Of a DNA stretch of 64,000 bases, positions 1 through 64,000 are shown piece by piece. The DNA lies in NCBI GenBank assembly GCA_013298215.1, contig JAAFKE010000001.1:72692-136691 (forward strand). Direction: 5' to 3'. Each line of letters begins with the position of its first letter. Positions within the stretch are counted from its first letter, which is position 1. The notes under the pieces were generated by a model that saw only the letters and a program-made list of their open reading frames with translations, had not been told where the DNA came from and made no database searches. Source of the DNA: Cytophagales bacterium (lineage in GTDB: Bacteria > Bacteroidota > Bacteroidia > Cytophagales > Spirosomataceae). The position numbers and the translations under genes were made by a program.

Positions 1-2
1 AA

Positions 3-1223
3 GCCCTGGATGCCACCATTGGCCGCGACGGAATGCTGGAGTACTCGATCATTGTTGATACTGGCAACGACAAGCACAAACCCGTGGCAGTGAACGTGCC
101 AAACCAAAAATCGCCGCAGACATCGAGCCCCGACCGGCCCAACGCCGACCCGCGCAAGCCCCAAATTGATGCCCGCCGCGATTTTGACTCCAACGAACTC
201 AATACCTACATTAACCCCAATTATTCGTTCGACAATTTTGTGGAGGGCGACTGCAACCGCCTGGCGCGGTCGGCGGGCTTTGCCGTGGCGCAGCGGTCGG
301 GTGTTACGTCGTTCAACCCGCTGATGCTCTACGGCGGCGTGGGGCTGGGCAAAACGCACCTCATTCAGGCCATCGGCAATTATATTCGCAACAACTCGCC
401 CCAAAAAACGGTGCTGTACGTGTCGTCCGAGAAATTTACGAACCAGTTTATTAACTCCATTAGAAACAACAAACTGCAAAACTTCACCGACTTCTACATG
501 CAGGTAGATGTGCTGGTGCTGGACGACGTGCAGTTTTTGTCGGGCAAAGAAAAAACGCAGGATACGTTTTTTCACATCTTCAACCACCTGCACCAGTCTG
601 GCAAACAGATCATTATGACCTCCGACCGCGCCCCGCGCGACTTGGAGGGTATGCAAGATCGGCTGCTGTCGCGCTTCAAATGGGGACTAACCGCCGACCT
701 GCAACAGCCCGACTTTGAGACGCGCATTGCGATTATCCAGAAAAAATTGCAATCCGAGGGTATTTATATCGACAACGGGGTGATCGAATACTTGGCCCAC
801 AGCGTGAACACCAACGTGCGCGAGTTGGAGGGCGTGGTGGTGTCGTTGATCGGGCAAGCCACTTTTTTGCGCCAAGAAGTAACCCTCGATTTGGCCAAAA
901 GTATCCTCAAAAACATCGTCACCCGCGAAGAAAAAGCGGTCAATATCGACACCATTCAGGAAACAGTGGCCGACTATTTTGACATGAACGTGGCCGACCT
1001 GAAAGGAAAAAGCCGCCGCCGCGAACACGTGTACCCGCGCCAAATTGCGATGTATATGGCCAAAGAACTCACCGATTTGCCCTTGAAATCAATCGGTTAT
1101 CACTTCGGCGGGCGCGACCACAGTACGGTCATCCACGCCATTCACAACGTGAACGATCTCCTCAAAGAAGACAACGATGCCGCCCGCGAAACGGTGGACA
1201 AGCTCAAAGGGTATTTTAAGTAA
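3..1223 (+). CDS. dnaA: Chromosomal replication initiator DnaA (5' end cut by window edge)
   Basis: Initiates replication by binding DnaA boxes at oriC as an ATP-dependent filament. The reading frame is open to the left edge (codons from base 3 read ALDATIGRDG before the first Met at 33), so the N-terminal DnaB-interaction domain is only partly present. Counting from that Met: Walker A GGVGLGKTHL at about 101-110, Walker B VLVLDDVQFL at about 149-158, and the C-terminal DnaA signature GGRDHSTVIHAIHNV that contacts the DnaA box. A short Pro/Asn-rich linker (about 20-45) separates domain I from the AAA+ core. The next gene starts 11 bases after the stop, so the two may be cotranscribed. No oriC-like box cluster is visible downstream. 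Identification is certain; only the true start lies outside the window. Confidence 0.98.
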   Translation, partial: ALDATIGRDGMLEYSIIVDTGNDKHKPVAVNVPNQKSPQTSSPDRPNADPRKPQIDARRDFDSNELNTYINPNYSFDNFVEGDCNRLARSAGFAVAQRSGVTSFNPLMLYGGVGLGKTHLIQAIGNYIRNNSPQKTVLYVSSEKFTNQFINSIRNNKLQNFTDFYMQVDVLVLDDVQFLSGKEKTQDTFFHIFNHLHQSGKQIIMTSDRAPRDLEGMQDRLLSRFKWGLTADLQQPDFETRIAIIQKKLQSEGIYIDNGVIEYLAHSVNTNVRELEGVVVSLIGQATFLRQEVTLDLAKSILKNIVTREEKAVNIDTIQETVADYFDMNVADLKGKSRRREHVYPRQIAMYMAKELTDLPLKSIGYHFGGRDHSTVIHAIHNVNDLLKEDNDAARETVDKLKGYFK

Positions 1224-1234
1224 ACGCTGGGGCT

Positions 1235-2203
1235 ATGCTGTTTTTTGTACCCCGAAAATCGCTCGACACCGCCCGCTGGAACGCGTTTGTGGCCAGTTCT
1301 CCGCAAAACATTATGTACGGTTACGCGTGGTACTTGGACATTGTTTGCCCGCGTTGGGAGGCTGTTGTCCAAACCGATGAGTCGGGCCGCTGGCAGGCGG
1401 TTTTTGCCGTACCGCTCCGCCAAAAATACGGCTTTTGGGTGGTGCACCAGCCGCTTTTCTGCCAGTTTCTGCCCGTTTTTTCGTTGCCCCACTTAGACCT
1501 TCCACCGCCATTTGACGCATTTTGGAAGGCCATAAAAAACCGTTTTTGGTACGTCTCTATCCTGAACGTGCCACACTGGCCTGGGGCAGAGAAAACAGAT
1601 TTTGCGCCAATACGCAGCAATTTGGTGCTGCAACTCGGGGGTTCTTACGCCCAAATTCGCGGCAAATACAGTGCCGACCGCGAGCGGAACTTGGCAAAAG
1701 CCCAGAAATCGAACTGGCAAATTGATGAAAGCCAAGACCTTGAACCGCTCATCGGGATGTTCAAAGCCAACCACGCTCATTTGATGCAAAACGGGGTTTC
1801 GGAAAAAGCCTATGGCATCCTGCGGCGTTTGTATGCCGAGGCCAACGCCCAAAACTTGGCACTGCTTTGCTACGCCAAAAGCGGCGGCAAAACCGAAGCG
1901 GGCGCGTTGTTTTGGGTGAGCGACCAGCGCATTATTTATATTTTCAACGCGGCCACCAAACACGGACGCGCGGCCAACGCCAGGACGCTGATTATTGATA
2001 AAGTGCTGCAACAAAAGGCGGGGCAAAACTTGTTATTTGATTTTGAAAGCCCCGAAAAAAGCAGCGTAGCCGATTTTTACCGAAGTTTTGGCGCAACGCC
2101 CGAAGCGCACGTTGCTTTGAGGTACAATAAATTCCCAGTGTTGGAGCGGGTTTTTCGGTTTTTGAATCCGCGCAAAACAAAGCCCAACGCCAGTGGTATT
2201 TAG
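1235..2203 (+). CDS. FemAB/BioF2-like GNAT acyltransferase family protein
   Basis: A 322-residue protein without signal peptide. The layout fits the double-GNAT FemAB/BioF2-like fold: an N-terminal half with aromatic strands, the segment YAQIRGKYSADRERNLAKAQ at about 143-162 (the K/R-rich helix typical of these proteins), and a C-terminal half with ALLCYAKSGGKTEAGALFWV and YIFNAATKHGRAANARTLII, which resembles the acetyl-CoA-binding part of GNAT enzymes. Members move acyl or aminoacyl groups onto cell-wall, polysaccharide or amino-acid acceptors; the acceptor here cannot be deduced. ATG at 1235 follows the dnaA stop by 11 bases. The family call rests on fold-like patterns, not on a diagnostic catalytic motif. 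Confidence 0.7.
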   Translation: MLFFVPRKSLDTARWNAFVASSPQNIMYGYAWYLDIVCPRWEAVVQTDESGRWQAVFAVPLRQKYGFWVVHQPLFCQFLPVFSLPHLDLPPPFDAFWKAIKNRFWYVSILNVPHWPGAEKTDFAPIRSNLVLQLGGSYAQIRGKYSADRERNLAKAQKSNWQIDESQDLEPLIGMFKANHAHLMQNGVSEKAYGILRRLYAEANAQNLALLCYAKSGGKTEAGALFWVSDQRIIYIFNAATKHGRAANARTLIIDKVLQQKAGQNLLFDFESPEKSSVADFYRSFGATPEAHVALRYNKFPVLERVFRFLNPRKTKPNASGI

Positions 2204-2295
2204 AAACGCACGGCGCCGTTAATTTTAGGGTTTACCGTTGCCACGTACAAGATAATTGCAGAACTTGCGCCAGCAATCAATCATTTCTTACAAAT

Positions 2296-3540
2296 ATGAA
2301 ACCCTTCACCGCGTTACTTTTGTTTTTTTTCTGCCAGTTTTGCTACGCCCAAAAGCCCGAAAACGTGCTCGAAAAAATTCTGTACGATAACCCCAAACAG
2401 TTCAAAAAAATAACTGACAACCCCCAAAAATACGAAATTCAGATTCTGTACACCCAGATAGACCGCGACGCTCAAAATCGTCCTTCGTTCAAGTCGTATT
2501 CGTATCAGTTGGATGCAAACAAGTATTTTTACCCCGCCAGCACGGTCAAGTTTCCCGCCGTTTTGCTGGCCATGGAAAAAATTAACGACTTGAAAATAAA
2601 GGGATTAACCATTCATTCGACAATGCTGACCGATTCGGCGGGTCATGGGCAAATATCTGTACTGACCGACACGACGGCACAAAACCAACTTCCGTCGGTG
2701 GCGCACTACGCCAAAAAAATACTGTTGGTGAGCGACAATGAGGCCTTCAATCGGCTGTACGAGTTTGTGGGGCAGAGCGAGTTTAACGACAAGCTGCGTG
2801 CCAAAAACTACCCCGGCGTGCGTATTTTGCACCGCTTATCAACGCCACTTTCTGTCATCGAAAACCGCTACACAAATCCAATCCGATTTATGAACGGATC
2901 AACGAATATCTACGCCCAGGCTGGGCGGTTTAACCCAAAAAACTTGGTACCCAACACGTGCATTCTCAAGGGCCTGGGCTATTACAAAAACGATTCGCTG
3001 GTGCGCGAGCCGTTCGATTTTACGACTAAAAACTTTTTTGGCATCGCCAACCAACAAGAAATGCTGAAAGCGGTGCTGTTTCCAGAGGCGGTGGCCAAAC
3101 AAAAGCGGTTTAGATTAACGGCAGACGACTACCAATTTTTGTACCAGTATATGTCGCAGTTGCCATCCGAAACGCGCCATCCGTACTACGACCCAAAGGA
3201 GTTTTACGACAGTTATTGCAAGTTTACGATGTTCGGCGACCGCAAAGAACTGATGCCCAAACACATCAGGGTTTTTAACAAGGTGGGCGATGCCTACGGG
3301 TTTTTGTTGGACAACGCCTACATCGCAGACTTTAAAACGGGGGTGGAGTTTATGCTGTCGGCGGTGATTTATTGCAACGAAGACCAGATTTTTAACGACG
3401 ATAAATACGAGTATGACACGATTGGCCACCCATTTTTTGGCGACATTGGGCGGCTCATTTACCAGCACGAACTTACCCGGCCCCGCAAACACAAAGCAAA
3501 TTTGAGTAAGTTCGACGTGGTGGGCAAAGCGAAGTATTAG
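2296..3540 (+). CDS. Exported class A beta-lactamase-fold serine hydrolase
   Basis: 414 residues with a signal peptide (hydrophobic stretch ending CYAQ at about 16-19), so periplasmic. It carries the penicillin-recognising motifs: S82-T-V-K85 (SxxK nucleophile and base), S146-D-N148 (SDN) and a KVG at about 330 in place of KTG. This matches the Beta-lactamase2 family. It is longer than a typical class A beta-lactamase (about 290 residues), with additions between the SDN and KxG motifs and at the C-terminus, so a peptidoglycan or ester hydrolase role is as likely as beta-lactam resistance. The stop overlaps the stop of the convergent DUF1456 gene by four bases. Confidence 0.8.
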   Translation: MKPFTALLLFFFCQFCYAQKPENVLEKILYDNPKQFKKITDNPQKYEIQILYTQIDRDAQNRPSFKSYSYQLDANKYFYPASTVKFPAVLLAMEKINDLKIKGLTIHSTMLTDSAGHGQISVLTDTTAQNQLPSVAHYAKKILLVSDNEAFNRLYEFVGQSEFNDKLRAKNYPGVRILHRLSTPLSVIENRYTNPIRFMNGSTNIYAQAGRFNPKNLVPNTCILKGLGYYKNDSLVREPFDFTTKNFFGIANQQEMLKAVLFPEAVAKQKRFRLTADDYQFLYQYMSQLPSETRHPYYDPKEFYDSYCKFTMFGDRKELMPKHIRVFNKVGDAYGFLLDNAYIADFKTGVEFMLSAVIYCNEDQIFNDDKYEYDTIGHPFFGDIGRLIYQHELTRPRKHKANLSKFDVVGKAKY

Positions 3541-3797
3541 ACAGTTTTGGGCGGGCCAACCACCGACGGTTTTTTATCGTCGCGCGGGCCGCGCAGGTGT
3601 ATGACCAGGCCGTTCAAGAAATTTCGCAAAATTTGGTCTCCGCAGGGCTTGAAATTGGGATGATCCTCGTTGCGAAACAACGCCCCAATCTCCGCTTTCG
3701 AGACCTTAAAATCGACCAATTGGAGAATATCCACGATCTGGTCGTCGCGCAGTTGAAGCGCCACGCGCAATTTTTTCAGAATGTCGTTGTTAGACAT
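3537..3797 (-). CDS. DUF1456 family protein (single-repeat form)
   Basis: A small basic protein of 86 residues starting MSNNDILKKLRVALQLRDD, followed by a second helical block with VSKAEIGALFRNEDHPNFKPC and ending FLNGLVIHLRGPRDDKK. This is the DUF1456 (YehS-like) pattern; the proteobacterial form usually has two copies of the module, whereas this one has a single copy. Function is unknown. A Met two codons upstream (3803) is an alternative start; the chosen one matches the usual MSNND family start. A TAnnTTTG-like -7 box lies about 30 bases upstream. The 3' end overlaps the upstream convergent hydrolase gene by four bases. Confidence 0.75.
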   Translation of the reverse strand: MSNNDILKKLRVALQLRDDQIVDILQLVDFKVSKAEIGALFRNEDHPNFKPCGDQILRNFLNGLVIHLRGPRDDKKPSVVGPPKTV

Positions 3798-3827
3798 ACG
3801 CATTTGTGCTGGTGGTTAAGTAAAACA

Positions 3828-3835
3828 CAAATATA
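3828..3835 (-). promoter_or_regulatory. Putative Bacteroidota -7 promoter box for the DUF1456 gene
   Basis: On the minus strand this reads TATATTTG, a full match to the Bacteroidota housekeeping -7 consensus TAnnTTTG, about 30 bases before the DUF1456 start. No good TTTG -33 element is seen at the expected distance, so the site is only a candidate. Confidence 0.4.
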
Positions 3836-3918
3836 CAATGATGCTTTCATAAGGAGTTGTGCCGGAAGGTTCAAAATTGTAACTTGAAAACTTTTCTGAC
3901 CCCTAACATTCTCCACCG

Positions 3919-5154
3919 ATGGCGCTAAACTACATTTGGGTAGCCTTTTTTGTGATCGCGTTCTTGGTTGCGCTGGTCAAACTCATTTTTTTTGGCGACA
4001 CCGAGGCGTTCAAGCTCATCGTCGAAGCCATGTTCGACTCGGCCAAGGTAGCCATCGTGGACGTGGCCATTCCGCTGGCGGGCGTAATGACCTTTTTTTT
4101 GGGCATCCTCAACATCGGCGAAAAAGCGGGGGCTATCAACTTTTTGGCGCGCATCATCGGCCCGTTCTTCAACAAATTGTTTCCCGAAGTACCCGCCAAC
4201 CACCCTGCCAACGGGCAAATGATTATGAATTTTTCGGCCAATATGCTCGGCTTAGACAACGCCGCCACGCCGTTTGGCCTCAGGGCCATGCAGAGTTTGC
4301 AAGAGCTTAATCCGCAAAAAGACACCGCCTCCAACGCCCAAATTATGTTTTTGGTGCTCCATACATCGGGGCTAACCATTATACCACTCAGTATTATGGC
4401 GCAGCGAGCCATTTTGGGCGCAAAAGACCCCTCCGATATTTTTATCCCCTGCCTGGTAGGCACATACGTGACAACGGTGGTGAGTATTTTTTTGGTGGCC
4501 ACCTGGCAAAAAACCAACCTCCTAAACCGCACCGTGGTGGGCTGGTTGGGGGGAGTCACCACGGGGCTGTCGTTGTTGCTCTGGTATTTGTCGGGCCTCA
4601 GCAAAGAGGGCCTCGAAACGTTCTCGAAAGTAACGGGCAACTTGATCCTGATGGTAATCATCGTGTCTTTTTTGTTGGGTGCACTCCGCAAGAAAGTAAA
4701 CGTATTCGAGACCTTCATCGAGGGTGCCAAGACGGGTTTTGAGACATCGGTCAAAATTATGCCCTATCTGGTAGGTATGTTGGTGGCCATCAGCGCGTTC
4801 AGAAATTCGGGGGCAATGGGCTACGTGGTAGATGGCTTCAAGTGGGCTATCTTTCAAACGGGCATGAACACCGACTTTGCCGATGCCCTGCCCGTGGCAC
4901 TGATGAAACCCCTCAGCGGTTCGGGTGCGCGCGCCCTGATGATCGACTCGATGAAGGAGTTTGGGGTCGATTCGTTTGTGGGGCGATTAGTATGTATTTT
5001 TCAGGGATCTGCCGACACTACCTTCTACATCATTGCGCTGTATTTTGGCTCGGTGGGCATTCGCAACACCCGATACGCCATTGTGGCTGGCCTGGTGGCC
5101 GATTTTGTTGGAGTCGTTGCGGGAATATTACTGGGCTATTTTTTCTTTCATTAA
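3919..5154 (+). CDS. SpmA-SpmB fusion, nucleoside-recognition (GATE) domain membrane protein
   Basis: 411 residues, strongly hydrophobic with about ten membrane segments. The N-terminal half (1-205) resembles spore maturation protein A, including MNFSANMLGLDNAATPFGLR at about 103-122, the hallmark N-x-x-G-L-x-N-A-A-T-P motif of the nucleoside recognition (Gate) domain. The C-terminal half (from about 215) resembles SpmB, ending with ALMIDSMKEFGVDSFVGRL and the FQGSADTTFYI region. In Bacillus these are two genes; fused forms are common in Bacteroidota, which do not sporulate. The transported or sensed ligand is not established. The gene is alone between a convergent pair and the SDR. Confidence 0.85.
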   Translation: MALNYIWVAFFVIAFLVALVKLIFFGDTEAFKLIVEAMFDSAKVAIVDVAIPLAGVMTFFLGILNIGEKAGAINFLARIIGPFFNKLFPEVPANHPANGQMIMNFSANMLGLDNAATPFGLRAMQSLQELNPQKDTASNAQIMFLVLHTSGLTIIPLSIMAQRAILGAKDPSDIFIPCLVGTYVTTVVSIFLVATWQKTNLLNRTVVGWLGGVTTGLSLLLWYLSGLSKEGLETFSKVTGNLILMVIIVSFLLGALRKKVNVFETFIEGAKTGFETSVKIMPYLVGMLVAISAFRNSGAMGYVVDGFKWAIFQTGMNTDFADALPVALMKPLSGSGARALMIDSMKEFGVDSFVGRLVCIFQGSADTTFYIIALYFGSVGIRNTRYAIVAGLVADFVGVVAGILLGYFFFH

Positions 5155-5260
5155 GTATGGGTTAAAATTTACTTATTATAAATTTAGTGTTATAAAATAC
5201 TGGTAATCAGAAAGTTGAAAATATCTTCAAACATAAACTAAATATTAACGGGTACTTAGC

Positions 5261-6064
5261 ATGAAACTGACCGATAAAATTGCGCTCGTAACGGGAGCGG
5301 GCAAGGGCATTGGCCGCGCCATAGCCGAGGGTTTTGCCAGCCAAGGCGCAATTGTGGTGGTAAACGACCTACCCAACAGCCCCGATGCCCCCGACACGGT
5401 GGCCGCCATCAGCGCCAAGGGCGGCCAAGCAGTTTTTTTTGGGGGCGATGTATCAAAAACAGCCGAAATTGATGCGTTGTTCGAGCGGATAAAAAACACT
5501 TTTGGGCGCTTAGACGTGTTGGTAAACAACGCTGGCATTACGGGCTGGGGAACGGTCTGGGACACGTCGGAAGAAATGTTTGATGCCGTGATGAACACCA
5601 ACTTGAAGGGTACTTTTTTTTGCAGCGTGGCAGCGGCTCGGCTCATGCGCCACCCAAACAACGGTGGCAGTATCATTAATATTTCGACCAAGGCGGCTTC
5701 TTTGGGCATCAAAAACCTGTCGGCCTACGCCGCCAGCAAGGGCGGAATCCACGCCCTCACCAAACAATTTGCCGTGGAGCTCGCTCCCCACAATATTCGG
5801 GTAAACACCTTTGGGCCAGGCGCAATAAACGTAGAACGAAACCTCCACGACGACCCCGACTACGCCACTCACTGGGGCGCGGTCATTCCGATGGGGCGCA
5901 CCGGCCAACCCGAAGAGATGGTGGGACCCGCCATTTTTTTAGCCTCCAACGATTCATCTTTTGTAACTGGCCAGCTTTTCTACGCCGACGGCGGGTGGTC
6001 GGTACAGGGCAGGCTTCCCGAAAACTCGTTGGACGCGCAACTAAAAAGCAACGAGGGCAAATAA
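5261..6064 (+). CDS. SDR family NAD(P)-dependent oxidoreductase
   Basis: A classical short-chain dehydrogenase of 267 residues. It has TGAGKGIG at 11-18 for the dinucleotide, NNAG at about 89-92, an active-site NIST segment (S142/T143) and Y156-A-A-S-K160. An Asp-like end to the second strand (VVVNDL, about 31-36) suggests preference for NAD over NADP. The C-terminus keeps FVTGQLFYADGG, the usual substrate-loop end. Similar proteins are annotated as glucose 1-dehydrogenase or 3-oxoacyl-ACP reductase-like, and the sequence does not settle the substrate. It stands alone, about 100 bases after the Spm fusion and followed by 260 bases of gene-free DNA. It could serve the catabolic genes further along, but proximity does not show this. 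Confidence 0.85.
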   Translation: MKLTDKIALVTGAGKGIGRAIAEGFASQGAIVVVNDLPNSPDAPDTVAAISAKGGQAVFFGGDVSKTAEIDALFERIKNTFGRLDVLVNNAGITGWGTVWDTSEEMFDAVMNTNLKGTFFCSVAAARLMRHPNNGGSIINISTKAASLGIKNLSAYAASKGGIHALTKQFAVELAPHNIRVNTFGPGAINVERNLHDDPDYATHWGAVIPMGRTGQPEEMVGPAIFLASNDSSFVTGQLFYADGGWSVQGRLPENSLDAQLKSNEGK

Positions 6065-6327
6065 GGCGTGGGTTGTACCTTGGGGCAGCAATACCTCTGC
6101 GGCCTCAAAAATTCGCCAAAGACAGATAAGTTTCGTAAATTGGCTTTGCAAATACCCAGCAATACTTGGGACAACTACCAAATGTCGCCGCTATGAGGGC
6201 ACTCTATAACTTTTGGAGCAACCAAGAAAATAACGGATATTTTTAATTGCATCAAAAAGTTAAAAGACTGTAATTAAAGGCCCTCTCAACAACGGCGTAT
6301 TTCGTGGATAAATAAAACATACAGACA
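6065..6327. other. Gene-free AT-rich interval
   Basis: About 260 bases between the SDR stop and the nucleotidyltransferase start. It becomes AT-rich toward its right half (from about 6190). I see no convincing coding frame, RNA gene or strong terminator stem. It is the left edge of the AT-rich patch holding the next two genes. Confidence 0.5.
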
Positions 6328-6621
6328 ATGAATGCAATATTGGAAGTTGAAATAGCCTTACGGAAAAACGGCATTTTTGACGCTTTTGGCATAACCCAAT
6401 TGGGCGTTTTTGGTTCATCTTCCCGAGGTGAAACGCACCGAGATATAGATTTTTTGTTGGAACAAGATTTAGACTACGAAACCCGAAAACGCCTTAAAAG
6501 TCGCCTTTCAAAGGTCTTAAAAGCAAAAATAGATTTAGTTTCTGCCAAATTTGCTGACCCAATTATACTATATCACGCCCGAAAAGAGTCAGACACCATT
6601 TCTGTATCCATTGAGCCGTAA
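6328..6621 (+). CDS. MNT-type nucleotidyltransferase domain protein (orphan MntA-like)
   Basis: 97 residues forming a minimal nucleotidyltransferase. GVFGSSSRGETHRDIDFLLE (about 27-46) supplies the GS and DxD metal-binding motif, and KIDLVSAK (about 73-80) supplies the third acidic residue. In MntA-HepT toxin-antitoxin pairs such a protein AMPylates and silences the HEPN toxin HepT; other MNT proteins are unlinked to toxins. No HEPN partner follows: the next gene is convergent and unrelated. The gene is AT-rich relative to its surroundings, which suggests acquisition or a decayed toxin-antitoxin locus. The domain call is firm; the biological role is open. Confidence 0.75.
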   Translation: MNAILEVEIALRKNGIFDAFGITQLGVFGSSSRGETHRDIDFLLEQDLDYETRKRLKSRLSKVLKAKIDLVSAKFADPIILYHARKESDTISVSIEP

Positions 6622-6624
6622 ATT

Positions 6625-7191
6625 CTAAGACAATCGTCTCATAATCATGCTTTTAACTAACTCGTAAAACACAACGGGCTGCAGTGTACGCCAGTTTTCT
6701 ATGAGAAGTGTGCCGCCAAAATTTAGGTAGGAGTCTAAGCGATACCGCCGCCACTCGCGCTCCACAAACTCGCGTGAGTTCACGATTGCGATCCAGCCTT
6801 CGGCCACGTCATCGAACCACTCGGCGTAGTACTCATCGTCCGATCCGTGAAAATTTAGGATGTTCTCGGCAATCAAAATAAACTTATCAATGCCCTCCTT
6901 GGTCATGTAATCGACCAAGTTTCTTTTCAGAAACATCACGTCGTTGTGTAGCGTGTCGTTCCATTCTCCGAATAGTTCTACGACGGCGTAGCGCTGCTGG
7001 TAGTCGGCAAAAATAACCTTGCAGTACAGCGTTTCCGACTCAATGGTGTCCCAAAGCGGGTGAATATAATACCCATAGATGTCATTTTCGTAGGTATGCA
7101 GGTTGTAGGTGCGCCTATAAAAGGGCGAGCGTTTGTCGTCGGCGGCTACGTAGTGTTTTTCCCAATTGTAAAAAGGCTCAATGTTTTGCAT
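6625..7191 (-). CDS. Conserved hypothetical protein
   Basis: 188 residues, soluble, no signal peptide or membrane span. It is rich in Tyr, Trp and acidic residues, for example NWEKHYVAADDKRSPFYRR near the N-terminus, FHGSDDEYYAEWFDDVAEGW at about 113-132 and an Arg/Trp-rich stretch EREWRRYRLDSYLNFGGTLL near the C-terminus. I do not recognise a characterised family. The codon pattern and compositional regularity support a real gene. It converges on the nucleotidyltransferase with a gap of three bases, so the two are not one operon. Confidence 0.65.
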   Translation of the reverse strand: MQNIEPFYNWEKHYVAADDKRSPFYRRTYNLHTYENDIYGYYIHPLWDTIESETLYCKVIFADYQQRYAVVELFGEWNDTLHNDVMFLKRNLVDYMTKEGIDKFILIAENILNFHGSDDEYYAEWFDDVAEGWIAIVNSREFVEREWRRYRLDSYLNFGGTLLIENWRTLQPVVFYELVKSMIMRRLS

Positions 7192-7513
7192 AGTATGCTA
7201 AAGATATTCGGTTCTCAGACAATTTTACTGTATTCCTAAAAAGCCCTAAGTACTTGAACCTATTTAGTTTGCATTAAATATCTGCTGTAACCTTCTGTTA
7301 ATCAGTACTTTAAATTAATTTCTAAATGTAAACTATTTGTGTTGAACTACTTATTTTATAAAAGTTTTAAACAGCTTCAATAGCGTATTTTAAGGCAAGT
7401 AAAAGAAGAAGAAATCATTGATACAATCCGAGAAAGTAGAAAGCAGCCAACATGGGGCTCGGCAATACACGGCTTGAATTTATACCCTCCCCCCTATTGC
7501 CAAGCCCCGTTCA
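7192..7513. other. AT-rich intergenic interval with a possible gene remnant
   Basis: About 320 bases with no complete gene. Plus-strand bases of about 7395-7450 read as an in-frame stretch (RQVKEEEIIDTIRESRK) that looks coding-like but has a stop just upstream and no obvious start, so it may be the tail of a lost gene. The right end holds an imperfect inverted repeat listed separately. Confidence 0.4.
7455..7508 (-). terminator. Imperfect hairpin downstream of ruvB
   Basis: Arms GGGGCTcGGCAATA (7455-7468) and TATTGCCaAGCCCC (7495-7508) pair at 13 of 14 positions around a 26-base loop. It begins six bases beyond the ruvB stop on the minus strand. There is no clear U-tract after the stem, so it may be an end-stabilising hairpin rather than an intrinsic terminator. 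Confidence 0.45.
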
Positions 7514-8539
7514 TTAAAACAACTCTCCCGCCTTAAACCTGGGTACGATTCCCAAATGGCGGTAGGCTTTTTCGGTGGCCTCGCGGCCGCGCGAAGTGCG
7601 CTTCAAAAAACCCTCCTGAATTAAAAACGGCTCATAGACCTCCTCAATGGTTTCGGCCTCCTCGCTGCACGCCGTCGAAATGGTGGTAAGACCCACGGGG
7701 CCGCCCTTAAACTTTTCGATAATCGTGCTTAGGATGCGGTTGTCCATCTCATCTAATCCGTTTTGATCTACGTTGAGGGCGGTAAGTGCCATTTCGGCAA
7801 TCGCGATCGTGATCGTACCCGTACCTTTCACTTGGGCAAAGTCGCGGGTGCGGCGCAGCAAATTATTGGCAATTCGGGGCGTTCCTCGGCTTCGCCGGGC
7901 TATTTCATACGCGCCCTCGTCGTTGATGGGCGTTTGCAACAAATGCGCCGATCGCTTCACAATACCCGACAGCAATTGCGCGTCGTAGTACTCCAAGCGG
8001 GCATTAATACCAAACCTTGCACGCAGCGGGGCCGTCAGCAAGCCCGCCCGGGTGGTTGCCCCCACCAGCGTGAACGGGTTGAGGCTAATCTGAATGCTGC
8101 GGGCGTTGGGGCCCGAGTCGAGCATAATATCAATTTTGTAATCTTCCATGGCCGAGTACAAGTACTCCTCAACGATGGGGTTGAGGCGGTGTATTTCGTC
8201 GATGAAGAGCACGTCGTTGGGCTGCAAATTGGTGAGCAACCCCGCCAGGTCGCTCGGTTTGTCCATAACTGGCCCCGACGTAATCTTGATGCCCGCCCCG
8301 AGTTCGTTGGCCACAATGTGCGACAGCGTGGTTTTGCCCAGCCCGGGCGGGCCGTGGAGCAGCACGTGGTCGAGGGCTTCGCCGCGTTGTTTGGCTGCTT
8401 TCACAAAAATTTTTAGGTTTTCGAGTACCTTTTCTTGCCCCGTAAAATCGTCGAAACTGAGTGGGCGCAGGGCACGTTCAATTTCTTTTTCGGTATTGGT
8501 GAGCGGCTCGGTGTCGGCCTTTAAATAATCTTGGCGCAT
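7514..8539 (-). CDS. ruvB: Holliday junction branch migration ATPase RuvB
   Basis: The hexameric AAA+ motor that, with RuvA, drives Holliday junction branch migration in recombinational repair. 341 residues from the Met at 8539, the usual family length. Motifs seen: [19 protein letters not shown] near the N-terminus, Walker [11 protein letters not shown], Walker [11 protein letters not shown], sensor [10 protein letters not shown], arginine-finger region APLRARFG, and a C-terminal winged helix ending [16 protein letters not shown]. The frame stays open 21 codons further upstream, but the MRQDYL start matches the family. It is monocistronic here; ruvA and ruvC are not adjacent. Confidence 0.97.
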
Positions 8540-8715
8540 AAATATAACTGTGTATTTTTGGTAAGTAAATGGACTATTTAACAAGATGCAAGTTACCCAC
8601 AATATTCACACATTGCGATTTAAAAAGCTTTGAGCTCCAGCACTTCGCCCGCCTTGCAGCGCCGTTCTAAACGCGCACCCGTTATTTTTTTACCCGCGAG
8701 GGTGTACGTTTTTTA

Positions 8716-8774
8716 CTTGTCAGTGAGGACACTGACAAGGGCGGACACTGACAAGGGCCGACACTGACAAGGGC
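8716..8774. repeat. Three 16-bp tandem repeats with an overlapping perfect hairpin
   Basis: Units of (G/C)GACACTGACAAGGGC occur at 8727-8742, 8743-8758 and 8759-8774, differing only at the first base. Just before them, CTTGTCAGTG (8716-8725) is the exact reverse complement of CACTGACAAG, the core of every unit. The left arm can therefore pair with any of the three copies; the nearest gives a 10-bp stem with a four-base AGGA loop. If ruvB is transcribed from the candidate promoter at 8808, this lies in its leader. Confidence 0.85.
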
Positions 8775-8807
8775 TTTTAACAAATGACACATCCCGTTCG
8801 GCACCAA

Positions 8808-8815
8808 CAAAGTTA
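8808..8815 (-). promoter_or_regulatory. Candidate -7 promoter box for ruvB
   Basis: The minus strand reads TAACTTTG, matching TAnnTTTG. A TTG lies about 24 bases upstream, slightly beyond the usual spacing. Use of this site would give ruvB a leader of about 260 nt that includes the repeats at 8716-8774. Confidence 0.35.
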
Positions 8816-8873
8816 GCAATCGTTCTGAAAGTATCCGCGCAATTATAAATCCTGGCCACGGCGGCGCTTGTGT

Positions 8874-9812
8874 TTAAGACACTCGGCCTTGCAAACCGCC
8901 AGTGTGCAGCACAACCACGGTGGCATTGGGGGCAAAATAATTTTTTTTGGCCAATTCGTACACGCCCCAGAGCATTTTGGCCGTATAAACTTGCTCAATC
9001 AAAAACCCGTTTCTTTGCTCAAAATGGTGCATAAATTGCCGCAGTTCGGGCGTGCATTTGGCGTATCCACCGTGGTGGTAATCCCACAAAATATCAAAGT
9101 CTGCGTGCAAGTCAGCGGTCGTCTTGCTTCGTTCGAGTAGCGTGGCCACCTCCTGGCGCAGGTAGTGGGCATTTTTCAGCACACAAATTCCCAAAACCGA
9201 CGATCGGTGGGCGAAACCCGCCACCAGCCCCGCCAGCGTGCCGCCCGTTCCGAGGGCCGTTACCACGTTGTGGGGCCAAAAACCAAGTTGGTCGGCTATC
9301 TCCTGCGCAATTTCGGCCACACCCCGCACTGCCAACGGATTTGTACCGCCCTCGGGCACAAAATAGCCAGGGTGCTGGTCTAACACCTGAGCCAAAAAAA
9401 CGGGGTCGGCGCGGCGGCGGTAGTCGGCGCGGGTCAGGTAGTGCAGTTGCATTCCGTTGGCACGGGCAAAGGCCAGCGTGGGCGTGGGACGGTGGGCGTA
9501 GTCTTGGCCGCGCACCAAGCCCAGGGTCTCGAAGCCAAATATTTTCCCCGCCGCCGCAGTGGCGTGCAAATGGTTAGAATACGCCCCGCCGAAGGTCACG
9601 AGGCGCTCGTTGCCCTGGGCGCGGGCGGTCAGTAGGTTGTATTTTAGTTTTCTGAACTTATTGCCCGACACCGTATCGTGCAGCAGATCGTCGCGCTTCA
9701 CGTACAAGTTAATGTTTACCTTTTCGGGAAAAGGATCGGGCAGCAACTGGATGGGTGAGCGAAGCACGCCAAAAAAACTGGTCACATCAACCATAATCTG
9801 TGTCGTTGGCAT
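8874..9812 (-). CDS. ACC deaminase / D-cysteine desulfhydrase-like PLP enzyme
   Basis: 312 residues of the fold-type II PLP family that includes 1-aminocyclopropane-1-carboxylate deaminase and D-cysteine desulfhydrase. VKRDDLLHDTVSGNKFRKLK at 38-57 contains the PLP lysine K52 in the SGNKxRKL motif. TFGGAYSNHLHATAAAG follows at about 74-90, and VTALGTGGTLAGLVAGF carries the Gly-rich phosphate loop. Such enzymes open or desulfurate small amino acids; desulfhydrase activity is more common than true ACC deaminase, and the sequence does not decide. It is divergent from the pseudouridine synthase, with starts 42 bases apart. Confidence 0.82.
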   Translation of the reverse strand: MPTTQIMVDVTSFFGVLRSPIQLLPDPFPEKVNINLYVKRDDLLHDTVSGNKFRKLKYNLLTARAQGNERLVTFGGAYSNHLHATAAAGKIFGFETLGLVRGQDYAHRPTPTLAFARANGMQLHYLTRADYRRRADPVFLAQVLDQHPGYFVPEGGTNPLAVRGVAEIAQEIADQLGFWPHNVVTALGTGGTLAGLVAGFAHRSSVLGICVLKNAHYLRQEVATLLERSKTTADLHADFDILWDYHHGGYAKCTPELRQFMHHFEQRNGFLIEQVYTAKMLWGVYELAKKNYFAPNATVVVLHTGGLQGRVS

Positions 9813-9822
9813 TGGTAATGAT

Positions 9823-9830
9823 TACCTTTG
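9823..9830 (+). promoter_or_regulatory. Candidate -7 promoter box for the RluD-type gene
   Basis: TACCTTTG matches TAnnTTTG, 25 bases before the chosen ATG at 9855. It sits in the short gap between divergent genes. A TTG at 9806-9808 is nearer than the usual -33 spacing, so only the -7 element is convincing. Confidence 0.4.
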
Positions 9831-9854
9831 TGGCGCAAGATAACCAAAAAACCG

Positions 9855-10883
9855 ATGACCTACGACCTCTCCGACAGCTCCGACCCCGAGGACGAGCTTT
9901 TTGAACACTACCGATTTGTGGTCGATCGGGGGCAGTCGCCCATGCGCTTGGATCATTACCTCAAACACCACGTCTCCAACGTGTCGCGCAACCGCATTCA
10001 AAACGGGATCGACGCCGAGGCCATTCGCGTAAACGACCGCGCCGTCAAGGCCAGCTACCGCATCAAACCCGCCGATGTGATTACGCTCGCGCTGCCCAAC
10101 CCGCCCCGAAACCCCGATATTATTGCCGAAAACATTGCACTCGATATTATCTACGAAGACGACGAACTGCTGATCGTCAATAAACCAGCGGGTATGGTGG
10201 TGCACCCCGCAGTTGGGCATTGGTCTGGTACTTTGGTGAACGCCCTCGTTTATCACCTCCAAAACCTGCCCACTCACCGCAACGGCGACATCAGGCCAGG
10301 ACTGGTACACCGAATCGACAAGGATACGTCGGGACTTTTGGTGGTTGCCAAAACTGATTTTGCCATGACATTTTTGGCCAAACAGTTCTACGACCACACC
10401 ATAGAACGTACTTACTACGCCCTGGTTTGGGGCGATCTGAAAGAAAACGCGGGAACAATAACGGGCTACGTGGGCCGAAACGTGAGAGACCGAAAACTGA
10501 TGGACGTTTTTGATGACCCCGAAAAAGGCAAACACGCCGTGACGCACTACACCGTTTTGGAGCGTTTTAGGTACGTAAACCTCATAAAATGTAATTTAGA
10601 AACGGGCCGAACGCACCAAATTAGGGTGCATTTTAAACACCAAAAACACCCACTCTTCGGTGATGCCGACTACGGCGGCGACAAAATTCTGAAAGGCAAC
10701 ACCAGCGGCACGTATAAATCGTTTGCCCAAAATGCCCTCGACCTCCTCCCCCGCCAGGCACTCCACGCCAAATCGCTGGGGTTTGTGCATCCCAAAACCC
10801 GCCTTTGGGTTCAGTTCGAGTCTGAACTACCCACCGATTTTGTGGAATGTCTGCAAAAATGGCGGGCGTTTGCGTCAGAATGA
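9855..10883 (+). CDS. rluD: RluA/RluD family 23S rRNA pseudouridine synthase
   Basis: 342 residues. It has an N-terminal S4-like RNA-binding domain (RLDHYLKHHVSNVSRNRIQN and the INDRAVKAS-like VNDRAVKAS segment) and a C-terminal RluA-type catalytic domain. The catalytic Asp is D155 in HRIDKDTSG, and LETGRTHQIRVHF plus HPLFGDADYGG are also family hallmarks. It isomerises uridines in 23S rRNA, probably in helix 69 if a true RluD. The ATG at 9855 is preferred over a TTG nine codons earlier. A weak stem-loop lies about 110 bases after the stop. Confidence 0.88.
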   Translation: MTYDLSDSSDPEDELFEHYRFVVDRGQSPMRLDHYLKHHVSNVSRNRIQNGIDAEAIRVNDRAVKASYRIKPADVITLALPNPPRNPDIIAENIALDIIYEDDELLIVNKPAGMVVHPAVGHWSGTLVNALVYHLQNLPTHRNGDIRPGLVHRIDKDTSGLLVVAKTDFAMTFLAKQFYDHTIERTYYALVWGDLKENAGTITGYVGRNVRDRKLMDVFDDPEKGKHAVTHYTVLERFRYVNLIKCNLETGRTHQIRVHFKHQKHPLFGDADYGGDKILKGNTSGTYKSFAQNALDLLPRQALHAKSLGFVHPKTRLWVQFESELPTDFVECLQKWRAFASE

Positions 10884-10994
10884 GGTAAAAATAACCTGCG
10901 AGCATTTGTTCATAATTGACGCACAAAGAGTTCGTGCGCACAAAAAAAATACGTAAAACTTGTTTTTCTAAACCTATACGCCCACATTTGTGCC

Positions 10995-11019
10995 ACCGTT
11001 TCGCAAAACGGTTTTATTT
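10995..11019 (+). terminator. Putative intrinsic terminator downstream of rluD
   Basis: ACCGTTT (10995-11001) pairs with AAACGGT (11006-11012) around the loop CGCA, followed by TTTATTT. It lies about 110 bases after the rluD stop and about 65 bases before the sulfur operon. The stem is short at seven base pairs. Confidence 0.45.
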
Positions 11020-11083
11020 GTCATTATTACTATTTAAAATAGATAGACTTTAAGTACTTATAAATTTCCTCTTTTTCAATGCA

Positions 11084-12025
11084 ATGAACGAAGCACCAAC
11101 CGAAACGCCCTACTTCGATACCTTGACCTCGACCCTCAAAGCGGTGGTGTTTAGGCAGCGCAGCCGCGCCGAAGTGGTCATAAACCTGTGCGCGGCACTG
11201 GCGTTGATGGTGGTGGGGCATTTGCTGTTTAGTTATTTCAACGTAGCGCGCCTGACGCAGTTGGTGCAGGCCATCGAACTCAACCAGGCTTTTTTGTACT
11301 TTATATTAGCGGGTTTCACCGCCCAGTTGATAGATGGTGCACTCGGCATGGCCTACGGCGTAACGGCCACCACCTTTTTGCTCACAATGGGCGTACCCGT
11401 GTCGGCGGCCAGTGCCAGCGTACACACCTCCGAGATCTTTACGAGCGGCGTTTCGGGCTACATGCACCTCAAATTTGGCAACGTAAACAGTAAATTATTC
11501 AAAACTTTGCTCGTACCTGGCATCATTGGGGCCTGTTTGGGGGCCTACGTTTTGGTAAGTTTGGAACAATACGCCCAAATCATCCGCCCAGTGGTGGCTT
11601 GCTACACCGCCTTTCTGGGGGTTATGATTATCAGAAAGGCACTCATTAAAAGAATCCAGAAAAAACCAACCAAGCGGGTGGGGCTTTTGGCGTTGTTCGG
11701 TGGCACGATGGATGCCATCGGCGGGGGCGGATGGGGGCCCATTGTGTCGAGTACGCTCATTGCCAGCGGTCGGCACCCCGTTTACACCATCGGATCGGTC
11801 AATCTGACCGAATTTTTTGTGTCGCTGGCCAGCTCACTCACCTTCGTTACCCTCATTGGCCTCACCCATTGGCAGGTGGTGGTGGGGCTGGTACTGGGCG
11901 GAATGGTGGCGGCTCCCATTGCGGCGCATTTGTCGCGCAAGTTGCCCGTAAAAACCATGATGATTTTGGTCGGAATGGTGGTAATAATTGTAAGTTTGCG
12001 AAATATTTTAAAGGTAATTTTGTAA
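11084..12025 (+). CDS. TauE/SafE-type sulfite or sulfur-anion transporter
   Basis: 313 residues with about eight membrane segments and a short soluble N-terminus. FTAQLIDGALGMAYGVTATT (about 79-98) and ALFGGTMDAIGGGGWGPIVS (about 203-222) are the paired Gly-rich motifs of the TauE/SafE/TSUP family. It is the first gene of a five-gene sulfur assimilation run with small gaps (16, 28, about 36 and 12 bases). The likely roles are export of excess sulfite or uptake of sulfate or another sulfur anion; TSUP members are known for several such anions. Context favours sulfur, but the direction of transport cannot be read. Confidence 0.85.
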   Translation: MNEAPTETPYFDTLTSTLKAVVFRQRSRAEVVINLCAALALMVVGHLLFSYFNVARLTQLVQAIELNQAFLYFILAGFTAQLIDGALGMAYGVTATTFLLTMGVPVSAASASVHTSEIFTSGVSGYMHLKFGNVNSKLFKTLLVPGIIGACLGAYVLVSLEQYAQIIRPVVACYTAFLGVMIIRKALIKRIQKKPTKRVGLLALFGGTMDAIGGGGWGPIVSSTLIASGRHPVYTIGSVNLTEFFVSLASSLTFVTLIGLTHWQVVVGLVLGGMVAAPIAAHLSRKLPVKTMMILVGMVVIIVSLRNILKVIL

Positions 12026-12041
12026 AAAAACCAACCCAAAA

Positions 12042-13229
12042 ATGGAAAAACAGACCAAAGCCATACGCATACAAACGCCCAGAACGCAGTACCGCGAGCA
12101 CTCTACGCCGCTGTTTCTGACGAGCAGTTTTACTTTTGAGAGTGCCGAGCAGGGCCAAGGTCTCTTTGAGGAAACAATCGACGGTAATATTTATAGCCGC
12201 TTCTCGAACCCGAACGTAACCGAGTTTGTGGACAAGGTTTGTATGCTCGAAAACGCCCAGGAAGGCATTGCCACCGCCACGGGTATGGCGGCGGTGTTTG
12301 CAAGCATGGCCGCTTTGCTCAAAACTGGCGACCACCTGCTGGCCAGCCGCGCCCTGTTTGGGTCGGCGCACCAAATTATTACCCAAATACTGAGCAAGTG
12401 GGGCATAACCTACACCTACTTAGACGCGTCGGCGAGCGAAGCAGACTGGGAAGCGGCCATTTTGCCGAACTCAAAGATGATTTACCTCGAAACGCCCTCA
12501 AACCCAGGCTTAGAATTGGTAGATCTGGCCATGATTGGGCGACTTTGCAAAAAACACAACCTTATTTTCAACGTCGATAACTGCTTTGCTACGCCCGTCG
12601 TACAAACTCCAACCGATTTTGGTGCCGACCTCATTATTCACTCCGCCACCAAATACATGGACGGGCAGGGCCGCGTTTTGGGAGGTATTGTGGTAGGAAA
12701 GGCGGAATACATTGCACCCATTCGGTTTTTTTGCCGGCACACGGGGCCGTCATTGTCGTCGTTCAACGCCTGGACGCTCTCCAAGAGTTTAGAAACCCTC
12801 CACCTCCGCATGGAGCGCCACTGCGCCAACGCCATGCAGTTGGCAACGGCATTGGCCAACCACGCGGATGTGCTCAAAGTAAACTACCCTTTTTTGGAGT
12901 CGCACCCGCAGTATGAGCTGGCCAAAGCCCAAATGAGCGCTGGCGGTGCCATCGTAACGATCGAACTCGAAGGCGGTTTTGAGAGAATCAGCGCGTTTAT
13001 GGCTGCCCTCAAAATTGCGTCGCTGTCATCGAACCTCGGCGACTCGCGCACCATCGTGACCAATCCGTTTACGACCACCCACGCCAAACTCAAAGCCGAC
13101 GAAAAAGCCGCCCTCGGCATCACCGAGGGGTTGGTCAGAATTTCGGTGGGCTTGGAGGCCATCCAAGACCTTATCGAAGACTTCACCAACGCAGTGGAGG
13201 CAAGCGCGGGCGTTTTTGAGGAAAATTAG
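12042..13229 (+). CDS. metZ: O-succinylhomoserine sulfhydrylase-like Cys/Met metabolism PLP enzyme
   Basis: 395 residues of the Cys/Met metabolism PLP family. The PLP lysine is K204 in IHSATKYMDGQGR, and YSRFSNPNVTEF (about 51-62) and ETPSNPGLELVD (about 150-161) are conserved family segments. In this family MetZ joins sulfide with O-succinylhomoserine or O-acetylhomoserine to give homocysteine, the final step of direct sulfhydrylation. Its place inside the sulfate-reduction operon, right after the transporter and before cysH, favours sulfide incorporation over cystathionine synthase or lyase activity. Confidence 0.85.
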   Translation: MEKQTKAIRIQTPRTQYREHSTPLFLTSSFTFESAEQGQGLFEETIDGNIYSRFSNPNVTEFVDKVCMLENAQEGIATATGMAAVFASMAALLKTGDHLLASRALFGSAHQIITQILSKWGITYTYLDASASEADWEAAILPNSKMIYLETPSNPGLELVDLAMIGRLCKKHNLIFNVDNCFATPVVQTPTDFGADLIIHSATKYMDGQGRVLGGIVVGKAEYIAPIRFFCRHTGPSLSSFNAWTLSKSLETLHLRMERHCANAMQLATALANHADVLKVNYPFLESHPQYELAKAQMSAGGAIVTIELEGGFERISAFMAALKIASLSSNLGDSRTIVTNPFTTTHAKLKADEKAALGITEGLVRISVGLEAIQDLIEDFTNAVEASAGVFEEN

Positions 13230-13257
13230 GACAAATTATACTTGAAAAATAGGTTTA

Positions 13258-13956
13258 ATGGGTGTTGAAGAATTAAATAACTTACTTGATAGAGATAACA
13301 TAGTCAGTTCGTTGCAAACGCTCGCGGCTATGTTTCCAGAACGAGTGGTGTTTTCGAGCAGTTTGGGCTACGAAGACCAGGTAATTACCGACCTGATCTG
13401 CCGACACGGCGTGGGCATCTCGATTTTTACGCTCGATACGGGACGGCTTTTTGAAGAAACCCACAACGTGCTGCAACGCACAAACCGACGGTACGACGCG
13501 CAGATCGAAACGTTTTTTCCCGCCACGTCGTCGGTCGAGCAACTGGTCAGCAGCAAGGGGCCGTACAGTTTTTACGAGTCCGTAGAAAACCGCAAAGAAT
13601 GTTGCTTCATCCGCAAAGTTGAGCCACTCAACCGCGCCCTCGCCGGCGCCAAAGTGTGGGTAACGGGCATCCGCGCCCAACAGTCGCAGAGCAGGCAGGC
13701 TGTGCCACAGTTAGAGTGGGACGAGGCAAAGCAGCTGTTCAAATTTCACCCGCTGATCGATTGGAGTATTGAGCAGGTGCGCGCCTACATCGATGCCAAC
13801 AATGTTCCCTTCAACTCATTGCATAACAGCGGCTTTGTGTCGGTTGGTTGCGCACCCTGCACCCGCGCCGTAAAAGCTGGCGAGGACTTCCGCGCGGGAC
13901 GTTGGTGGTGGGAAGACGAAAGCAAAAAAGAGTGCGGGCTGCACGAAAGAGGATAA
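13258..13956 (+). CDS. cysH: Assimilatory adenylyl-sulfate (APS) reductase, CysH family
   Basis: 232 residues. It reduces activated sulfate to sulfite using thioredoxin. It carries the four iron-sulfur cysteines diagnostic of the APS-using type, C115-C116 (KECCFIRK) and C198/C201 (GCAPCTR), plus the catalytic cysteine C226 in KKECGLHERG. SSSLGYEDQVITDL near the N-terminus is the PP-loop-like nucleotide site. The APS type needs no APS kinase, which agrees with the absence of a cysC gene or CysC domain in the operon. The next step, sulfite reductase, is not in the window. Confidence 0.93.
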   Translation: MGVEELNNLLDRDNIVSSLQTLAAMFPERVVFSSSLGYEDQVITDLICRHGVGISIFTLDTGRLFEETHNVLQRTNRRYDAQIETFFPATSSVEQLVSSKGPYSFYESVENRKECCFIRKVEPLNRALAGAKVWVTGIRAQQSQSRQAVPQLEWDEAKQLFKFHPLIDWSIEQVRAYIDANNVPFNSLHNSGFVSVGCAPCTRAVKAGEDFRAGRWWWEDESKKECGLHERG

Positions 13957-13992
13957 AAGATTCATTAAAATAGTGAGAATTAAACAGTGGCA

Positions 13993-14928
13993 ATGAAAAA
14001 TCGAGGTGTAAACGAAGACCAACAACCGGCAAGCATGGACGCGCTTGACTACTTGGAAGCGGAGGCGATCCATATTTTACGCGAAGTAGCTGGCCAATTT
14101 GAACGACCCGCCCTGCTGTTTTCGGGTGGTAAAGACTCCATCACGCTCGTGCATTTGGCCTTGAAAGCATTCAGGCCTGGCAAGTTTCCGTTCCCGTTGG
14201 TGCACATAGACACGGGACATAATTTTAAGGAGGCCACCGATTTTAGGGACACGCTGGCGCAAAGTTTGGACGAAAAACTGATTGTTCGGTACGTGGAAGA
14301 CACCATTCGTACCAAAAATTTGCAGGAACAAACGGGTAAAAATGCCACCCGAAATTGGTTGCAAACCTTCACGCTTTTAGATACCATCGAGGAGTTTGAG
14401 TTTGATTGTTGCATTGGCGGCGCACGCCGCGACGAAGAAAAAGCCCGCGCCAAAGAACGCATATTTTCGTTTCGCGATGAGTTTGGGCAGTGGGATCCTA
14501 AGCGGCAAAGGCCCGAGCTGTGGGATTTGTTCAACGGTAAAATTCAAAAAGGCGAAAACGTGCGGGTGTTTCCGATCTCTAACTGGACAGAAATGGACGT
14601 TTGGAACTACATTCGGCGCGAGAAAATTGGCCTGCCACCCATTTATTTTTCGCACCAACGCGAAATGATCCTGCGCGACGGCCACCTGTTGGCCAACTCG
14701 GCGTTTATTCAGAAAGACCCCGACGACCAGATCGTGACGCGGCAGGTGCGCTTCCGAACGGTGGGCGACATGACCTGCACCGCCGCCGTAGAATCAGAGG
14801 CGGTGCTGATAGACGACGTAATTGCCGAAATTATGGCCACCCGCGTGAGCGAGCGCGGCGAAACCCGAATTGACGACCAGCAAACGGAGGCCGCCATGGA
14901 GGATCGTAAAAAAGGAGGCTATTTTTAA
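13993..14928 (+). CDS. cysD: Sulfate adenylyltransferase subunit 2, CysD
   Basis: About 311 residues. It is the catalytic ATP-pyrophosphatase subunit of ATP sulfurylase, forming APS from sulfate and ATP with energy from CysN. ALLFSGGKDSITLVHLALKA contains the SGGxDS PP-loop, HIDTGHNF follows, and CIGGARRDEEKARAKERIFS and the DVWNYIRREKIGLPPIYFSH segment are characteristic. Start choice is uncertain: a GTG at 13987, this ATG, or an ATG at 14035 (MDALDYLEAE) that gives the usual family length of about 297. It lies 12 bases before cysN. Confidence 0.95.
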   Translation: MKNRGVNEDQQPASMDALDYLEAEAIHILREVAGQFERPALLFSGGKDSITLVHLALKAFRPGKFPFPLVHIDTGHNFKEATDFRDTLAQSLDEKLIVRYVEDTIRTKNLQEQTGKNATRNWLQTFTLLDTIEEFEFDCCIGGARRDEEKARAKERIFSFRDEFGQWDPKRQRPELWDLFNGKIQKGENVRVFPISNWTEMDVWNYIRREKIGLPPIYFSHQREMILRDGHLLANSAFIQKDPDDQIVTRQVRFRTVGDMTCTAAVESEAVLIDDVIAEIMATRVSERGETRIDDQQTEAAMEDRKKGGYF

Positions 14929-14940
14929 AAAATAAAACAC

Positions 14941-16209
14941 ATGGATTTACTCAGATTTATTACCGCTGGCAGCGTCGATGACGGCAAAAGTACGCTCATC
15001 GGGCGGCTGCTCTACGACACAAAATCGGTGCTAACCGACCAGATGGATGCCATAGAACGCGCCAGCAAAACCCGCAACCAAGCCCAGCAAACAAACGCCC
15101 CGATCGACCTGGCGCTGCTCACCGACGGCCTGCGCTCCGAACGCGAGCAGGGAATAACGATCGATGTGGCCTACAAATACTTCCAAACGCCAACGCGAAA
15201 GTATATCAGCATCGACGCGCCCGGCCACATACAATACACCCGAAACATGGTCACGGGGGCATCGAACGCCGACCTGGCCGTTGTTTTGATTGATGCCCGC
15301 CACGGGGTGATCGAACAAACCAAGCGGCACTCGCTCATTGCAAGTATGCTGGGCATCGAACACGTGCTGGTGGCAGTCAATAAAATGGACTTGGTGAACT
15401 ACTCAGAAAGTGTGTTTCTGGACATTGCATCGACCTACAAATTGTTGGCCGAAAGTTTAAAAATCAATAACCTAACAATCATTCCCGTGAGCGCGCTGAA
15501 CGGCGACAACGTGGCCACCAAAACCACCCAGATGACTTGGTACGCGGGCGAGTCGGTGTTGGAACACCTCGAGAACGTACAGATTAGGCAGGGAGTGAAC
15601 GTGGCCGATGCCCGTTTTCCGGTGCAGTACGTTATTCGCCCGCAAACAGCGGCACTGCCCGACTACCGTGGGTACGCGGGAAAACTACTGAGCGGCGTAC
15701 TAAAAAAAGGCGACGAAGTGACGGTACTACCGTCGGGGCGAAACACGCAAATTGAAAGCATTGAGTTTGGCGAAAAAGAAATAGGGGTGGCCATTGCGCC
15801 GCAGTCGGTGGTGCTGCACCTCAAAGACAACCTCGACATAAGCCGGGGCGACATGGTTGTGCCGACCAATAACCAACCAATTCTGAGCCAAGACATTGAC
15901 ACCATTGTGTGTTGGATGGACGACCGCAAAGCCCTCAGAGTGGGCAATAAATATGTCCTTCAACACGGGGTGGCCAGGGTGCGGTGCGTCGTAAAAGCCA
16001 TTGACTATAAAATAGACGTGAACACCTACGAAAAAAACTCGGCTCCCAACGAATTGCTCCTCAACGATGTGGCCCGAATTACGCTCCGATCGGCCACCGC
16101 CCTACCCTACGATTCGTACACCCAAAACCGCGCCAACGGAACAATGATTCTGATTGACGAAACCTCCAACATAACCGTTGGGGCTTGCATGATCGAAGAA
16201 CGAAAGTAA
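14941..16209 (+). CDS. cysN: Sulfate adenylyltransferase subunit 1, CysN GTPase
   Basis: 422 residues, an elongation-factor-like GTPase that activates CysD. Motifs: GSVDDGKSTLIGRLLYDTKS (P-loop), the switch region EREQGITIDVAYKYF, DAPGHIQYTRNM (G3) and NKMDLV (G4). The beta-barrel domains follow, and the protein ends without a CysC kinase domain, unlike the CysNC fusion. It is the last core gene of the sulfur operon. The following CpcT-like gene begins 42 bases after the stop and may be read through. Confidence 0.96.
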   Translation: MDLLRFITAGSVDDGKSTLIGRLLYDTKSVLTDQMDAIERASKTRNQAQQTNAPIDLALLTDGLRSEREQGITIDVAYKYFQTPTRKYISIDAPGHIQYTRNMVTGASNADLAVVLIDARHGVIEQTKRHSLIASMLGIEHVLVAVNKMDLVNYSESVFLDIASTYKLLAESLKINNLTIIPVSALNGDNVATKTTQMTWYAGESVLEHLENVQIRQGVNVADARFPVQYVIRPQTAALPDYRGYAGKLLSGVLKKGDEVTVLPSGRNTQIESIEFGEKEIGVAIAPQSVVLHLKDNLDISRGDMVVPTNNQPILSQDIDTIVCWMDDRKALRVGNKYVLQHGVARVRCVVKAIDYKIDVNTYEKNSAPNELLLNDVARITLRSATALPYDSYTQNRANGTMILIDETSNITVGACMIEERK

Positions 16210-16251
16210 ATGCAGGCCAGGCGGTGCTTTTGGGGGTTAAACACCCTTCCA

Positions 16252-16833
16252 ATGAAAAAAATACTTGCACTGATGCTGGTCGTAATGGGCCAGCTCGCCG
16301 TGGCTCAAAGCGCGACAAAAAGAGATTTCAAGAAATTACTCAAAACACTTCCTGGCGAGTACGACGCGCCGCAAATGCACATTTTAATTGCCAAAGTAAA
16401 CGTGCCTACCCTGGGCGAAAATGTGTTTTATACCCGGTATTTCGACAAAGTAAAGGCCAAACGCTACCGCCAACGCCTGCAATCGTGGAATTTTAAGGAC
16501 GGAACAATAACCCAGCAGTCATTTAGTGTCGTACCAGATTCGCTGTACGACAACCTCCACCAGCACCCAGAAAATATCAGTGCGGTCGCAAAAAACCTAA
16601 AACCCAGTTTGGAGTGCGCCTCCGTGTGGCAAAAGACTGGCGACCATTTTGAAGGAACCATCCGCGACTGCCCCATGTATTCGGAACGCCGCAAGGGCAA
16701 TATTTTAATTTCTGACAAGCAGTACCTGAGCTCAAAAGCCCTCAAAACCAGCGAGTGGGCCAAAGATCAGTCGGGTGCTATTTTGTTTGGAGATGCCAAC
16801 AAGTACGCCCTCGAACTACAAAAAGTAAGGTAG
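16252..16833 (+). CDS. Exported CpcT/CpeT-like protein
   Basis: 193 residues from the ATG at 16252, with a signal peptide ending near AVAQ. The mature part follows the CpcT/CpeT layout: LPGEYDAPQMH, then YTRYFDKVKAKRYRQRLQSW in place of the usual EQ-Y-PYRQR segment, then PSLECASVWQKTGDHFEGTI and a C-terminal SEWAKDQSGAILFGDANKY. In cyanobacteria these are phycobiliprotein bilin lyases; Bacteroidota have no phycobilisomes, so here the fold must do something else, perhaps lipid or tetrapyrrole handling. An in-frame ATG 42 bases upstream lacks a signal peptide immediately after it and is less likely. It follows cysN closely but probably belongs with the next genes or stands alone. Confidence 0.72.
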   Translation: MKKILALMLVVMGQLAVAQSATKRDFKKLLKTLPGEYDAPQMHILIAKVNVPTLGENVFYTRYFDKVKAKRYRQRLQSWNFKDGTITQQSFSVVPDSLYDNLHQHPENISAVAKNLKPSLECASVWQKTGDHFEGTIRDCPMYSERRKGNILISDKQYLSSKALKTSEWAKDQSGAILFGDANKYALELQKVR

Positions 16834-16857
16834 AAATCGCTTGATTCAAATATAAAA

Positions 16858-16882
16858 AAATGGTTAAATTCATTAACTATTT
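16858..16882. promoter_or_regulatory. Putative MarR operator palindrome
   Basis: AAATGGTTAA (16858-16867) and TTAACTATTT (16873-16882) are inverted repeats matching at nine of ten positions around ATTCA. The site lies 42 bases before the MarR start and just upstream of TATATTTA (16886-16893), a one-mismatch -7 box, so a bound dimer would cover the -33 region. MarR regulators typically bind such AT-rich palindromes to repress their own operon. Confidence 0.5.
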
Positions 16883-16924
16883 CTCTATATTTACGGGCAA
16901 AATGCGATAAGTTAAGATCAGTAG

Positions 16925-17428
16925 ATGTCGAACAAAAGCAGAAATAGCCCCGTTTTTTTGGAGAAAACGATAGATTTGAGCTTGATCTTCAATATTTTAG
17001 ATTTAGCCAACCAGCTCAAAGCAAACGGCGATAAAATTTGCCAGCAGTACGGCGTAACGACCCAACAATGGCTCATTTTGCTGCACCTGGCGCACGACCC
17101 GAATATTCCTTATTTTGAACGGCAGGAGCACTCGCTACCGATTTTGGCCTCCGAACTGGCCGAATCGCTCAGTGTAACCCGCCCCAACGTGACGAACTTG
17201 CTCCAGACGTTGTCGCAGAAAGAGCTCATCGAACAAATGGCCGACCAGACAGATGCCCGCCGAAAGCGGCTCATGCTCACCGAAAAAGGGTGGGAAGTTG
17301 TGAGGCAGATCCAGCCGATCAGAATACGCACCAACGAATGGTTGTTCGAGGACTTTGACGGCCCTCAAAAAAAAGAATTTCTGAATTTTCTGCAAGGTTG
17401 CCTAACCCGAATCACCCACGCAAAGTAA
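16925..17428 (+). CDS. MarR family transcriptional regulator
   Basis: 167 residues with the winged-helix MarR pattern: a recognition region ILASELAESLSVTRPNVTNL followed by LLQTLSQKELIEQMADQTDARRKRLMLTEKG, where the DxR wing motif DARRKRLMLTEKG is diagnostic. MarR proteins usually repress neighbouring genes until a small, often aromatic, ligand binds. The gene lies six bases upstream of the exported VOC gene, so the natural targets are itself, the VOC gene and the DUF1838 gene. A palindrome in its promoter is a good operator candidate. Confidence 0.9.
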   Translation: MSNKSRNSPVFLEKTIDLSLIFNILDLANQLKANGDKICQQYGVTTQQWLILLHLAHDPNIPYFERQEHSLPILASELAESLSVTRPNVTNLLQTLSQKELIEQMADQTDARRKRLMLTEKGWEVVRQIQPIRIRTNEWLFEDFDGPQKKEFLNFLQGCLTRITHAK

Positions 17429-17434
17429 GCAAAT

Positions 17435-18538
17435 ATGAAAAAGCGGCTATTGATCCTGCTGTTGGTTTGGACAAAAATTTCGGCCCAAAACCTGCCCGAA
17501 ACGGGCATTAGTGGCGTTTATGAAGTGATGACCGCCGTGAAAGACGGCTCGTTTGCGGTCAGGTACTTCAATGAATTTGGCTTTACCGTTCGCGACTCTG
17601 CCGTTTTTTCGGCGGCTCAGGCCAAAGAACTCTACGGGGTTGAGTCGAAACTGACTTCGTACCGGCTACAAAACGGGGAGATCGATTCGCACGGGCTGCT
17701 TCGGATTTGGGTCTGGGAAACCCCCACTGGCGAGGGCGTGGGCTACGCAATGCCCGAAACCATTGGGCAACGAATGGCCGTGACGATGACCCACGACATT
17801 ATTAGACTGGTGGACGTTTATAAATCGGAGCGCGCAAATGGCCAACGGTGGTTGCCGATCGATCCTATTTTTGACGATCCGCTGAAGGTAAACGTTGGCA
17901 AAAAAATTGACTTTTTCAACCGCCCCGTGGGTGTGCGCGAAACGGCTGTTTACGGCGACTGGTTTACGCACGTTTTTTTTCAGCGCTACGGCTACGACAT
18001 CCCAGGCTACGGCACGGTGGCGGCGAGTTCGCCGCTGAAAAGTTCCGAGTTTACGCACCACGATTTTATTATCAAGGGCGATATTGACCAAGTGACGCGC
18101 TACTACTCGGAGGCGCTGGGCATGAAACCCGAGCAAAAAGAACACAGCATAGACGGCGACTGGCTGAAAGGCCCAAAACAGGTTTTTCAGATGCCCGACG
18201 GCTATTCGCACGACTACCGGGGGTTTGTGTCGCCGAATAATATTTGCGGAAAACTCAAATTTTTTGTGCCGCGCGCCACCAAACCCGACCGCTCCGACCA
18301 CCAACGGGTGGGCGAACTTGGCATTACGGCGCACTCTTTTTATACCGCAAAGTTGGAGATGGTGTACGCAAACGTTCAAAAAATGGGAATAAAATCGACC
18401 AAAATTTTAAAAAATGAGTTCAACGAAAACGCGTTTGTATTCGTGGGGCCAGACGGCGCAACGTGGCAGATTATCGAGAAAAAACAAACGAGGCACCAAC
18501 CTTTGCTCAAATTAGAAACCAAGTTCAACAAAAACTAA
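17435..18538 (+). CDS. Exported double-VOC (glyoxalase-fold) protein
   Basis: 367 residues with a signal peptide (cleavage near ISAQ). Two VOC modules can be traced: one at about 25-150 (GVYEVMTAVKDGSFAVRYFN start) and one at about 205-350 (HHDFIIKGDIDQVTRYYSEA, later FVFVGPDGATWQIIEKK). VOC enzymes bind a divalent metal between paired beta-alpha-beta modules and act as lyases, dioxygenases, epimerases or binding proteins. An exported form is unusual. It is preceded by MarR (6-base gap) and followed by DUF1838 (13-base gap), a clear small operon. A second protein of the same architecture is encoded at 46449-47498. Confidence 0.8.
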   Translation: MKKRLLILLLVWTKISAQNLPETGISGVYEVMTAVKDGSFAVRYFNEFGFTVRDSAVFSAAQAKELYGVESKLTSYRLQNGEIDSHGLLRIWVWETPTGEGVGYAMPETIGQRMAVTMTHDIIRLVDVYKSERANGQRWLPIDPIFDDPLKVNVGKKIDFFNRPVGVRETAVYGDWFTHVFFQRYGYDIPGYGTVAASSPLKSSEFTHHDFIIKGDIDQVTRYYSEALGMKPEQKEHSIDGDWLKGPKQVFQMPDGYSHDYRGFVSPNNICGKLKFFVPRATKPDRSDHQRVGELGITAHSFYTAKLEMVYANVQKMGIKSTKILKNEFNENAFVFVGPDGATWQIIEKKQTRHQPLLKLETKFNKN

Positions 18539-18551
18539 ACCAAAAAGCACA

Positions 18552-19481
18552 ATGAAACGCATCATAACCAGCGCCACCCTCCTACTCTTGCTCACCTTCG
18601 GGGGAGCCCAAGCTCAGAAAAAAAGCAAGGCAGCGGCCGCCCCCACTCCGCCGCCGACGCTCGACCTGAGCAATCCGACCGATGCCATGAAAGCCAGCCG
18701 CAAGATTACGTCGTCGCTCAAAGACGGCGAAAGTTGTTTTTATTATTGGACAGGAAACGTTTTCAGCCGCGTGCCTGGCGAGAAAGACCGGCTGCTGTTT
18801 ACATACGTGGCCATGAACGCCCGCGCCAGTGCCACCGTGCTCGACGAACAAAAAGGCTACGGCTGGCGGCACGTGTCGCGCGAGGTGCTGTTTTACCAAG
18901 ATCCAAAAACGAAGGAAATCCTAAAAAAATGGATGAACCCCTGGACAAACAAAGAAATTGACGTGATACACATCGCAAACGACCCCGTGAACGGACGCGG
19001 CACGTCGTTTTCGATGGGACAAGACGGCAAAACGCCCTTCAAACTGGCGGGTTTTGAGAAAGATGGCTACTGGTTTCAGCTCAACGAGGTGCCGCTGTTT
19101 TATAGCAATCCGCTCGGTGGCGACTACCAAGAACAAATTGGTGGCACTTACCAGGCCATGGAGATTTTTCAGACCATGACCCCCATGAGCGAGCTCCTGG
19201 ATGCCTCCAAAGACAAAACCGAAAATAGCCTCATCGCCTGGTCGCGGGTGTCGAAATGGTTGCCGTGGCTCGACATGGGCGACCGCACGGGTCAGATGAT
19301 TTTCACGGGGATTGGTAAGAAAGTAAAATCTTTCGATGATTTCCCCGAGGAATTGAGAAACGAAATCAAGGCCAACTACCCCATTTACGCCACCGCGCCA
19401 CCCACCGACGACACGCGCCCCAACGAAACTTCGTGGACGTACTACAAAAAACTGATGGAAAAGAAGAAATCGGGCAAATAG
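18552..19481 (+). CDS. Exported DUF1838 family protein
   Basis: 309 residues with a signal peptide ending near AQAQ and a short Lys/Ala/Pro-rich linker. The core has the DUF1838 hallmarks: FYYWTGNVFSRVPGEKDRLL, REVLFYQDPKTKEILKKWMN and VIHIANDPVNGRG, then WSRVSKWLPWLDMGDRTGQM and a C-terminal AP-rich tail. The function of the family is unknown; in other bacteria it tends to be seen near genes of ring-compound or lipid catabolism, which I state from memory. It is the last gene of the MarR-VOC-DUF1838 operon and ends before a strong terminator. A more divergent paralogue is at 39151-39936. Confidence 0.82.
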   Translation: MKRIITSATLLLLLTFGGAQAQKKSKAAAAPTPPPTLDLSNPTDAMKASRKITSSLKDGESCFYYWTGNVFSRVPGEKDRLLFTYVAMNARASATVLDEQKGYGWRHVSREVLFYQDPKTKEILKKWMNPWTNKEIDVIHIANDPVNGRGTSFSMGQDGKTPFKLAGFEKDGYWFQLNEVPLFYSNPLGGDYQEQIGGTYQAMEIFQTMTPMSELLDASKDKTENSLIAWSRVSKWLPWLDMGDRTGQMIFTGIGKKVKSFDDFPEELRNEIKANYPIYATAPPTDDTRPNETSWTYYKKLMEKKKSGK

Positions 19482-19506
19482 TCCCGCAAATTGCTGACCC
19501 TAAAAC

Positions 19507-19540
19507 AAAAAAGGGGGCTTCGATCGAAGCCCCCTTTTTT
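19507..19540. terminator. Strong bidirectional terminator
   Basis: A perfect 22-base palindrome at 19513-19534 (GGGGGCTTCGATCGAAGCCC and two more C), flanked by A6 on the left and T6 on the right. It lies between the convergent DUF1838 and coiled-coil genes and can stop transcription in both directions. Confidence 0.9.
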
Positions 19541-19562
19541 GTTGATAAACACCAAAGTTCGA

Positions 19563-20513
19563 TTACTTTACAACGAACTCGCCCGTGCCAATCCTGAAAC
19601 CTTCGGCATACAGTTCGATGGCGTGCTTGCCCTTTTTGTACTGCTGCCCACGGCTGTAAATAAACGCAACTGCCTGGCCAGTGTTGTCGTAGTCGATGCG
19701 CTGCTTTGCGGTATAAATTGTTTCGTTACCATTGAAGATAAACGAACCCGAGCCAGTAGCCATGTCCGACAGAATAGCACCCGTCGGATCAAGCATGCGC
19801 AGGTAAACTTCTTTCTCGTTTTTCTTGGCAATAGGGTTCTCCGCTAGATTGAATTCGATTTTAATTTTATCGATCTTCTTGGCGCGGTACTCCCCGCCGT
19901 CGCGCTCTTTGCCACGCGACGAGATGGCATCAACCCGTATATTTTCGGCTTTCAATGCCGACGCCAACGTAACTTTGTCGGCCAGCTCGCGGTTGCGCGC
20001 CGACAAGCTACCGACCGAATCCTCAAAGTTTTTCTGCAAACTTTGTTTGTCAGTTTCCAGCCCCGTCACTTTTTGGGTGAGCTCCTGGTTTTGGGTCGTC
20101 ACAATACCCAGCTCCTCTTTTAGTTTGGCAATGTCTACATCTTTTTGCGTGAGCATTGCCACGTACTGGTCAATTTTGGCTTGGTAGTCGCGTTTCACAA
20201 ACTGCCCGTTTTTAATCTGCGCAGTTAGATTTGCTTTGTCTTTGGTCAGTTGATCTTTCAGCGAGATCAACGAGTCCACGTTTCCACCCAATTCCTGAAT
20301 TTCGGCAATCTTAGCGTCCAACTGCACAGAGATTGAGTCCAACTGAGACTTTGTCGAAATCACCTCCTCCGTTTTGGCACTCACGAGTGTTTCTTGCTCC
20401 TTGTTTTTCTGTCTTTCTTGGTAGAAAAGGTAAATAAAAGCCACATTGAGGAGCGTCAGAATAGCCAACGCTGCTAATAAGAAACTTTTACGGTCGTTTT
20501 TTTGTCCTTCCAT
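19563..20513 (-). CDS. Membrane-anchored coiled-coil protein
   Basis: 316 residues. A single N-terminal membrane segment (about 11-31, FLLAALAILTLLNVAFIYLF) is followed by a long coiled coil (about 35-190) of heptad-like Leu/Ile, Lys and Glu. A C-terminal beta-rich domain (about 215-316) contains RAKKIDKIKIEFNLAENPIA, YLRMLDPTGAILSDM and an ending HAIELYAEGFRIGTGEFVVK. The topology places the coiled coil and end domain in the periplasm. I recognise it only as a conserved Bacteroidota-type protein of unknown role. It could be a structural or scaffold protein of the envelope. Confidence 0.7.
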   Translation of the reverse strand: MEGQKNDRKSFLLAALAILTLLNVAFIYLFYQERQKNKEQETLVSAKTEEVISTKSQLDSISVQLDAKIAEIQELGGNVDSLISLKDQLTKDKANLTAQIKNGQFVKRDYQAKIDQYVAMLTQKDVDIAKLKEELGIVTTQNQELTQKVTGLETDKQSLQKNFEDSVGSLSARNRELADKVTLASALKAENIRVDAISSRGKERDGGEYRAKKIDKIKIEFNLAENPIAKKNEKEVYLRMLDPTGAILSDMATGSGSFIFNGNETIYTAKQRIDYDNTGQAVAFIYSRGQQYKKGKHAIELYAEGFRIGTGEFVVK

Positions 20514-20520
20514 TTCTGGT

Positions 20521-20554
20521 TTTGGGTTTGGTTAAATTATTAGGATTAACTTTG
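20521..20554 (+). promoter_or_regulatory. Putative promoter for the yggS-DUF423 pair
   Basis: TTTG at 20521-20524 and TAACTTTG at 20547-20554 are separated by 22 bases, close to the Bacteroidota consensus TTTG then TAnnTTTG. It lies about 80 bases before the yggS ATG. Confidence 0.5.
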
Positions 20555-20636
20555 TGCAAATAAATCACTATTGTGGTTAAGAACGTACACAAGGAGTTAT
20601 TAATTGTTAAGTTTTTCTTTTATTTCATTGCTAACC

Positions 20637-21302
20637 ATGTCGATAGCTCAAAACATTGGCGACATAGACACCCGAATGGGAGCCAAAACGCGCCTTATTG
20701 CAGTCACCAAAACCAAGCCAATTGACATACTTTTGGAAGCCTACCACGCAAATTTTAAGCGTTTCGGCGAAAACAAAGTGCAGGAGATGGCCGAAAAGCA
20801 CCAAGCATTGCCCAAAGATATTGAGTGGCACTTGATTGGCCACTTGCAAAGCAACAAAATAAAGTACATAGCGGAGTTTGTGTCGATGATCCACTCCGTC
20901 GATAGCCTCAAATTGCTGCGAGAAATCGATAAATACGCCGCAAAACACCACCGCGTCATCGACTGCTTGCTACAAATTGCGATCTCCGATGAACAAACCA
21001 AGTTTGGTATGAGCCAGCAAGAAGCCCAAGAATTAATGGACGACCCCGCACTTTTGGAGCTCAACCACGTGTGCATAAAGGGCCTCATGGGCATGGCCTC
21101 CAACACCACCGACGAAGCCCAGATACGCGCCGAGTTTAGGAGCCTAAAAAGTTTTTTTGACCACATTTCGACTACAAGAAAAGTTAGCCATGTACTTCAA
21201 ATGCAAGAAATTTCGATGGGCATGAGCGGCGACTACCCAATTGCCATCGAAGAAGGTAGCACCCTGGTTCGGGTTGGGAGTGCTATTTTTGGAAGTAGAT
21301 AA
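20637..21302 (+). CDS. YggS/PLPBP family pyridoxal phosphate homeostasis protein
   Basis: About 221 residues from the ATG at 20637. The PLP lysine lies in LIAVTKTKPID (K25), followed by FGENKVQEMAEKH and IEWHLIGHLQSNKIKYI, both hallmarks of the YggS/PROSC family. The end IQ-like HVLQMQEISMGMSGDYPIAI and EEGSTLVRVGSAIFG is also typical. These proteins bind PLP without a known enzymatic reaction and buffer B6 and amino-acid pools. The DUF423 gene follows after 19 bases, suggesting cotranscription. Confidence 0.92.
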   Translation: MSIAQNIGDIDTRMGAKTRLIAVTKTKPIDILLEAYHANFKRFGENKVQEMAEKHQALPKDIEWHLIGHLQSNKIKYIAEFVSMIHSVDSLKLLREIDKYAAKHHRVIDCLLQIAISDEQTKFGMSQQEAQELMDDPALLELNHVCIKGLMGMASNTTDEAQIRAEFRSLKSFFDHISTTRKVSHVLQMQEISMGMSGDYPIAIEEGSTLVRVGSAIFGSR

Positions 21303-21321
21303 ACCTTTGATAACCAACAAA

Positions 21322-21693
21322 ATGACCAAATTATTTATTCAATCGGGAGCTATTTTGGGCGCGGTGGCGGTGTCGCTGGGAGCCTTTGGTGCGCACGCGC
21401 TCAAAAAATCATTGGAGGCATCGGGCAGGTTCGATACTTTTGAAACGGCCGTAAAATACCAATTCTACCACGCACTCGCGTTGGTTTTGGTGGGCATTTT
21501 AGCCCAAAACGTCGCGGGTTCCAGCAAAATATTGGGTTATTCGGGCTACTCATTTTTGGTGGGCACTTTCATTTTTAGCGGTTCGCTCTACGCCATTTGC
21601 TTCACGGGCATCACCAAGTTTGGGGCCATTGCTCCCATTGGAGGCCTGGCGCTCATTGCGGGGTGGTTGTTGCTGTTTTGGGCGGTTAAATAA
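21322..21693 (+). CDS. DUF423 family small membrane protein
   Basis: 123 residues with four membrane segments. ILGAVAVSLGAFGAHALKKS at about 10-29 is the DUF423 signature, and the YQFYHALALVLVGILA and IFSGSLYAICFTGITKFGAI segments follow the family pattern. Function is unknown; the family (YwdK/YgdD-like) is widespread. It is the second gene after yggS. Confidence 0.88.
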   Translation: MTKLFIQSGAILGAVAVSLGAFGAHALKKSLEASGRFDTFETAVKYQFYHALALVLVGILAQNVAGSSKILGYSGYSFLVGTFIFSGSLYAICFTGITKFGAIAPIGGLALIAGWLLLFWAVK

Positions 21694-21702
21694 ACCAAAA
21701 AA

Positions 21703-21731
21703 GGGTCGGCGAAATTCCCATCCGCCGACCC
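21703..21731 (-). terminator. Intrinsic terminator of htpG
   Basis: On the minus strand GGGTCGGCG (21731-21723) pairs with CGCCGACCC (21711-21703), followed by a T6 run (A6 at 21697-21702 on the plus strand). It begins just after the htpG stop, a clear rho-independent terminator that may also slow plus-strand transcription from the DUF423 gene. Confidence 0.85.
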
Positions 21732-21737
21732 CAGAAA

Positions 21738-23552
21738 TCAATTCAAGCTCTTTACGCTGCGCTCAATGAAGGCGGTCAGGTCGGCTCCGAGCAAAATTCC
21801 CTGCGACAGCAACGCCAGGTCATACACCTGTTTGGTGAGGCTCCGCTGCGCGTCGGCATCGGTGGTGTTCAAAATTCGCTGAGAAACCGCGTGGTTGGCG
21901 TTCACCGAAACGGTGTAGGTGGTGGGCATATCGCCAAACATAGACCGCTGACCCGACACGGCCGCCATGTCGTTCATGCGCCTAATAAACTCGGGAATCG
22001 TCACCAAAACGGGCATATCGTCGGCGGGCATTGCCTCAATTTGTATCTGTAACTTGCTGTCGTTGAGGGTTTCTTCAAACAATTTTTTGAGTTTTTCCTG
22101 ATCGTCGGCCGACAGTACGCTTTCCAATTTCAGGTCTTTCTCAATCAATTTATCGACCGTGTCGCCGTCCACGCGCTTAATGGCCGTTTTGTCGATCTTG
22201 TACTCAATGTTGTTCAAAAAGTGGCTGTCGATGGGGCTATCCAAAACCAGTACATCGTAGCCACGTTTTTTAATTGTTTGCACGAAAGAATCCTGCTTTT
22301 GGGGGTCGTTGGTGTAGAGCCAAACCGTTGTGCCGTCTTTGTCTTTTTGGTTGGCCTGCACAAACTCACCGTACTCGCCAAAGGTAAAGTGCTTGCCTTC
22401 GGTGTTTTTTACGAGGCAATAATCCTTGGCTTTTTCGTAGAATTTATCGTCCGAAATAATCCCGTACTTCACAAATAAACCAATGTTGTCGAACTTGGCC
22501 TCGAAACCCGCGCGGTCGTTCTTAAAAATTTCGGCCAGTTTGTCAGCCACCTTGCGGGTTATGTAGCTATTTATTTTCTTAACGTTGCCATCGGCCTGTA
22601 AAAAACTCCGCGACACATTGAGCGGAATATCGGGCGAATCGATCACCCCGTGGAGCAGCATCAAGAAATCAGGAACGATGTCTTTTACCTCATTGGTAAT
22701 AAAAACCTGGCGGCTGTATAATTGTATTTTTTCGCGTTGGAGCTGAAAATCGTTTTTCACCTTCGGGAAGTACAGTACCCCCGTCAGGTTGAAAGGATAG
22801 TCCACGTTTAGGTGAATCCAAAAGAGTGGGTCTTCCGAAAAAGGGTACAGTTCTTTGTAGAACGCAATGTAGTCCTCGTCCGTCAGATCGGCGGGAGTCT
22901 TCGTCCAAATCGGCGACGGGTTGTTGATTATCTTGTCTTCGAACTCGATTTCGATGGGCAAAAACTTTGCGTATTTTTCGAGTACCTCCTTGATTTTGAA
23001 CGCCTCCAAGAACTCTTCGGAGTCTTCGGCAATGTGCAAAACAATCTCAGTGCCCCGGTCTGTTTTGTCGGACGGCTGGATCTCAAACTCCGTCGATCCG
23101 TCGCAAGTCCAAAGGGCGGCCTCACTGCCTTCTTTAAACGAAAGCGTGTTGATCTGCACCAGTTTAGAGACCATAAAAGACGAGTAGAAGCCGAGGCCAA
23201 AATGACCAATTATATTTTTTTCGTCGCCCTTATCTTTGTATTTTTCAATGAACTCGGTTGCCCCCGAAAAAGCAATCTGGTTGATGTATTTCTTAATTTC
23301 GTCGGCGGTCATTCCAATCCCCCGGTCGGTGACGGTAATTGTTTTGGCCTCTTTGTTGATGCGCACGCTCACCTTCAAGTCGCCGAGGTCTCCGCCAAAC
23401 TCGCCAAAATCGGCGAGTTTTTTCATTTTCTGGCTCGCGTCCACGGCATTAGATACCAGCTCGCGCAGAAATATCTCGTGGTCGGAATACAGAAATTTCT
23501 TGATAATCGGGAAAATATTTTCGGTATGAATCGAAAGATTACCTTTTTCCAT
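21738..23552 (-). CDS. htpG: Molecular chaperone HtpG (Hsp90)
   Basis: 604 residues from the Met at 23552, normal for bacterial Hsp90. The N-terminal GHKL ATPase domain shows ELVSNAVDASQKMKKLA, the GIGMTADEI segment and IGHFGLGFYSSFMV. The middle domain has VLYFPKVKNDFQLQREKIQLYS, and the C-terminus is the dimerisation domain. It is a cytosolic ATP-dependent chaperone. It lies downstream of the RMD1 gene on the same strand, about 115 bases apart, with nested inverted repeats in the gap. Confidence 0.97.
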   Translation of the reverse strand: MEKGNLSIHTENIFPIIKKFLYSDHEIFLRELVSNAVDASQKMKKLADFGEFGGDLGDLKVSVRINKEAKTITVTDRGIGMTADEIKKYINQIAFSGATEFIEKYKDKGDEKNIIGHFGLGFYSSFMVSKLVQINTLSFKEGSEAALWTCDGSTEFEIQPSDKTDRGTEIVLHIAEDSEEFLEAFKIKEVLEKYAKFLPIEIEFEDKIINNPSPIWTKTPADLTDEDYIAFYKELYPFSEDPLFWIHLNVDYPFNLTGVLYFPKVKNDFQLQREKIQLYSRQVFITNEVKDIVPDFLMLLHGVIDSPDIPLNVSRSFLQADGNVKKINSYITRKVADKLAEIFKNDRAGFEAKFDNIGLFVKYGIISDDKFYEKAKDYCLVKNTEGKHFTFGEYGEFVQANQKDKDGTTVWLYTNDPQKQDSFVQTIKKRGYDVLVLDSPIDSHFLNNIEYKIDKTAIKRVDGDTVDKLIEKDLKLESVLSADDQEKLKKLFEETLNDSKLQIQIEAMPADDMPVLVTIPEFIRRMNDMAAVSGQRSMFGDMPTTYTVSVNANHAVSQRILNTTDADAQRSLTKQVYDLALLSQGILLGADLTAFIERSVKSLN

Positions 23553-23590
23553 GATGGTTTTAGTTTTGGTTTGAGTTTTGAAACGAACTT

Positions 23591-23636
23591 CACTCCCAAC
23601 CCACAAACAATCATTGTTCCAATCGTGGCGGGAGTG
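23591..23636. repeat. Nested inverted repeats upstream of htpG
   Basis: CACTCCC (23591-23597) is mirrored by GGGAGTG (23630-23636), and inside them AACAAT-C-ATTGTT (23606-23618) forms a second dyad. The pair lies 40-85 bases before the htpG ATG. It could be an operator or an RNA structure, or a weak terminator of the RMD1 transcript; spacing differs from the CIRCE heat-shock element. Confidence 0.45.
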
Positions 23637-23666
23637 CCACTTTGGCAGATTTTAAAAGCTAACCCG

Positions 23667-24446
23667 CTATTTAAAAAACCACTCCTTCAAAACGTGTACA
23701 ACTTCGATCAGAATGAGGGCAATGATGACCCACTCCAAGCGGGTACTTTCGCGATTTTGGAGCAAATCGGTGAACATTGTCAAGTTTTCTTGCACAATTT
23801 TCAGGCGGTAGTCCACGTCGCGGTAGCGCATTTTGAGGTCGAAGGTGCGCTTCAAACCCTCGTCGATTTTTCCCAAAAGTTCGTCCTCCCACACAATATC
23901 GGGCGCGTCGAAAATGTACAAATTATCAATAATACTATTTTTGATGTTGAGCGTCCGTCCGATAAAACGCAGGAGGTCTTTTTTGGGGCTTTTGAAGGTT
24001 CCCGTTTTTTCGAGTTCGGTGGTGAGTTTTTCAGTATTTTTCAGAATGTCAAAACTCAGGGTCTCAAAATAATCCAAAGACACCGACTGACCGATGTTGA
24101 GCATGATAATTCTCAGTACATTATCGGTCAGCTCAGGAATCGTAATGTCGTTGTAGCTGACGGCGAGCGGGGCGTTTTCTTTAATAATTACCGTAAAATC
24201 CTCCTTAAAATCGTCGGTTACTTCGTCTTCAATGTATTGCTTAATAAATTTGAGGAGCTCGCTTTTTTCTAAGTCCCTCAGCCCCGCAAAGATGGCGATG
24301 CCGTAATTGAGCAGGTAGAAGTACTTCCCGTCTGATTGCTTGTAGAAAAGCTCGGAGGTGTTGGCAAAAAGGGGCTGGCTGGCGTAATCGGCGCGAAATT
24401 TCTTTAAGTTGATAACCTCGGCAAGCTGGTAGGCTTCTATGTTCAT
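23667..24446 (-). CDS. RMD1/DUF155 family protein with C-terminal membrane anchor
   Basis: 259 residues from the Met at 24446. The DUF155 (RMD1/SIF2) pattern is visible: a beta-rich N-terminal half with KYFYLLNYGIAIFAGLRDLE, the helical middle LDYFETLSFDILKNTEKLTTEL with a conserved T-G-x-F segment, then RYRDVDYRLKIVQENLTMFTDLL and RLEWVIIALILIEVVHVLKE as the single membrane anchor. Eukaryotic members act in mitochondria (Rmd1, RMND1); bacterial roles are not defined. It has its own well-formed promoter within the 3' end of the upstream TolC-like gene. Confidence 0.85.
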   Translation of the reverse strand: MNIEAYQLAEVINLKKFRADYASQPLFANTSELFYKQSDGKYFYLLNYGIAIFAGLRDLEKSELLKFIKQYIEDEVTDDFKEDFTVIIKENAPLAVSYNDITIPELTDNVLRIIMLNIGQSVSLDYFETLSFDILKNTEKLTTELEKTGTFKSPKKDLLRFIGRTLNIKNSIIDNLYIFDAPDIVWEDELLGKIDEGLKRTFDLKMRYRDVDYRLKIVQENLTMFTDLLQNRESTRLEWVIIALILIEVVHVLKEWFFK

Positions 24447-24467
24447 AAAGTAAATATTGGTAGTGGG

Positions 24468-24498
24468 CAAATATAGTCTTTATTTGACCTCTTCCAAA
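24468..24498 (-). promoter_or_regulatory. Bacteroidota-type promoter for the RMD1/DUF155 gene
   Basis: On the minus strand TTTG (24498-24495), 19 bases, then TATATTTG (24475-24468) match both consensus elements exactly with ideal spacing. The -7 box ends 22 bases before the ATG. The -33 element is inside the last codons of the upstream TolC-like gene. Confidence 0.65.
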
Positions 24499-25811
24499 AT
24501 CGAACTACTCAACCTAAGTAGCTCAATTTCATTGCTTTTGGTGTTGAAGGCGGCTTCTATCAGTCGGGTTTCGGTGGCCACGGCGTTGCGTTGGGCTTCT
24601 CTAAATTCAATCGACGTGGAGTTTCCTACCCGATAGCGCTCAAAAGCAATTTGGGCATTTTGTTGGGCAATTTTAAGGTTTTGCGCCTCCAATTGCACCA
24701 ACTGTACACTGTTTTGGTAGTTGTTGAAATTGCGTTGGAGCGCGGCCAGCAGCTGAATTTTCAAGTCGGCAACTTGATTGTCGGCGGCGACCACGTTTAT
24801 TTTGGCATTTTGCTCGCGGCGTTTCTGGTTGTAGCCGTCAAAAACATTGAAACTCAGCCGCGCCCCCAAACTCAGTGCGCCCTGCTTGCCCGCTTGCACG
24901 CCAAAACCCGCCTGGTTGTTGATCGTAGAATAGTTGAAGCCGCTCACCAAGTCCACAGTTGGGTATTTTTGGGCGTTCACCAATTTGTAGTCCAATTGGC
25001 TCAGTTCGCGGTTTAGGTTGGCCAAAACCAGGGCTGGATTTTGCGTCTCCACGCTCCTTTTTAGGCCATCAATCAATAAATCTTTCCGAATAATGATGGT
25101 ATCTGGCACCGAAAAATCTTCGTCTAAATCTCTAACTAACAGCGCATTAAGACTTATTTTTGTGTTTTGAAGCACCTGTTCTTGCCCCAACAACACGGCT
25201 TTGTCGGCGTTAAAATCTACCTGCGCTGCCAAGTAATCGGCCTTTGAGGTTGCCCCCGCTTCAAAGTTGTCTTTGGCCAACGTTAGGCGGCTCGTCGAAA
25301 TATCCAGCGCATTTTTGAACGCTTTGAGCCGCTGTTTTTGTCGAATAATTTCGTAGTAGGCCAAACCCACCTGCGCCACGGTGTTTTCGATGGTTGCCTC
25401 TATATTTACACCGTTCAGTTTTACGACCTGCTGCTGGCGGGTCTCGGCCACAAACATCCCCATGCCGTCGTAGAGCGTCCAGACCATGTTAATACCCACG
25501 TTGCTGTTGCGGCTTTTTACGCCGCTTTGCACCAGCGGGTCGCGTCGGGTGGTGCCAATGGCAAAAAACTCTTGGTTAATATTATTGCTGTTGAAGTTTT
25601 GGTTGGCCGTTGCGGTGACGGTCGGCAAAAAGCCAGCGTTGCCTTTGGTGTTGTTGTTTTGGGCGATTTGCTCTTGGTTTTTGGCAATTTTAATCTGGTA
25701 ATTATTTTCGAGAGCCACCGAAATGGCGCGATCTAAGGGCAAAAAAGCCTGGCCAGCACCTTGAAAGGCACAAAAAAAAGCGAGTGCAAACGGAATCGAA
25801 AAAAGTTTCAT
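24480..25811 (-). CDS. TolC-family outer membrane efflux protein
   Basis: 443 residues from the Met at 25811, with a signal peptide cleaved near GAGQA. Two repeats of the OEP domain are evident: long amphipathic helices rich in Gln, Asn and Ala (LDRAISVALENNYQIKIAKN at the mature N-terminus; later EAGATSKADYLAAQVDFNAD and RYRVGNSTSIEFREAQRNAV, the characteristic G-x(2-3)-S/T-x-x-(D/E)-x-L motif in each repeat). TolC trimers form the outer-membrane duct of efflux pumps. No membrane fusion protein or pump gene is adjacent, so the partner is encoded elsewhere. The frame continues upstream antisense to dnaK by chance; the signal peptide fixes the start. Confidence 0.9.
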   Translation of the reverse strand: MKLFSIPFALAFFCAFQGAGQAFLPLDRAISVALENNYQIKIAKNQEQIAQNNNTKGNAGFLPTVTATANQNFNSNNINQEFFAIGTTRRDPLVQSGVKSRNSNVGINMVWTLYDGMGMFVAETRQQQVVKLNGVNIEATIENTVAQVGLAYYEIIRQKQRLKAFKNALDISTSRLTLAKDNFEAGATSKADYLAAQVDFNADKAVLLGQEQVLQNTKISLNALLVRDLDEDFSVPDTIIIRKDLLIDGLKRSVETQNPALVLANLNRELSQLDYKLVNAQKYPTVDLVSGFNYSTINNQAGFGVQAGKQGALSLGARLSFNVFDGYNQKRREQNAKINVVAADNQVADLKIQLLAALQRNFNNYQNSVQLVQLEAQNLKIAQQNAQIAFERYRVGNSTSIEFREAQRNAVATETRLIEAAFNTKSNEIELLRLSSSILEEVK

Positions 25812-26037
25812 CGGCAAATAAACGGTTGATCGGTTGATTTTGAACAACCCAAAGTTGTGAAGGGTTTCTGGGTTATCCCACAAAAATGGTGAAAAATAGA
25901 CGAACGCACCGTTTCGTTCTGCCAATTTGTCACAAAAAAACTGCCAAATTTTGGTTGGCATAATGATTGATAAATGACTTAGTGCAACTTGAAAAGACAG
26001 ACAAACGGATTTTAACAATACAAAATACACAACAAAA

Positions 26038-27951
26038 ATGGGAAAAATAATAGGTATTGACTTAGGGACTACCAACTCTTGCGTGGCCGTGATGGAGGGC
26101 AACGAGCCCGTCGTGATCGCCAACTCGGAGGGTGCGCGCACAACACCGTCGGTGGTTGCATTTATCGAAAACAGCGACAAAAAAGTGGGTGCGCCCGCCA
26201 AACGCCAGGCCATCACCAACCCTACCAACACCATCTCGTCCATCAAACGTTTTATGGGCAAGCGTTTTACGGATGTGGGCAGCGAGTTGAAAACCATTGC
26301 CTACAACATTGAGCAAGGACCAAACAACACGCCCCGCGTGCGCATCGGCGACCGCCTCTACACACCACAAGAGATTTCGGCTTCTATTTTGCAAAAAATG
26401 AAACAAACCGCCGAAGACTACCTAGGTCAGACCATCACCGAGGCCGTTATTACTGTTCCGGCCTACTTTAACGATGCCGAGCGCCAAGCCACCAAAGAGG
26501 CTGGCCTCATTGCGGGCTTGGACGTGAAGCGGATTATAAACGAGCCAACCGCCGCCGCGCTGGCCTACGGCCTCGATAAGCAAGGTAAAGACATGAAGAT
26601 TGCCGTTTTCGACTTGGGAGGCGGTACTTTCGACGTGTCTATTTTGGAACTCGGAGACGGTGTTTTTGAGGTAAAATCGACGGACGGAGACACGCACTTG
26701 GGCGGAGACGACTTTGACCAAGTGATTATTGAGTGGCTGGCCGATGAGTTCAAAAAAGACGAAGGGATCGACCTCCGCAAGGATGCCATGGCGTTGCAAC
26801 GCTTGAAAGATGCCGCCGAAAAAGCCAAGGTAGAGCTGTCGAGCTCGACCCAAACCGAAATTAATTTGCCCTATATCTTCCCAGTCGATGGCATTCCTAA
26901 GCACTTGGTGCGGTCTTTGACGCGGGCAAAATTTGAGCAACTGGCCGACCGTTTGATCCTTCAAATGCTCGAACCGTGCAAGCGGGCCATGAACAACTCG
27001 GGACTAAAAATGAGCGACATCGACGAGATTATCCTCGTGGGCGGCTCAACGCGCATCCCGAGGGTGCAGGAAGAAGTAGAGAAGTTCTTCGGCAAAAAAC
27101 CATCGAAAAGCGTGAATCCCGACGAAGCCGTGGCCATTGGCGCAGCCGTACAGGGCGGTGTTTTGACGGGCGAGGTGAAGGACGTTCTGCTGTTGGACGT
27201 GATTCCGCTGTCGTTGGGTATCGAAACAATGGGTGGCGTGATGACCAAAATGATCGAGTCGAACACCACTATACCAACCAAGAAAAACGAGACGTTTTCG
27301 ACCGCTGCCGACAACCAGCCGAGCGTGGAGATTCATATTTTGCAGGGCGAGCGCCCAATGGCCACCCAAAACCGCACCATCGGACGGTTTATACTGGACA
27401 GCATCCCGCCGTCGCCGCGCGGCGTTCCGCAGATTGAAGTTACTTTCGACATCGATGCAAACGGTATTCTGAACGTAACGGCCAAAGACAAAGGCACGGG
27501 CAAAGAACAAAAAATACGCGTGGAGGCTTCGAGTGGCCTAACCGACGCGGAGATTCAACGGATGCGCGACGAGGCCAAGGCCAACGAAGGGGCCGACAAA
27601 GCCGCTAAGGAGGAAGTCGAAAAGGTGAATGCCGCCGACTCGATGATTTTTAGCACCGAGAAACAACTCAAAGAATACGGCGAGAAACTCTCGGAGGGCA
27701 ACAAAACGGCCATCGAAGCGGCACTGGTAGAACTCAGAACCGCCCACGCATCGCGCAACATCGTGGCGATTGATGCCGCCCTTGAAAAAATTAACGCTGC
27801 GTGGCAGGCAGCTTCGCAAGAAATGTACAGCGCGGGTGCCACGCCTGGTGCAGAGCCGAATGGCTACGACAACGCCGCACCAAACGGTTCGCAAGCGTCG
27901 AACACCGCCGACGAAAACGTGACGGATGTGCCGTTTGAGGAAATGAAATAG
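26038..27951 (+). CDS. dnaK: Molecular chaperone DnaK (Hsp70)
   Basis: 637 residues, full length. The nucleotide-binding domain shows [35 protein letters not shown] and [15 protein letters not shown]; the substrate-binding domain follows, with [20 protein letters not shown], and the C-terminus ends in the acidic EFDE-like [13 protein letters not shown]. It folds nascent and stress-damaged proteins with DnaJ and GrpE, which are not adjacent here. A perfect terminator hairpin begins about 25 bases after the stop. It is divergent from the TolC-like gene, about 226 bases apart. Confidence 0.98.
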
Positions 27952-27975
27952 TTTCGTTTTGCACGAATGACGATC

Positions 27976-28003
27976 AAAAAGCTGGCCAAATGGCCAGCTT
28001 TTT
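27976..28003 (+). terminator. Intrinsic terminator of dnaK
   Basis: AAAAAGCTGGCC (27976-27987) and GGCCAGCTTTTT (27992-28003) form a perfect 12-bp stem with loop AAAT ending in a T run. It works in either orientation but lies directly after dnaK. Confidence 0.9.
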
Positions 28004-28036
28004 GTATTTTTGGCCAACAACAAAAATGACCAACAC

Positions 28037-29263
28037 TTGAATTTTTCGTTTTTCATTGCCAGGCGTATTCGTAAAAATGCCATCGGTAGTTTCTCGGCAG
28101 CGGTGAGCCAAATTGGCGTTTGGAGCATCGCACTCGGAATAGCAGTGGGCATTGTGTCGGTGTCGGTGCTGTTGGGTTTCAAACAAAACATCCAAAAAAA
28201 AGTCTTTCAGTTTGGAGCTCACATCCAGGTCGAAAAACTAACCCTGAGCCAGTCGGTCGAAGAAATGCCGATCTCGAAACAGGGCGCATTTCAACAAAAG
28301 TGGCCCAGCAACCCGCGCATCAAGCACGTGCAATGCGTGGCCCACAAAGCAGGTATACTCAAAACAGCCGACGAACAAAAAGGAGCCGTTCTGAAAGGGA
28401 TCGGCCAGGATTTCGACTGGGAAGTCATCAAAGAAAACATAATCGGTGGCAATCGCATTGATTTCGCGGACTCGCTCTACAGCAAGGACTTGATAATTAG
28501 TAAAAAAATGGCCAGCCAACTGCGGCTGAAACTGGGCGACTCGGTTATTATGTATTTTATTCAGAACCCACCCCGCCCCCGAAAACTACGCATTGCGGGT
28601 ATTTACGAAACTGGTTTTGCCGAAATTGACGACGGTTTGGTGCTGGGCGACATCCGCCTGATTCAACGCCTAAATGGTTGGCAAGCCGACACCGTTGGGG
28701 CAGTTGAGGTCTATTTAAACAATTACTTGGAGCTCAATCAAACCGCCGAGGAGATTAACGCCGCCCTGCCGCCCGAACTCACTGCCCGAAAAATAACCGA
28801 GAAGTATCCGTTCAATCAACTGTTGGATTGGCTTAAAATTTTGGACAAAAACACCGCCGTACTCCTGTCGCTCATTCTGTTTGTGGCCAGTTTCAATATT
28901 GTTTCGGTGCTGTTGGTGCTCATCATGGAACGAACGCCCATGATCGGGCTGCTCAAAACATTGGGAAATAACAACCAGCAGATTAGGCGAATTTTTGTCT
29001 TTTTGGGGTTAGATATCATCTCCAAAGGACTGCTGTTGGGCAACTTGCTGGGCTTGGGCCTGTGCGCGGTTCAAAAATACGCGCAGCTTATTCCCTTAGA
29101 CCCATCTGCCTACTACATCAATACCGTTCCGATTGAGTTCAATTGGCTCTTCATACTGCTCATTAACCTGGTGGCAGTGGCACTTATTACGGCTGTTTTG
29201 TTGGTTCCGACCTACATAATCAGCAAAATACAACCCATTGAAGCATTAAATTTCAAGAAATAA
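28037..29263 (+). CDS. FtsX/LolE-type ABC transporter permease
   Basis: About 408 residues. An N-terminal membrane segment (VSQIGVWSIALGIAVGIVSV) is followed by a large periplasmic MacB-PCD-like domain and three C-terminal membrane segments (LLSLILFVASFNIVSVLLVL; a segment near DIISKGLLLGNLLGLGL; FILLINLVAVALITAVLLVP), with the cytoplasmic PIEALNFKK end typical of FtsX-domain permeases. In Bacteroidota such proteins are usually LolE-like lipoprotein-release permeases, working with an ATPase that is not adjacent. No ATG is available: a TTG at 28037 (LNFSFFIARR) matches the family start, and a TTG at 28010 is the alternative. The gene starts just after the dnaK terminator. Confidence 0.82.
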   Translation: MNFSFFIARRIRKNAIGSFSAAVSQIGVWSIALGIAVGIVSVSVLLGFKQNIQKKVFQFGAHIQVEKLTLSQSVEEMPISKQGAFQQKWPSNPRIKHVQCVAHKAGILKTADEQKGAVLKGIGQDFDWEVIKENIIGGNRIDFADSLYSKDLIISKKMASQLRLKLGDSVIMYFIQNPPRPRKLRIAGIYETGFAEIDDGLVLGDIRLIQRLNGWQADTVGAVEVYLNNYLELNQTAEEINAALPPELTARKITEKYPFNQLLDWLKILDKNTAVLLSLILFVASFNIVSVLLVLIMERTPMIGLLKTLGNNNQQIRRIFVFLGLDIISKGLLLGNLLGLGLCAVQKYAQLIPLDPSAYYINTVPIEFNWLFILLINLVAVALITAVLLVPTYIISKIQPIEALNFKK

Positions 29264-29280
29264 CCTTCCCACCCCCAACC

Positions 29281-29835
29281 GTGGCAACAAACATAAACCT
29301 CCAGCCCGACTTGCTCGCAGACGGCATCGTCAGTATAAAGCCGCTAACCGAAACCGACTTTGAACGCCTGTTTGCGGTGGCCGCCGACCCGCTTATATGG
29401 GAGCTGCACCCCAACCACGACCGTTATAAAAGGGAGGTATTTCAAACATTTTTCGACGGGGCGGTTGCGTCAAAAACCGCCTTTTTGATCTTTGACAACG
29501 CCACAAACCAACTCATTGGCAGCACCCGTTACTACGCCTACGATGCCGAGCGGTCGGAGGTTGCGATTGGGTTCAGTTTTTTGTCGAGAAAGTACTGGGG
29601 CGGGCACTACAACCGCGCCATTAAAACCCTGTTGCTCGACCACGCCTTTGGTTTTGTAGATACCGTGCTTTTTCACATCGGCGCGGGCAATTTGCGTTCG
29701 CAGCGGGCAACTGCCAAATTTGGCGTGCAAAAAATCAGGGAGATGAACCTTGATCCGACCACAAAAATAGCCGCCGATTACGAGTATCAACTACTAAAAA
29801 AAGACTGGATGGAGGCTAAAACGCGGCGGCCATAA
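29281..29835 (+). CDS. RimJ/RimL-like GNAT N-acetyltransferase
   Basis: 184 residues starting at GTG 29281, 17 bases after the permease. Family features: the SIKPLTETDFERLFAVAADP start, EVAIGFSFLSRKYWGGHYNR (strand 4 and helix 3, binding acetyl-CoA), and the closing RSQRATAKFGVQKIREM segment. It transfers an acetyl group from acetyl-CoA to an amine, but the acceptor is unknown. It may be cotranscribed with the permease. Confidence 0.85.
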   Translation: MATNINLQPDLLADGIVSIKPLTETDFERLFAVAADPLIWELHPNHDRYKREVFQTFFDGAVASKTAFLIFDNATNQLIGSTRYYAYDAERSEVAIGFSFLSRKYWGGHYNRAIKTLLLDHAFGFVDTVLFHIGAGNLRSQRATAKFGVQKIREMNLDPTTKIAADYEYQLLKKDWMEAKTRRP

Positions 29836-29887
29836 TTTTTCTGGTACGCGCGGTGGGCTTGTTTTGGGCAATGGCCCCACGACCCGC

Positions 29888-30649
29888 TCATATCTCCAAA
29901 AGCCGCTTTAAATTATCGTGAAAACTCAATCCCGTTTCGAGTTTTGATTGTTTGGTGTCTTGCATGGCTACCAAATATTTACCGTTAAAATGTCGCTCTA
30001 ATTCTTTTATTTTCAATGAATTAACAATGTGTGAGCGGCTGATTCTGATAAAACTTTCGGGCAGTTTTTCCTCCAAATTGCTGATGGTATAATTGGTAAT
30101 GTGTTGTTTGCCGTCGAGCGTATTCAGAAAAACGTATTTCTCTTCGGCATGAAAAAACGAGATTTCGTTGAAGGCAATAAACAGAATTTTATCGCCGCTT
30201 TTTACCGTTATCGAGTGAATCTCTTTTTTGGGTTTGAGTTGCTCAAAAAGCTCCATCAATGATTCAGAAGACAGTTTTTGAACTTTGTTTTCGGTCAGTT
30301 TTTGCAATTTCTGAACCGTTTTTTCTAACCGCTCTTTCTCAATCGGTTTCAGCAAATAGTCCACCGAATTTTCTTCAAAAGCCTTGATGGCAAACTGGTC
30401 GAAGGCCGTAACAAAAACCACCATCGGCATAAAGTCGAGTTTTGCGAGCATTTCAAAACCTGACAAAATCGGCATTTCAATGTCCAGAAAAATCAAATCG
30501 GGTTTCAAGGCTTCAATTTTTTCGAGTCCTTCTTGGCCGTTTTGGGCTTCGCCAATTACCTCAAAAGTGTCGTCATATTGCCCCAAAAGCCGTTTTAGGC
30601 GACTAATCGCAATCGGTTCATCGTCGATGAGTATGGTTCTAAATTTCAT
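29888..30649 (-). CDS. LytTR-type response regulator
   Basis: 253 residues. The N-terminal receiver has the acidic pair IDDEP, the phospho-acceptor D56 in DLIFLDIEMPILSG, and the switch residues VFVTAFDQFAIKAF ending in K. The C-terminal LytTR DNA-binding domain (about 145-253) has IHSITVKSGDKILFIAFNEI and the ESFIRISRSHIVNSLKIKEL motif. It is the cognate regulator of the solenoid histidine kinase, whose stop overlaps its start by 11 bases. LytTR regulators bind pairs of short direct repeats; none was evident nearby. Confidence 0.95.
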   Translation of the reverse strand: MKFRTILIDDEPIAISRLKRLLGQYDDTFEVIGEAQNGQEGLEKIEALKPDLIFLDIEMPILSGFEMLAKLDFMPMVVFVTAFDQFAIKAFEENSVDYLLKPIEKERLEKTVQKLQKLTENKVQKLSSESLMELFEQLKPKKEIHSITVKSGDKILFIAFNEISFFHAEEKYVFLNTLDGKQHITNYTISNLEEKLPESFIRISRSHIVNSLKIKELERHFNGKYLVAMQDTKQSKLETGLSFHDNLKRLLEI

Positions 30650-32816
30650 TTTGGTTAATTGGTAACGTAATCATCACTGCTTTTTCGGGTTGGTTTTCAA
30701 TGTCAAAGGTGGCTTTTTCGCCATAGACAATTTTAAGTTTTTCTTTGATGCTTCTTAACCCAAAACCACCGCCGAGCAACTCGTCAAAAGCGGGGCCGTT
30801 GTCGTGTATTTTGATGCTCAAATGGTCAGAAATTTTAGTAATTTTTATCTCAATTTTACCATCGTGTGTAATTTTTGAAATACCGTGTTTGATGGCATTT
30901 TCGACCAGCGGTTGCAACAAAAATCTTGGTATTTTTTGCGTTAGGGCTTCGTCTTCGCACAAAATTTTGTAGTGAAGTCGGCTGCCAAAACGCACCTGTT
31001 CGATGGCCAAATACGATTTTATGATTTCTAATTCATCGGCAATGTTATGAAAGTTTTCATCGGTTCGGCCCGTGGTATATCTAAATAATTTTGAAAGCTG
31101 AATCGTCATATCCTCGGCTTTTTCGGGGTTTTCGTGAATAAGTCCCGCGATGCTGTTGAGCGAATTATACAAAAAATGCGGGTTGATTCTGGCTTCCAAA
31201 GCGTCTAATTGTGCCTTAGATTTGAGCTTTTCGAGGTTCAATAACTGGTATTCTTGTTCCGATATTTTGCGGGTAAGTTTTCGGGTACTTTGCCAATAAA
31301 AAAGGTAAATACAACTTACAATTGGCGGCAGAAAGTTATAGAATATGCTAAAATTATTACCTGCACTTTGAAGCGTACTTCTGTCTATTTTGCTCCAATA
31401 AAAAATACCAACCAATATTTGAAAAATAACCACCCAACCAGACGTAAGCACAATCAACGCCACGTATTTTGCCCAGTTGGTTTTGATTATGCCCTCCAAA
31501 AAATGCAAGAAAATATAAATGGCACAAAACGCCCCCAAACTACTGGCAATATTTGAGTAGAAAACGCCTCTATTGACAGGAGCCAACGTACTTTCTGAGT
31601 TGAAAAACTCTAAACTAAAATACACGATACCGCTCAGGCCATAGCCCAACAACAAACAGAAAACGAGCGTAAAGAGTACGCTGTTAATATCAAACAAAAA
31701 TGGCTGTTTGTCGGGCAAAACGGGCGATTTTTGAAAATTTTGCGGCTGTTTTGGGCGTTCATTTATTGGCTTCGCAACTTCTTTTTCAGCAACGACATTT
31801 TGGCTTGCTTCAAAAACTGGTTCGGGTATTTTACGCAAAACTTCCTCAATCCGAACCTTGCCGCCACCCGTTTTGATATTGATATGTTTGCCCCCGCCGT
31901 TGAGCTTTCCGTTGATTCGATTTTTGGTAATGATCCCCTCAAAGTTCTGAAAACCAGCGTGATAGACCCGAGTGCCTTTTACTTCAAAGTCCATGGGCGT
32001 GTCCATCGGCAAATACGTGGTAATGTTGCCGCCCGAGGTGTCAAACCAAGCATATTCTTTGATGTAGGGCATTTCGGCGGTGATATTGCCGCCCAGCGTG
32101 CTTGCCCCGACGTTGCCGCTCATGTTTCTGAGTTTAATATTGCCGCCCTTGGTGCTACATTCCAGTTCGCCCACCACGTCGGCAGCTTCGATATTGCCGC
32201 CCCAAGTGCTAAAATGTATCTGCCCTTTGTGTTTCAAAATCAAAATATTGCCGCCCTTGGTATCCACTTTTATATAGCCGTTGTTTTGGGTCAAAACGAT
32301 GTTTCCGCCCATGGTTTCGGCGTTGATCTGGGCTTCGCAATCTAAAATTCTGATGTTTCCGCCCATGGTTTTGGCCTGTAAATTTCCCTGCGAATTTTCC
32401 ATCAACAACCGCCCGCCCCAAGTGGTGAATGTATGATTTCCGATGAGGTTTTTAAGCGCAATATGCCCATTCCAAGTTTTAGAGACGGTTTTTAGATTTT
32501 TCGGCAAGAATATTTTGAAAGATATTTGGGGGAAATAAAACCAAAAAAATGGGTGAAAATAATTGGGTTTTGACCAAATAGTAAGCTGATTGCCCGACAC
32601 GCCCATCGTGAGTTGGTAGGTGTCCGAATCGAGCAAATCAACAGGTTCACGAACCAAAAAAAGCGACAACCAACTACGCACCGAAAAATATACTTCGACT
32701 TTTACGGACGTTTCGTCATGCCCCACCAGCTCGATATTGCCCGATGAAGTATGAAGTTGAAGGTTGTTAAAGCCCTCATTTTCAAAGGTTTTAGTAATTG
32801 CGGGTAGGTGGTTCAT
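30639..32816 (-). CDS. LytS-type histidine kinase with N-terminal DUF4097-like beta-solenoid
   Basis: 725 residues from the Met at 32816 (a Met 11 codons earlier overlaps the upstream gene). The N-terminal 330 residues form a beta-solenoid with T-x-G-G-N-I type repeats; the GG pairs fall every 18 residues for seven turns (134, 152, 170, 188, 206, 224, 242), with an eighth 20 residues on (262). This resembles the DUF4097 or toastrack fold. A Pro-rich linker is followed by four membrane segments (about 375-520), then a His_kinase domain with the H-box INPHFLYNSLNSIAGLI and an HATPase with FLLQPLVENAIKHGI and a GFGLRSIKEKL G-box. There is no signal peptide, so the solenoid is either cytosolic or inserted N-out. 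The region is AT-rich. Confidence 0.9.
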   Translation of the reverse strand: MNHLPAITKTFENEGFNNLQLHTSSGNIELVGHDETSVKVEVYFSVRSWLSLFLVREPVDLLDSDTYQLTMGVSGNQLTIWSKPNYFHPFFWFYFPQISFKIFLPKNLKTVSKTWNGHIALKNLIGNHTFTTWGGRLLMENSQGNLQAKTMGGNIRILDCEAQINAETMGGNIVLTQNNGYIKVDTKGGNILILKHKGQIHFSTWGGNIEAADVVGELECSTKGGNIKLRNMSGNVGASTLGGNITAEMPYIKEYAWFDTSGGNITTYLPMDTPMDFEVKGTRVYHAGFQNFEGIITKNRINGKLNGGGKHINIKTGGGKVRIEEVLRKIPEPVFEASQNVVAEKEVAKPINERPKQPQNFQKSPVLPDKQPFLFDINSVLFTLVFCLLLGYGLSGIVYFSLEFFNSESTLAPVNRGVFYSNIASSLGAFCAIYIFLHFLEGIIKTNWAKYVALIVLTSGWVVIFQILVGIFYWSKIDRSTLQSAGNNFSIFYNFLPPIVSCIYLFYWQSTRKLTRKISEQEYQLLNLEKLKSKAQLDALEARINPHFLYNSLNSIAGLIHENPEKAEDMTIQLSKLFRYTTGRTDENFHNIADELEIIKSYLAIEQVRFGSRLHYKILCEDEALTQKIPRFLLQPLVENAIKHGISKITHDGKIEIKITKISDHLSIKIHDNGPAFDELLGGGFGLRSIKEKLKIVYGEKATFDIENQPEKAVMITLPINQNEI
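32028..32417 (-). repeat. 54-bp coding repeat (18-residue solenoid turns)
   Basis: Within the kinase gene, codons for GG of the T-x-GG-N-I motif recur every 54 bases for seven turns, then once after 60. The copies differ in sequence, so this is an old protein repeat, not a recent tandem duplication. Confidence 0.85.
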
Positions 32817-32821
32817 GCCGA

Positions 32822-33466
32822 TTACGGTGCGATTTTTGATAGTGTCCATTTGGCCGTTGCTTCGCCCCAGGTTGGGTGCATACCCGATACTGGTTTAAAA
32901 GTAGCGAATTGTTGCATGGCTTTCTCAAAAACGGGTTTTGCTTTTGCTTTGCCACCACCAAACATTTCGGGCGTGTAAAAAACTCCCTGTGCTTCTAAAA
33001 GCGTGATTCTTGGGTTTTTGGGATTGATTTTCTTGGCGTTTTCGAGGGCTTTTTCCACCACGCTGCCGTATTTCATCCAACGAATAGACGGACTAACCGC
33101 CATGCGGGCATTGGCAATATTGGCTTTCAGCACCTCCGTTTCGTCGTTAGTTACCTTCATTTTTTCGATATTGGCCACAAAAACATCAGCTTTGTCGAGC
33201 AATAAATCTCGTTTGTCATCATCTTTTTCGACGTAAGATTCCATCATGTAGCAATACGCCACCCAATAATTTGGTAGCCATTCGACTTTTTCAGCCGCCG
33301 CAATTCGTTCCATTTTATTGGCTTGGGGCTGTAAAGTTGTGCCAAATCGGGTGCTTTGAATTTCTGTTACCAAGCCTTCCATGGCCTTGGCGTAGTTCGG
33401 GTTTTGTGCCAACAAAACCGACACTTTTAGAATTAAAATGCTGACAATTAATAAGATACGTTTCAT
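32822..33466 (-). CDS. Exported helical (TPR-like) repeat protein
   Basis: 214 residues with a signal peptide ending near LLAQ. The mature part is all-helical and Ala/Lys-rich: YAKAMEGLVTEIQSTRFGTT, an aromatic stretch WLPNYWVAYCYMMESYVEKD, then LLLDKADVFVANIEKMKVTN and NPRITLLEAQGVFYTPEMFG, resembling tetratricopeptide helices. It ends with GMHPTWGEATAKWTLSKIAP. I recognise it as a Bacteroidota-type periplasmic protein often sitting beside signal or receptor genes, function unknown. It lies 34 bases after the TonB receptor stop and just before the kinase, so it could link the two. Confidence 0.75.
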   Translation of the reverse strand: MKRILLIVSILILKVSVLLAQNPNYAKAMEGLVTEIQSTRFGTTLQPQANKMERIAAAEKVEWLPNYWVAYCYMMESYVEKDDDKRDLLLDKADVFVANIEKMKVTNDETEVLKANIANARMAVSPSIRWMKYGSVVEKALENAKKINPKNPRITLLEAQGVFYTPEMFGGGKAKAKPVFEKAMQQFATFKPVSGMHPTWGEATAKWTLSKIAP

Positions 33467-33500
33467 TTTGTTTTTGTTTAAATTGTTATTGCTTATTTGT

Positions 33501-35663
33501 TTAATCCATATCGAGCGTGGCCTCTCTCGGCTTTCTATCCAATTTTCCGATGCTCCAAGATACGCCGCAAAAGAAAGTACGATAGACCAAAGGTTGGACT
33601 TCAAAACGTTGTTTGCCGTCTGACGAATAGCGGTAGCCGAAGACATTTTTACGTCCCAAAACGTTGTCGAGTGTGGCATAAAGTACGATAAAATGCTTTT
33701 TCACTTGTTTGATGTAGCTCGTGGCCAAACTCAAATTCTGGAAAGAAGGTGTCCAGATTGGGTTTTTCAAATCGCTGCCGTATTCATAGACGGGTCGCCC
33801 CGATGTGGCCGTAAAAGTTGCGCCCACATTTAGGCCGATGGTGGGGATAAAGTGCTTATAAACCAGACTAAAATTGTGTTTTGAGGCAAAAGTAGGCATC
33901 ACTTGGGCGGCATAGTTTCTAAATTTTCGCTCGGTGTCCAAATACGAATACGTTACCCAAATGTCAGCGTTTTTGATGGTTTTTTGATCCCTAAAAAACA
34001 CGTCAAAACCATTGGCAAAGCCCTTGCCCGAATTGTCCGACGTTCCCGTTGGAAAACGATAGGGATTGGGGTCGAAGAAAGCCGTTTTCTCAAAAACCAA
34101 TTGGCCGTACTGCTTCGTAAAGGCTTCGATTCTGAACGTGCGGTTGTCTTTGATGCGTTGGTAATTCAAAATCAAGTGGTCGGCCAGTTCGTAATTCAGC
34201 GTTCGATTGAGGTACAAATAGTTTTTTTCGGGTGTTTGATAAAACCGTCCAGCCGCCAGCGATACCTGTGAGTACTGCCCCGTTTTTTGTGCCAAAGAAA
34301 TCCGTGGGGCCACGTTAAAGCGGTCAATGACCGACGTGTATTCGCCCCGTAGCCCAATTTTTGCGGCCAATTTTGGGGTAAAATAAAACTCAGATTCCGT
34401 AAAAACTGCCGAGTAATTATCTTTCAGATTGAGGTCAAATTGGTTGAAAATATTACCCGATCGAATGGCGTGGTATTCTGCTCCAACGCTGATGGTATTA
34501 CTTTTTTCGCTTCCAAAAAGCCGATTCAAAACCACTCGCCCCTGGGTGCGTTCATCAAATCGATCGCCTTTGTCGTTGCCCGTTTTAATCAAATCTTTAT
34601 TATAGCTATACGAAAAACCAGAAAGGAAAACCCAGTTGCCATCTTCGGAAGTACTTCGGTATGAGGCATTTGAAAAGAAATTTTTGTTTCGCAACGAAAA
34701 AACAGAACTTTCCGCTGGCTTATCAAACGACCTAATTCTAAGACCAGAAACATTGTCTGAGTACGTTCCGTAGATTTTAAGCGTGCTATTTTTGGTCAAG
34801 TTTTCGTTGATGGTCAGCGATGCGCCAATGGCTTCGGGAATTTTTTCAAAGTCAATATTGGTTTTGACCAAACCTAAAAACGGGGCGAGATTTGAGTAGA
34901 AAAGCGTGCCATTTACCGAGCCTTTGTGGGTGTAAGAAGCCGATAGCCCAGCCAGATTGGCGTTGAGGTTCAGGCTGCTGGCGTCGCTCACTTTGTCTTG
35001 GGTTTGCAGCAAAAGCACCGACGACAACGCCTGTCCGTACTGAGCCGAGTAGCCGCCCGTACTGAAAGCCGTGCCTTTGAACATAAACGGGCTGAATCGA
35101 CCACGCTGCGGCACGTCAGGCGTGCTGCTAAAAAACGGATTCTGGACAATCATGCCGTCAATCACCGTCTTGGTCTCGTTGGCCGAGCCGCCCCGCACGT
35201 ACAGCCCTTCTTGCTCGCCCACCCGATTGGCCCCTGGCAAAAGCTGCATCACGGCCGTAATATCTGCCCCGCCGCCCGCCGTTGTTACAATGTCTAAGGG
35301 TTTGAGCATCACCATTTTCTTCTCGTCCGATGCCTCAAAAGTCCCCGCCGTAATGACCACCGCATTGAGCGTGTTGATGGATTCTTCTAAAATAAAATCT
35401 TGCTGAATCTCGCCTTTTTCAATCTTGATTTTTTTGTTGGTAGGCTTATAACCCAACATCGAAACCGAGAGAATTTTATCGCCAAGCTCATCGGTTTTGA
35501 AACTGTACTCACCCTTTTCGCTGGCCGAAGCCCCGTCATACGAGCCTTCAATCTGAATATTTGCCCCTGGCAAAACCGCCCCTTTTTTGTCGGTAATTTT
35601 GCCCTTAATGGTGGCTTGCGACAAACCAATGAATGGCAGTAGTAAAAACAAAAGTGTCTTCAT
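33501..35663 (-). CDS. TonB-dependent receptor-like outer membrane protein with carboxypeptidase-regulatory-like domain
   Basis: 720 residues with a short signal peptide (cleavage near GLSQA). A CarboxypepD_reg-like domain (about 18-100: TIKGKITDKKGAVLPGANIQ) precedes a plug domain (about 125-210: ITAVMQLLPGANRVGEQEGL then YVRGGSANETKTVIDGMIVQ) and a beta-barrel ending with an aromatic-type strand. It is shorter than a typical SusC protein and has no SusD or DUF4249 partner adjacent. It is the first gene of the four-gene operon TonB receptor, helical protein, kinase, regulator, so it may be both the sensor input and the target of the two-component pair. Confidence 0.88.
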   Translation of the reverse strand: MKTLLFLLLPFIGLSQATIKGKITDKKGAVLPGANIQIEGSYDGASASEKGEYSFKTDELGDKILSVSMLGYKPTNKKIKIEKGEIQQDFILEESINTLNAVVITAGTFEASDEKKMVMLKPLDIVTTAGGGADITAVMQLLPGANRVGEQEGLYVRGGSANETKTVIDGMIVQNPFFSSTPDVPQRGRFSPFMFKGTAFSTGGYSAQYGQALSSVLLLQTQDKVSDASSLNLNANLAGLSASYTHKGSVNGTLFYSNLAPFLGLVKTNIDFEKIPEAIGASLTINENLTKNSTLKIYGTYSDNVSGLRIRSFDKPAESSVFSLRNKNFFSNASYRSTSEDGNWVFLSGFSYSYNKDLIKTGNDKGDRFDERTQGRVVLNRLFGSEKSNTISVGAEYHAIRSGNIFNQFDLNLKDNYSAVFTESEFYFTPKLAAKIGLRGEYTSVIDRFNVAPRISLAQKTGQYSQVSLAAGRFYQTPEKNYLYLNRTLNYELADHLILNYQRIKDNRTFRIEAFTKQYGQLVFEKTAFFDPNPYRFPTGTSDNSGKGFANGFDVFFRDQKTIKNADIWVTYSYLDTERKFRNYAAQVMPTFASKHNFSLVYKHFIPTIGLNVGATFTATSGRPVYEYGSDLKNPIWTPSFQNLSLATSYIKQVKKHFIVLYATLDNVLGRKNVFGYRYSSDGKQRFEVQPLVYRTFFCGVSWSIGKLDRKPREATLDMD

Positions 35664-35887
35664 GGCTGAGTATAGGTGGTTTAAGGATTTTGATTATGCC
35701 ACAAAACAACATCGGCCGAGCCATACCCAAAACTACTTTCTGACGAATGCAGATTTTAGCGCAATGAGTTGTGGTTTTAGGGCGATAAATTTATCTCACG
35801 GCCAGGTATTACGGCAAAAACACAAAGGGTTGGGGGCGAGTTTTCTTTCTCAAAAATTCTGTATCTTTACGGTCAAACACGCAGTAT
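35664..35887. other. Intergenic region between divergent operons
   Basis: A 224-base AT-rich gap between the TonB receptor and the lipoprotein operon. TATCTTTA at 35862-35869 is a one-mismatch -7 box for the plus-strand operon, with no clear -33. No coding frame was found. Confidence 0.4.
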
Positions 35888-36571
35888 ATGGCATACAAAC
35901 AACTTGTTTCGAGTACGCAATCCGCACCATTGTTTCAAAAAAATGTGGCACTCGTTGCGCTGGTCGTACTTATATTGGCAGCTTGCGCAAGCTCAAAAAC
36001 CACCAAAACCAACGACCTCCAACTTTATTTGAGCTACCTCACTGGCGACTTCGACAACCAGGCTCAAATTGACCAACAACTAAAAACTGGCAAGCAGCTA
36101 CACCCGTTGGCAAAACACATCACGCGGGTTATAACCGACCGCGTGGCCAACGTCCCCGCTGGCTACAAGGGCGTTTTTGTGCTGGAAGAAAGCTACTACA
36201 CATCCCCCAACCAAGAGGTACAGGTGAAACCCTACATCTTTAAATTTTTGCTGGACGAGGCGGGCAGGGTCGTACTTCACTCGATTGGGATTCCCGCCCG
36301 AATAGACAAAAAAACGTTTACCAATAACAACCCAAGCTGGTCGCTCGATTTTTCTGAGCTCACCGAATCGGCTTCTTTCAAAGCGGTAGCATACACCAAA
36401 ACGCCGCGCGGTTTTTATATTAAGGCTCCCAACGATTTGCCTAACGGCATAAAGTTTACCCTCGAAGAAACAATCGGCGACGGTTTTTTGGAGGTGATGG
36501 AACTGGCCGAGAAAAACGGCAAACGGCTCACCCCCTACGAAACGCCGATCCAATATTTGAGAACAAAATAA
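35888..36571 (+). CDS. Lipoprotein with possible distant CpcT/CpeT resemblance
   Basis: 227 residues with a lipobox LAAC (about 30-33) after a hydrophobic segment, so anchored to a membrane. The start LQLYLSYLTGDFDNQAQIDQ and the KGVFVLEESYYTSPNQE segment recall the conserved N-terminal part of CpcT/CpeT proteins, but the downstream half is different and the match is weak. Function is unknown. It starts a plus-strand run with the racemase homologue (24-base gap), nitrilase, DUF1838 and ALDH genes. Confidence 0.6.
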   Translation: MAYKQLVSSTQSAPLFQKNVALVALVVLILAACASSKTTKTNDLQLYLSYLTGDFDNQAQIDQQLKTGKQLHPLAKHITRVITDRVANVPAGYKGVFVLEESYYTSPNQEVQVKPYIFKFLLDEAGRVVLHSIGIPARIDKKTFTNNNPSWSLDFSELTESASFKAVAYTKTPRGFYIKAPNDLPNGIKFTLEETIGDGFLEVMELAEKNGKRLTPYETPIQYLRTK

Positions 36572-36595
36572 AGCCATAACCCAGACCTAACCACC

Positions 36596-38089
36596 ATGAA
36601 ATATACGACACTATTCGCTTTGGGTATGTTGGTATCGGCGCGCGTATGCGGCCAAAGTATCGACGATGCCATGCAAAACCCAAAAAACTTTTACTACGTC
36701 GATTTTAAAAAATACCCCATCGAAGACAAAACCCTCCCCGTTGGCGTGTTCGATTCGGGTACGGGCGGCCTGACTGTTTTGAACGCGATTGTGAACTTCG
36801 ATAAATTCGTAAACCAGACTGGCAAAAGTACGCCCGATGGCAAGCCTGACTTTGCAAAGGAAAAATTTATATACCTGGCCGACCAAGCCAATATGCCCTA
36901 CGGCAACTACGCCGCCGCTGGCAAAACCGATCTGCTGCAAGAACACATACTGAAAGATGTACAGTTTTTGCTCGGCAACAAATACTACCAAACGGGCAAG
37001 TCTGCTGGGTACGAAACCAACAAGGAGCGCTTAAAAGTACTGGTGATAGCCTGCAACACGGCCACGGCCTACGGACAAAGTAAGATCGAAGAATACTTAC
37101 AAAAAGTGGGTTTACCCATCAAAGTCATTGGGGTTATAGATGCGGGTTCGCGGGGGGCTTTGCAGACTTTTGCCAAAGACGAAAGCGGTAGCATTGGTAT
37201 TTTTGCCACCGCTGGCGCGGTTTCGTCGCAGGGCTACGACCGTGCCATTCGGCGGTTTCAGGCCGAGCTGGGTTTCACGGGTCAAATTCAGTTGTTTGGG
37301 CAAGGAGGTGTGGGCCTGGCCGAGGCCATAGACGAAGACCCCAACTTTATAAACCGAACCGCGCAAGCACCCCGAGAGTCTTACCGTGGGCCGAATGTGT
37401 CGAACCCTAACCTGTTAATAGACAAACAGTTGCTAAAAATATATAATTTTGATTACAACCAACAAAAGATGCTCTGCGATGCCGCCAAAGTCGATGATTG
37501 CAGCCAACTACAGATCAACTCTGCCGAAAACTACGTGCGTTATCACTTGGTGACGCTGCTCGAAAAAATGCGCCAAACGCCCTCGGTGTTGCCGCTAAAA
37601 ACACTCATTTTGGGTTGTACGCACTACCCGTACATGGCCGAACCCATCGAAAAAGTATTGGCCGAACTGCGCAATTACGAAGAAAACAACCAGCCGCGCT
37701 ACCGACATTTACTGGCTCCGAAAATAACCCTGGTTGATCCCGCCGTGAACACCGCCCGCGAGCTGTACGACTATTTATACACCTCAAAATCGTTTAACAA
37801 TGGTGCCGACATGGCCACCCAAAGTGAGTTTTACATTAGCGTACCAAACGCACTAAACGGCAACATCAAAACCGAGGCCGACGGACGTTTTACGTATGAC
37901 TACAAGTACGGACGCAGCGCAAATGAACTACAAGAGTATGTAAAGTTTGTACCTTTCTCCAAACAAAATATATCGGAAGACGTGGCCGACCGCCTCCGCA
38001 AGCAAATTCCGAATACTTTTGAGCTCATCAAGCAGTTCGGACAAAACAACAAAACACTTTTCTTAGATACCTCCGCCCTAAAACATTGA
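36596..38089 (+). CDS. Exported glutamate racemase (MurI) homologue, extended form
   Basis: 497 residues with a signal peptide (MLVSARVCGQS near 11-21). It shows the full MurI signature: PVGVFDSGTGGLTVLNAIVN (D53-S54), ADQANMPYGNY, VIACNTATAYG with catalytic C153, GVIDAGSRGAL, GIFATAGAVSSQGYDRAI and LILGCTHYPYMAEPIE with catalytic C341. Standard MurI has about 270 residues and is cytosolic; this protein is nearly twice as long, with insertions between the halves and a long C-terminal extension, and it is exported. It may racemise glutamate, aspartate or a related acid in the periplasm. It is followed by the nitrilase gene, whose ATG is six bases after its stop. Confidence 0.8.
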   Translation: MKYTTLFALGMLVSARVCGQSIDDAMQNPKNFYYVDFKKYPIEDKTLPVGVFDSGTGGLTVLNAIVNFDKFVNQTGKSTPDGKPDFAKEKFIYLADQANMPYGNYAAAGKTDLLQEHILKDVQFLLGNKYYQTGKSAGYETNKERLKVLVIACNTATAYGQSKIEEYLQKVGLPIKVIGVIDAGSRGALQTFAKDESGSIGIFATAGAVSSQGYDRAIRRFQAELGFTGQIQLFGQGGVGLAEAIDEDPNFINRTAQAPRESYRGPNVSNPNLLIDKQLLKIYNFDYNQQKMLCDAAKVDDCSQLQINSAENYVRYHLVTLLEKMRQTPSVLPLKTLILGCTHYPYMAEPIEKVLAELRNYEENNQPRYRHLLAPKITLVDPAVNTARELYDYLYTSKSFNNGADMATQSEFYISVPNALNGNIKTEADGRFTYDYKYGRSANELQEYVKFVPFSKQNISEDVADRLRKQIPNTFELIKQFGQNNKTLFLDTSALKH

Positions 38090-38094
38090 TTTTT

Positions 38095-39117
38095 ATGCGA
38101 TACAAAGCACTTGCCTTGCAATTAACCTGCCAGACGGTCAATGCCTGCCAGAATCGCGGCGAGGCAGATGCGGTTATGTCGGAAACCCTCGACCGAATCG
38201 AAAAACAAACGGCGGCTTCGATAGCCTTTGTGGGCAAAGACGTGAAACTGGTGGTGCTTCCCGAATATTTTTTAACGGGTTTTCCGATGGGCGAAACCAT
38301 CGAAGCCTGGAAAGCGAAGGCGAGTTTAGACATTGGCGGTGCGCAGTACGACCGCATGGGCACAATGGCACAAAAGTTGGGCATTTATTTGTCGGGAAAT
38401 GTGTATGAAAACGACCCTCACTTTCCAGCACTGTACTTTCAAACCAGTTTTATTATTGGGCCAAACGGCGATGTCGTCCTGCGCTACCGTCGGCTCAATT
38501 CGATGTTTGCCCCCACCCCACACGACGTTTGGGACAAATATTTGGACGTTTACGGCTACGAAGCGGTGTTTCCAGTGGCAAAAACTGAGATCGGAAACTT
38601 GGCCTGCGTAGCGTCCGAAGAGATCCTGTACCCAGAGATCGCGCGGTGTTTGGCCATGCGCGGGGCGGAGATCATCTGCCATTCGTCGTCGGAGGTGGCC
38701 TCCAACCTGCTGACCCAAAAAAACGTGGCCAAGCTGGCGCGCGCCATCGAAAACATGGCCTACGTGGTGTCGGCCAATTCGGCGGGGATGGCGGGCACCC
38801 CGATTCCGTTTGCCAGCACCGACGGCGCATCTAAGATTATAAACTACGACGGTTTGGTGCTTGGCGAAGCTGGCTACGGCGAGAGCATGGTGGCCAATGC
38901 CACCATCGACCTGCCAGCTCTGCGGGCGCACCGCCAGCGACCAGCCATGTCTAACTTCTTGGCCCGCCAGCGGTTCGAGCTCTACGCCGATAGCTACGCC
39001 AAACACCATTTTTATCCAGTCAATAGCCTGGCTGACAAAAAACCTGACCGCACGCACTTTGTTCAAACTCAGGTCGAAACAATAAAAAAACTGTCGGAAT
39101 TGGGCGTAGTTTCGTAG
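38095..39117 (+). CDS. Nitrilase-superfamily (carbon-nitrogen hydrolase) protein
   Basis: 340 residues, cytosolic. The catalytic Glu fits E57 in VVLPEYFLTG. The usual Lys is replaced by Arg (LRYRRLNSMFAP, R132/R133), and the nucleophile region reads IGNLACVASEEILYPE, where C171 falls at the spacing from the IG motif but three residues off relative to the YPE motif (S174 takes its place). The rest is familial: the PEIARCLAMRGAEIICHSSS segment and ENMAYVVSANSAG. It may be an active amidase with an altered triad or a non-catalytic relative. It lies between the exported racemase homologue and the DUF1838 gene. Confidence 0.78.
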   Translation: MRYKALALQLTCQTVNACQNRGEADAVMSETLDRIEKQTAASIAFVGKDVKLVVLPEYFLTGFPMGETIEAWKAKASLDIGGAQYDRMGTMAQKLGIYLSGNVYENDPHFPALYFQTSFIIGPNGDVVLRYRRLNSMFAPTPHDVWDKYLDVYGYEAVFPVAKTEIGNLACVASEEILYPEIARCLAMRGAEIICHSSSEVASNLLTQKNVAKLARAIENMAYVVSANSAGMAGTPIPFASTDGASKIINYDGLVLGEAGYGESMVANATIDLPALRAHRQRPAMSNFLARQRFELYADSYAKHHFYPVNSLADKKPDRTHFVQTQVETIKKLSELGVVS

Positions 39118-39150
39118 ATTTACAGACCTAATATTAACTCCTTGAAAAAC

Positions 39151-39936
39151 ATGAAAAAGCTACTACTCACGTTCGTACTCTCGACCGTTATTTGCGCGGC
39201 AACCTCCCACGGCCAAAGCATGGCCTGGAACCAAGAAATTTTCGATGCTTGGGTGAACATGCGCGTCGGCGACGGCAAGAGCAACGCCATTTGGTGGTGC
39301 CAAGGAGAGGTGTACTCTTACCCGGCTGGCAAACTGGTGGCGCGTATGGAGGGCATCGACCACGGAACAGTACTGAAAGTGGCCAAAGACAGCGTATTGC
39401 AGCTCAACCGCAAGACTTTCACCTACCACGACCTAAAAACCAACGAGATTATTACCGAGGGCATGGGGCAAAAATTGGCTCCCATTGCCTACGACTACCA
39501 AAAAATAACCTACGCGCTCCGCGACGGCAAACTTAAAACGTGGGTAGAACAGGGCGGCGGCGCGCGCCTCACCAAAATGGGGCCAGGCGAGAGCATAACC
39601 GTTCGCAAAACGGGCGAAACTTTTATCTGGACTGCACCCGTTTTTCTTGATTTTACAACGCCGCGCGGCAAGTACGAGGCATACGAAAACTACGATTTTT
39701 TCTACACGCCATCGCTCAAAACCACCAAAGAAAAATACCAGCTCACCTGGGAGCGGTACGGCGATATTCCAGCGGCCATTGGTGGCGGGAAAGGCATTAT
39801 CCACTTGGTTTGCTACCGCGTAGATCGCATCGAAGACTTGCCATCCGACGTTTTTAAGCGTTACCTGAAAGAAAAAGCCCCCATGTGGCTCAACCCGCCA
39901 AAAGACCTGGCCGAAATTGCAGAAATGCAGAAATAG
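39151..39936 (+). CDS. Exported DUF1838 family protein, divergent paralogue
   Basis: 261 residues with a signal peptide ending near SHGQ. Weaker DUF1838 pattern: FDAWVNMRVGDGKSNAIWWC, QGEVYSYPAGKLVARMEGID, NRKTFTYHDLKTNEIITEGM, and a C-terminal part where WERYGDIPAAIGGGKGIIHL and YRVDRIEDLPSDVFKRYLKE correspond to the W-E-x-P...G and D-LP segments of the protein at 18552-19481. It lacks the NDPV hallmark. Function is unknown. The ALDH gene starts eight bases after it. Confidence 0.65.
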   Translation: MKKLLLTFVLSTVICAATSHGQSMAWNQEIFDAWVNMRVGDGKSNAIWWCQGEVYSYPAGKLVARMEGIDHGTVLKVAKDSVLQLNRKTFTYHDLKTNEIITEGMGQKLAPIAYDYQKITYALRDGKLKTWVEQGGGARLTKMGPGESITVRKTGETFIWTAPVFLDFTTPRGKYEAYENYDFFYTPSLKTTKEKYQLTWERYGDIPAAIGGGKGIIHLVCYRVDRIEDLPSDVFKRYLKEKAPMWLNPPKDLAEIAEMQK

Positions 39937-39944
39937 AAACGTTA

Positions 39945-41375
39945 ATGGCTACATCTGAACAAAACACAATTTCGGTTCGCAACCCGCGTACTGGGCAAAC
40001 CGACTATACCTTTTTTGTGCCATCGGCAACGGCATTAAACCACACCTGCACCCAACTACGCGCAGGCCAAGTTGGCTGGGCAAAATGCTCAATAGATGAC
40101 CGAATTGCGGTGATGCAGCAGTGGAAAACCGAGGTCGAAAACCACAAAACAGAACTCGTGGAGGCGCTCTGCGCCGACACTGGCCGCCAGTGGGAAACCC
40201 TCCTCGAAGCCGACATTGTGGCCTCGTCCATCGACCGTTGGTGCAGTATCTCAAAGGCTTTCTTCGCAACGCCCATTCGCAAAGCAAGTTCCATTCCTTT
40301 TCTTGAAATCCAACAAGATTTAGTACCCTACCCGCTGGTGGGGGTCATCAGCCCGTGGAACTTCCCGCTGCTTTTGTCGCTCATCGACACCATTCCAGCC
40401 CTGCTGGCGGGCTGCGCGGTGGTCGTGAAACCGAGCGAAGTTACCCCCCGTTTTGTAGAAGTTATCAATAAAACCATCGCCGCCGTTCCCTTCTTGGGCT
40501 CCGTTTTGGCCTACGTGCAAGGCGCGGGGCACACGGGCGCGGAGATCGTAAACAACGTCGATTTGGTCTGTTTTACTGGCAGCACCGCCACGGGCCGCAA
40601 GGTATATCAGGCCGCCTGCGACCGATTTATTCCCGTTTTTTTAGAACTCGGCGGCAAAGATGCGGCCATCGTTTTGGCGGGTGCCGACCTACAATTGGCC
40701 ACCTCGGCGCTGCTCTGGGGCAGCACCGCCAACGCTGGGCAGTCGTGCCTGTCGGTGGAGCGGATATACGTACAAAGCACCATCTACGAGGAATTTGTGG
40801 AACTACTGACCCAAAAAGCCAGTGCCGTTTCGTTGGCGTTTCCTGCCATGAACGACGGCAAAATAGGCCCCATTATTTCTGACAAACAAGTGACGATTAT
40901 AGACGACCACCTGCGCGATGCCCTCGAAAAAGGAGCCAAAATAACTACGGGCAGCACCCAATGCCAGAACCTCGGCGGTGGGTACTACTGCCGCCCCACC
41001 GTGCTGACCAACGTGAACGATTCTATGAAAATAATGACCGAAGAAACCTTCGGCCCGCTGATGCCCGTGGTTGCCTTCGATACCATCAGCGACGGCATCG
41101 CCCTGGCCAACTCGACTGTTTACGGCCTCAGCGGGGCAGTTTTTGCCCAAACTACCGCGCAAGCCATCGAAGTTGGTCAGCAAATGCACTGCGGAGCGGT
41201 GAGTATAAACGATGCCGCCCTGACGGCCATCATGCACGAGGGCGAAAAAAACTCCTTCAAAATGTCGGGGATTGGCGGTACGAGAATGGGGCCGTCGGCC
41301 ATTAAGCGGTTTATGCGCCAAAAAGTCTTTTTGATTAAAAACAACACCGCCCCAGATCCTTGGCATTTTGCTTAA
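39945..41375 (+). CDS. Aldehyde dehydrogenase family protein
   Basis: 476 residues from the ATG at 39945. Conserved catalytic groups are present: SPWNFP (N139), the VKPSEVTP cofactor loop, FTGSTATGRKV, E234 in LELGGKDAA, and nucleophile C268 in NAGQSCLSVERIYV; TEETFGPLMPVVAF is also standard. It oxidises aldehydes to acids with NAD(P). It ends the plus-strand run; the stop overlaps the convergent DUF1460 stop by four bases. Which aldehyde is oxidised is unknown, but proximity to the nitrilase and DUF1838 genes suggests a catabolic intermediate. Confidence 0.93.
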   Translation: MATSEQNTISVRNPRTGQTDYTFFVPSATALNHTCTQLRAGQVGWAKCSIDDRIAVMQQWKTEVENHKTELVEALCADTGRQWETLLEADIVASSIDRWCSISKAFFATPIRKASSIPFLEIQQDLVPYPLVGVISPWNFPLLLSLIDTIPALLAGCAVVVKPSEVTPRFVEVINKTIAAVPFLGSVLAYVQGAGHTGAEIVNNVDLVCFTGSTATGRKVYQAACDRFIPVFLELGGKDAAIVLAGADLQLATSALLWGSTANAGQSCLSVERIYVQSTIYEEFVELLTQKASAVSLAFPAMNDGKIGPIISDKQVTIIDDHLRDALEKGAKITTGSTQCQNLGGGYYCRPTVLTNVNDSMKIMTEETFGPLMPVVAFDTISDGIALANSTVYGLSGAVFAQTTAQAIEVGQQMHCGAVSINDAALTAIMHEGEKNSFKMSGIGGTRMGPSAIKRFMRQKVFLIKNNTAPDPWHFA

Positions 41376-42202
41376 TTCAGCAACCGACCCACGATGATGC
41401 CCGTGTGTTTGTCGATGCGGTTGAGGTAATCGGCCAATGGCTCGCTGCTCAAAACCACCTTTTTCTTTTCGGACGAGGCGTGCAACAAATGCGCCCTTTT
41501 GCCGCGCATCACCACGAACCCTTGGTGGTTGCAGTCCAACCCAGGCACACCCGACGTGATCCCGATCAGGTCTCCGTCTTGGAGTTTTCGTTCAATTTTG
41601 GCCACGTCTTTTTTGGGAATGTAGTACCTACGGGCGGCGTTTAGCGCAGCTTCGTACCTTTTCAGAGAATCCAGAACAGGCTGGGTATTTATTTTAGGGT
41701 ATTTTTCGGAGTTTTGGGTCATGTAATTAATCGGTTTGTCGAACACAACACCGCCCAGATCGCTGGTTACGTCGGCAAAAATTTTGTTTTTTTCCGCCTC
41801 TTTCAGCCAATCGGCAAAATAATGAATCCGCGAGGCGTAGCCCCTCACCGTGCCTCCGTGGTAACGCAGTTTGGTGAGTGTCTCCCTAAATCTTTCGTTC
41901 AGTACGTATCTGTCCCCCCGCGAGCCAGGAGTGTTTGCGGCCATCGCAACGGCAACCATCGTTTCTACAAAAGTGGCGCAGTCGTAAGAACGCACGTTCA
42001 CGATCAACCTTTCGTGCTTGTACTGGTTCAACGTATTACCTTCGTAGGGTGTATTGACCTGCAACTGCGCCGTAAAAACGAGGCTGTTTCGGGCGTTTGA
42101 GCCGTACACTACATCGAGTATGCCGTTTTGGCCGTCCATAACCTGGCAATCGGCACGAAGTGCGGCCAGAAAAATAAATAAACAGACAAATATTTTTTTC
42201 AT
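41372..42202 (-). CDS. DUF1460 family exported amidase-like protein
   Basis: 276 residues from the Met at 42202, with a signal peptide. It has the DUF1460 pattern: VRSYDCATFVETMVAVAMAA with the candidate catalytic Cys, YHGGTVRGYASRIHYFADWL, and PGLDCNHQGFVVMRGKRAHL with the candidate His. The family is a permuted or distant NlpC/P60-like cysteine peptidase predicted to act on cell-wall peptides. It follows a bidirectional terminator, so it is likely transcribed separately from the glycine-rich gene upstream. Confidence 0.82.
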   Translation of the reverse strand: MKKIFVCLFIFLAALRADCQVMDGQNGILDVVYGSNARNSLVFTAQLQVNTPYEGNTLNQYKHERLIVNVRSYDCATFVETMVAVAMAANTPGSRGDRYVLNERFRETLTKLRYHGGTVRGYASRIHYFADWLKEAEKNKIFADVTSDLGGVVFDKPINYMTQNSEKYPKINTQPVLDSLKRYEAALNAARRYYIPKKDVAKIERKLQDGDLIGITSGVPGLDCNHQGFVVMRGKRAHLLHASSEKKKVVLSSEPLADYLNRIDKHTGIIVGRLLN

Positions 42203-42210
42203 AAACATAA

Positions 42211-42238
42211 AAAAAGGCGGCCTTCCAGCCGCCTTTTT
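42211..42238. terminator. Bidirectional intrinsic terminator
   Basis: AAAAAGGCGGC (42211-42221) and GCCGCCTTTTT (42228-42238) pair perfectly around CTTCCA. On the minus strand it lies 13 bases after the stop of the glycine-rich protein gene and just before the DUF1460 start. Confidence 0.9.
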
Positions 42239-42251
42239 ACTGAAAGTGTAT

Positions 42252-42779
42252 TTATTTACGTCCACCAAAAAGGCCGCCCGCTATGTTCATTATGTCGCCC
42301 ATGTCGAGTTTTCCGTCGCTCATTGCGGCCGAACCCGAACTCATAAGCGAGCCAAAATCAAAACCGCCCGCTTGGGGGTTAGTGGCCTGGCCTACGATGC
42401 TACCCACATCTACACTGCTGTCGTTGGGGTCGTTGGCTTTGTTTATCAGCTGGCTCATCACCATCGGAATCAACGAGCTGGCTATGCCGGCTGCCGCGCT
42501 GTTTGATATTCCAAATTTTTGCATCAGACCACCTACTGCGCTCTGTACCATGCCGCCTACAATCGGGTTACCTGCCAAATTGCCAGCGCCTTGTCCTCCA
42601 CCGAGTAGGCTCATCAGTCCGCCCAAGTTGCCTTCGGTAGCCTGTTGCTGGAGCCCGCCCATCACAGAACTCATCACGGTTTGCATAGCGCTATCGTTGT
42701 GTTCGTTCGGAATGGCTGGGTTATTGATAATTGCGTCACCAGCGTTTTGCTTTACCAGATTGAATAATGTCTCTAACAT
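42252..42779 (-). CDS. DUF937-like glycine-rich protein
   Basis: 175 residues rich in Gly, Met, Ser and Asn with short amphipathic repeats (MSSVMGGLQQQATEGNLGGL, LGGGQGAGNLAGNPIVGGM, GISNSAAAGIASSLIPMVMS). The region FGISNSAAAGIASSLIPMVM resembles the DUF937/YidB core, where a Gly-Leu helix pattern repeats. There is no signal peptide. Function is unknown. It ends in a strong terminator and may be a separate transcription unit from the NamZ gene 76 bases upstream. Confidence 0.7.
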   Translation of the reverse strand: MLETLFNLVKQNAGDAIINNPAIPNEHNDSAMQTVMSSVMGGLQQQATEGNLGGLMSLLGGGQGAGNLAGNPIVGGMVQSAVGGLMQKFGISNSAAAGIASSLIPMVMSQLINKANDPNDSSVDVGSIVGQATNPQAGGFDFGSLMSSGSAAMSDGKLDMGDIMNIAGGLFGGRK

Positions 42780-42855
42780 TGTTTTTTTTGATTCGATTTA
42801 AAAAATAGGTTGTTTTAGGACTTTTGATTGCAAATCCAGATGTAATTTACGACTC

Positions 42856-44031
42856 TTAATTTTTATAAAGCAAATATTCTTTTCGTTTTGTGATGAAACT
42901 ATCCAAATCGGGCTGCCAAGTTTTTCGGATTTCGATTTCCAACGCGCCGTTTTTTACCTGATCGCGGAGGGTTGAAGTACCCGAAAGTTTCTCGAAAAAG
43001 TTATTTGGGTTAAAGAAATTGGGCTTATCACTACTTTTTTGGTACATTTCGATCAAGTATTTGAGCGTAAAACCCAGCTCACGGCTGTTTATTGTGCTCA
43101 AATCTTGGCCGTAGCAAGGTTTGTCTTTATTGGGTGGGTTGGCTGCCCCTGGCCTATCTACGGGCGTAAACTGGTAGGTTCCCAAAGCGGCATCCGCGCC
43201 ACCAATCACCTGAAACTGTTTCTGGGTGCCGCGCCCAACGCTAATATTGGTGGCTTCAAAAAAACAAAGCGACGGATACAGTTGGATGGCCTGCAAGTTG
43301 GGCAAGTTGGGCGACGGCGCAATGGGCGGTGCGTACACGGTCTGGTGGGTATAGTTTTGGCACCTTATCACCGTCAGTTTTTTCAATTTCTTGGTACTCC
43401 CGCCCCATTTTTCCCCTTTTATCATCTTGGCCAGCTCGCCCACTGTGAGGCCATGCACCACTGGAATGGGCAGCATACCAACGAACGATTTTAGTTTCAA
43501 GTCCAGCACGGGGCCGTCTACGTAATGGCCATTTGGGTTGGGTCGGTCTAAGATCAGTAGTTGTTTGTTGTTATCGGCGCAAGCGTCCATTACGTAAGTC
43601 ATGGTGCTAATGTAAGTATAAAAACGCGCGCCAACGTCTTGAATATCAAACACAACCACGTCTATGTCGGCCAATTGGGCGGCGGTTGGCTTGAGATTTT
43701 TGCCGTACAGAGACACAATTTTTACGCCCGTTTTGGGGTCCAAACTGTTGGTTATTTTTTCGCCCGCGCTGGCATCGCCCCTAAAACCGTGTTCGGGGGC
43801 AAAGATCGTTTTTATCCGCACGCCCAGCGTTAGCAGGCTATCTACCAAGTGCGTTTTGCCCACAACCGACGTATGATTGACAACCATGGCCACTGATTTG
43901 CCTTTGAGCAGATGGACGTATTCTTGCGTTCGGGCGGCCCCAACTACCACCTGCCCATGGGTGTTTGTGAAGGACAATACCGCGATGAAACAAACAAAAT
44001 AGGGCATCAGAAACGTGCGTACCTGGATCAT
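42856..44031 (-). CDS. NamZ-type exo-beta-N-acetylmuramidase (DUF1343 family), exported
   Basis: 391 residues with a signal peptide near THGQ. Characteristic motifs of the DUF1343/NamZ family: VAMVVNHTSVVGKTHLVDSL, TIFAPEHGFRGDASAGEKI, VVVFDIQDVGARFYTYISTM and RPNPNGHYVDGPVLD, then PSLCFFEATNISVGRGTQ. It removes terminal MurNAc residues from peptidoglycan fragments. Its start overlaps the CoA-transferase stop by four bases (ATGA type), so the two are translationally coupled although their functions look unrelated. Confidence 0.9.
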   Translation of the reverse strand: MIQVRTFLMPYFVCFIAVLSFTNTHGQVVVGAARTQEYVHLLKGKSVAMVVNHTSVVGKTHLVDSLLTLGVRIKTIFAPEHGFRGDASAGEKITNSLDPKTGVKIVSLYGKNLKPTAAQLADIDVVVFDIQDVGARFYTYISTMTYVMDACADNNKQLLILDRPNPNGHYVDGPVLDLKLKSFVGMLPIPVVHGLTVGELAKMIKGEKWGGSTKKLKKLTVIRCQNYTHQTVYAPPIAPSPNLPNLQAIQLYPSLCFFEATNISVGRGTQKQFQVIGGADAALGTYQFTPVDRPGAANPPNKDKPCYGQDLSTINSRELGFTLKYLIEMYQKSSDKPNFFNPNNFFEKLSGTSTLRDQVKNGALEIEIRKTWQPDLDSFITKRKEYLLYKN

Positions 44032-45239
44032 AAAGTGGGGGTTTGTTGCGCCAAAATAATTCCGCGCTGGGCTAAATCTCTCAAAACTGACGGTTCGTAG
44101 CCGATACTGGCCAGTATTTCTTGGGTGTGTTCGCCTATTTGGGGTGGGTTTTGGCGCACCACCATGGTGGCATCGCCGTACTCGAGCGGGAACTTGGGCA
44201 GCTTAGTTGCGGTGCCGTCGGGCAACACAGTGGGCAGCAAGCTACCGCCATCGTTTAGTTGGTCGTCCACAAACAGATCTTCGACCCAGGCGATGGGCGC
44301 AAACGGAATGTCGGCCACCTCGCAACGGTCGATTATTTGCTGCTTGGTATATTTTTTTAGGGTACTTTCCACTTCGGGTAAGAACCATTCTCGGTTTTCG
44401 ATGCGCAGGTTGTTGGTCTGCAACCGCGCATCGGCCAGCCAGTCGGCTCGCTCAAAAGCGGTGCAAAACCGTTGCCAGTGTTTTTCTGAGATAATTCCCA
44501 CAAAAACCTGGTTGGCATCGGCGGTTTCAAAGATTCTGTAAATACTCCACGCGCTCACGCGGGCGGGCATGGGCGGCACGGGGGTCTGGGTTAGGGCGCT
44601 GTATGCCATGTGCTGGCCCATCAAAAAAGCAGTGGTTTCAAAAAGGGCGGCTTTCACAAACTTGCCTTTCTGGGTTTGGGTGCGTTCGTAGAGTGCCAGC
44701 AATATGCCAATAAAACCAAACATTCCGCCCGCAATGTCCACCACCGACGTGCCCGCACGCAGCGGGTCTCCTGGCCGGCCAGTCATGTAGGCCAGGCCGC
44801 CCATCATTTGCACCACCTCGTCCATGGCGTGGCGCTTTTCGTAGGGCCCCGACAAAAAACCTTTCAACGAGCAGTAAATGAGCCGCTCGTTGTTTTCTTT
44901 GAGGGCATCGTAGCCGTACCCGAGGCGTTCCATGGTATTGGGGCCAAAGTTTTCGACGAGTATATCGGCGGTTTGCGCCAATTTGAAAATTATTTCGCGT
45001 CCTTCGGGGGCCTTAAAATCGACGGCCAAACTTTTTTTATTTCGGCTATAAAACGGAAAGTACCCCGTTCCGAAGCCTTTCAGCGAGCGGGTTGTATCGC
45101 CGCTTGGGGGTTCGATATGAATAACCTCCGCGCCCATGTCGGCCAGCAACAGGCCAGTGGTTGGCCCCATTACTGCGTGCGTAAACTCCAAAACGCGCAG
45201 GCCCGCGAGCGGCAGATTTGCCGTGGGGTTAGTAGTCAT
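44028..45239 (-). CDS. Class III (CaiB/BaiF-type) CoA-transferase
   Basis: 403 residues from the Met at 45239 (a Met at 45251 overlaps the DinB gene further). The family signature is clear: LRVLEFTHAVMGPTTGLLLA, ADMGAEVIHIEPPSGD, and the catalytic Asp in KRHAMDEVVQMMGGLAYMTG (D140). It moves CoA between a CoA-thioester and an acid; characterised members act on carnitine, formate/oxalate, benzylsuccinate, itaconate and mesaconate. The small gap to DinB and NamZ makes an operon. With the LeuCD-like pair nearby, a dicarboxylic or branched hydroxy-acid pathway is a reasonable inference, not proven. Confidence 0.92.
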   Translation of the reverse strand: MTTNPTANLPLAGLRVLEFTHAVMGPTTGLLLADMGAEVIHIEPPSGDTTRSLKGFGTGYFPFYSRNKKSLAVDFKAPEGREIIFKLAQTADILVENFGPNTMERLGYGYDALKENNERLIYCSLKGFLSGPYEKRHAMDEVVQMMGGLAYMTGRPGDPLRAGTSVVDIAGGMFGFIGILLALYERTQTQKGKFVKAALFETTAFLMGQHMAYSALTQTPVPPMPARVSAWSIYRIFETADANQVFVGIISEKHWQRFCTAFERADWLADARLQTNNLRIENREWFLPEVESTLKKYTKQQIIDRCEVADIPFAPIAWVEDLFVDDQLNDGGSLLPTVLPDGTATKLPKFPLEYGDATMVVRQNPPQIGEHTQEILASIGYEPSVLRDLAQRGIILAQQTPTL

Positions 45240-45780
45240 CAAGGCCATCAAAATCGTCGCCGAACTCGTCCGTCGCCGCTTTTTTATTGCCGAACCCCTT
45301 GTAAATCAACGCCTTTTTGAGGATCGAAATCTGGCCCGTGTGGTAAAGATCGTGTTGAATAATACCGTGCAGCATGGTGTAGTAATCGTACTGGCGGCCA
45401 GGAACGGTTTCGTCGAGGAGTTCGTCGTCCTGCAAATTTTCCAACTCCGAGATCAGCTCGTGCTGGCTCAGACTTAGTTCCATCTGCAAGCCCTCCCACT
45501 CAATGTCATCAAAACGCTTGAAGACCTTCCAATCCGTTTTTTCATTGATGTCAAAATCGGCATCGCCCTGTAATTTTCGGACGCAAAAAATGCGCCACGA
45601 AGTAGCGTGAAAAACCAACTCCGCAATGGTATGGGTGCCTGGCATAACCTTCTGGTTGGCCATTTCCCAGGTCACCTCGGCCAGCGTTTCTACCACCGAC
45701 GGCCCGTGCCAAGCCTCCTCGCCCTCGTAGGTTAGGTTTAGCTGGTCAATAATTCTCAGAATTTCTTCTCTTTTATCCAT
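45229..45780 (-). CDS. DinB-like four-helix protein
   Basis: 183 residues with the DinB/YfiT layout and His ligands in three helices: LVFHATSW (about 56), and HGIIQHDLYHTGQI (about 137-150), where the two His residues form the rest of the metal site. The members are metal-binding proteins often linked to thiol-dependent transferase reactions (bacillithiol or mycothiol). The 3' end overlaps the CoA-transferase start. A possible promoter box lies about 86 bases upstream, so this gene may head the sub-operon DinB, CoA-transferase and NamZ. Confidence 0.85.
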   Translation of the reverse strand: MDKREEILRIIDQLNLTYEGEEAWHGPSVVETLAEVTWEMANQKVMPGTHTIAELVFHATSWRIFCVRKLQGDADFDINEKTDWKVFKRFDDIEWEGLQMELSLSQHELISELENLQDDELLDETVPGRQYDYYTMLHGIIQHDLYHTGQISILKKALIYKGFGNKKAATDEFGDDFDGLDDY

Positions 45781-45865
45781 TATCCTAATTGTTTTTTCGT
45801 ACTGATTATGAGCGAGTTAGTTAATCGGTCAAAAAATAAAGTTGTTTTCACGTACCTAATAACCG

Positions 45866-45873
45866 CAAAAATA
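45866..45873 (-). promoter_or_regulatory. Candidate -7 box upstream of the DinB gene
   Basis: The minus strand reads TATTTTTG (TAnnTTTG). No matching -33 element is seen. It lies in the 126-base gap after the LeuD-like gene, the largest gap in this part of the minus-strand cluster, so an internal promoter is plausible. Confidence 0.35.
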
Positions 45874-45906
45874 AGCAGGCGGGTTAGTAATCGCTACGTT
45901 TTGGTT

Positions 45907-46386
45907 TCAAATTTTGTAATCTCCGTTTTTTTTGAGGTATGCTACCAATCCCCCCTCGTTCAAAATATCGATCATCACCTGCGGCATGGGCGCGGCTTGG
46001 TAGGTTTTTTGCTTGGTATGGTTGGTTACTTGGCCCGTTTTTAGGTCGTAGGTCAGCGAGTCGGCGGGCGCAATATCATGCTCGCGGATTTCGAGCAGCG
46101 GCAAACCAACGTTGATGGCATTTCGGTAAAAAATCCGCGCAAACGTTCGGGCAATGACCACAGCAACGCCCGCCATTTTGAGGGCAATGGGCGCCTGCTC
46201 GCGCGACGACCCGCACCCAAAGTTGAACCCCGCCGCCACAACGTCGCCCTGCCGAACGGTGTCCTTGAAAGCGGGGTCTAAATCTTCTAAAACGTGGGCA
46301 GCCAACTGGCTCATGTCCAACGTTTTGGTGTATTTTCCTGGAATAATCCGGTCGGTATCAATGTTATCTCCGTAGCTAAAAACCAT
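45907..46386 (-). CDS. LeuD-like small subunit of an aconitase-type hydro-lyase
   Basis: 159 residues. It has FSYGDNIDTDRIIPGKYT near the N-terminus and the swivel-domain signature GFNFGCGSSREQAPIALKMA (about 53-72), with IARTFARIFYRNAINVGLPL. The short length fits the archaeal-type IPMI/homoaconitase-like small subunit rather than the canonical bacterial LeuD of about 200 residues. The substrate of such stand-alone pairs varies (isopropylmalate, citraconate, dimethylmalate). It is separated from the large subunit by a VOC gene. Confidence 0.88.
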   Translation of the reverse strand: MVFSYGDNIDTDRIIPGKYTKTLDMSQLAAHVLEDLDPAFKDTVRQGDVVAAGFNFGCGSSREQAPIALKMAGVAVVIARTFARIFYRNAINVGLPLLEIREHDIAPADSLTYDLKTGQVTNHTKQKTYQAAPMPQVMIDILNEGGLVAYLKKNGDYKI

Positions 46387-46448
46387 GTTTGTGGGTGCCT
46401 GAGCACAATTGGGGGTTAAAAATGCAAGTATTCGGGGGCTTCTTACTT

Positions 46449-47498
46449 TTACTGTTGGAAAACCTCCACCAAAAAACCGTTCGGTGCCAGCATCGTGAAC
46501 GCGCGGCGTTTGCCGTAGTACGGCGACAGGTATTGGAGCGGCTCGTGCACTATTTTATAATTTTTGGCCTTGGCGCGTTTGAGTACCTCATCAATGTTTT
46601 TGCACGGAAACGTCCACATTCCTACCCCACGGTTGGGCACTTTTTTGGGTACGCCCGTTTCGTAGGCCGTCTGGTTTTTAAATTCTATAAAGAGCAAATG
46701 CCCCCACCGCGCCCCTTTGGCATACGCGGTCAAAAAACGGTATTTTGTTCCCGCTGGCACGCCGAGCGCACCCGATGTTTCCCAAATGCGGTCGGCGCGT
46801 ATTTCGTAGCCCATCACGTTCACGTAAAAATCAATGATCTGCTCCGAGTTGTCCACAACTACCGAGCTGTAGGCGGGGCCACCGTAGCCATTGGCTTCGA
46901 GTGGGCCGAGCTGATCCATGCCGTCTCCGCGCGTTATGCCCACACCTTTCACGAAATCTGGCCCGTTAAAAATGGTTTCGTACACCGTATATTTAGATTT
47001 ATCCAACGCCTCGACGGCGTAGGTGTTCATGGCCGCCCACGACCCAAAACCGATCCGTCGCATGGTGCTGTCTAATTTTGGCTGCACCGCATTGGGAAAC
47101 CCCAGCGCCAGCACACCAAGTTCGAGGGTGTTCCAACTCTGGTGAATCGAAGGCGTGGGTTTGTTGAGCACCAACACCCGCACTTTGAGCGACGGCACGT
47201 TGGGGCGTTCCAGCACGTACAGTTCCCAGTCGATACTGGCGGGTATGTCGTAGAGTTTGCGCTCAATGGCTTTGGTTTTTTGGCTGGTAAAAATCGGCCC
47301 GCGAACCACCATCCCGAAGCCTTTTTCGTAAAAAAGTCGGGTTTCCTCCAGCGATGCCGTACAGATCGTTGCGCCATAAAGCTGTCCCGTCAGCGCGTCG
47401 GCTTCGGCCGAACGCGGGGCTTGGGAGTCGCGGCTGGCTTGGGCCAAAACAGCTTGCGCACCGCTGAGAAACAGGCAAATAAATAGGATTTTTTTCAT
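46449..47498 (-). CDS. Exported double-VOC (glyoxalase-fold) protein
   Basis: 349 residues with a signal peptide ending near VLAQ. Two VOC modules: about 40-165 (GATICTASLEETRLFYEKGF) and about 205-348 (AYSSVVVDNSEQIIDFYVNV, then RRAFTMLAPNGFLVEVFQQ). The architecture matches the protein at 17435-18538, though the sequence is distant. It is inserted between the two hydro-lyase subunit genes, 23 bases after leuC and 62 bases before leuD. VOC proteins act as metal-dependent enzymes or binding proteins; export to the periplasm is unusual. Confidence 0.82.
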   Translation of the reverse strand: MKKILFICLFLSGAQAVLAQASRDSQAPRSAEADALTGQLYGATICTASLEETRLFYEKGFGMVVRGPIFTSQKTKAIERKLYDIPASIDWELYVLERPNVPSLKVRVLVLNKPTPSIHQSWNTLELGVLALGFPNAVQPKLDSTMRRIGFGSWAAMNTYAVEALDKSKYTVYETIFNGPDFVKGVGITRGDGMDQLGPLEANGYGGPAYSSVVVDNSEQIIDFYVNVMGYEIRADRIWETSGALGVPAGTKYRFLTAYAKGARWGHLLFIEFKNQTAYETGVPKKVPNRGVGMWTFPCKNIDEVLKRAKAKNYKIVHEPLQYLSPYYGKRRAFTMLAPNGFLVEVFQQ

Positions 47499-47521
47499 TC
47501 GTTTTGATAAAGTGATGGGTG

Positions 47522-48745
47522 TCAGTCTGGAAGGGAAATTTTTCCTTTCAGGGCCGATGCTGCTACTATTGCTGGCGAGCTCAAATAGACATTGGCGTTG
47601 GGGTTTCCCATTCGGCCCTTAAAATTTCGGTTCGTTGAGCTTATCACCGTTTCGCCGTCGGCAGGAACGCCCAAATGCGAGCCCACGCAGGGGCCACACC
47701 CCGACGTTATGAACCTCGCGCCCGCTTCCATGAGCGTTTGGGCGGTGCCGTCGGCGAGGGCATCCATAAAAACTTGGTTCGAGGCGGGCGCAATGAGCAA
47801 CCGAACGGTATCGGCTATTTTTTGGCCTTTGAGCAGCTGGGCGGCCACTTGCAGGTCTTCGAGCCGGGCGTTGGTGCAACTGCCAATGAAGGCGTATTGA
47901 ATGGGCGTGCCGAGGGCCGCTTGCACGTTGCGCACGTTGTCGGGCGAGTGCGGGAACGCAATTTGGGGGAGCAGTTCCGACAGGTCATACCTCAAAACAG
48001 AATCGTACACGGCGTTGGGGTCGGCCACAATCGGAGTCCAGTCGTAGGGCAATGTCAAACCTTTTGGGTGGCAAATACCCGCTTTTGCCCCCATCTCTAT
48101 CACCATATTGCAGAGCGTCATTCGGCTGGCCAGGGTCATATTTTCTACGACTTCGCCCTCAAACTCGATACTCTGGTAGGTGGCTCCCTCGATGGTTAGT
48201 TGCCCAGCAAGAAACAAAATAACGTCTTTGGCCGACACGTTTGGGCGCAGCGATCCGCTCAAAACGACCTTCATGCTGCGCGGCACTTTGAGCCACGTTT
48301 TGCCAGTGAGCATAATGCCCGCCAAGTCGGTAGAGCCCACGCCCGTCGAAAACGCGTTGAGTGCGCCGTAGGTACAGGTGTGCGAGTCGGCACCCATAAA
48401 AATCTGCCCTGGCCGCACGTGGTCTTGGTCCACCATAATTTGGTGGCAAATACCCTCGCCGATGTCATACAATTTGATGGATTGCTGGCGGGCAAAATCG
48501 CGCATGAGTTTATGCAAGTTGGCAATGCGCTCGTTGGGTGCGGGGGCGGCGTGGTCGAGAACGAGCCACATTTTTTGGTTGTCCCAAACGCGGCTACCCA
48601 TTTCTTGGAACGCCTTTATTGCCATCGGAGCGGTGGTGTCGGTGGCCATGATGCCGTCCACGTTCACAATCGTCAGCTCGTCGGCATAAACAGAGCGCCC
48701 CGAATGGTTAGACAGAATTTTTTCGGTAATGGTTTGTGGTTTCAT
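47522..48745 (-). CDS. LeuC-like large subunit of an aconitase-type hydro-lyase
   Basis: 407 residues from the Met at 48745, the short form of the IPMI large subunit family. The iron-sulfur cysteines are C290 in GSCTNARLEDLQ and C350/C353 in SGCGPCVGSH; MGADSHTCTYGALNAFSTGV and AGICHPKGLTLP also fit. Canonical bacterial LeuC has about 465 residues, so this is probably a catabolic or archaeal-type relative and not part of leucine synthesis. No leuA or leuB is present. The start is four bases past the TonB receptor stop, so the two are cotranscribed. Confidence 0.92.
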   Translation of the reverse strand: MKPQTITEKILSNHSGRSVYADELTIVNVDGIMATDTTAPMAIKAFQEMGSRVWDNQKMWLVLDHAAPAPNERIANLHKLMRDFARQQSIKLYDIGEGICHQIMVDQDHVRPGQIFMGADSHTCTYGALNAFSTGVGSTDLAGIMLTGKTWLKVPRSMKVVLSGSLRPNVSAKDVILFLAGQLTIEGATYQSIEFEGEVVENMTLASRMTLCNMVIEMGAKAGICHPKGLTLPYDWTPIVADPNAVYDSVLRYDLSELLPQIAFPHSPDNVRNVQAALGTPIQYAFIGSCTNARLEDLQVAAQLLKGQKIADTVRLLIAPASNQVFMDALADGTAQTLMEAGARFITSGCGPCVGSHLGVPADGETVISSTNRNFKGRMGNPNANVYLSSPAIVAASALKGKISLPD

Positions 48746-48749
48746 GGGG

Positions 48750-51161
48750 CTACTTCGTATTGCCAAAATTATAAGCTAAAGAAACGATTGGCGCGTTCAG
48801 AATGGTCAGTTCAAAGGTTTTAAAATAAGCCTCCACTGGCTGAATGAACAGCGAATACTGGTTGCGGCTGCCGTACAGGTTATAAATTGTAAACACCCAC
48901 GAGCCCTTCCAGCGGGTATCGGTGTCTTTGGGGTTGTGGATTTGCCACGAAAAATCGAGTCGGTGGTAGTCTCTAATTCGGTCGTTGTTGCGCGAATCGA
49001 AGTACGGAATCAGGCGATTTAGGCTTCTCAGCACGCCCGAAGGTGCCGTAAATGGCCGCCCCGTGGCGTAGGTAAACGTAAACGAAAACGTGTGCCATTT
49101 GTTGGGGCTCACCGTCATCGAAAAGTTAAGGCTGTGCGGGCGGTCGAAATTGGCTGGAAACCACCGCCCGCCGTTTATCCGATCGCTAAAAGCTGGGCCT
49201 TGGTCTACCCTGTTCAGCACCCGGGCGTAGGTATAACTCACCCAGCCCGTAAACTCCCCCTTCTTTTTGGTTGCCATCAACTCCAAGCCGAAAGCCTGGC
49301 TATCGCCCTGCAAAAGTTGGGTTTCGACGGTTTGGTTCAACAAAAAGTTGGCTCCTGGCCGGTACTCCACAATATCTTGGGTTTTGCGAAAATACCCCTC
49401 CACCGAAAACTCGTAGATGTTGCTGTAAAAGTTTTTGAAGTACCCCGCCGTCCAAAGTTGGCTCACCTGCGGGCGCACGTTCGGGTCACTCGTTTTCCAG
49501 CGCGACGTGGGCAGCGGCGTGGTCGTGTTGGTGATAACCTGCAAATACTGGCGCATTAAATTATACCCAAACTTCACCGACGACTGCTCATTGATCGTAT
49601 AGCGCAGGCCAACGCGCGGCTCAAAGCCGCCGTAAGTACCCACCACCTCGTTGTTGCCGAACGGCCTTTGGGTTTCGAGCGTAGATTCGTCGGGCGGTGA
49701 GCCCGCGCGGTAGAAGCGCACATCGGAAGGGCCAAGGTTCATAAAATACGAGTAGCGCGCGCCCAACGAAACGGTCGTTTTGGAGCCAATCGTAATTTCG
49801 TCTTCGGCGTGCAACGCCGCCTCCACGGCGTTTTCGGTGGGCAATGCCAGCGAAATAACGTTTTGGTTCACTCCCGGGTCGAGCGTTCCAGGGTCAATTC
49901 GGTAATGAACCACGCTCAGACCCGTTTCTATCTTGTGGTTTTTGGTGGGCAAATAATTCAAGTTGGCCTTAAACTGCCGCTGCAACACCCCCGACGAAAT
50001 AGTGACCTGGTTGTCGTTGTCGCGCTCGGGCAAGATCGTTTTGGGGCGGTAGTTGCTATACACCCCAACCATTTGCATATCTAATTTGGGGCCAAAAGAA
50101 TGGTACCACTTGGCCGTGAGGTTGAGGGTTTTGTACTGAAACTGCGTGGACGACGACACGATGTCGTTGATGCCACCGAGCAGATCAGTCTGAAAAAAAT
50201 CATTGTTGTCGTAGCTCGACAGCGTTAAAGTATTTTTGGTGTTGATCCGATAAAACACCTTAGCCACCACATCGGCAAAGTTGGCGCGTAGGTTGCGGAT
50301 GCGCGGCGGACCAATTTTAAACAAAAAATCGTTGTACGACGCGCGCCCCGACAACAACAACCCCACTTTGTTTTTTACGACTGGAATCTCGGCGGTCAGG
50401 CGGTTGGACACAATACCGACCCCGCCTTGTAGTTTAAAACTTTCGAGGTTGGGGTTGGCCATCGAAATGTCTAAAACTGCCGCCGCGCGGCCACCGTAGC
50501 GGGAGGGCGTGGTGCCTTTGTAGAGGTCAATACCAGAGACGGCATCGGGCGGAAAGACCGAAAAAAGTCCGAATAAGTGCGTCGGGTTCAGGATGGGGGC
50601 GTCGTCGAGCAGGATCAAGTTCTGGTCCACCGTTCCACCGCGCACGTTTACGCCGTTGGAGGCTTCGCCGACCGACGTTACGCCTGGCAACAATTGGAGG
50701 CTACGCATTACATCTACCTCGCCCATGATGGCTGGCAGATTTTTGATGGTTTTAATACTCAACTGCGCCACCCCCAAAATGGGCTTTGTAATGTTCTGAT
50801 CGACCGCCTGCGTTGTGATAACCACCACTTCGAGTTCGTTGGCTACCTGCATTAATTTTACGTCAAAAATAGTGTCGCCAACCACCCTAAATTCGGTCCG
50901 AAACGGGCGGTAGCCCATCCGATTAATAATAACGGAGTGCTTTCCAGCGGGCAGTTTGTACGAAAAATACCCCATCGTATCCGTAATGATTCCCACTTTG
51001 CCGAAGTTGATGAGCAAATTGGCGTTTGAAACGGGTTTCTGCGTGGTCGAGTCGCGCACCTGGCCGCTTATTTCGCAGAGCGGCAACCGCTTTTTTTGGG
51101 CGTTCAGATCAGCCAAAGAAAAGATTGAAACGAAACAGAACAAGGTAAAAAATATCCGCAT
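48750..51161 (-). CDS. TonB-dependent receptor with carboxypeptidase-regulatory-like domain
   Basis: 803 residues from the Met at 51161, with a signal peptide cleaved near LNAQ. A CarboxypepD_reg-like domain (about 30-110: EISGQVRDSTTQKPVSNANL) is followed by the plug (MRSLQLLPGVTSVGEASNGV, NVRGGTVDQNLILLDDAPIL) and a long barrel with many aromatic-ended strands up to IVSLAYNFGNTK. It imports or senses a ligand across the outer membrane with TonB energy. The preceding DUF4249 lipoprotein (44-base gap) is its likely partner, and leuC follows at once, linking the receptor to cytosolic metabolism. Confidence 0.93.
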   Translation of the reverse strand: MRIFFTLFCFVSIFSLADLNAQKKRLPLCEISGQVRDSTTQKPVSNANLLINFGKVGIITDTMGYFSYKLPAGKHSVIINRMGYRPFRTEFRVVGDTIFDVKLMQVANELEVVVITTQAVDQNITKPILGVAQLSIKTIKNLPAIMGEVDVMRSLQLLPGVTSVGEASNGVNVRGGTVDQNLILLDDAPILNPTHLFGLFSVFPPDAVSGIDLYKGTTPSRYGGRAAAVLDISMANPNLESFKLQGGVGIVSNRLTAEIPVVKNKVGLLLSGRASYNDFLFKIGPPRIRNLRANFADVVAKVFYRINTKNTLTLSSYDNNDFFQTDLLGGINDIVSSSTQFQYKTLNLTAKWYHSFGPKLDMQMVGVYSNYRPKTILPERDNDNQVTISSGVLQRQFKANLNYLPTKNHKIETGLSVVHYRIDPGTLDPGVNQNVISLALPTENAVEAALHAEDEITIGSKTTVSLGARYSYFMNLGPSDVRFYRAGSPPDESTLETQRPFGNNEVVGTYGGFEPRVGLRYTINEQSSVKFGYNLMRQYLQVITNTTTPLPTSRWKTSDPNVRPQVSQLWTAGYFKNFYSNIYEFSVEGYFRKTQDIVEYRPGANFLLNQTVETQLLQGDSQAFGLELMATKKKGEFTGWVSYTYARVLNRVDQGPAFSDRINGGRWFPANFDRPHSLNFSMTVSPNKWHTFSFTFTYATGRPFTAPSGVLRSLNRLIPYFDSRNNDRIRDYHRLDFSWQIHNPKDTDTRWKGSWVFTIYNLYGSRNQYSLFIQPVEAYFKTFELTILNAPIVSLAYNFGNTK

Positions 51162-51205
51162 ACGTGTTTGAGTAGAAATGGCCAACAAATTAAGGTAAAC
51201 ACACA

Positions 51206-52339
51206 TCAAAAACGCCAGCCCAACGGTGCGATGGGCGTGCGGCTGCGCGACTGAATGCAGGGTACTTTAAAAAACAAAGGTAATGTTCGGTTCGGATCGA
51301 AGGGTTCAAAACTGGGCTCCCGGCCAAGTAGGTTTACTCTGGTAGATCCTCCCACCGCCCGTTCGATCCATAAACTGGCTCTGGCAACACCAGCGGCCGC
51401 AAAATAGCCCACCACGGGTTCGTCGGGACGGTTTACGTTGCTAAAATTGCCCACTGGCGGCGACGGGGCCACGTCGGTGAGGGTTCCCGTGGTTTCGGAT
51501 TGTTGCCGTATTAAGTTAAAATATTTGTAGAGCGTGGGAGATAGCGCGAGCTGGTCTATAAAAAGCAGTGCCCCCTGGTTTTCGTAGAAAGGCACTTTAC
51601 GAAGCAAGAGTTTGGTAATGGGCCGCCCGTTGGTGAGCACGTCCGAAAAAATAGTCAATTTTTCGTCGCCAATAATCTGCCAGCAGCGGGTTGCGCAGGC
51701 ATAGTCCGTAACAATGGGTGGGTTTGGCACTATTTGCAGGCGGTACGGCACGCAGTCGTTTTGTTGGGGGTTCCATTCGCCGTTAAAACAGGTGGCGCAG
51801 ATCGACTGTGGCTCGTACAAAGTGGTACGCCACAGATAAAAATTGGGTTCGGCGGGGTTGTCTTGCGTGTCTAAGTACACATCGGTCGATGATGCCCTCA
51901 CAAAGCCGTCGGTGGTCACGATGCCGCGCCGGTTAAACTCGCTGTAAATCCGTTGAATCGGTGGCGCGGCGGCCAGCCTTTCGTTGGTCGATTCGTAGAT
52001 GCGGGCATCGGCAAGCCGCACGCGCAGGCGGTAGCTCACCCCCACTTTGCCCCTAAAATTTTCGGGGGCAAGGTACTCGCCTGGGTTTCTTTCTTTGAGG
52101 GTTATTTTTGAGCCATCGCCCGCAATCAGTTCTACCACCGCTCCGCGCTGAGGTTGCTCAAACATGGTGCGCTGCACCGACCTCGACGTGAGCACGTAGA
52201 CCACAAAAGGGTCTTGGTCGGTGAGCGTTCCCTCAATGCTCACCAAGGTGGCGTTAAATTCGTAGTTTTTTATGAAAGGGTCGATGCACGAGACCGCCCC
52301 GATGAGCAGCGCAAACGTGATGATGAAATTGAGCTTCAT
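51206..52339 (-). CDS. DUF4249 family lipoprotein
   Basis: 377 residues with the lipobox IGAVSC in a hydrophobic leader, so membrane-anchored. The beta-rich mature protein follows DUF4249: LVSIEGTLTDQDPFVVYVLT, PQRGAVVELIAGDGSKITLK, EYLAPENFRGKVGVSYRLRV, and a Cys-rich middle (SICATCFNGEWNPQQNDC). DUF4249 proteins pair with TonB receptors in Bacteroidota, usually downstream; here the gene is upstream of its receptor. Its role is probably surface ligand capture by analogy. Confidence 0.88.
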   Translation of the reverse strand: MKLNFIITFALLIGAVSCIDPFIKNYEFNATLVSIEGTLTDQDPFVVYVLTSRSVQRTMFEQPQRGAVVELIAGDGSKITLKERNPGEYLAPENFRGKVGVSYRLRVRLADARIYESTNERLAAAPPIQRIYSEFNRRGIVTTDGFVRASSTDVYLDTQDNPAEPNFYLWRTTLYEPQSICATCFNGEWNPQQNDCVPYRLQIVPNPPIVTDYACATRCWQIIGDEKLTIFSDVLTNGRPITKLLLRKVPFYENQGALLFIDQLALSPTLYKYFNLIRQQSETTGTLTDVAPSPPVGNFSNVNRPDEPVVGYFAAAGVARASLWIERAVGGSTRVNLLGREPSFEPFDPNRTLPLFFKVPCIQSRSRTPIAPLGWRF

Positions 52340-52373
52340 TTTTTGATTGAACATTGCGCTTCCTAATTAAACG

Positions 52374-53852
52374 CTAACGCGTGCTGGCTAATTTTTCTCC
52401 CAAGTACATCCCAAAACTTAGTGCGGGGGTCAGGAACATTCCTCCCACAAAAGCGTGGCCGCAGGTGGCACCACCGCCGAGTATTTCGCCAGCGGCATAC
52501 AGTCCCTCAATCGGTTGGTTGTGGTGGTCGGTTACACAAAGATCATGATTCACGGCCAAACCGCCAAAAGTAACGAGCGAAAAACAATGCGTGAGTAGGG
52601 CATAGAAAGGTGGTTTCAAAATGGCGTTTTGTAGGTACGTGCGGCCAAAGTCTTGGTCGTTTTGGTTCTCTACAAATTCATTGAACCGCCCAACGGTGGC
52701 CTCCAACTGCGGCGCACTCAGCCCCGCGCGTTGCGCCAGTTGCGCAATTGTGTCGGCTTTCCAAACAACAATACCTTTCTCAGCCTCCTCGTCCAGGCGG
52801 TCGGCCGACCACTGGGGCACTATGTTCCCGCCCGTTTGGTGCAGCGCGTGGGCATCGAACACCACCCAAAACTTGCGTCCAGGCTGGGCTTCGGCCGCTT
52901 TTTCGCGCGGATCGGGGTCGTCCATGTTCTCGTCCATGAAGCGCTGGGCGTGGGCGTTCACGTAAATTTCGCGTGGCTTGCGGTCTTTCGCATTGGAAAC
53001 CCGCGCCCAGTTTTGCCAAAAGTTGGTTCGGCCACTGTTGGGTTCGGTTTCGAGGCCACCGAGGGTTGCAGTGTGGGTGTGGGCATTCCTAAACTGCGCC
53101 CCAATTTGCATGGCTGCCAGCGCACCGTCCCCAGTTGATGTACCCCGCGCGGTGCTAACCAACCGCCAGTCGGGGTGCATTTGATGAAAAAAATCGGGGT
53201 TGGCCCCGTAGCCGCCCGTGGTCAAAACAACCGCCGAGCCCGTAAAAACAACGGAAGAAGTCAGCCCTGGCTCGTCGGGGCGATTGGGGTCGCTGGCGAT
53301 AATTGCCGTAACCTGGCCCGCCTCATTTCTGACAATCTGCCTCATTTTGGTGTTCAGGTGCAGTGCTATTTTACCCTCCCGCACCAGTTTATTCCAAAGG
53401 GGCATGATGGTTTCGAGAATAGCACTGCCCGCCCATTTAATTTCCGTTCCTTCGTAATTGCTTACTCCCCAGTAGGTTCGGGGCTTTTGGTAGGGCGTGT
53501 GGCCGTAGATAAAGGCGGGCGTTTGGGGCTCGAAAGCAAACCCGAGTGCCTGCAACCAGTCGATGGTTTTGGGGGCTAAGTTGGTTGCCAAACGAACAAT
53601 GGCGGGGTCGGCAGTATTTTTACTGATCCTCATCACGTCGTCGTAGTGTTGCGCGGGCGAGTCTTCGATTGCTTTTTCGGCTTGGCGTTTTGTGCCCCCC
53701 GCGCTCAAATGTCCCGCCGACAGGTGCAAAGTGCCCCCCACCACGCTGTCTTTTTCAACCACCACCACCTGCGCACCGCACTCAGCCGCCCTAATTGCGC
53801 AGACCATTCCCGCCGTTCCTGCGCCCACAACAATTATTTTTTCAGCATTCAC
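52374..53852 (-). CDS. FAD-dependent oxidoreductase of the fumarate reductase/succinate dehydrogenase flavoprotein family
   Basis: 492 residues starting at GTG 53852. The dinucleotide fold IIVVGAGTAGMVCAIRAAEC at the N-terminus is followed by VVVEKDSVVGGTLHLSAGHL, VVLTTGGYGANPDFFHQMHP, FGGLAVNHDLCVTDHHNQPI and a closing GLYAAGEILGGGATCGHAFV, the FAD_binding_2 pattern shared by fumarate reductases, tricarballylate and urocanate reductases and 3-ketosteroid dehydrogenases. There is no signal peptide or haem domain, so it is cytosolic. It could desaturate or reduce an organic acid or ring substrate. It lies 12 bases after the unknown gene on its 5' side. Confidence 0.88.
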   Translation of the reverse strand: MNAEKIIVVGAGTAGMVCAIRAAECGAQVVVVEKDSVVGGTLHLSAGHLSAGGTKRQAEKAIEDSPAQHYDDVMRISKNTADPAIVRLATNLAPKTIDWLQALGFAFEPQTPAFIYGHTPYQKPRTYWGVSNYEGTEIKWAGSAILETIMPLWNKLVREGKIALHLNTKMRQIVRNEAGQVTAIIASDPNRPDEPGLTSSVVFTGSAVVLTTGGYGANPDFFHQMHPDWRLVSTARGTSTGDGALAAMQIGAQFRNAHTHTATLGGLETEPNSGRTNFWQNWARVSNAKDRKPREIYVNAHAQRFMDENMDDPDPREKAAEAQPGRKFWVVFDAHALHQTGGNIVPQWSADRLDEEAEKGIVVWKADTIAQLAQRAGLSAPQLEATVGRFNEFVENQNDQDFGRTYLQNAILKPPFYALLTHCFSLVTFGGLAVNHDLCVTDHHNQPIEGLYAAGEILGGGATCGHAFVGGMFLTPALSFGMYLGEKLASTR

Positions 53853-53864
53853 ATCAGTCAGTTT

Positions 53865-54551
53865 TTAGGGTTTAAAAAGCGCATCGGGCAGTTGTAGGTT
53901 CACAAAACAATCTTTCCAACGAATATCAATCCACTTAATTCCGTCAAAATAAACCCTCATCTGGTGGGCTTGCACAAAACGGGGTTCGTTGTTGGCAGCA
54001 TAAAAATTGGAATAAATGCGGTGGTGAAAACCCAGTTCGGTCACAAATTGTACCAAACGGATATTGTAGGTTTGGCTGTCTATCCCAAAAACAGTCACGT
54101 TCTGTTTTGGGTCGGTCACTTGCACAAAATGGCAAGGATAGCCCTCCACTTGGTCGTCGGCCAGGCGGGTTGTTTCAAAATCGGTTTTGCCAGCGTGGCG
54201 TATAATACTAAAACCAAAGTTGTTCGACCACTCGAAATATTTGCCGTAGCGTTTGGCCACGTCCGACATTACCATGTCCGACTTCTTTCCATCGAATTTC
54301 AGTTGAAAAAAAACTTCTTCGCCGTGCGTGGCATCAACCCTAACTTTGCCGTTGGCGCGGTGTGCCTCCACGTTTTCTGGCGGAAAAACCCGAAACAACG
54401 CGTAATAATCGAAGTGCAAAAAATGCGCATCATCGACCAAGCCGTGCGGCGAAAAATCGGCAGTGCCAATTAGTTGTAGCGTTTCGGGGTTTTGCCAAAC
54501 CTCCCCGCCCGATGCTTCGAGGGCTTTTTCTAAAATTTCGAGTGCTTTCAT
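53865..54551 (-). CDS. Conserved protein of unknown function linked to an MFS carrier
   Basis: 228 residues, no signal peptide or membrane span. The start MKALEILEKALEASGGEVWQ leads to a beta-rich body: ANGKVRVDATHGEEVFFQLK, FDGKKSDMVMSDVAKRYGKY, HFVQVTDPKQNVTVFGIDSQ, RLVQFVTELGFHHRIYSNFY and RVYFDGIKWIDIRWKDCFVN. The strand pattern of the body resembles LolA or lipocalin-like folds, but no family is certain. The ATG overlaps the MFS stop by four bases (ATGA), and FAD oxidoreductase follows after 12 bases, so it is part of the same unit. Confidence 0.65.
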   Translation of the reverse strand: MKALEILEKALEASGGEVWQNPETLQLIGTADFSPHGLVDDAHFLHFDYYALFRVFPPENVEAHRANGKVRVDATHGEEVFFQLKFDGKKSDMVMSDVAKRYGKYFEWSNNFGFSIIRHAGKTDFETTRLADDQVEGYPCHFVQVTDPKQNVTVFGIDSQTYNIRLVQFVTELGFHHRIYSNFYAANNEPRFVQAHQMRVYFDGIKWIDIRWKDCFVNLQLPDALFKP

Positions 54552-55810
54552 ATTGTCTGAGATTGAACTGTTTTTAACCGTACTTGCCTCAGTACCAGTG
54601 CCAACACCAGCGCACCAACGCAAACGGCCAGCAGCACCGACATGGCGCTGTTGTAGTTTCCGTTTTGGGTGCGCAGGTAGCCCATGAGTGCCACGCCCGC
54701 AAAACCGCCAATGCTGTCGAACGAATTGACGATTCCGAGTACTTTTTTAAAATCTTGGCCCCGATACATTTCGGCCACTGTCAGCTGGATCATGGCAAAT
54801 GCCCCGCTGTAGCCGATGCCGTAGAAAAGGGCGTACAAATACGCAAAATTAGTGTTTATACTGACCGATTTTAGGCTCACCACGCCGCAGATCAGCCCTA
54901 CCGTGGCCAGAATTAGGATATTCATTTTATTGAACTTATCGCTCAAATACCCAAACGATATTTTACCAATAATGCTGCAAAGCGAAAACAACCCCGCAAT
55001 ATTGGCCGCTTGTTTGATCGTGAACCCGTAATCGGTCAGGTAGAGGCGGAGGTTTTGCAATACGCCAAAACCGCAAAACCAAAATGCAGCCGTGATAACC
55101 AAAAGTAGGTAAAAAACGGGGGTTCGGAACAAAGTCATCGCCGAAAACGTCTCAGACTGACCCACCAGCTGGTTTTTGTTTGGCTGCTCACTGGCCAACG
55201 CCGCAATGCCATCGGGGGTTTGCCCCATTTCTTCGGGGGTATTTTTAATAAAAAAGAGCGGAATGAACGACATGAACGCCCCCAAAACGGCAATACCCAA
55301 CGCGGCCATGCGCCAGCCGTAAAGCGGCGTTAGGTGGGCTGCCACCTGCGGAAAAATAATGTTGCCCGCGCTCGACCCTACCAGAAAAACGCCCGTGGCC
55401 AGCCCCCGTTTTTTTTGAAACCAATTACTGATAATCACCATGCTCGACAGCAAACCGCACATGGTAATGCCCATTGAGAACACAAAATAAATGAGGTGGA
55501 AGTGCAAGTACGTTTGCATGGCCGCAAACGACAATGTGCAGCACAAACTGAGCGCCATGCCCACTGCCATCACCATTTTGGGCGACTGGCGGGTGAGCCA
55601 AAAACCCACGAAGGGCGAAAAAACGGCGATGTACAGAAAATAAAACGACGCTGGCTGCACCACTTTGGCGTGCGCCCAGCCGAACTCTTTCATGAGCTCT
55701 GGAAAAAAAAACGGCAACGAGTTGGTGCTAATCGTGGTGGCCGAGTAACTGACGAAGAGCATCGTAACGATAGTCCAACCGTAGAACTTGGGTTTGCTTG
55801 GGGTCGTCAT
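54548..55810 (-). CDS. MFS transporter, monocarboxylate/oxalate-formate-type
   Basis: 420 residues with twelve membrane segments. The MFS loop motif GYLSDKFNKMNILI (about 282-295) follows the sixth segment, and GWTIVTMLFVSYSATTISTN and FFFPELMKEFGWAHAKVVQP near the N-terminus recall the OFA and monocarboxylate porter groups. It moves an organic acid across the inner membrane, with the substrate unproved. It is coupled by a 4-base overlap to the unknown gene, then to the FAD oxidoreductase; with the TonB receptor upstream, this is a full uptake route. Confidence 0.9.
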   Translation of the reverse strand: MTTPSKPKFYGWTIVTMLFVSYSATTISTNSLPFFFPELMKEFGWAHAKVVQPASFYFLYIAVFSPFVGFWLTRQSPKMVMAVGMALSLCCTLSFAAMQTYLHFHLIYFVFSMGITMCGLLSSMVIISNWFQKKRGLATGVFLVGSSAGNIIFPQVAAHLTPLYGWRMAALGIAVLGAFMSFIPLFFIKNTPEEMGQTPDGIAALASEQPNKNQLVGQSETFSAMTLFRTPVFYLLLVITAAFWFCGFGVLQNLRLYLTDYGFTIKQAANIAGLFSLCSIIGKISFGYLSDKFNKMNILILATVGLICGVVSLKSVSINTNFAYLYALFYGIGYSGAFAMIQLTVAEMYRGQDFKKVLGIVNSFDSIGGFAGVALMGYLRTQNGNYNSAMSVLLAVCVGALVLALVLRQVRLKTVQSQTI

Positions 55811-55842
55811 CTAAGTATTTTACGGTTGGAAGCACTGGTAGC

Positions 55843-55878
55843 GTCCCTTTCAATCAAACCAACTTGATTGAAAGGGAC
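55843..55878. repeat. Perfect 15-bp inverted repeat between receptor and MFS genes
   Basis: GTCCCTTTCAATCAA (55843-55857) and TTGATTGAAAGGGAC (55864-55878) pair perfectly around ACCAAC. A T-run follows on the plus strand, but on the minus (gene) strand the run precedes the stem. It may partly end the receptor transcript or stabilise its 3' end, or be an operator. Confidence 0.8.
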
Positions 55879-55887
55879 ACATTTTTT

Positions 55888-58653
55888 TTAAAAAGTTAGT
55901 TCTACCGAGAACATGATACGCCGGGGAATAATCGGCACGCCGCGCACGAAGGACGAGTTGCCCTGGAAATTGGCCGATTTGCCCAGGTACAGATAATTGT
56001 CGGTGACGGCACTAATAATGTTGGCCACCGACTGGTTGTTTCCGAGGTTATACCCACTCAATTTGAAACGGGCGTTTGACCCCTTGGCAACTGGGATGTT
56101 CAGGTACAGGTTGGCATCTACCAGCGCGTAGGCGGCGTAATCTACCGTGTTGAAGGGGTCGGTTGGGCGGCTACCGAGGTAGTTGATGCCGAAGTTTGCT
56201 CCTACTCGCTTGCCGTCGTAGGCCACGTTTGTGTTCCAGATTGAGCGTGGCATATTGGCCGAGCGTTTACCCGCCACGTCCACGTTGTAGATATAAGTCG
56301 ATAGGCCCGTTGTTGCGTTTCGGCTCACTTCTTGGCGCGAGTTGTAGGGCAGCGACAGGTCGCCAGCGAAGGTAAAACTCTGAACAAGTTTGGTATAAAT
56401 GGCATCTTGAATGGTTAGGCTGGTGCGGGCCGACAGCCCTTTGATGGCACTCGGAAACCACGAAACGCTCAATTCTGTGCCCACAGTTCGGTTGTCGCCG
56501 CCTGGCACCGAAACCGCCAGCGCACCAATGAACGTACTCACCAAACGGTTTTTGATGGTGTTGTAGAACACGCCCCCGTCGAAATTAAAATCGCCGAAAC
56601 TTTTTCTGAGTCCAACCTCCACGCTGTTTATCACCTCGTTGTCGTCTATGTAGGGTGCCAAGTAAAGGGTGCGGCCTTTTTCGTCGGTCAATATGGCATT
56701 GGTTGGCGCGGTGGCTGGGTTGTAGAGGGTTGGCGTTGGGTTGGTGGGCGTTCTAAACGCATACTGCACCGTTGTGTAGGCACCGTAGTCGGGAGCGCGG
56801 TATGCACTCACAAAGTTGCCGTACAAGGCCGTATTGTCGTTGAACAAATAATTAAAACCAACCGAGCCACTCGTGCCGCTGTGTTCGGGTGTGCGACGCG
56901 CCAAACGCTGGTAGGCGTAGCGGTCTTCGATCAAATCCATTTTTATAATGTCGTGCCTAATACCCGCATTGATTGTCAGCTTATCCCCAATTTTCATTTC
57001 ATCGCCCGCAAAAAACGAATTGACGGTTTCGGTATAATCTCCGTTTCTGAACAAAGACGGAATAGTAGGCAGCGATGGCGCAGCGGGCGGAACCCCCAGC
57101 GGCGACGCGCCCAGCAAACGATACGGGGCAAGTTCAGAAACGCCGTTTGGCTTAATGATGTTGCCGTAGAGCAACCCGCGCGAGGCCACTTTTACGTTGA
57201 TGGTACTGTAATAATAGCCCGCCGTGAAACTGTGTTTACTCTTACCGATCTGCGCCGTTTTGTTGAGGCGAACCTCGTCAATAAAGTCGGTAGCATCAGA
57301 ACCACCGCCCGTTATGCCGCCGCCAAAGGCAGCTCGGCTGGCATAAATGGCGCCATCGGCTCCCGCGCCGTAGGTGGTAGAGAGCGCAAAGTCAAAGCCA
57401 ATTCCCACCGTGATCTGCTGCCATCGTCCTTTGTTTATCAGCGACCAGCCGTTGCCCAGGTTCAGGTCAAATTGCAGGCCTACGTTGCCGCCCTTAGAAA
57501 AATTGCCGCGTTTGGTAAAGTCGGCCAAATCCACGTTTTCGACCGTTCCGTTGGGATAAGTTAGCGGCACAATTCGGCCTTCGTAAACGGCGCGGGGCAT
57601 CACGGTGTTGCGGGTGGTCCAGCCCAGGGCGGGCTTACTCAAATCGGTTGGCGAGTAGGGTATATCCAACTGGTTTTGCACGTTCAAATCCACGTAACCA
57701 GCCGTGAGTTTTATGCTGCCTTTGTTGCCAGGAATCAAGTAATCGATATTGCCCCTAAATTGCCCGCCTTCGTCGGGAAATAAATTGTCGCGGTAGCCTT
57801 TATCGCGCAGCAAAAAGCCCCCTAAATTATAACGCAACGTTTTGGCGGCGTTCAAAGGGCCATTTATGTTGAGATCAAACTGGCGCATATCATTATTGGA
57901 GAGCGTCATGCGGAGCGTACCCGACATTTCTTCGCCGCCCACGCGCGAGATCACGTTTACTGCACCCGCCACGGCCCCTCGGCCAAACAAGGTAGCCGCC
58001 GAGCCGCGCACAACCTCTATTTTTCCAATATTGAGGTCGTAGCGCATGGCGGCATCGGGCACCATTTCGGGGCTGGCAAAGGTGCGCAGCCCGTCTTGCA
58101 GCAGCGACGTGTAGCCGAGGCCATTGCCCACCACATCAGGAAAACCACGCACAAAAATACTGTTGCGCATTCGTCCAGCCTGCGTTTGCACATAAACCCC
58201 TGGCGTATAGCGTATTGCATCGGGGAGGTTTATGGGGCTCAACCGAGCGAGTTCTTTGGCACTGATCGACTCAACGGCAGTCACCGTTTCGATCTTGCGA
58301 ACGGGTTGGCTGGTGGCCGTCACAAAAACTTCCGACAAGTTACTGACATCTTCTTTCAGAACTATATTTAAGGTGGGTAGTGCGGTTTTTTCTTGGGTGC
58401 GGTATCCCATAAAACTAAAAACCACCATACCGCCCTTAGAAATTTTCAGGCGGTAGGCACCGCTGGCATCGGTGAGTGTTCCGTTGGCCAAATTGCCTTT
58501 CTGGTACACACTAACGCCTGGAAGTATTTCGCCGTCTGAGGCCGTTACTTTACCCCCCACCGACACATCTTGGGCATGCACCCCGACGCTCAAAAGGGTG
58601 GCCAGCAAAAGCATATTTTGCCTTGTAATAATTGAAGTAAGTATTTTTTTCAT
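55888..58653 (-). CDS. TonB-dependent siderophore-type receptor
   Basis: 921 residues with a signal peptide near GVHAQ. A CarboxypepD_reg-like domain (about 28-110: VSVGGKVTASDGEILPGVSV) precedes the plug (AIRYTPGVYVQTQAGRMRNS, VVRGSAATLFGRGAVAGAVN), which resembles the FecA/FhuA siderophore receptor family, then a long barrel with the YVFLY-like end FVRGVPIIPRRIMFSVELTF. It imports ferric chelates or another bulky ligand. It is the first gene of the minus-strand run; the MFS gene follows 77 bases later across an inverted repeat. No Fur-like box was found by eye. Confidence 0.92.
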   Translation of the reverse strand: MKKILTSIITRQNMLLLATLLSVGVHAQDVSVGGKVTASDGEILPGVSVYQKGNLANGTLTDASGAYRLKISKGGMVVFSFMGYRTQEKTALPTLNIVLKEDVSNLSEVFVTATSQPVRKIETVTAVESISAKELARLSPINLPDAIRYTPGVYVQTQAGRMRNSIFVRGFPDVVGNGLGYTSLLQDGLRTFASPEMVPDAAMRYDLNIGKIEVVRGSAATLFGRGAVAGAVNVISRVGGEEMSGTLRMTLSNNDMRQFDLNINGPLNAAKTLRYNLGGFLLRDKGYRDNLFPDEGGQFRGNIDYLIPGNKGSIKLTAGYVDLNVQNQLDIPYSPTDLSKPALGWTTRNTVMPRAVYEGRIVPLTYPNGTVENVDLADFTKRGNFSKGGNVGLQFDLNLGNGWSLINKGRWQQITVGIGFDFALSTTYGAGADGAIYASRAAFGGGITGGGSDATDFIDEVRLNKTAQIGKSKHSFTAGYYYSTINVKVASRGLLYGNIIKPNGVSELAPYRLLGASPLGVPPAAPSLPTIPSLFRNGDYTETVNSFFAGDEMKIGDKLTINAGIRHDIIKMDLIEDRYAYQRLARRTPEHSGTSGSVGFNYLFNDNTALYGNFVSAYRAPDYGAYTTVQYAFRTPTNPTPTLYNPATAPTNAILTDEKGRTLYLAPYIDDNEVINSVEVGLRKSFGDFNFDGGVFYNTIKNRLVSTFIGALAVSVPGGDNRTVGTELSVSWFPSAIKGLSARTSLTIQDAIYTKLVQSFTFAGDLSLPYNSRQEVSRNATTGLSTYIYNVDVAGKRSANMPRSIWNTNVAYDGKRVGANFGINYLGSRPTDPFNTVDYAAYALVDANLYLNIPVAKGSNARFKLSGYNLGNNQSVANIISAVTDNYLYLGKSANFQGNSSFVRGVPIIPRRIMFSVELTF

Positions 58654-58809
58654 GAGGTATAAAGGTTAATTGTATAAATACTGTACTGAAATAGGGCTAA
58701 ATTGCCGAATAATAATAGGCATTATTTTTGAAGGTAGTTAACTTATTTAACTATTTTTTATTTTTTATTTATTTACCCCGATTTATTGACCAGTTTTGCT
58801 AAAAAAACA

Positions 58810-59859
58810 ATGCACAAATTCAAAATTCAGCCCATCAGTACCGGCTACAAAGAAGCCATTGGTGGTGTCATTGAAAATAAAACAAAACCCGTCGGAGCCT
58901 TGGGCCGCTTGGAGGAACTGGCCCTGCAAATTGCCCAGATTCAGGGCGTAGAGAGCCCCGAGCAGGTTCTCGAATTAATAAATCCGCACCTGGTTGTTTT
59001 TGCCGCCGACCACGGTATTACTGCCGAGGGGGTTAGTCCCTACCCCGCCGAGGTGACGTACCTGATGGTTCAAAATTTTATTGGCGGCGGCGCGGCCATA
59101 AATGTGTTCACCCGCCAAAACAACATGCAATTACTGGTAGTAGACGTGGGCGTGAAGGGCGATTTTGCAGAAAACACTCCCCACTTTCTGAAACTAAAAA
59201 TTAGAAAAGGAACCGAAAACTTCCTGCACCAAGCCGCCATGAGTACCCCCGAAATGCACGCCGCCATGGACGCAGGCATAACTGTGGCAAATGGTGCCGC
59301 CGCCAAAGGCTGCAACGTGATCGGATTTGGGGAGATGGGCATCGGCAACACCTCGTCGGCGGCGGTTTTAATGCACCTCATCACCAAACTACCGATTGAG
59401 TTGTGCGTTGGACGCGGTACGGGTTTAGACGACGCAGGCGTGCTAAAAAAAACGGCCATTTTGAGCCAAGCCGTGGCCAATTGCACCCTAAAAAACACCG
59501 AACCACTGGACTTTTTGAGTTACTTTGGCGGGCTGGAAATAGCCGCCATGGTGGGCGCTATGCTACAGGCCGCCCAAAATAAAATGCTCGTTTTGGTGGA
59601 CGGCTTCATTGCGTCCTCGGCTATGTTGGTGGCCAGCGAGATTGACTCGGCAGTGCTCGACTACGCCGTTTTTTGCCACACCTCGGGCGAGAAAGGCCAC
59701 GCTCGTATGCTCGAACACATGCACGCGCGGCCGCTGCTCGACCTCGGAATGCGCCTCGGCGAAGGCACTGGCTGCGCCGTTGCATACCCAATTGTGCAGT
59801 CGGCGGTGGCGTTCTACAACGAAATGTCTAAAATGTCGGACTTGATGGCACCGCGTTAG
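58810..59859 (+). CDS. cobT: Nicotinate-nucleotide--dimethylbenzimidazole phosphoribosyltransferase, CobT
   Basis: 349 residues from the ATG at 58810. CobT transfers phosphoribose from nicotinate mononucleotide to dimethylbenzimidazole, making the lower-ligand precursor of cobalamin. Motifs: NKTKPVGALGRLEELALQIA, VVFAADHGITAEGVSPYPAE, FGEMGIGNTSSAAVL and GMRLGEGTGCAVAYP, the last with the catalytic Glu near residue 315. No other cobalamin gene is in the window, and no B12 riboswitch is visible upstream. It is divergent from the siderophore-type receptor. Confidence 0.95.
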   Translation: MHKFKIQPISTGYKEAIGGVIENKTKPVGALGRLEELALQIAQIQGVESPEQVLELINPHLVVFAADHGITAEGVSPYPAEVTYLMVQNFIGGGAAINVFTRQNNMQLLVVDVGVKGDFAENTPHFLKLKIRKGTENFLHQAAMSTPEMHAAMDAGITVANGAAAKGCNVIGFGEMGIGNTSSAAVLMHLITKLPIELCVGRGTGLDDAGVLKKTAILSQAVANCTLKNTEPLDFLSYFGGLEIAAMVGAMLQAAQNKMLVLVDGFIASSAMLVASEIDSAVLDYAVFCHTSGEKGHARMLEHMHARPLLDLGMRLGEGTGCAVAYPIVQSAVAFYNEMSKMSDLMAPR

Positions 59860-59944
59860 CCACCAAAAACACCCCCCGTCTATCAGATTGAAGTTTCTTT
59901 TTTTTTAGCGAGACTTCACCCAATCATTAAAAATACACCCAATT

Positions 59945-60532
59945 ATGTTCACTGGAATTATCGAAAACACAGGGATCGTTTCCCAAATTACCGCCCAAGG
60001 CACCAACCTGACCTTCGAGCTGGCATCGGCACTGGCACACGAGCTCAAAATAGACCAAAGTGTGGCCCACAACGGCGTTTGCCTCACCGTAACGAGCGTC
60101 GGCGAACAGTCCTACTCGGTGACGGCTGTGTCGGAAACCCTCCAAAAAACCAATTTGGGGCAGTGGCAGGTGGGCACAACCGTCAATATAGAACGCTGCA
60201 TGCCCGCCCACGGGCGTTTCGATGGCCACATTGTGCAGGGACACGTCGATCAGACGGCCGTGGTGAAGAGCGTGCAAGACCTGGACGGCAGTTGGCTCTA
60301 CGATTTTGAGTACGACGCTTCGGCGGGCAACATAACCGTCGAGAAGGGTTCAGTCTGCATCAATGGGGTGAGTTTGACGGTATTCAACTCGCAAAACAAC
60401 GCCTTTCGCGTTGCCATTATTCCGTATACCTACGAACACACCAATTTTAAGCAACTCCGCCCGGGCGATGTCGTCAATCTGGAATTTGATATTTTGGGGA
60501 AGTATATTCAGAAAATACTGGGCAATCGGTAG
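59945..60532 (+). CDS. ribE: Riboflavin synthase alpha subunit
   Basis: 195 residues made of two lumazine-binding repeats. MFTGIIENTGIVSQ opens the first, HNGVCLTVTS and the second copy GSVCINGVSLTVFNS show the paired NGVxLTV motifs, and FELASALAHELKIDQSVA and VNLEFDILGKYIQKI are typical. It dismutates two 6,7-dimethyl-8-ribityllumazines into riboflavin. Stand-alone position is common in Bacteroidota. No FMN riboswitch is visible in the 85 bases upstream. Confidence 0.96.
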   Translation: MFTGIIENTGIVSQITAQGTNLTFELASALAHELKIDQSVAHNGVCLTVTSVGEQSYSVTAVSETLQKTNLGQWQVGTTVNIERCMPAHGRFDGHIVQGHVDQTAVVKSVQDLDGSWLYDFEYDASAGNITVEKGSVCINGVSLTVFNSQNNAFRVAIIPYTYEHTNFKQLRPGDVVNLEFDILGKYIQKILGNR

Positions 60533-60573
60533 GGTTGCCAAAAACGCCCCCGCCCGAAAATTGTGGGTACTTA

Positions 60574-60605
60574 TTTCGTACTGACACCCGTTTTTTTTAG
60601 TTTTG
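60574..60605 (+). promoter_or_regulatory. Putative promoter for the PASTA-T9SS pair
   Basis: TAGTTTTG (60598-60605) matches TAnnTTTG, and TTTC (60574-60577) is a three-of-four -33 element 20 bases before it. It lies 37 bases before the PASTA ATG. Confidence 0.45.
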
Positions 60606-60642
60606 CAGCTGTTCAAAAAAATACGCATCAAACCAATTACCC

Positions 60643-61455
60643 ATGAAAATAAGTACCTACTCCCGTTCCGATTTTTTCGTTCATATTGGCATTATTGCGT
60701 TGTTGGCACTGTCGCTGTTTTTGGGCTTCTTTTTTGTCTATTTGCCGTTCACAACAAACCACGGCCAGACCATTACCGTACCAGACTTGGCCAACATGAA
60801 CCTAACGGAGGCCGAGGAGTTTTTGAACGACCACGATTTGCGCTACGAAGTGAGCGATTGCACCTTTGTGATGGGCATAAAACCGCTCACTGTTTTTAAG
60901 CAATACCCCAAAGCTGGCACAAAAGTAAAAGAAGACCGCAAAATATACCTCACCATCACCACGGTCATGGCTCCGCTCGTCAGGATGCCAAAACTTACGT
61001 CTCTGACCTTTAAAAGTGCGCAGCTACAATTAAAATCGCTGGGTTTGGAGTTCGGGAAGCTCACCTACGTGAACGCCCTCGAAAATAACGCCGTGTTGAA
61101 ACAATTTTATAACGGCAAAGAAATGATACCTGGCGACCTGATTCCGAAGGGTTCTAAGATAGACCTCGTCATTAGCAACGGCATGGGCAATACTGAAATG
61201 GACGTTCCGAACGTTGTAGGAATGCCACTCGACGAGGCCATGCTGTTTTTGAAGGGAAGTAAGATTGAAGTAGATATGACCCTGCCCGTGGATGCAGTCG
61301 AATATCCCGATAAAGTGCCTGGCACAATAGTACGCCAAAACCCCGAGGCTGGCGTTGGAAACAAAATTAGGGTGGGTGAAAAAATTGATATATGGGTGGT
61401 AGGTGGCACCACGCCACTGCCCGAAGAACAAAAACCAGATGGTACGAATAATTAG
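60643..61455 (+). CDS. PASTA-domain membrane protein
   Basis: 270 residues: a short cytoplasmic N-terminus, one membrane segment (about 14-35), then three PASTA domains (about 42-108 ITVPDLANMNLTEAEEFLND; about 110-178 MPKLTSLTFKSAQLQLKSLG; about 183-255 DVPNVVGMPLDEAMLFLKGS) with their N-terminal P-x-L-x-x-M/L start and Gly-x-x-V/I pattern. PASTA domains bind peptidoglycan or muropeptides. Here no kinase or penicillin-binding domain is attached, the common Bacteroidota arrangement. It overlaps the next gene by 17 bases. Confidence 0.9.
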   Translation: MKISTYSRSDFFVHIGIIALLALSLFLGFFFVYLPFTTNHGQTITVPDLANMNLTEAEEFLNDHDLRYEVSDCTFVMGIKPLTVFKQYPKAGTKVKEDRKIYLTITTVMAPLVRMPKLTSLTFKSAQLQLKSLGLEFGKLTYVNALENNAVLKQFYNGKEMIPGDLIPKGSKIDLVISNGMGNTEMDVPNVVGMPLDEAMLFLKGSKIEVDMTLPVDAVEYPDKVPGTIVRQNPEAGVGNKIRVGEKIDIWVVGGTTPLPEEQKPDGTNN

Positions 61456-63307
61456 TGTTTGTTTCTGCTTAATAGTGTGCGTAATACCCACTTTGGGGCA
61501 ACTACGAAGTGCCCCCATCCAGCACGTCGAGCGGGGAGCAAGCACCGAAGCCAGCACCAAAAGAACGCGTATTGGGGCAGTAGGACTTCCTTTTTTCGAC
61601 GATTTTTCGCTGTCTAAAAACGGCAGAGCGTCGCCCGAGTTGTGGCTCACCACGGGTGGTACCTTTGTGAACAACACCCTGCCACTAAACCACCCCACCT
61701 TAAACGTGGTGACGTTTGACGGCCTAAATGCCAACGGTGTGCCGTATAGCTTTGCCGACGAAAACCGCGAAGGCCCCGGCGACACGCTCACGTCGCAACC
61801 CATAAATTTGGTTGGTTTGACTCCCAAAGACTCGCTCTACCTGAGTTTTTATTGGCAAGCCCGTGGCCTCGGCGAACTGCCCGATGCCAACGACTCGCTC
61901 CAACTCCAATTCAAAAATAGGGCAAACCAGTGGCGCACCGTGTGGGTGAAACGCGGTGGCCTGGCCGACAATAACTTTAAACAAGAGCTCATTGCCCTCC
62001 GCGATGAAGCCTTTTTTGGGGGTAGTTTTCAGTTTAGGTTTCAGCAGTTTGGGCGCGAGTCGGGAATGTTCGACACCTGGCACATCGACTACGTGTACCT
62101 GAACGCCAACCGAACCGCCCGCGACCGCGCCACCAAAGACCTGGCCGTGCGCCAGCCCGTGAGTTCATTTTTGAAACGCTACTCGGCCATGCCGCTGGCG
62201 CAATACCTCGTCAGCCCACGCACCGAAACCGCCGATACCCTCACCACCGAGCTCAATAGTTTGTTTAATCAAACTCGGCGGCCCACTTTTTTCTTTACCG
62301 TTAAAGATGCACAAACAAACAAAAATTTTCAGGCATCGTTAGAATCTGGTTTCATTCAGGTGTTTTCTTTCAGCTCTTTTCTGACCAAGATACGAATCCA
62401 GCCGCTGCCCGACGAAGTAAAAAACCTTAAAAAACTAACGCTCGTATCAACTTTTGCTTTCAATACCACCGACGAACAAGACCCGCCCATCCGTGGGGTT
62501 GATCTGACCCGCAACGACACGATTTCGGGGCGCACTGTTTTTGACGATTACTACGCCTACGACGACGGGTCGGCCGAGCTGGCGGCTTTCAACGTGAAAC
62601 CACTCTCCAAAACCGCCGTGCAGTTTATTCTCAATAAGCCCGATACGGTTTCGGGCGTTCGGCTCAATATTGTTCCCATTCGCAAAAACTTGGTGAACCA
62701 GCCCATGACGCTGCAAGTCTGGAACAGCGAACGCGGCAAGCCTAAGAGTTTGCTCTACCAAAAGTCGTTTAGGGTCTCCTACCCTGCCGACCCGCGCCAG
62801 GGTTTCGTAGACTTTAAGTTCGATTTTGGCGTAGCCGTCAAAGACACCTTTTACGTGGGCTGGTTGCAGATCGGCAACGACCCGCTACCCGTTGGCTTGG
62901 ACAAAAATACGCGCTCGGAAGACAAAATATTTACGAACGAAGGCCAAGAATGGGTGAGCCAAGCCGCCCGCCGAAGCGACCCCAACTACCTGTCGGTTTC
63001 GGGCAGTTTGCTCATTAGGCCCGTTTTGGGAAGCGCACCCGCCCCAAAAATCCTCGCCAACGAGCCTACCATTGCGTCGCCGCAGCTGGTGGTCTTTCCA
63101 AACCCAACATCGGGCGTTGTTCGTTGGAACAGCGACAACATTCAACAAATAGAGCTCCTCAACCTGAGCGGCCAGCTGCTCCAAACCCACCGCATAGAAG
63201 CACTCCAAAACGAACTTGAACTGGGCAAACTACCAGCGGGGCTGTATTTGCTGCGGCTGTGGGACGGCCAGCGAAGTAAGATTCAAAAAATAGTTATTCA
63301 GCGTTAG
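61439..63307 (+). CDS. Secreted protein with type IX secretion C-terminal sorting domain
   Basis: 622 residues with a signal peptide ending near LGQ. The centre is beta-rich (LPFFDDFSLSKNGRASPELW, LYLSFYWQARGLGELPDAND, FDTWHIDYVYLN) and looks like surface or adhesion repeats. The C-terminal 75 residues carry the type A sorting domain: VVFPNPTSGVVRWNSD, IELLNLSGQLLQTHRI, and KLPAGLYLLRLWDGQRSKIQ. It is carried through the type IX system to the surface. The start overlaps the PASTA gene by 17 bases and the stop overlaps the convergent FG-GAP gene by 14. Confidence 0.9.
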   Translation: MVRIISVCFCLIVCVIPTLGQLRSAPIQHVERGASTEASTKRTRIGAVGLPFFDDFSLSKNGRASPELWLTTGGTFVNNTLPLNHPTLNVVTFDGLNANGVPYSFADENREGPGDTLTSQPINLVGLTPKDSLYLSFYWQARGLGELPDANDSLQLQFKNRANQWRTVWVKRGGLADNNFKQELIALRDEAFFGGSFQFRFQQFGRESGMFDTWHIDYVYLNANRTARDRATKDLAVRQPVSSFLKRYSAMPLAQYLVSPRTETADTLTTELNSLFNQTRRPTFFFTVKDAQTNKNFQASLESGFIQVFSFSSFLTKIRIQPLPDEVKNLKKLTLVSTFAFNTTDEQDPPIRGVDLTRNDTISGRTVFDDYYAYDDGSAELAAFNVKPLSKTAVQFILNKPDTVSGVRLNIVPIRKNLVNQPMTLQVWNSERGKPKSLLYQKSFRVSYPADPRQGFVDFKFDFGVAVKDTFYVGWLQIGNDPLPVGLDKNTRSEDKIFTNEGQEWVSQAARRSDPNYLSVSGSLLIRPVLGSAPAPKILANEPTIASPQLVVFPNPTSGVVRWNSDNIQQIELLNLSGQLLQTHRIEALQNELELGKLPAGLYLLRLWDGQRSKIQKIVIQR

Positions 63308-64000
63308 CGCTCCCGTTGGCGTGTTTTGCGGCAACGCGCCGCTCGGGCAATGGGTGCTGGTGAGTTTTTTTCTCGATCAAAAGCAACGAGCTGCCTCCCT
63401 GCTCAGTCTGAACCCCCGAACCCAACATGATGTCTAATCTGCCGTCTTGGTTATAGTCTTGGGAGTCCATCACGAGCCAACGGCCAGCATCAGTTTTGGT
63501 GGTTGCGTGGGGCGAGAATTTGAAGTTTTTATCGTTTTGCAGGTAAACAAACCCACGATTGGGCTTGGCAGTTTCGTCATAAAAAAACGAAATGGCGGCA
63601 ATATCCAGGTCGCCATCGCCGTCAAAATCTCGGGCAAGCGCTTTGGACGCGCCAGGCATCGGAAAAAAATACGCGGGTTTAAAGTTGTTTTCGCCCTGGT
63701 TTAGGTACAAACGAACACCGTGGTAGGGCTTCAGAATAATCGAATAATCGGCATTGTCGCCGTTGGTGTAGAGAATATCGAGCAAACCATCGGAGTTAAA
63801 ATCAACCAACTCGAACGACGACGAGCCGTACACTGGCGGAAAAGCCAATACCTGTTTTTGGGTAAACTGCCCGTGGCCGTCGTTCAAAAAAAAGTAAACA
63901 CCCTCCCGTGCCTGCCCCATCAAAACGGCAATGTCGGGGTGCTGGTCGTTGTTCAGGTCGCGCACAACCACGTATTGCGCACCCGGATCGGCCAAAAGCA
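63294..64000 (-). CDS. FG-GAP/VCBS repeat protein (5' end beyond window)
   Basis: At least 235 residues, open at the right edge (codons before the TTG at 63995 are in frame). Several calcium-binding-like repeats are visible: DLNNDQHPDIAVLM, DFNSDGLLDILYTN, DFDGDGDLDIAAIS and DYNQDGRLDIMLGS, the D-x-[DN]-x-D-G motifs of FG-GAP beta-propellers. Such proteins are usually extracellular or periplasmic. No C-terminal sorting domain is at its end. The 3' end overlaps the T9SS gene by 14 bases. Confidence 0.85.
   Translation of the reverse strand, partial: LLADPGAQYVVVRDLNNDQHPDIAVLMGQAREGVYFFLNDGHGQFTQKQVLAFPPVYGSSSFELVDFNSDGLLDILYTNGDNADYSIILKPYHGVRLYLNQGENNFKPAYFFPMPGASKALARDFDGDGDLDIAAISFFYDETAKPNRGFVYLQNDKNFKFSPHATTKTDAGRWLVMDSQDYNQDGRLDIMLGSGVQTEQGGSSLLLIEKKTHQHPLPERRVAAKHANGSANAE

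Follow-up and report, generated by a model that had tools for sequence, protein, structure and literature searches.

A MarR-VOC-DUF1838 operon of a Spirosomataceae bacterium as a probable part of a scattered, co-inherited catabolic gene set with imide-to-diacid logic

In the window analysed here, a stretch of 64,000 nucleotides from a Cytophagales bacterium of the family Spirosomataceae, four genes stand in a row on the + strand at 16252-19481. The first (16252-16833, in an open reading frame that opens at 16210) encodes an exported, short-form CpcT/CpeT-like protein, here CpcT1, and is followed by genes for a MarR-family regulator (16925-17428), an exported VOC protein, here VOC1 (17435-18538), and an exported DUF1838 protein (18552-19481), with 6 nt between MarR and VOC and 13 nt between VOC and DUF1838. 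This layout, including its coordinates and gaps, is as the initial annotation had described it. Export is predicted from a signal-peptide-like N-terminal stretch, judged by eye, in the CpcT-like, VOC and DUF1838 proteins, but not in MarR.

The family assignments of the four proteins differ in strength. DUF1838 (PF08894) is matched at 235.8 bits against a cut-off of 25, and MarR_2 at 41.9 bits (1.1e-10) against a cut-off of 27. VOC1 matches Glyoxalase (PF00903) at 29.9 bits, above the cut-off of 20.6, over residues 211-346 only. Its description as a double VOC protein thus holds by sequence for the C-terminal half, while the N-terminal half appears as one beta-alpha-beta3 module in a poor AlphaFold2 model (mean pLDDT 62); profile comparison gave no alignment between the two halves, and neither the single sequence nor a profile found relatives in the PDB. 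In the alignment H208, H209 and H300 are invariant and E348 nearly so, a pattern in which these residues are possible metal ligands. The DUF1838 protein is predicted to be a beta-barrel (AlphaFold2, pLDDT 91.5) and has no PDB relatives by single sequence. Fold search with this model returned weak matches, namely BFA1 (Z 8.6), the S-type phycobiliprotein lyase 4tq2 (Z 7.5), Rv0813/Rv2717c (Z about 7) and the DUF3598 protein 2o62 (Z 6.1), and many outer-membrane barrels scored similar Z values; as all are weak and none is decisive, we make no claim as to its fold. The window CpcT1 has no direct Pfam match and was recovered at 65.7 bits by a profile built from 12 relatives, itself left out. Of the 13 aligned CpcT-like proteins, 7 match Pfam CpeT/CpcT (PF06206; best 3.5e-34), the window copy being linked by profile only, and the profile of these proteins matches the phycocyanobilin lyase CpcT (PDB 4o4o) at 1.1e-10. 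No CpcT1 was found in genus g36, so it is not obligatory.

Similar ingredients recur further along the window, at 36-48 kb. A second CpcT-like exported protein with a lipoprotein-like N terminus, CpcT2 (35888-36571, +), is weakly related to CpcT1 by profile, and its own profile found no PDB relatives. It is followed on the same strand by a carbon-nitrogen hydrolase of the nitrilase/amidase superfamily (38086-39117; PF00795), a remote DUF1838 paralogue (39142-39936) and an aldehyde dehydrogenase, ALDH (39885-41375; PF00171), whose true start may lie downstream and which is a conserved neighbour of the nitrilase and CpcT2. The nitrilase adjoins CpcT2 in DUF1838-positive genomes and not in the DUF1838-less genomes whose loci were examined; it is present in 33 of the 150 genomes of the family and is therefore not diagnostic alone. 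The paralogue itself has no Pfam match, and it is through its relatives at three loci (L023, L033 and L042; 41-54 bits for DUF1838) that the recurrence of ingredients reported earlier for 36-47 kb proved real, if remote.

On the - strand lie a type III CoA transferase of the CaiB family (44028-45251; PF02515), a DinB-superfamily protein (45229-45780; PF12867), a LeuD/DmdB-type hydratase small subunit (45907-46386), a second exported VOC protein (46449-47498; PF00903 on residues 213-346) and a LeuC/HacA-family hydratase large subunit (47522-48766). The two subunits pass the broader NCBIfam models, TIGR02087 (LeuD/DmdB) at 197.6 against 108.95 bits and TIGR01343 at 534.8 against 385.7 bits, and stay below the 3-isopropylmalate dehydratase equivalog cut-offs (453.6 vs 610.65 for LeuC, 192 vs 245.85 for LeuD). 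CaiB falls below the cut-offs of NCBIfam dicarboxylate CoA-transferase models, including that for succinyl-CoA:mesaconate CoA-transferase (192 bits, cut-off 700). The DinB protein is a possible pathway member, a 60%-identical relative adjoining the dihydropyrimidinase-type (DHPase) gene in G053. A third block, also on the - strand, comprises an uncharacterised protein of neighbourhood cluster c37 (53865-54623; 5 members including that in the window), an MFS transporter (54548-55810; PF07690) and a TonB-dependent receptor (55888-58653; PF00593 and Plug). The first recurs beside DUF1838, and the other two share clusters with the MFS genes near DUF1838 and the receptors beside it. We assign this block to the same gene set, less securely than the genes at 36-48 kb.

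The functional association of VOC and DUF1838 proposed at the outset is borne out by co-inheritance. DUF1838, VOC1, CpcT2 and HapK have identical occurrence sets: of the 150 family genomes, the same 8 carry each of them; HapK (PF11639) exceeds its Pfam cut-off in all 8 and in no other. VOC1 is also present in 4 of 4 other genomes of the phylum with strong DUF1838 matches, and the link between VOC and DUF1838 is not due to chance. In the neighbourhood survey their genes adjoin in four other genomes (L017, L019, L020 and L021) and are apart, at distances of 6-30 kb or on separate contigs, in f18, G053, G430, G006 and G128. Two f18 genomes hold DUF1838, LeuC, LeuD, CaiB, HMGL, VOC1, CpcT1, CpcT2 and ALDH in one cluster, beside which lie HapK, HpaI, a second LeuCD and DUF3598. 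In the window's own genome, contig C52 (G000:C52) carries a second hydratase, an aldolase, an HMGL-type lyase, HapK, DUF3598 and a full-length CpcT paralogue, and an isochorismatase-type gene (ISOC) and PuuE lie on contig C2, with PuuE also on C23. LeuC is found in DUF1838 clusters, and DUF1838 clusters with similar genes in Proteobacteria. A cyclic-amide hydrolase was present in all 12 DUF1838-positive genomes checked, of which six carry PuuE and the other six DHPase, never both; amidases, LeuCD-type hydratases and lyases occur in most DUF1838 genomes checked, and HyuA, ABH and CurA are not in every genome examined. Very probably, then, the pathway genes form one unit, present or absent together in related bacteria. 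Neighbourhoods and the occurrence of CpcT2 confirm that the 36-47 kb set belongs to the same system as the MarR-VOC-DUF1838 operon, and the idea of a stand-alone periplasmic path of two steps, VOC and DUF1838, was too narrow: the operon is a piece of a pathway of at least 15 genes with uptake and cytoplasmic-type enzymes.

A candidate MarR operator, ATGGTTAAATTCATTAACTAT, lies at 16860-16880, a palindrome whose core (16863-16877) is 47 nt upstream of marR. Elsewhere in the window the core is matched exactly only once, by a second candidate, GTAGTTAACTTATTTAACTAT (58734-58754), which precedes the TonB receptor gene by 80 nt. In 149 kb of the own genome the palindrome RTTAAnnnnnTTAACT has 3 sites (0.2 expected), all just upstream of pathway operons, those of MarR-VOC-DUF1838, TonB and HapK, and it recurs at pathway loci in two promoters each of G053 and f18. 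MarR relatives, 43-45% identical, sit in pathway clusters, with VOC as the neighbour in G053 and PuuE/nitrilase in G183. The palindrome was not found in the examined loci of G006, G128, G430, g28 and g36, nor in those of lineages where MarR was not seen; genera g28 and g36, where MarR was not seen, have TetR inside their pathway clusters. MarR control, which had been suggested for the operon, thus gains support from a candidate site shared with two other pathway operons and from the MarR relatives in pathway clusters, but is not universal. It is fairly probable that one MarR regulon spans these operons; from the motif positions, MarR would repress at least three of them through RTTAAnnnnnTTAACT until released by a pathway ligand. 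The palindrome is a direct handle for finding the inducer.

We consider it probable, by a modest measure, that a single co-inherited catabolic pathway with imide-to-diacid logic is spread over several scattered operons, the MarR-VOC-DUF1838 operon being one of them. The order of steps, which we infer from gene content and family assignments, would be as follows. A large N-heterocyclic molecule would be imported by the TonB receptor, bound or processed by the exported CpcT-like and DUF1838 proteins, and attacked by the exported VOC protein, possibly as an oxygenase. The rings of the fragments may then be opened by a cyclic-amide hydrolase, PuuE-type or, in other lineages, dihydropyrimidinase-type, and amidases of the isochorismatase or nitrilase type would deamidate the products. 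Hydration of the substituted diacids would fall to the two LeuCD-type hydratases, their activation to CaiB and their cleavage to HMGL- and HpaI-type lyases. DUF1838 is without assigned function and was named by one paper in a full-text search; its exact co-inheritance with a named enzyme set places it in a defined metabolic context and suggests a substrate class open to testing.

As to the substrate, a linear tetrapyrrole or other pyrrole pigment (a phycobilin, or a chlorophyll or heme product) is our leading candidate, since phycobilin lyases are relatives of the CpcT proteins and maleimides are oxidation products of tetrapyrroles; we hold it tentatively, at a little under even chances. Maleimides and hematinic acid arise from chlorophyll and heme oxidation and are also present in lake sediments (PMC7318184). 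Going by a title cited in PMC4437985, maleimide is hydrolysed by an animal imidase of the cyclic-amidohydrolase family, and phthalimide is a DHPase substrate (PMC4437985); HxnM is a cyclic imidase related to the cyclic imide hydrolase of P. putida (PMC9304392). The PuuE and DHPase families also hold allantoinases and dihydropyrimidinases, and action on maleimides or tetrapyrroles is here a prediction. The selected families that were scanned gave no recognisable heme oxygenase, bilin reductase or chlorophyllase. Through their names, two DUF1838 carriers can be traced to cultures of cyanobacteria: UKL13-2 (PMC5248499) and ULC179bin3 (by its strain name, PMC6202449). This hint at a cyanobacterial association of the source genomes is suggestive only, and UKL13-2 itself carries bacteriochlorophyll genes.

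All the cyclic-amide and diacid evidence would fit equally well the degradation of some other cyclic imide or lactam, such as a prodigiosin-like pigment, a piperidinedione or a cyanobacterial peptide, and HapK, known from a prodigiosin gene cluster, points the same way; such a substrate alone, however, does not account for two CpcT-like proteins or for two hydratase/lyase sets, which suit a molecule yielding two kinds of diacid, and we think it rather unlikely. Catabolism of a lignin- or plant-phenolic-like aromatic, in which the VOC proteins would be extradiol dioxygenases, MarR an HpaR-like sensor, and HpaI and ALDH the end of meta-cleavage, draws on the retention of H208/H209, H300 and mostly E348 in VOC1, and on the top NCBIfam matches of MarR and HpaI, the homoprotocatechuate regulator and aldolase. 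Those matches are far below cut-off, a nitrogen-free aromatic would need no cyclic-amide hydrolase, yet every DUF1838 genome checked has one, and the CpcT and HapK families are left unexplained; we regard this explanation as unlikely. Ordinary catabolism of purines, pyrimidines or hydantoins (allantoin, dihydrouracil, hydantoins) by PuuE/DHPase, isochorismatase and nitrilase, the rest being unrelated, appears improbable. It takes the enzymes at their family names, allantoinase and dihydropyrimidinase, yet they score about 240-250 bits on those models, well short of the curated cut-offs, which run from 358 to 647 bits (for one Proteobacterial PuuE, rather than the own-genome copies, 252.6 against the 424.6 of the equivalog; for one Acidobacteriota DHPase, about 233-251 against 358-647 on the dihydropyrimidinase/AllB models), and it needs no LeuCD, CaiB, HMGL, HpaI or CpcT, all co-inherited or co-clustered with DUF1838. 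Least probable is that DUF1838 and VOC, exported by sequence and with a catalytic role only predicted, act in the cell envelope or in pigment detoxification and accompany the catabolic genes without serving them, given their exact co-occurrence, repeated clustering with catabolic genes in Bacteroidota and similar company in Proteobacteria.

Returning to tetrapyrroles, an aerobic bacterial route can be envisioned that breaks linear tetrapyrroles or chlorophyll-derived pigments down completely. The exported CpcT-like, DUF1838 and VOC proteins would capture the pigment and cleave it, and the disubstituted maleimides so formed would yield central metabolites after ring opening, deamidation, hydration and splitting, all under one MarR; taken whole, this route is possible, with the odds somewhat against it. 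No bacterial pathway for maleimide, bilin or chlorophyll catabolism was found in the literature searched, which covered few subscription papers. Were the substrate indeed a tetrapyrrole, bacteria would have here a route for recycling phycobilin or chlorophyll carbon and nitrogen, and the food could be pigment shed by cyanobacteria.

Parts of the proposed route resemble known systems. CpcT1 relatives pass the Pfam model of the CpcT/CpeT phycobilin lyases and match a solved phycocyanobilin lyase by sequence profile; unlike those lyases, the proteins here are exported, occur in chemoheterotrophs and adjoin catabolic genes, their surroundings showed no gene for a phycobiliprotein acceptor, and CpcT2 and the window CpcT1 are highly divergent. 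The CpcT fold is also shared by proteins, such as plant CRL, for which no bilin binding is known. In fungal nicotinate catabolism a cyclic imide is opened by a PuuE/CIH-type enzyme and then deamidated (HxnM/HxnN, PMC9304392), as proposed here. In the present proposal the next steps belong to a LeuCD hydratase, CaiB and HMGL/HpaI lyases, and a nicotinate hydroxylase or pyridine oxygenase was not recognised in the clusters. DmdAB, of the dimethylmaleate branch of anaerobic nicotinate fermentation, is likewise a two-subunit hydratase of the aconitase family, and LeuD here exceeds the LeuD/DmdB cut-off; a CoA transferase and HMGL-type lyase replace dimethylmalate lyase, however, and the upstream genes differ. 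In mesaconate and itaconate degradation CaiB is followed by a CitE or HMGL lyase, and the likeness lies in CoA transfer and citramalyl-type cleavage of C5 diacids, but CaiB scores below cut-off here, and imide hydrolysis and exported proteins come before it. Unlike its namesake in the prodigiosin cluster, HapK here adjoins LeuCD, HpaI and SDR.

The association of VOC and DUF1838 genes proposed in the initial annotation is real and larger than was stated there. The four genes at 16-19 kb of the window, CpcT-like, MarR, VOC and DUF1838, are positioned as described, all on the + strand; the last three are separated by 6 and 13 nt. Pfam backs the MarR assignment, gives the VOC protein (VOC1) a Glyoxalase/VOC domain in its C-terminal half and scores the DUF1838 protein at 235.8 bits. 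A Pfam search with the CpcT-like protein itself returned no match; a profile built from 12 relatives, leaving this protein out, retrieves it at 65.7 bits. The CpeT/CpcT model matches 7 of 13 aligned CpcT-like proteins, and the profile of the aligned set matches the solved phycocyanobilin lyase CpcT (1.1e-10). Directly upstream of the window's CpcT-like gene (12042-16209) is a block resembling sulfate assimilation, with cysH-, cysD- and cysN-like genes and a Cys/Met-metabolism enzyme.

DUF1838 is sporadic, occurring in 8 of 150 Spirosomataceae genomes and 6 of 296 Bacteroidota genomes (own genome included in both; one of the 6 is below the cut-off). DUF1838, VOC1, the second CpcT-like protein (CpcT2) and HapK occupy the identical 8 family genomes, with zero exceptions either way. 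The chance of drawing the same 8 twice is 2e-13 for independent genomes and 5e-7 at genus level (6 of 36 genera), and relatedness raises both true figures. In the phylum sample, the genomes with VOC1, ours plus 4 more, are the ones where DUF1838 exceeds its cut-off. In one carrier (G128, L022/L075 about 4760-5600) DUF1838 is broken into two frames in the assembly, and VOC1, CpcT2 and HapK are intact.

The second occurrence of these ingredients, noticed at 36-47 kb, was borne out: besides CpcT2 and a remote paralogue of DUF1838, the 36-48 kb region encodes several enzymes (a carbon-nitrogen hydrolase, an aldehyde dehydrogenase, a CaiB CoA transferase and LeuC/LeuD-type subunits) and a further VOC protein. 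Relatives of the paralogue pass Pfam DUF1838; in our genome the model detects one gene only. An exported MurI-like Asp/Glu racemase-family protein (36596-38089), not found in the pathway clusters examined in other genomes, sits between CpcT2 and the nitrilase. Genes that by eye look like DUF1460, DUF937 and DUF1343/NamZ types (41372-44031, - strand) lie amid the pathway genes, and an FAD_binding_2 oxidoreductase (52374-53852) adjoins the MFS and TonB genes and c37, a protein recurring beside DUF1838; in G027 a similar-looking FAD protein (L213:906-2366) adjoins HMGL. Elsewhere in the genome, contig C52 carries SDR, HapK, HpaI, a second LeuCD-type set (LeuC', LeuD'), DUF3598, an HMGL-type lyase, a full-length CpcT and a VOC protein containing two Glyoxalase stretches; PuuE-type hydrolases are encoded on C2, adjoining an isochorismatase-type amidase (ISOC), and again on C23. 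HapK accompanies SDR in all 7 other family genomes, and in the stretches examined HpaI is nearby in 6 and LeuCD'/DUF3598 in 5.

Neighbourhoods elsewhere repeat these linkages. VOC1 adjoins DUF1838 in four loci of other genomes (L017, L019, L020, L021). Two loci of lineage f18 (L024, L026) hold DUF1838, HMGL, LeuC, LeuD, CpcT1 (the first CpcT-like protein), CaiB, VOC1, CpcT2 and ALDH in a single cluster, next to which LeuCD', HpaI, HapK and SDR run divergently; in L025 the order is the same as far as VOC1, close to the end of the stretch fetched. Scanning genomes for DUF1838 turned up 80 loci, with Acidobacteriota, Proteobacteria and Neomarinimicrobiota also represented; as a raw count, a VOC gene, frequently of another type, lies within 10 kb in 29 of 64 long loci. 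A recurrent pair, made up of a methyltransferase-domain protein and, after it, a short unknown protein (clusters 35/49; L152:2935-4538, L172:4358-5928), adjoins HyuAB/VOC1 or ISOC/PuuE and lies near DUF1838 in Proteobacteria.

A candidate MarR operator, RTTAAnnnnnTTAACT, occurs 3 times in 149 kb of our own sequence versus 0.2 in shuffles, which is not a blind test, since the motif was taken from the marR site and loosened once further sites were seen. Each time the core lies upstream of a pathway gene or operon, at a distance of 47 nt for marR, 83 nt for the TonB receptor gene and 29 nt for the DUF3598-LeuCD'-HpaI-HapK-SDR operon of C52; the regions upstream of the window CpcT2 and LeuC genes have no match. 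The scan also covered pathway loci of other genomes, where the motif occurs twice in G053 and twice in f18, between divergent pathway genes, and is absent from the examined loci of G006, G128, G430 and the genera g28 and g36. Apart from our own genome, the lineages whose loci showed a MarR relative are these two, G053 and f18.

A cyclic-amide hydrolase is present in every DUF1838 genome checked. Among 12 such genomes, the PuuE type is carried by G000 (our own), G006, G128, G162, G183 and G280, and the DHPase type is confined to the complementary six (G027, G053, G064, G076, G087, G430), a pattern with a chance of 1 in 924 over genomes and 1 in 70 over genera. Because the pattern is complementary, it suggests that two unrelated enzymes serve one step. 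The scored examples fall far below the allantoinase and dihydropyrimidinase cut-offs, and imide hydrolases are known within both families (PMC9304392, PMC4437985).

The component gene families are all known already, and the literature searched contained no report of their combination into what is here a single co-inherited pathway with an apparent link to MarR. From family roles, the TonB receptor would take up the substrate and the exported proteins would bind or process it. The enzyme families would serve to open a cyclic amide, deamidate and hydrate the products, transfer CoA and cleave with lyases of two kinds. The presence of two hydratase sets and two lyases would fit a substrate that yields substituted diacids of two kinds, as expected of tetrapyrroles; chlorophyll and heme, when oxidised, yield maleimides and hematinic acid (PMC7318184).

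Follow-up and report, generated by a model that had tools for sequence, protein, structure and literature searches.

A predicted cytosolic toastrack solenoid at the N terminus of a LytS-type histidine kinase in a Cytophagales bacterium

Genes and domains at the kinase locus

The window, a stretch of 64,000 nucleotides from a Cytophagales bacterium, carries on its reverse strand a histidine kinase gene together with genes for a TonB-type receptor, a small TPR-like protein and a LytTR response regulator. In the direction of transcription the features are:

35737..35789, (-): predicted operator from region comparison, half-sites at 35789 (TTTATC), 35768 (CTCATT) and 35747 (TTCGTCAGAAA), 21 bp apart
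35702..35709, (-): predicted -7 box TTGTTTTG, at +38 bp relative to where the third half-site starts
33501..35663, (-): TonB-dependent-receptor-like protein with CarbopepD_reg_2 and Plug domains (Pfam), recurring in related loci
32822..33466, (-): small TPR-like protein with a signal-peptide-like start, 214 aa from an internal Met, no family above cut-off, recurring in related loci
30639..32816, (-): toastrack-4TM-PF06580 histidine kinase, 725 aa from M12 (Pfam, repeats, homologue starts, model)
31827..32816, (-): N-terminal toastrack (DUF4097) beta-solenoid of the kinase, residues 1-330 in M12 numbering (Pfam and model)
31695..31817, (-): linker of the kinase, low-confidence and probably disordered, residues 334-374 (pLDDT below 50; K/R-rich in most of 11 homologues)
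31296..31688, (-): four membrane helices of the kinase, 377-405, 412-440, 447-472 and the membrane part of 488-541 (hydropathy, model, loop charges)
30642..31250, (-): His_kinase (PF06580) and HATPase domains (Pfam; conserved boxes)
29888..30649, (-): LytTR response regulator (Response_reg 75.4 bits, LytTR 73.5 bits), overlapping the kinase end by 11 nt

The longest reading frame of the kinase spans 30639-32849 (-) and encodes 736 aa. Translation likely starts at M12 of this frame, with the ATG at 32816, because other fused homologues start at or near the matching residue; an earlier note, made from the sequence alone, had given coordinates (30639-32816) that agree with this start. The gene for the TPR-like protein ends 5 nt before this ATG, and the regulator gene adjoining the kinase encodes both a receiver and a LytTR domain. 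Based on Pfam analysis of the 736-aa frame, DUF4097 (PF13349) matched residues 79-334 with 31.5 bits (cut-off 22.9), His_kinase (PF06580) matched with 94.6 bits (cut-off 25.2) and HATPase_c with 29.6 bits (cut-off 26.4). The phospho-acceptor, N and G boxes were conserved among 20 homologues, and four hydrophobic segments were found by hydropathy. The description of the protein in the earlier note as a LytS-type kinase with four membrane segments and a DUF4097 or toastrack-type solenoid was therefore borne out by the Pfam matches, the conserved boxes, the hydropathy and the modelled helices. The 5TMR-LYT membrane domain is a mark of LytS proper, and no match to it up to E 1 was found in the Pfam scan of the kinase. 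PHROGs gave matches to the kinase part only.

GG turns were located at residues 145, 163, 181, 199, 217, 235 and 253 of the 736-aa frame, in exact steps of 18, and an eighth at 273, 20 residues after the seventh. The earlier note had read seven T-x-GG-N-I turns spaced by exactly 18 residues and then an eighth. The spacing of the seven was correct, but only six of them are GGNI, the turn at 145 reading TWGGRL; the eighth turn is present, but two residues out of step. In residues 111-300 there were 45 identities at lag 18, as compared to 28 for the best value at any lag in 2000 composition shuffles. One homologue (L022) lacks a single 18-residue unit in the alignment, as expected for a solenoid.

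An AlphaFold2 model of the kinase, built on a 20-row alignment of the window protein and proteins of related loci, had a mean pLDDT of 78.6 and a pTM of 0.47, at which the placement of the domains relative to each other is unreliable. The repeats folded as a solenoid, the outcome on which the earlier note had made its reading depend. The modelled solenoid was all-beta, with 10-residue block means of pLDDT 74-96 over residues 1-320; residues 333-374 of the linker fell below 50, and helices were modelled at 377-405, 412-440, 447-472 and 488-541 (M12 numbering), the last continuing into the kinase helix. As the criterion for a toastrack fold we took a right-handed beta-helix that, like 4QRK, has a special region at its N terminus; 4QRK is named as a toastrack structure by Ravi et al. 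(PMC11237479). Foldseek matched the kinase model to 4qrk with E 8.6e-6, but with an rmsd of 14.9 over the alignment. The best VIA-align match over the solenoid, 7muc_AM of the Legionella Dot/Icm system (Z 14.8, 259 residues, rmsd 4.1), shared 13% identity and was taken as a likeness of fold only. Further toastrack chains were absent from this list of matches, to which no weight is given. When the solenoid-plus-membrane profile was searched against the sequences of solved structures, a single hit (E 0.08) was obtained; it fell in the membrane part and was taken as chance.

Side of the membrane and relation to Lia/Psp systems

The even number of helices, the charge pattern and the lack of a signal peptide strongly indicate that the solenoid is in the cytosol, on the same side as the kinase. 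In 11 homologues the mean number of K and R residues was 7.9 in the linker, 1.3, 1.7 and 1.8 in loops 1, 2 and 3, and 3.6 on the C side, with a near-invariant Lys directly after loop 2. These charges fit an N-in/C-in topology with linker and kinase on the positive side. The earlier note had posed the side of the membrane as a question and had reported no signal peptide, and none was found in the window kinase even when the upstream in-frame stretch was included. With upstream in-frame codons counted, 27 of 28 fused proteins had no signal-peptide-like hydrophobic segment at the N terminus; in the exception, from Arcicella (L084), hydrophobic in-frame codons precede the ATG, but there is no upstream ATG. 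The stand-alone toastracks examined, 23 of 23, start signal-peptide-like, after one of the 24 rows picked (L073) had been set aside as the front half of a frame-broken fusion. Cysteine content was dropped as a test of compartment, as it was not diagnostic (1-7 per solenoid in fused and 1-3 in stand-alone proteins).

The side on which toastrack domains lie is disputed in the literature. In the passages available, the DUF4097 part of LiaG is called extracellular (PMC9239133), whereas Ravi et al. argue that the toastrack is intracellular (PMC11237479). The genome studied here contains both forms, one fused to the four-helix kinase and lacking a signal peptide, the other a stand-alone paralogue (L007) that has one and adjoins an ABC ATPase gene. 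This paralogue and the view taken of LiaG would suit a kinase solenoid that lies outside the cytoplasm and senses the periplasm or envelope, as conventional sensor domains do. We regard such a placement as very unlikely, given that nearly all fused proteins lack a signal peptide and that four membrane helices put the N and C ends on one side. With both ends of the kinase in the cytosol, as predicted, the solenoid could not touch the periplasm, but could dock a partner in the cytosol or at the membrane surface.

The toastracks of Lia/Psp systems (LiaG, LiaF, YvlB; DUF4097/DUF2154/DUF2807) belong to the same Pfam family as the window solenoid and, as here, are frequently associated with membrane signalling and two-component systems. 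According to PMC11237479, they are encoded by a separate gene or fused to PspC or to LiaI-LiaF-TM and tend to lie C-terminal to the membrane part, whereas the window toastrack is at the N terminus and belongs to the kinase polypeptide. Toastrack proteins have been linked to Lia/Psp operons and to the response to a membrane-active bacteriocin (parts of PMC11237479 and PMC12791056), and the window kinase has a weak match to the LiaG model, as would suit an envelope stress system of the Lia/PSP type. However, the LiaG equivalog (NF049997) scored 41.9 bits against a cut-off of 285, and the kinase gene shares its operon with genes for a TonB-type receptor and a TPR-like protein. No PspA/LiaH was found above cut-off in the genome (best match 17.9 bits versus 33.9), and no PspC in the kinase locus, PspC being found only at contigs C34, C18 and C12. 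We therefore consider a Lia/PSP-type system unlikely. The proposal of the earlier note that the solenoid reads the state of the membrane or envelope is at this point a hypothesis. The PspC-histidine kinase of Actinobacteria, in the three-component system of Corynebacterium glutamicum, is alike in having a Psp-type N-terminal input (described in excerpts of PMC9239133); it differs in that the domain is PspC and not a toastrack or pentapeptide solenoid, and in phylum. On contig C34 of the same genome, away from the window, a LiaF-like toastrack gene and a PspC gene were found close together (L005, L310).

Fused homologues and sister kinases

Searches with solenoid-plus-membrane and kinase-core profiles detected the toastrack-kinase fusion in 27 of 222 genomes of the family, one copy being frame-broken. 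The architecture is thus not confined to one strain; such confinement had been named in the earlier note as a possible refutation. A profile search of genome contigs led to 25 confirmed loci. The solenoid was present in 21 of them (including Runella, Emticicia, Arcicella, Flectobacillus, Jiulongibacter, a Saprospiraceae MAG and a Bacteroidetes MAG), and the other four matched in the membrane part only. Across ten other genera the fused protein is 38-59% identical to that of the window. A kinase-core search covered 390 genomes of the order, including those of the family itself, and matched 72 of them. Twelve of these belonged to other families, where the open frames (370-430 aa) were too short for an N-terminal solenoid. 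Among the listings and passages covered by the literature searches, no toastrack-kinase or pentapeptide-kinase fusion in this group was found. In Emticicia agri (L096, 9001-12096) frame breaks, from sequencing error or decay, divide the kinase into 342 + 414 aa and the LytTR regulator into 116 + 133 aa. In Runella (L081, 8354-8965) and Emticicia (L091, 8423-9004) a gene for a membrane protein of about 200 aa with no Pfam match overlaps the start of the toastrack kinase by 4 nt.

The four loci matched in the membrane part only (Telluribacter, two Dyadobacter, Persicitalea) encode the same membrane-kinase core with a pentapeptide-repeat N terminus. Three of the four proteins were scanned, with PF00805 scores of 72.3, 63.9 and 76.6 bits (cut-off 20.2). 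A model of these kinases from 4 sequences was weak overall (mean pLDDT 59.4), with strands at 20-residue steps in the N terminus (block pLDDT 59-82). It was matched to the pentapeptide repeat proteins MfpA (6zt4; Z 13.2, 86 residues, rmsd 1.9) and HetL (3du1; Z 12.8, 104 residues, rmsd 2.1), which resemble this N terminus; in the sister kinases the repeats are the N-terminal part of a membrane kinase.

In total the kinase core was matched in 148 of the 222 family genomes. The matches classified were the 150 listed, from 147 genomes and fewer than the total; 140 came from fetched loci and were sorted by motif counts, and 10 from the earlier loci. Apart from the three pentapeptide proteins checked with Pfam, classes were assigned by motif counts and reading of the N termini. 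Among the 150 matches listed were 102 pentapeptide and 26 toastrack kinases and 19 with neither module, as well as one frame-broken toastrack, one frame-broken pentapeptide and one pentapeptide remnant. The module class tracks genus closely, genus g31 having all three, and two genomes of that genus (G200, G201) hold both solenoid kinds. Five of the 19 rows with neither module (genus g36), together with G032 and G033, have long branches in the kinase-core tree and could represent other paralogues.

The same partners, a LytTR regulator, a TonB-type receptor and a small secreted TPR-like protein, accompany all three kinase forms. This was determined in a census of 165 loci from two collections, in which some organisms occur twice and two frame-broken loci were counted as module-free. 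A LytTR regulator lay near the kinase on the same strand in 37/37 toastrack, 97/106 pentapeptide and 21/22 module-free loci, a TonB-type receptor in 19/37, 53/106 and 13/22, and a TPR-like protein in 20/37, 59/106 and 20/22, respectively. Eight of the nine pentapeptide loci lacking a regulator match belong to genus g31, and one is on a short contig (L212). UppS lies downstream in 55 of the 106 pentapeptide loci. In the pentapeptide operons L100-L103, UppS-like, BamA-like and two OmpH-like genes (named by eye) follow the regulator on the same strand.

A kinase-core tree, calculated by a short search on the 132 of 165 rows left after removal of near-copies, united 24 of 27 toastrack rows in one starred clade and placed the pentapeptide rows in a separate group together with module-free rows. 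The three module labels required 5 changes on the tree, as compared to 51 in shuffles; owing to long branches, the deep order and the position of the three outlying toastrack rows are uncertain. The occurrence of two unrelated solenoids, or of none, on one kind of kinase suggests that the solenoids are exchangeable input modules. The separate grouping of the two forms and their joint presence in two genus g31 genomes would also be expected if they were ancient paralogues with different inputs, sorted by gene loss and not by N-terminal exchange. We give this origin a substantial chance, somewhat below even; against it, 145 of the 147 genomes in which a match was classified lack one form or the other, and both occur with the same three partners and the same promoter layout. 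An independent parallel to exchange between the same two solenoids is found in HAAS/PadR systems, as HAAS combines with the toastrack and also with pentapeptide repeats (Ravi et al., PMC11237479, in the excerpts available). They differ in their PadR-type regulation, in a pentapeptide form mostly from Firmicutes and in having no histidine kinase.

Predicted operator and role of the solenoid

A general consensus for LytTR half-sites, scanned upstream of ten TonB genes, reached the threshold at three of them, as compared to 23% of shuffles, and was dropped. Comparison of the regions upstream of TonB genes with one another then revealed the operator. There were 78 such regions, or 74 without the four duplicated between collections. 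A repeat site, defined as at least 8 of the 11 letters of TTCGTCGGAAA, was present in 70 of the 74 (10/12 toastrack, 49/50 pentapeptide and 11/12 module-free). The motif TAnnTTTG, which we take to be the Bacteroidota -7 element, started exactly 38 bp on in 58 of these 70, and T[AT]nnTTTG did so in 63 (6/10, 46/49 and 11/11). A half-site TTC[AG][TC]C was seen again at -21 and -42, where matches peaked at 4.14 of 6 letters each in 51 non-redundant regions (background 2.0, sd 0.30), the consensus being drawn from the same regions in which it was counted. At least 4 of 6 letters at -21 were found in 10/10 toastrack and 10/11 module-free regions, but in only 23/49 pentapeptide regions.

The exact site occurs once in the 3.55 Mb of the bacterium's own genome, ahead of the kinase operon, with one single-mismatch match elsewhere, and could serve as a simple read-out of solenoid function. 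The strict pattern was detected in 135 of 222 genomes, often once and in some cases away from the kinase operon, as compared to 13 genomes for the reversed control. In the fetched whole-genome set, the strict repeat plus box was found within 6 kb at only 5/17 toastrack versus 76/103 pentapeptide loci. Where the TonB gene is absent, the operator pattern often stands directly before the kinase, as it does in 26 loci of the pentapeptide form and 2 of the module-free form; a promoter was looked for and not found in several toastrack operons lacking the TonB gene.

LytTR operators have been described as pairs of repeats, direct or inverse, each 9-11 nt long and separated by spacers of 11-13 nt (PMC4847170). 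The repeat length and the 21-bp spacing fit this description, which with moderate strength points to the repeats as the predicted binding site of the LytTR regulator. In LytTR systems an operator placed in this way with respect to the -7 box would fit activation, and we tentatively propose that the regulator activates its own operon and does not repress it. YpdA, a PF06580-type kinase, and YpdB, like other LytS/LytTR systems, combine a LytTR regulator with direct-repeat operators, as here. Unlike the YpdA/YpdB type, the present operator has three half-site positions at 21-bp steps, and we know of no cytosolic beta-solenoid in YpdA.

Taken together, we lean towards a self-regulated system of the LytS/LytTR class in which the solenoid, lying in the cytosol, provides an exchangeable input by docking or gating and the operon is activated via the repeats. 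A kinase of the LytS/YpdA class (PF06580) that spans the membrane with four helices and lacks a sizeable periplasmic domain would carry the toastrack in the cytosol on a flexible linker, and the solenoid, together with the membrane segments, would set kinase activity. The kinase would phosphorylate the co-transcribed LytTR regulator, which would bind the direct repeats, some 50 bp upstream of the predicted start of transcription, and switch on the genes for the TonB-type receptor, the secreted TPR-like protein, the kinase and itself. Since the output side (regulator, operator and promoter) is constant and the N terminus variable, the N terminus is most simply an input or modulator, and a docking or gating role for it has weak to moderate strength. 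Points against this reading are the pentapeptide kinases of one genus, which have no LytTR gene nearby, the small share of toastrack loci with the strict repeat plus box, and the hydrophobic upstream codons of the Arcicella homologue. Ravi et al. propose, in the sections available, that the toastrack is a docking surface beneath the membrane (PMC11237479).

The solenoid is not indispensable to the system, because related kinases in the same operon setting lack or replace it. Neither module was present in 19 of the 150 listed matches, most of which keep the partners and promoter layout, and one genome has a pentapeptide remnant only. This would fit an N-terminal module that is not an input but acts in oligomerisation, stability or membrane placement, or is a passenger, with the four helices as the sensor. 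We consider that rather improbable, as the fused protein is kept across ten other genera and as two unrelated folds of like shape in the same place would be odd for a passenger. Within the preferred reading of the solenoid as an input, the toastrack and pentapeptide forms might even be functionally equivalent, each a rigid cytosolic solenoid beneath the membrane that docks or measures a common partner, an equivalence that recurs in HAAS-PadR; we put this forward as a doubtful extension. In that case the fused toastrack would serve as a scaffold for signalling inside the cell, and the exported stand-alone paralogue would act outside it. With the promoter layout unchanged, the presence of a pentapeptide helix in place of the toastrack resembles a natural domain-swap experiment.

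No TonB or LytTR genes were found near the operator of two split pentapeptide loci in the stretches fetched, where the operator stands ahead of a 2TM-domain gene. In genus g31 (L316, 1565-1960; L317, 684-1083) the operator pattern precedes a small 2TM-domain (PF13239) gene, at a distance of some 11-29 kb from a pentapeptide kinase lacking an adjacent LytTR gene.
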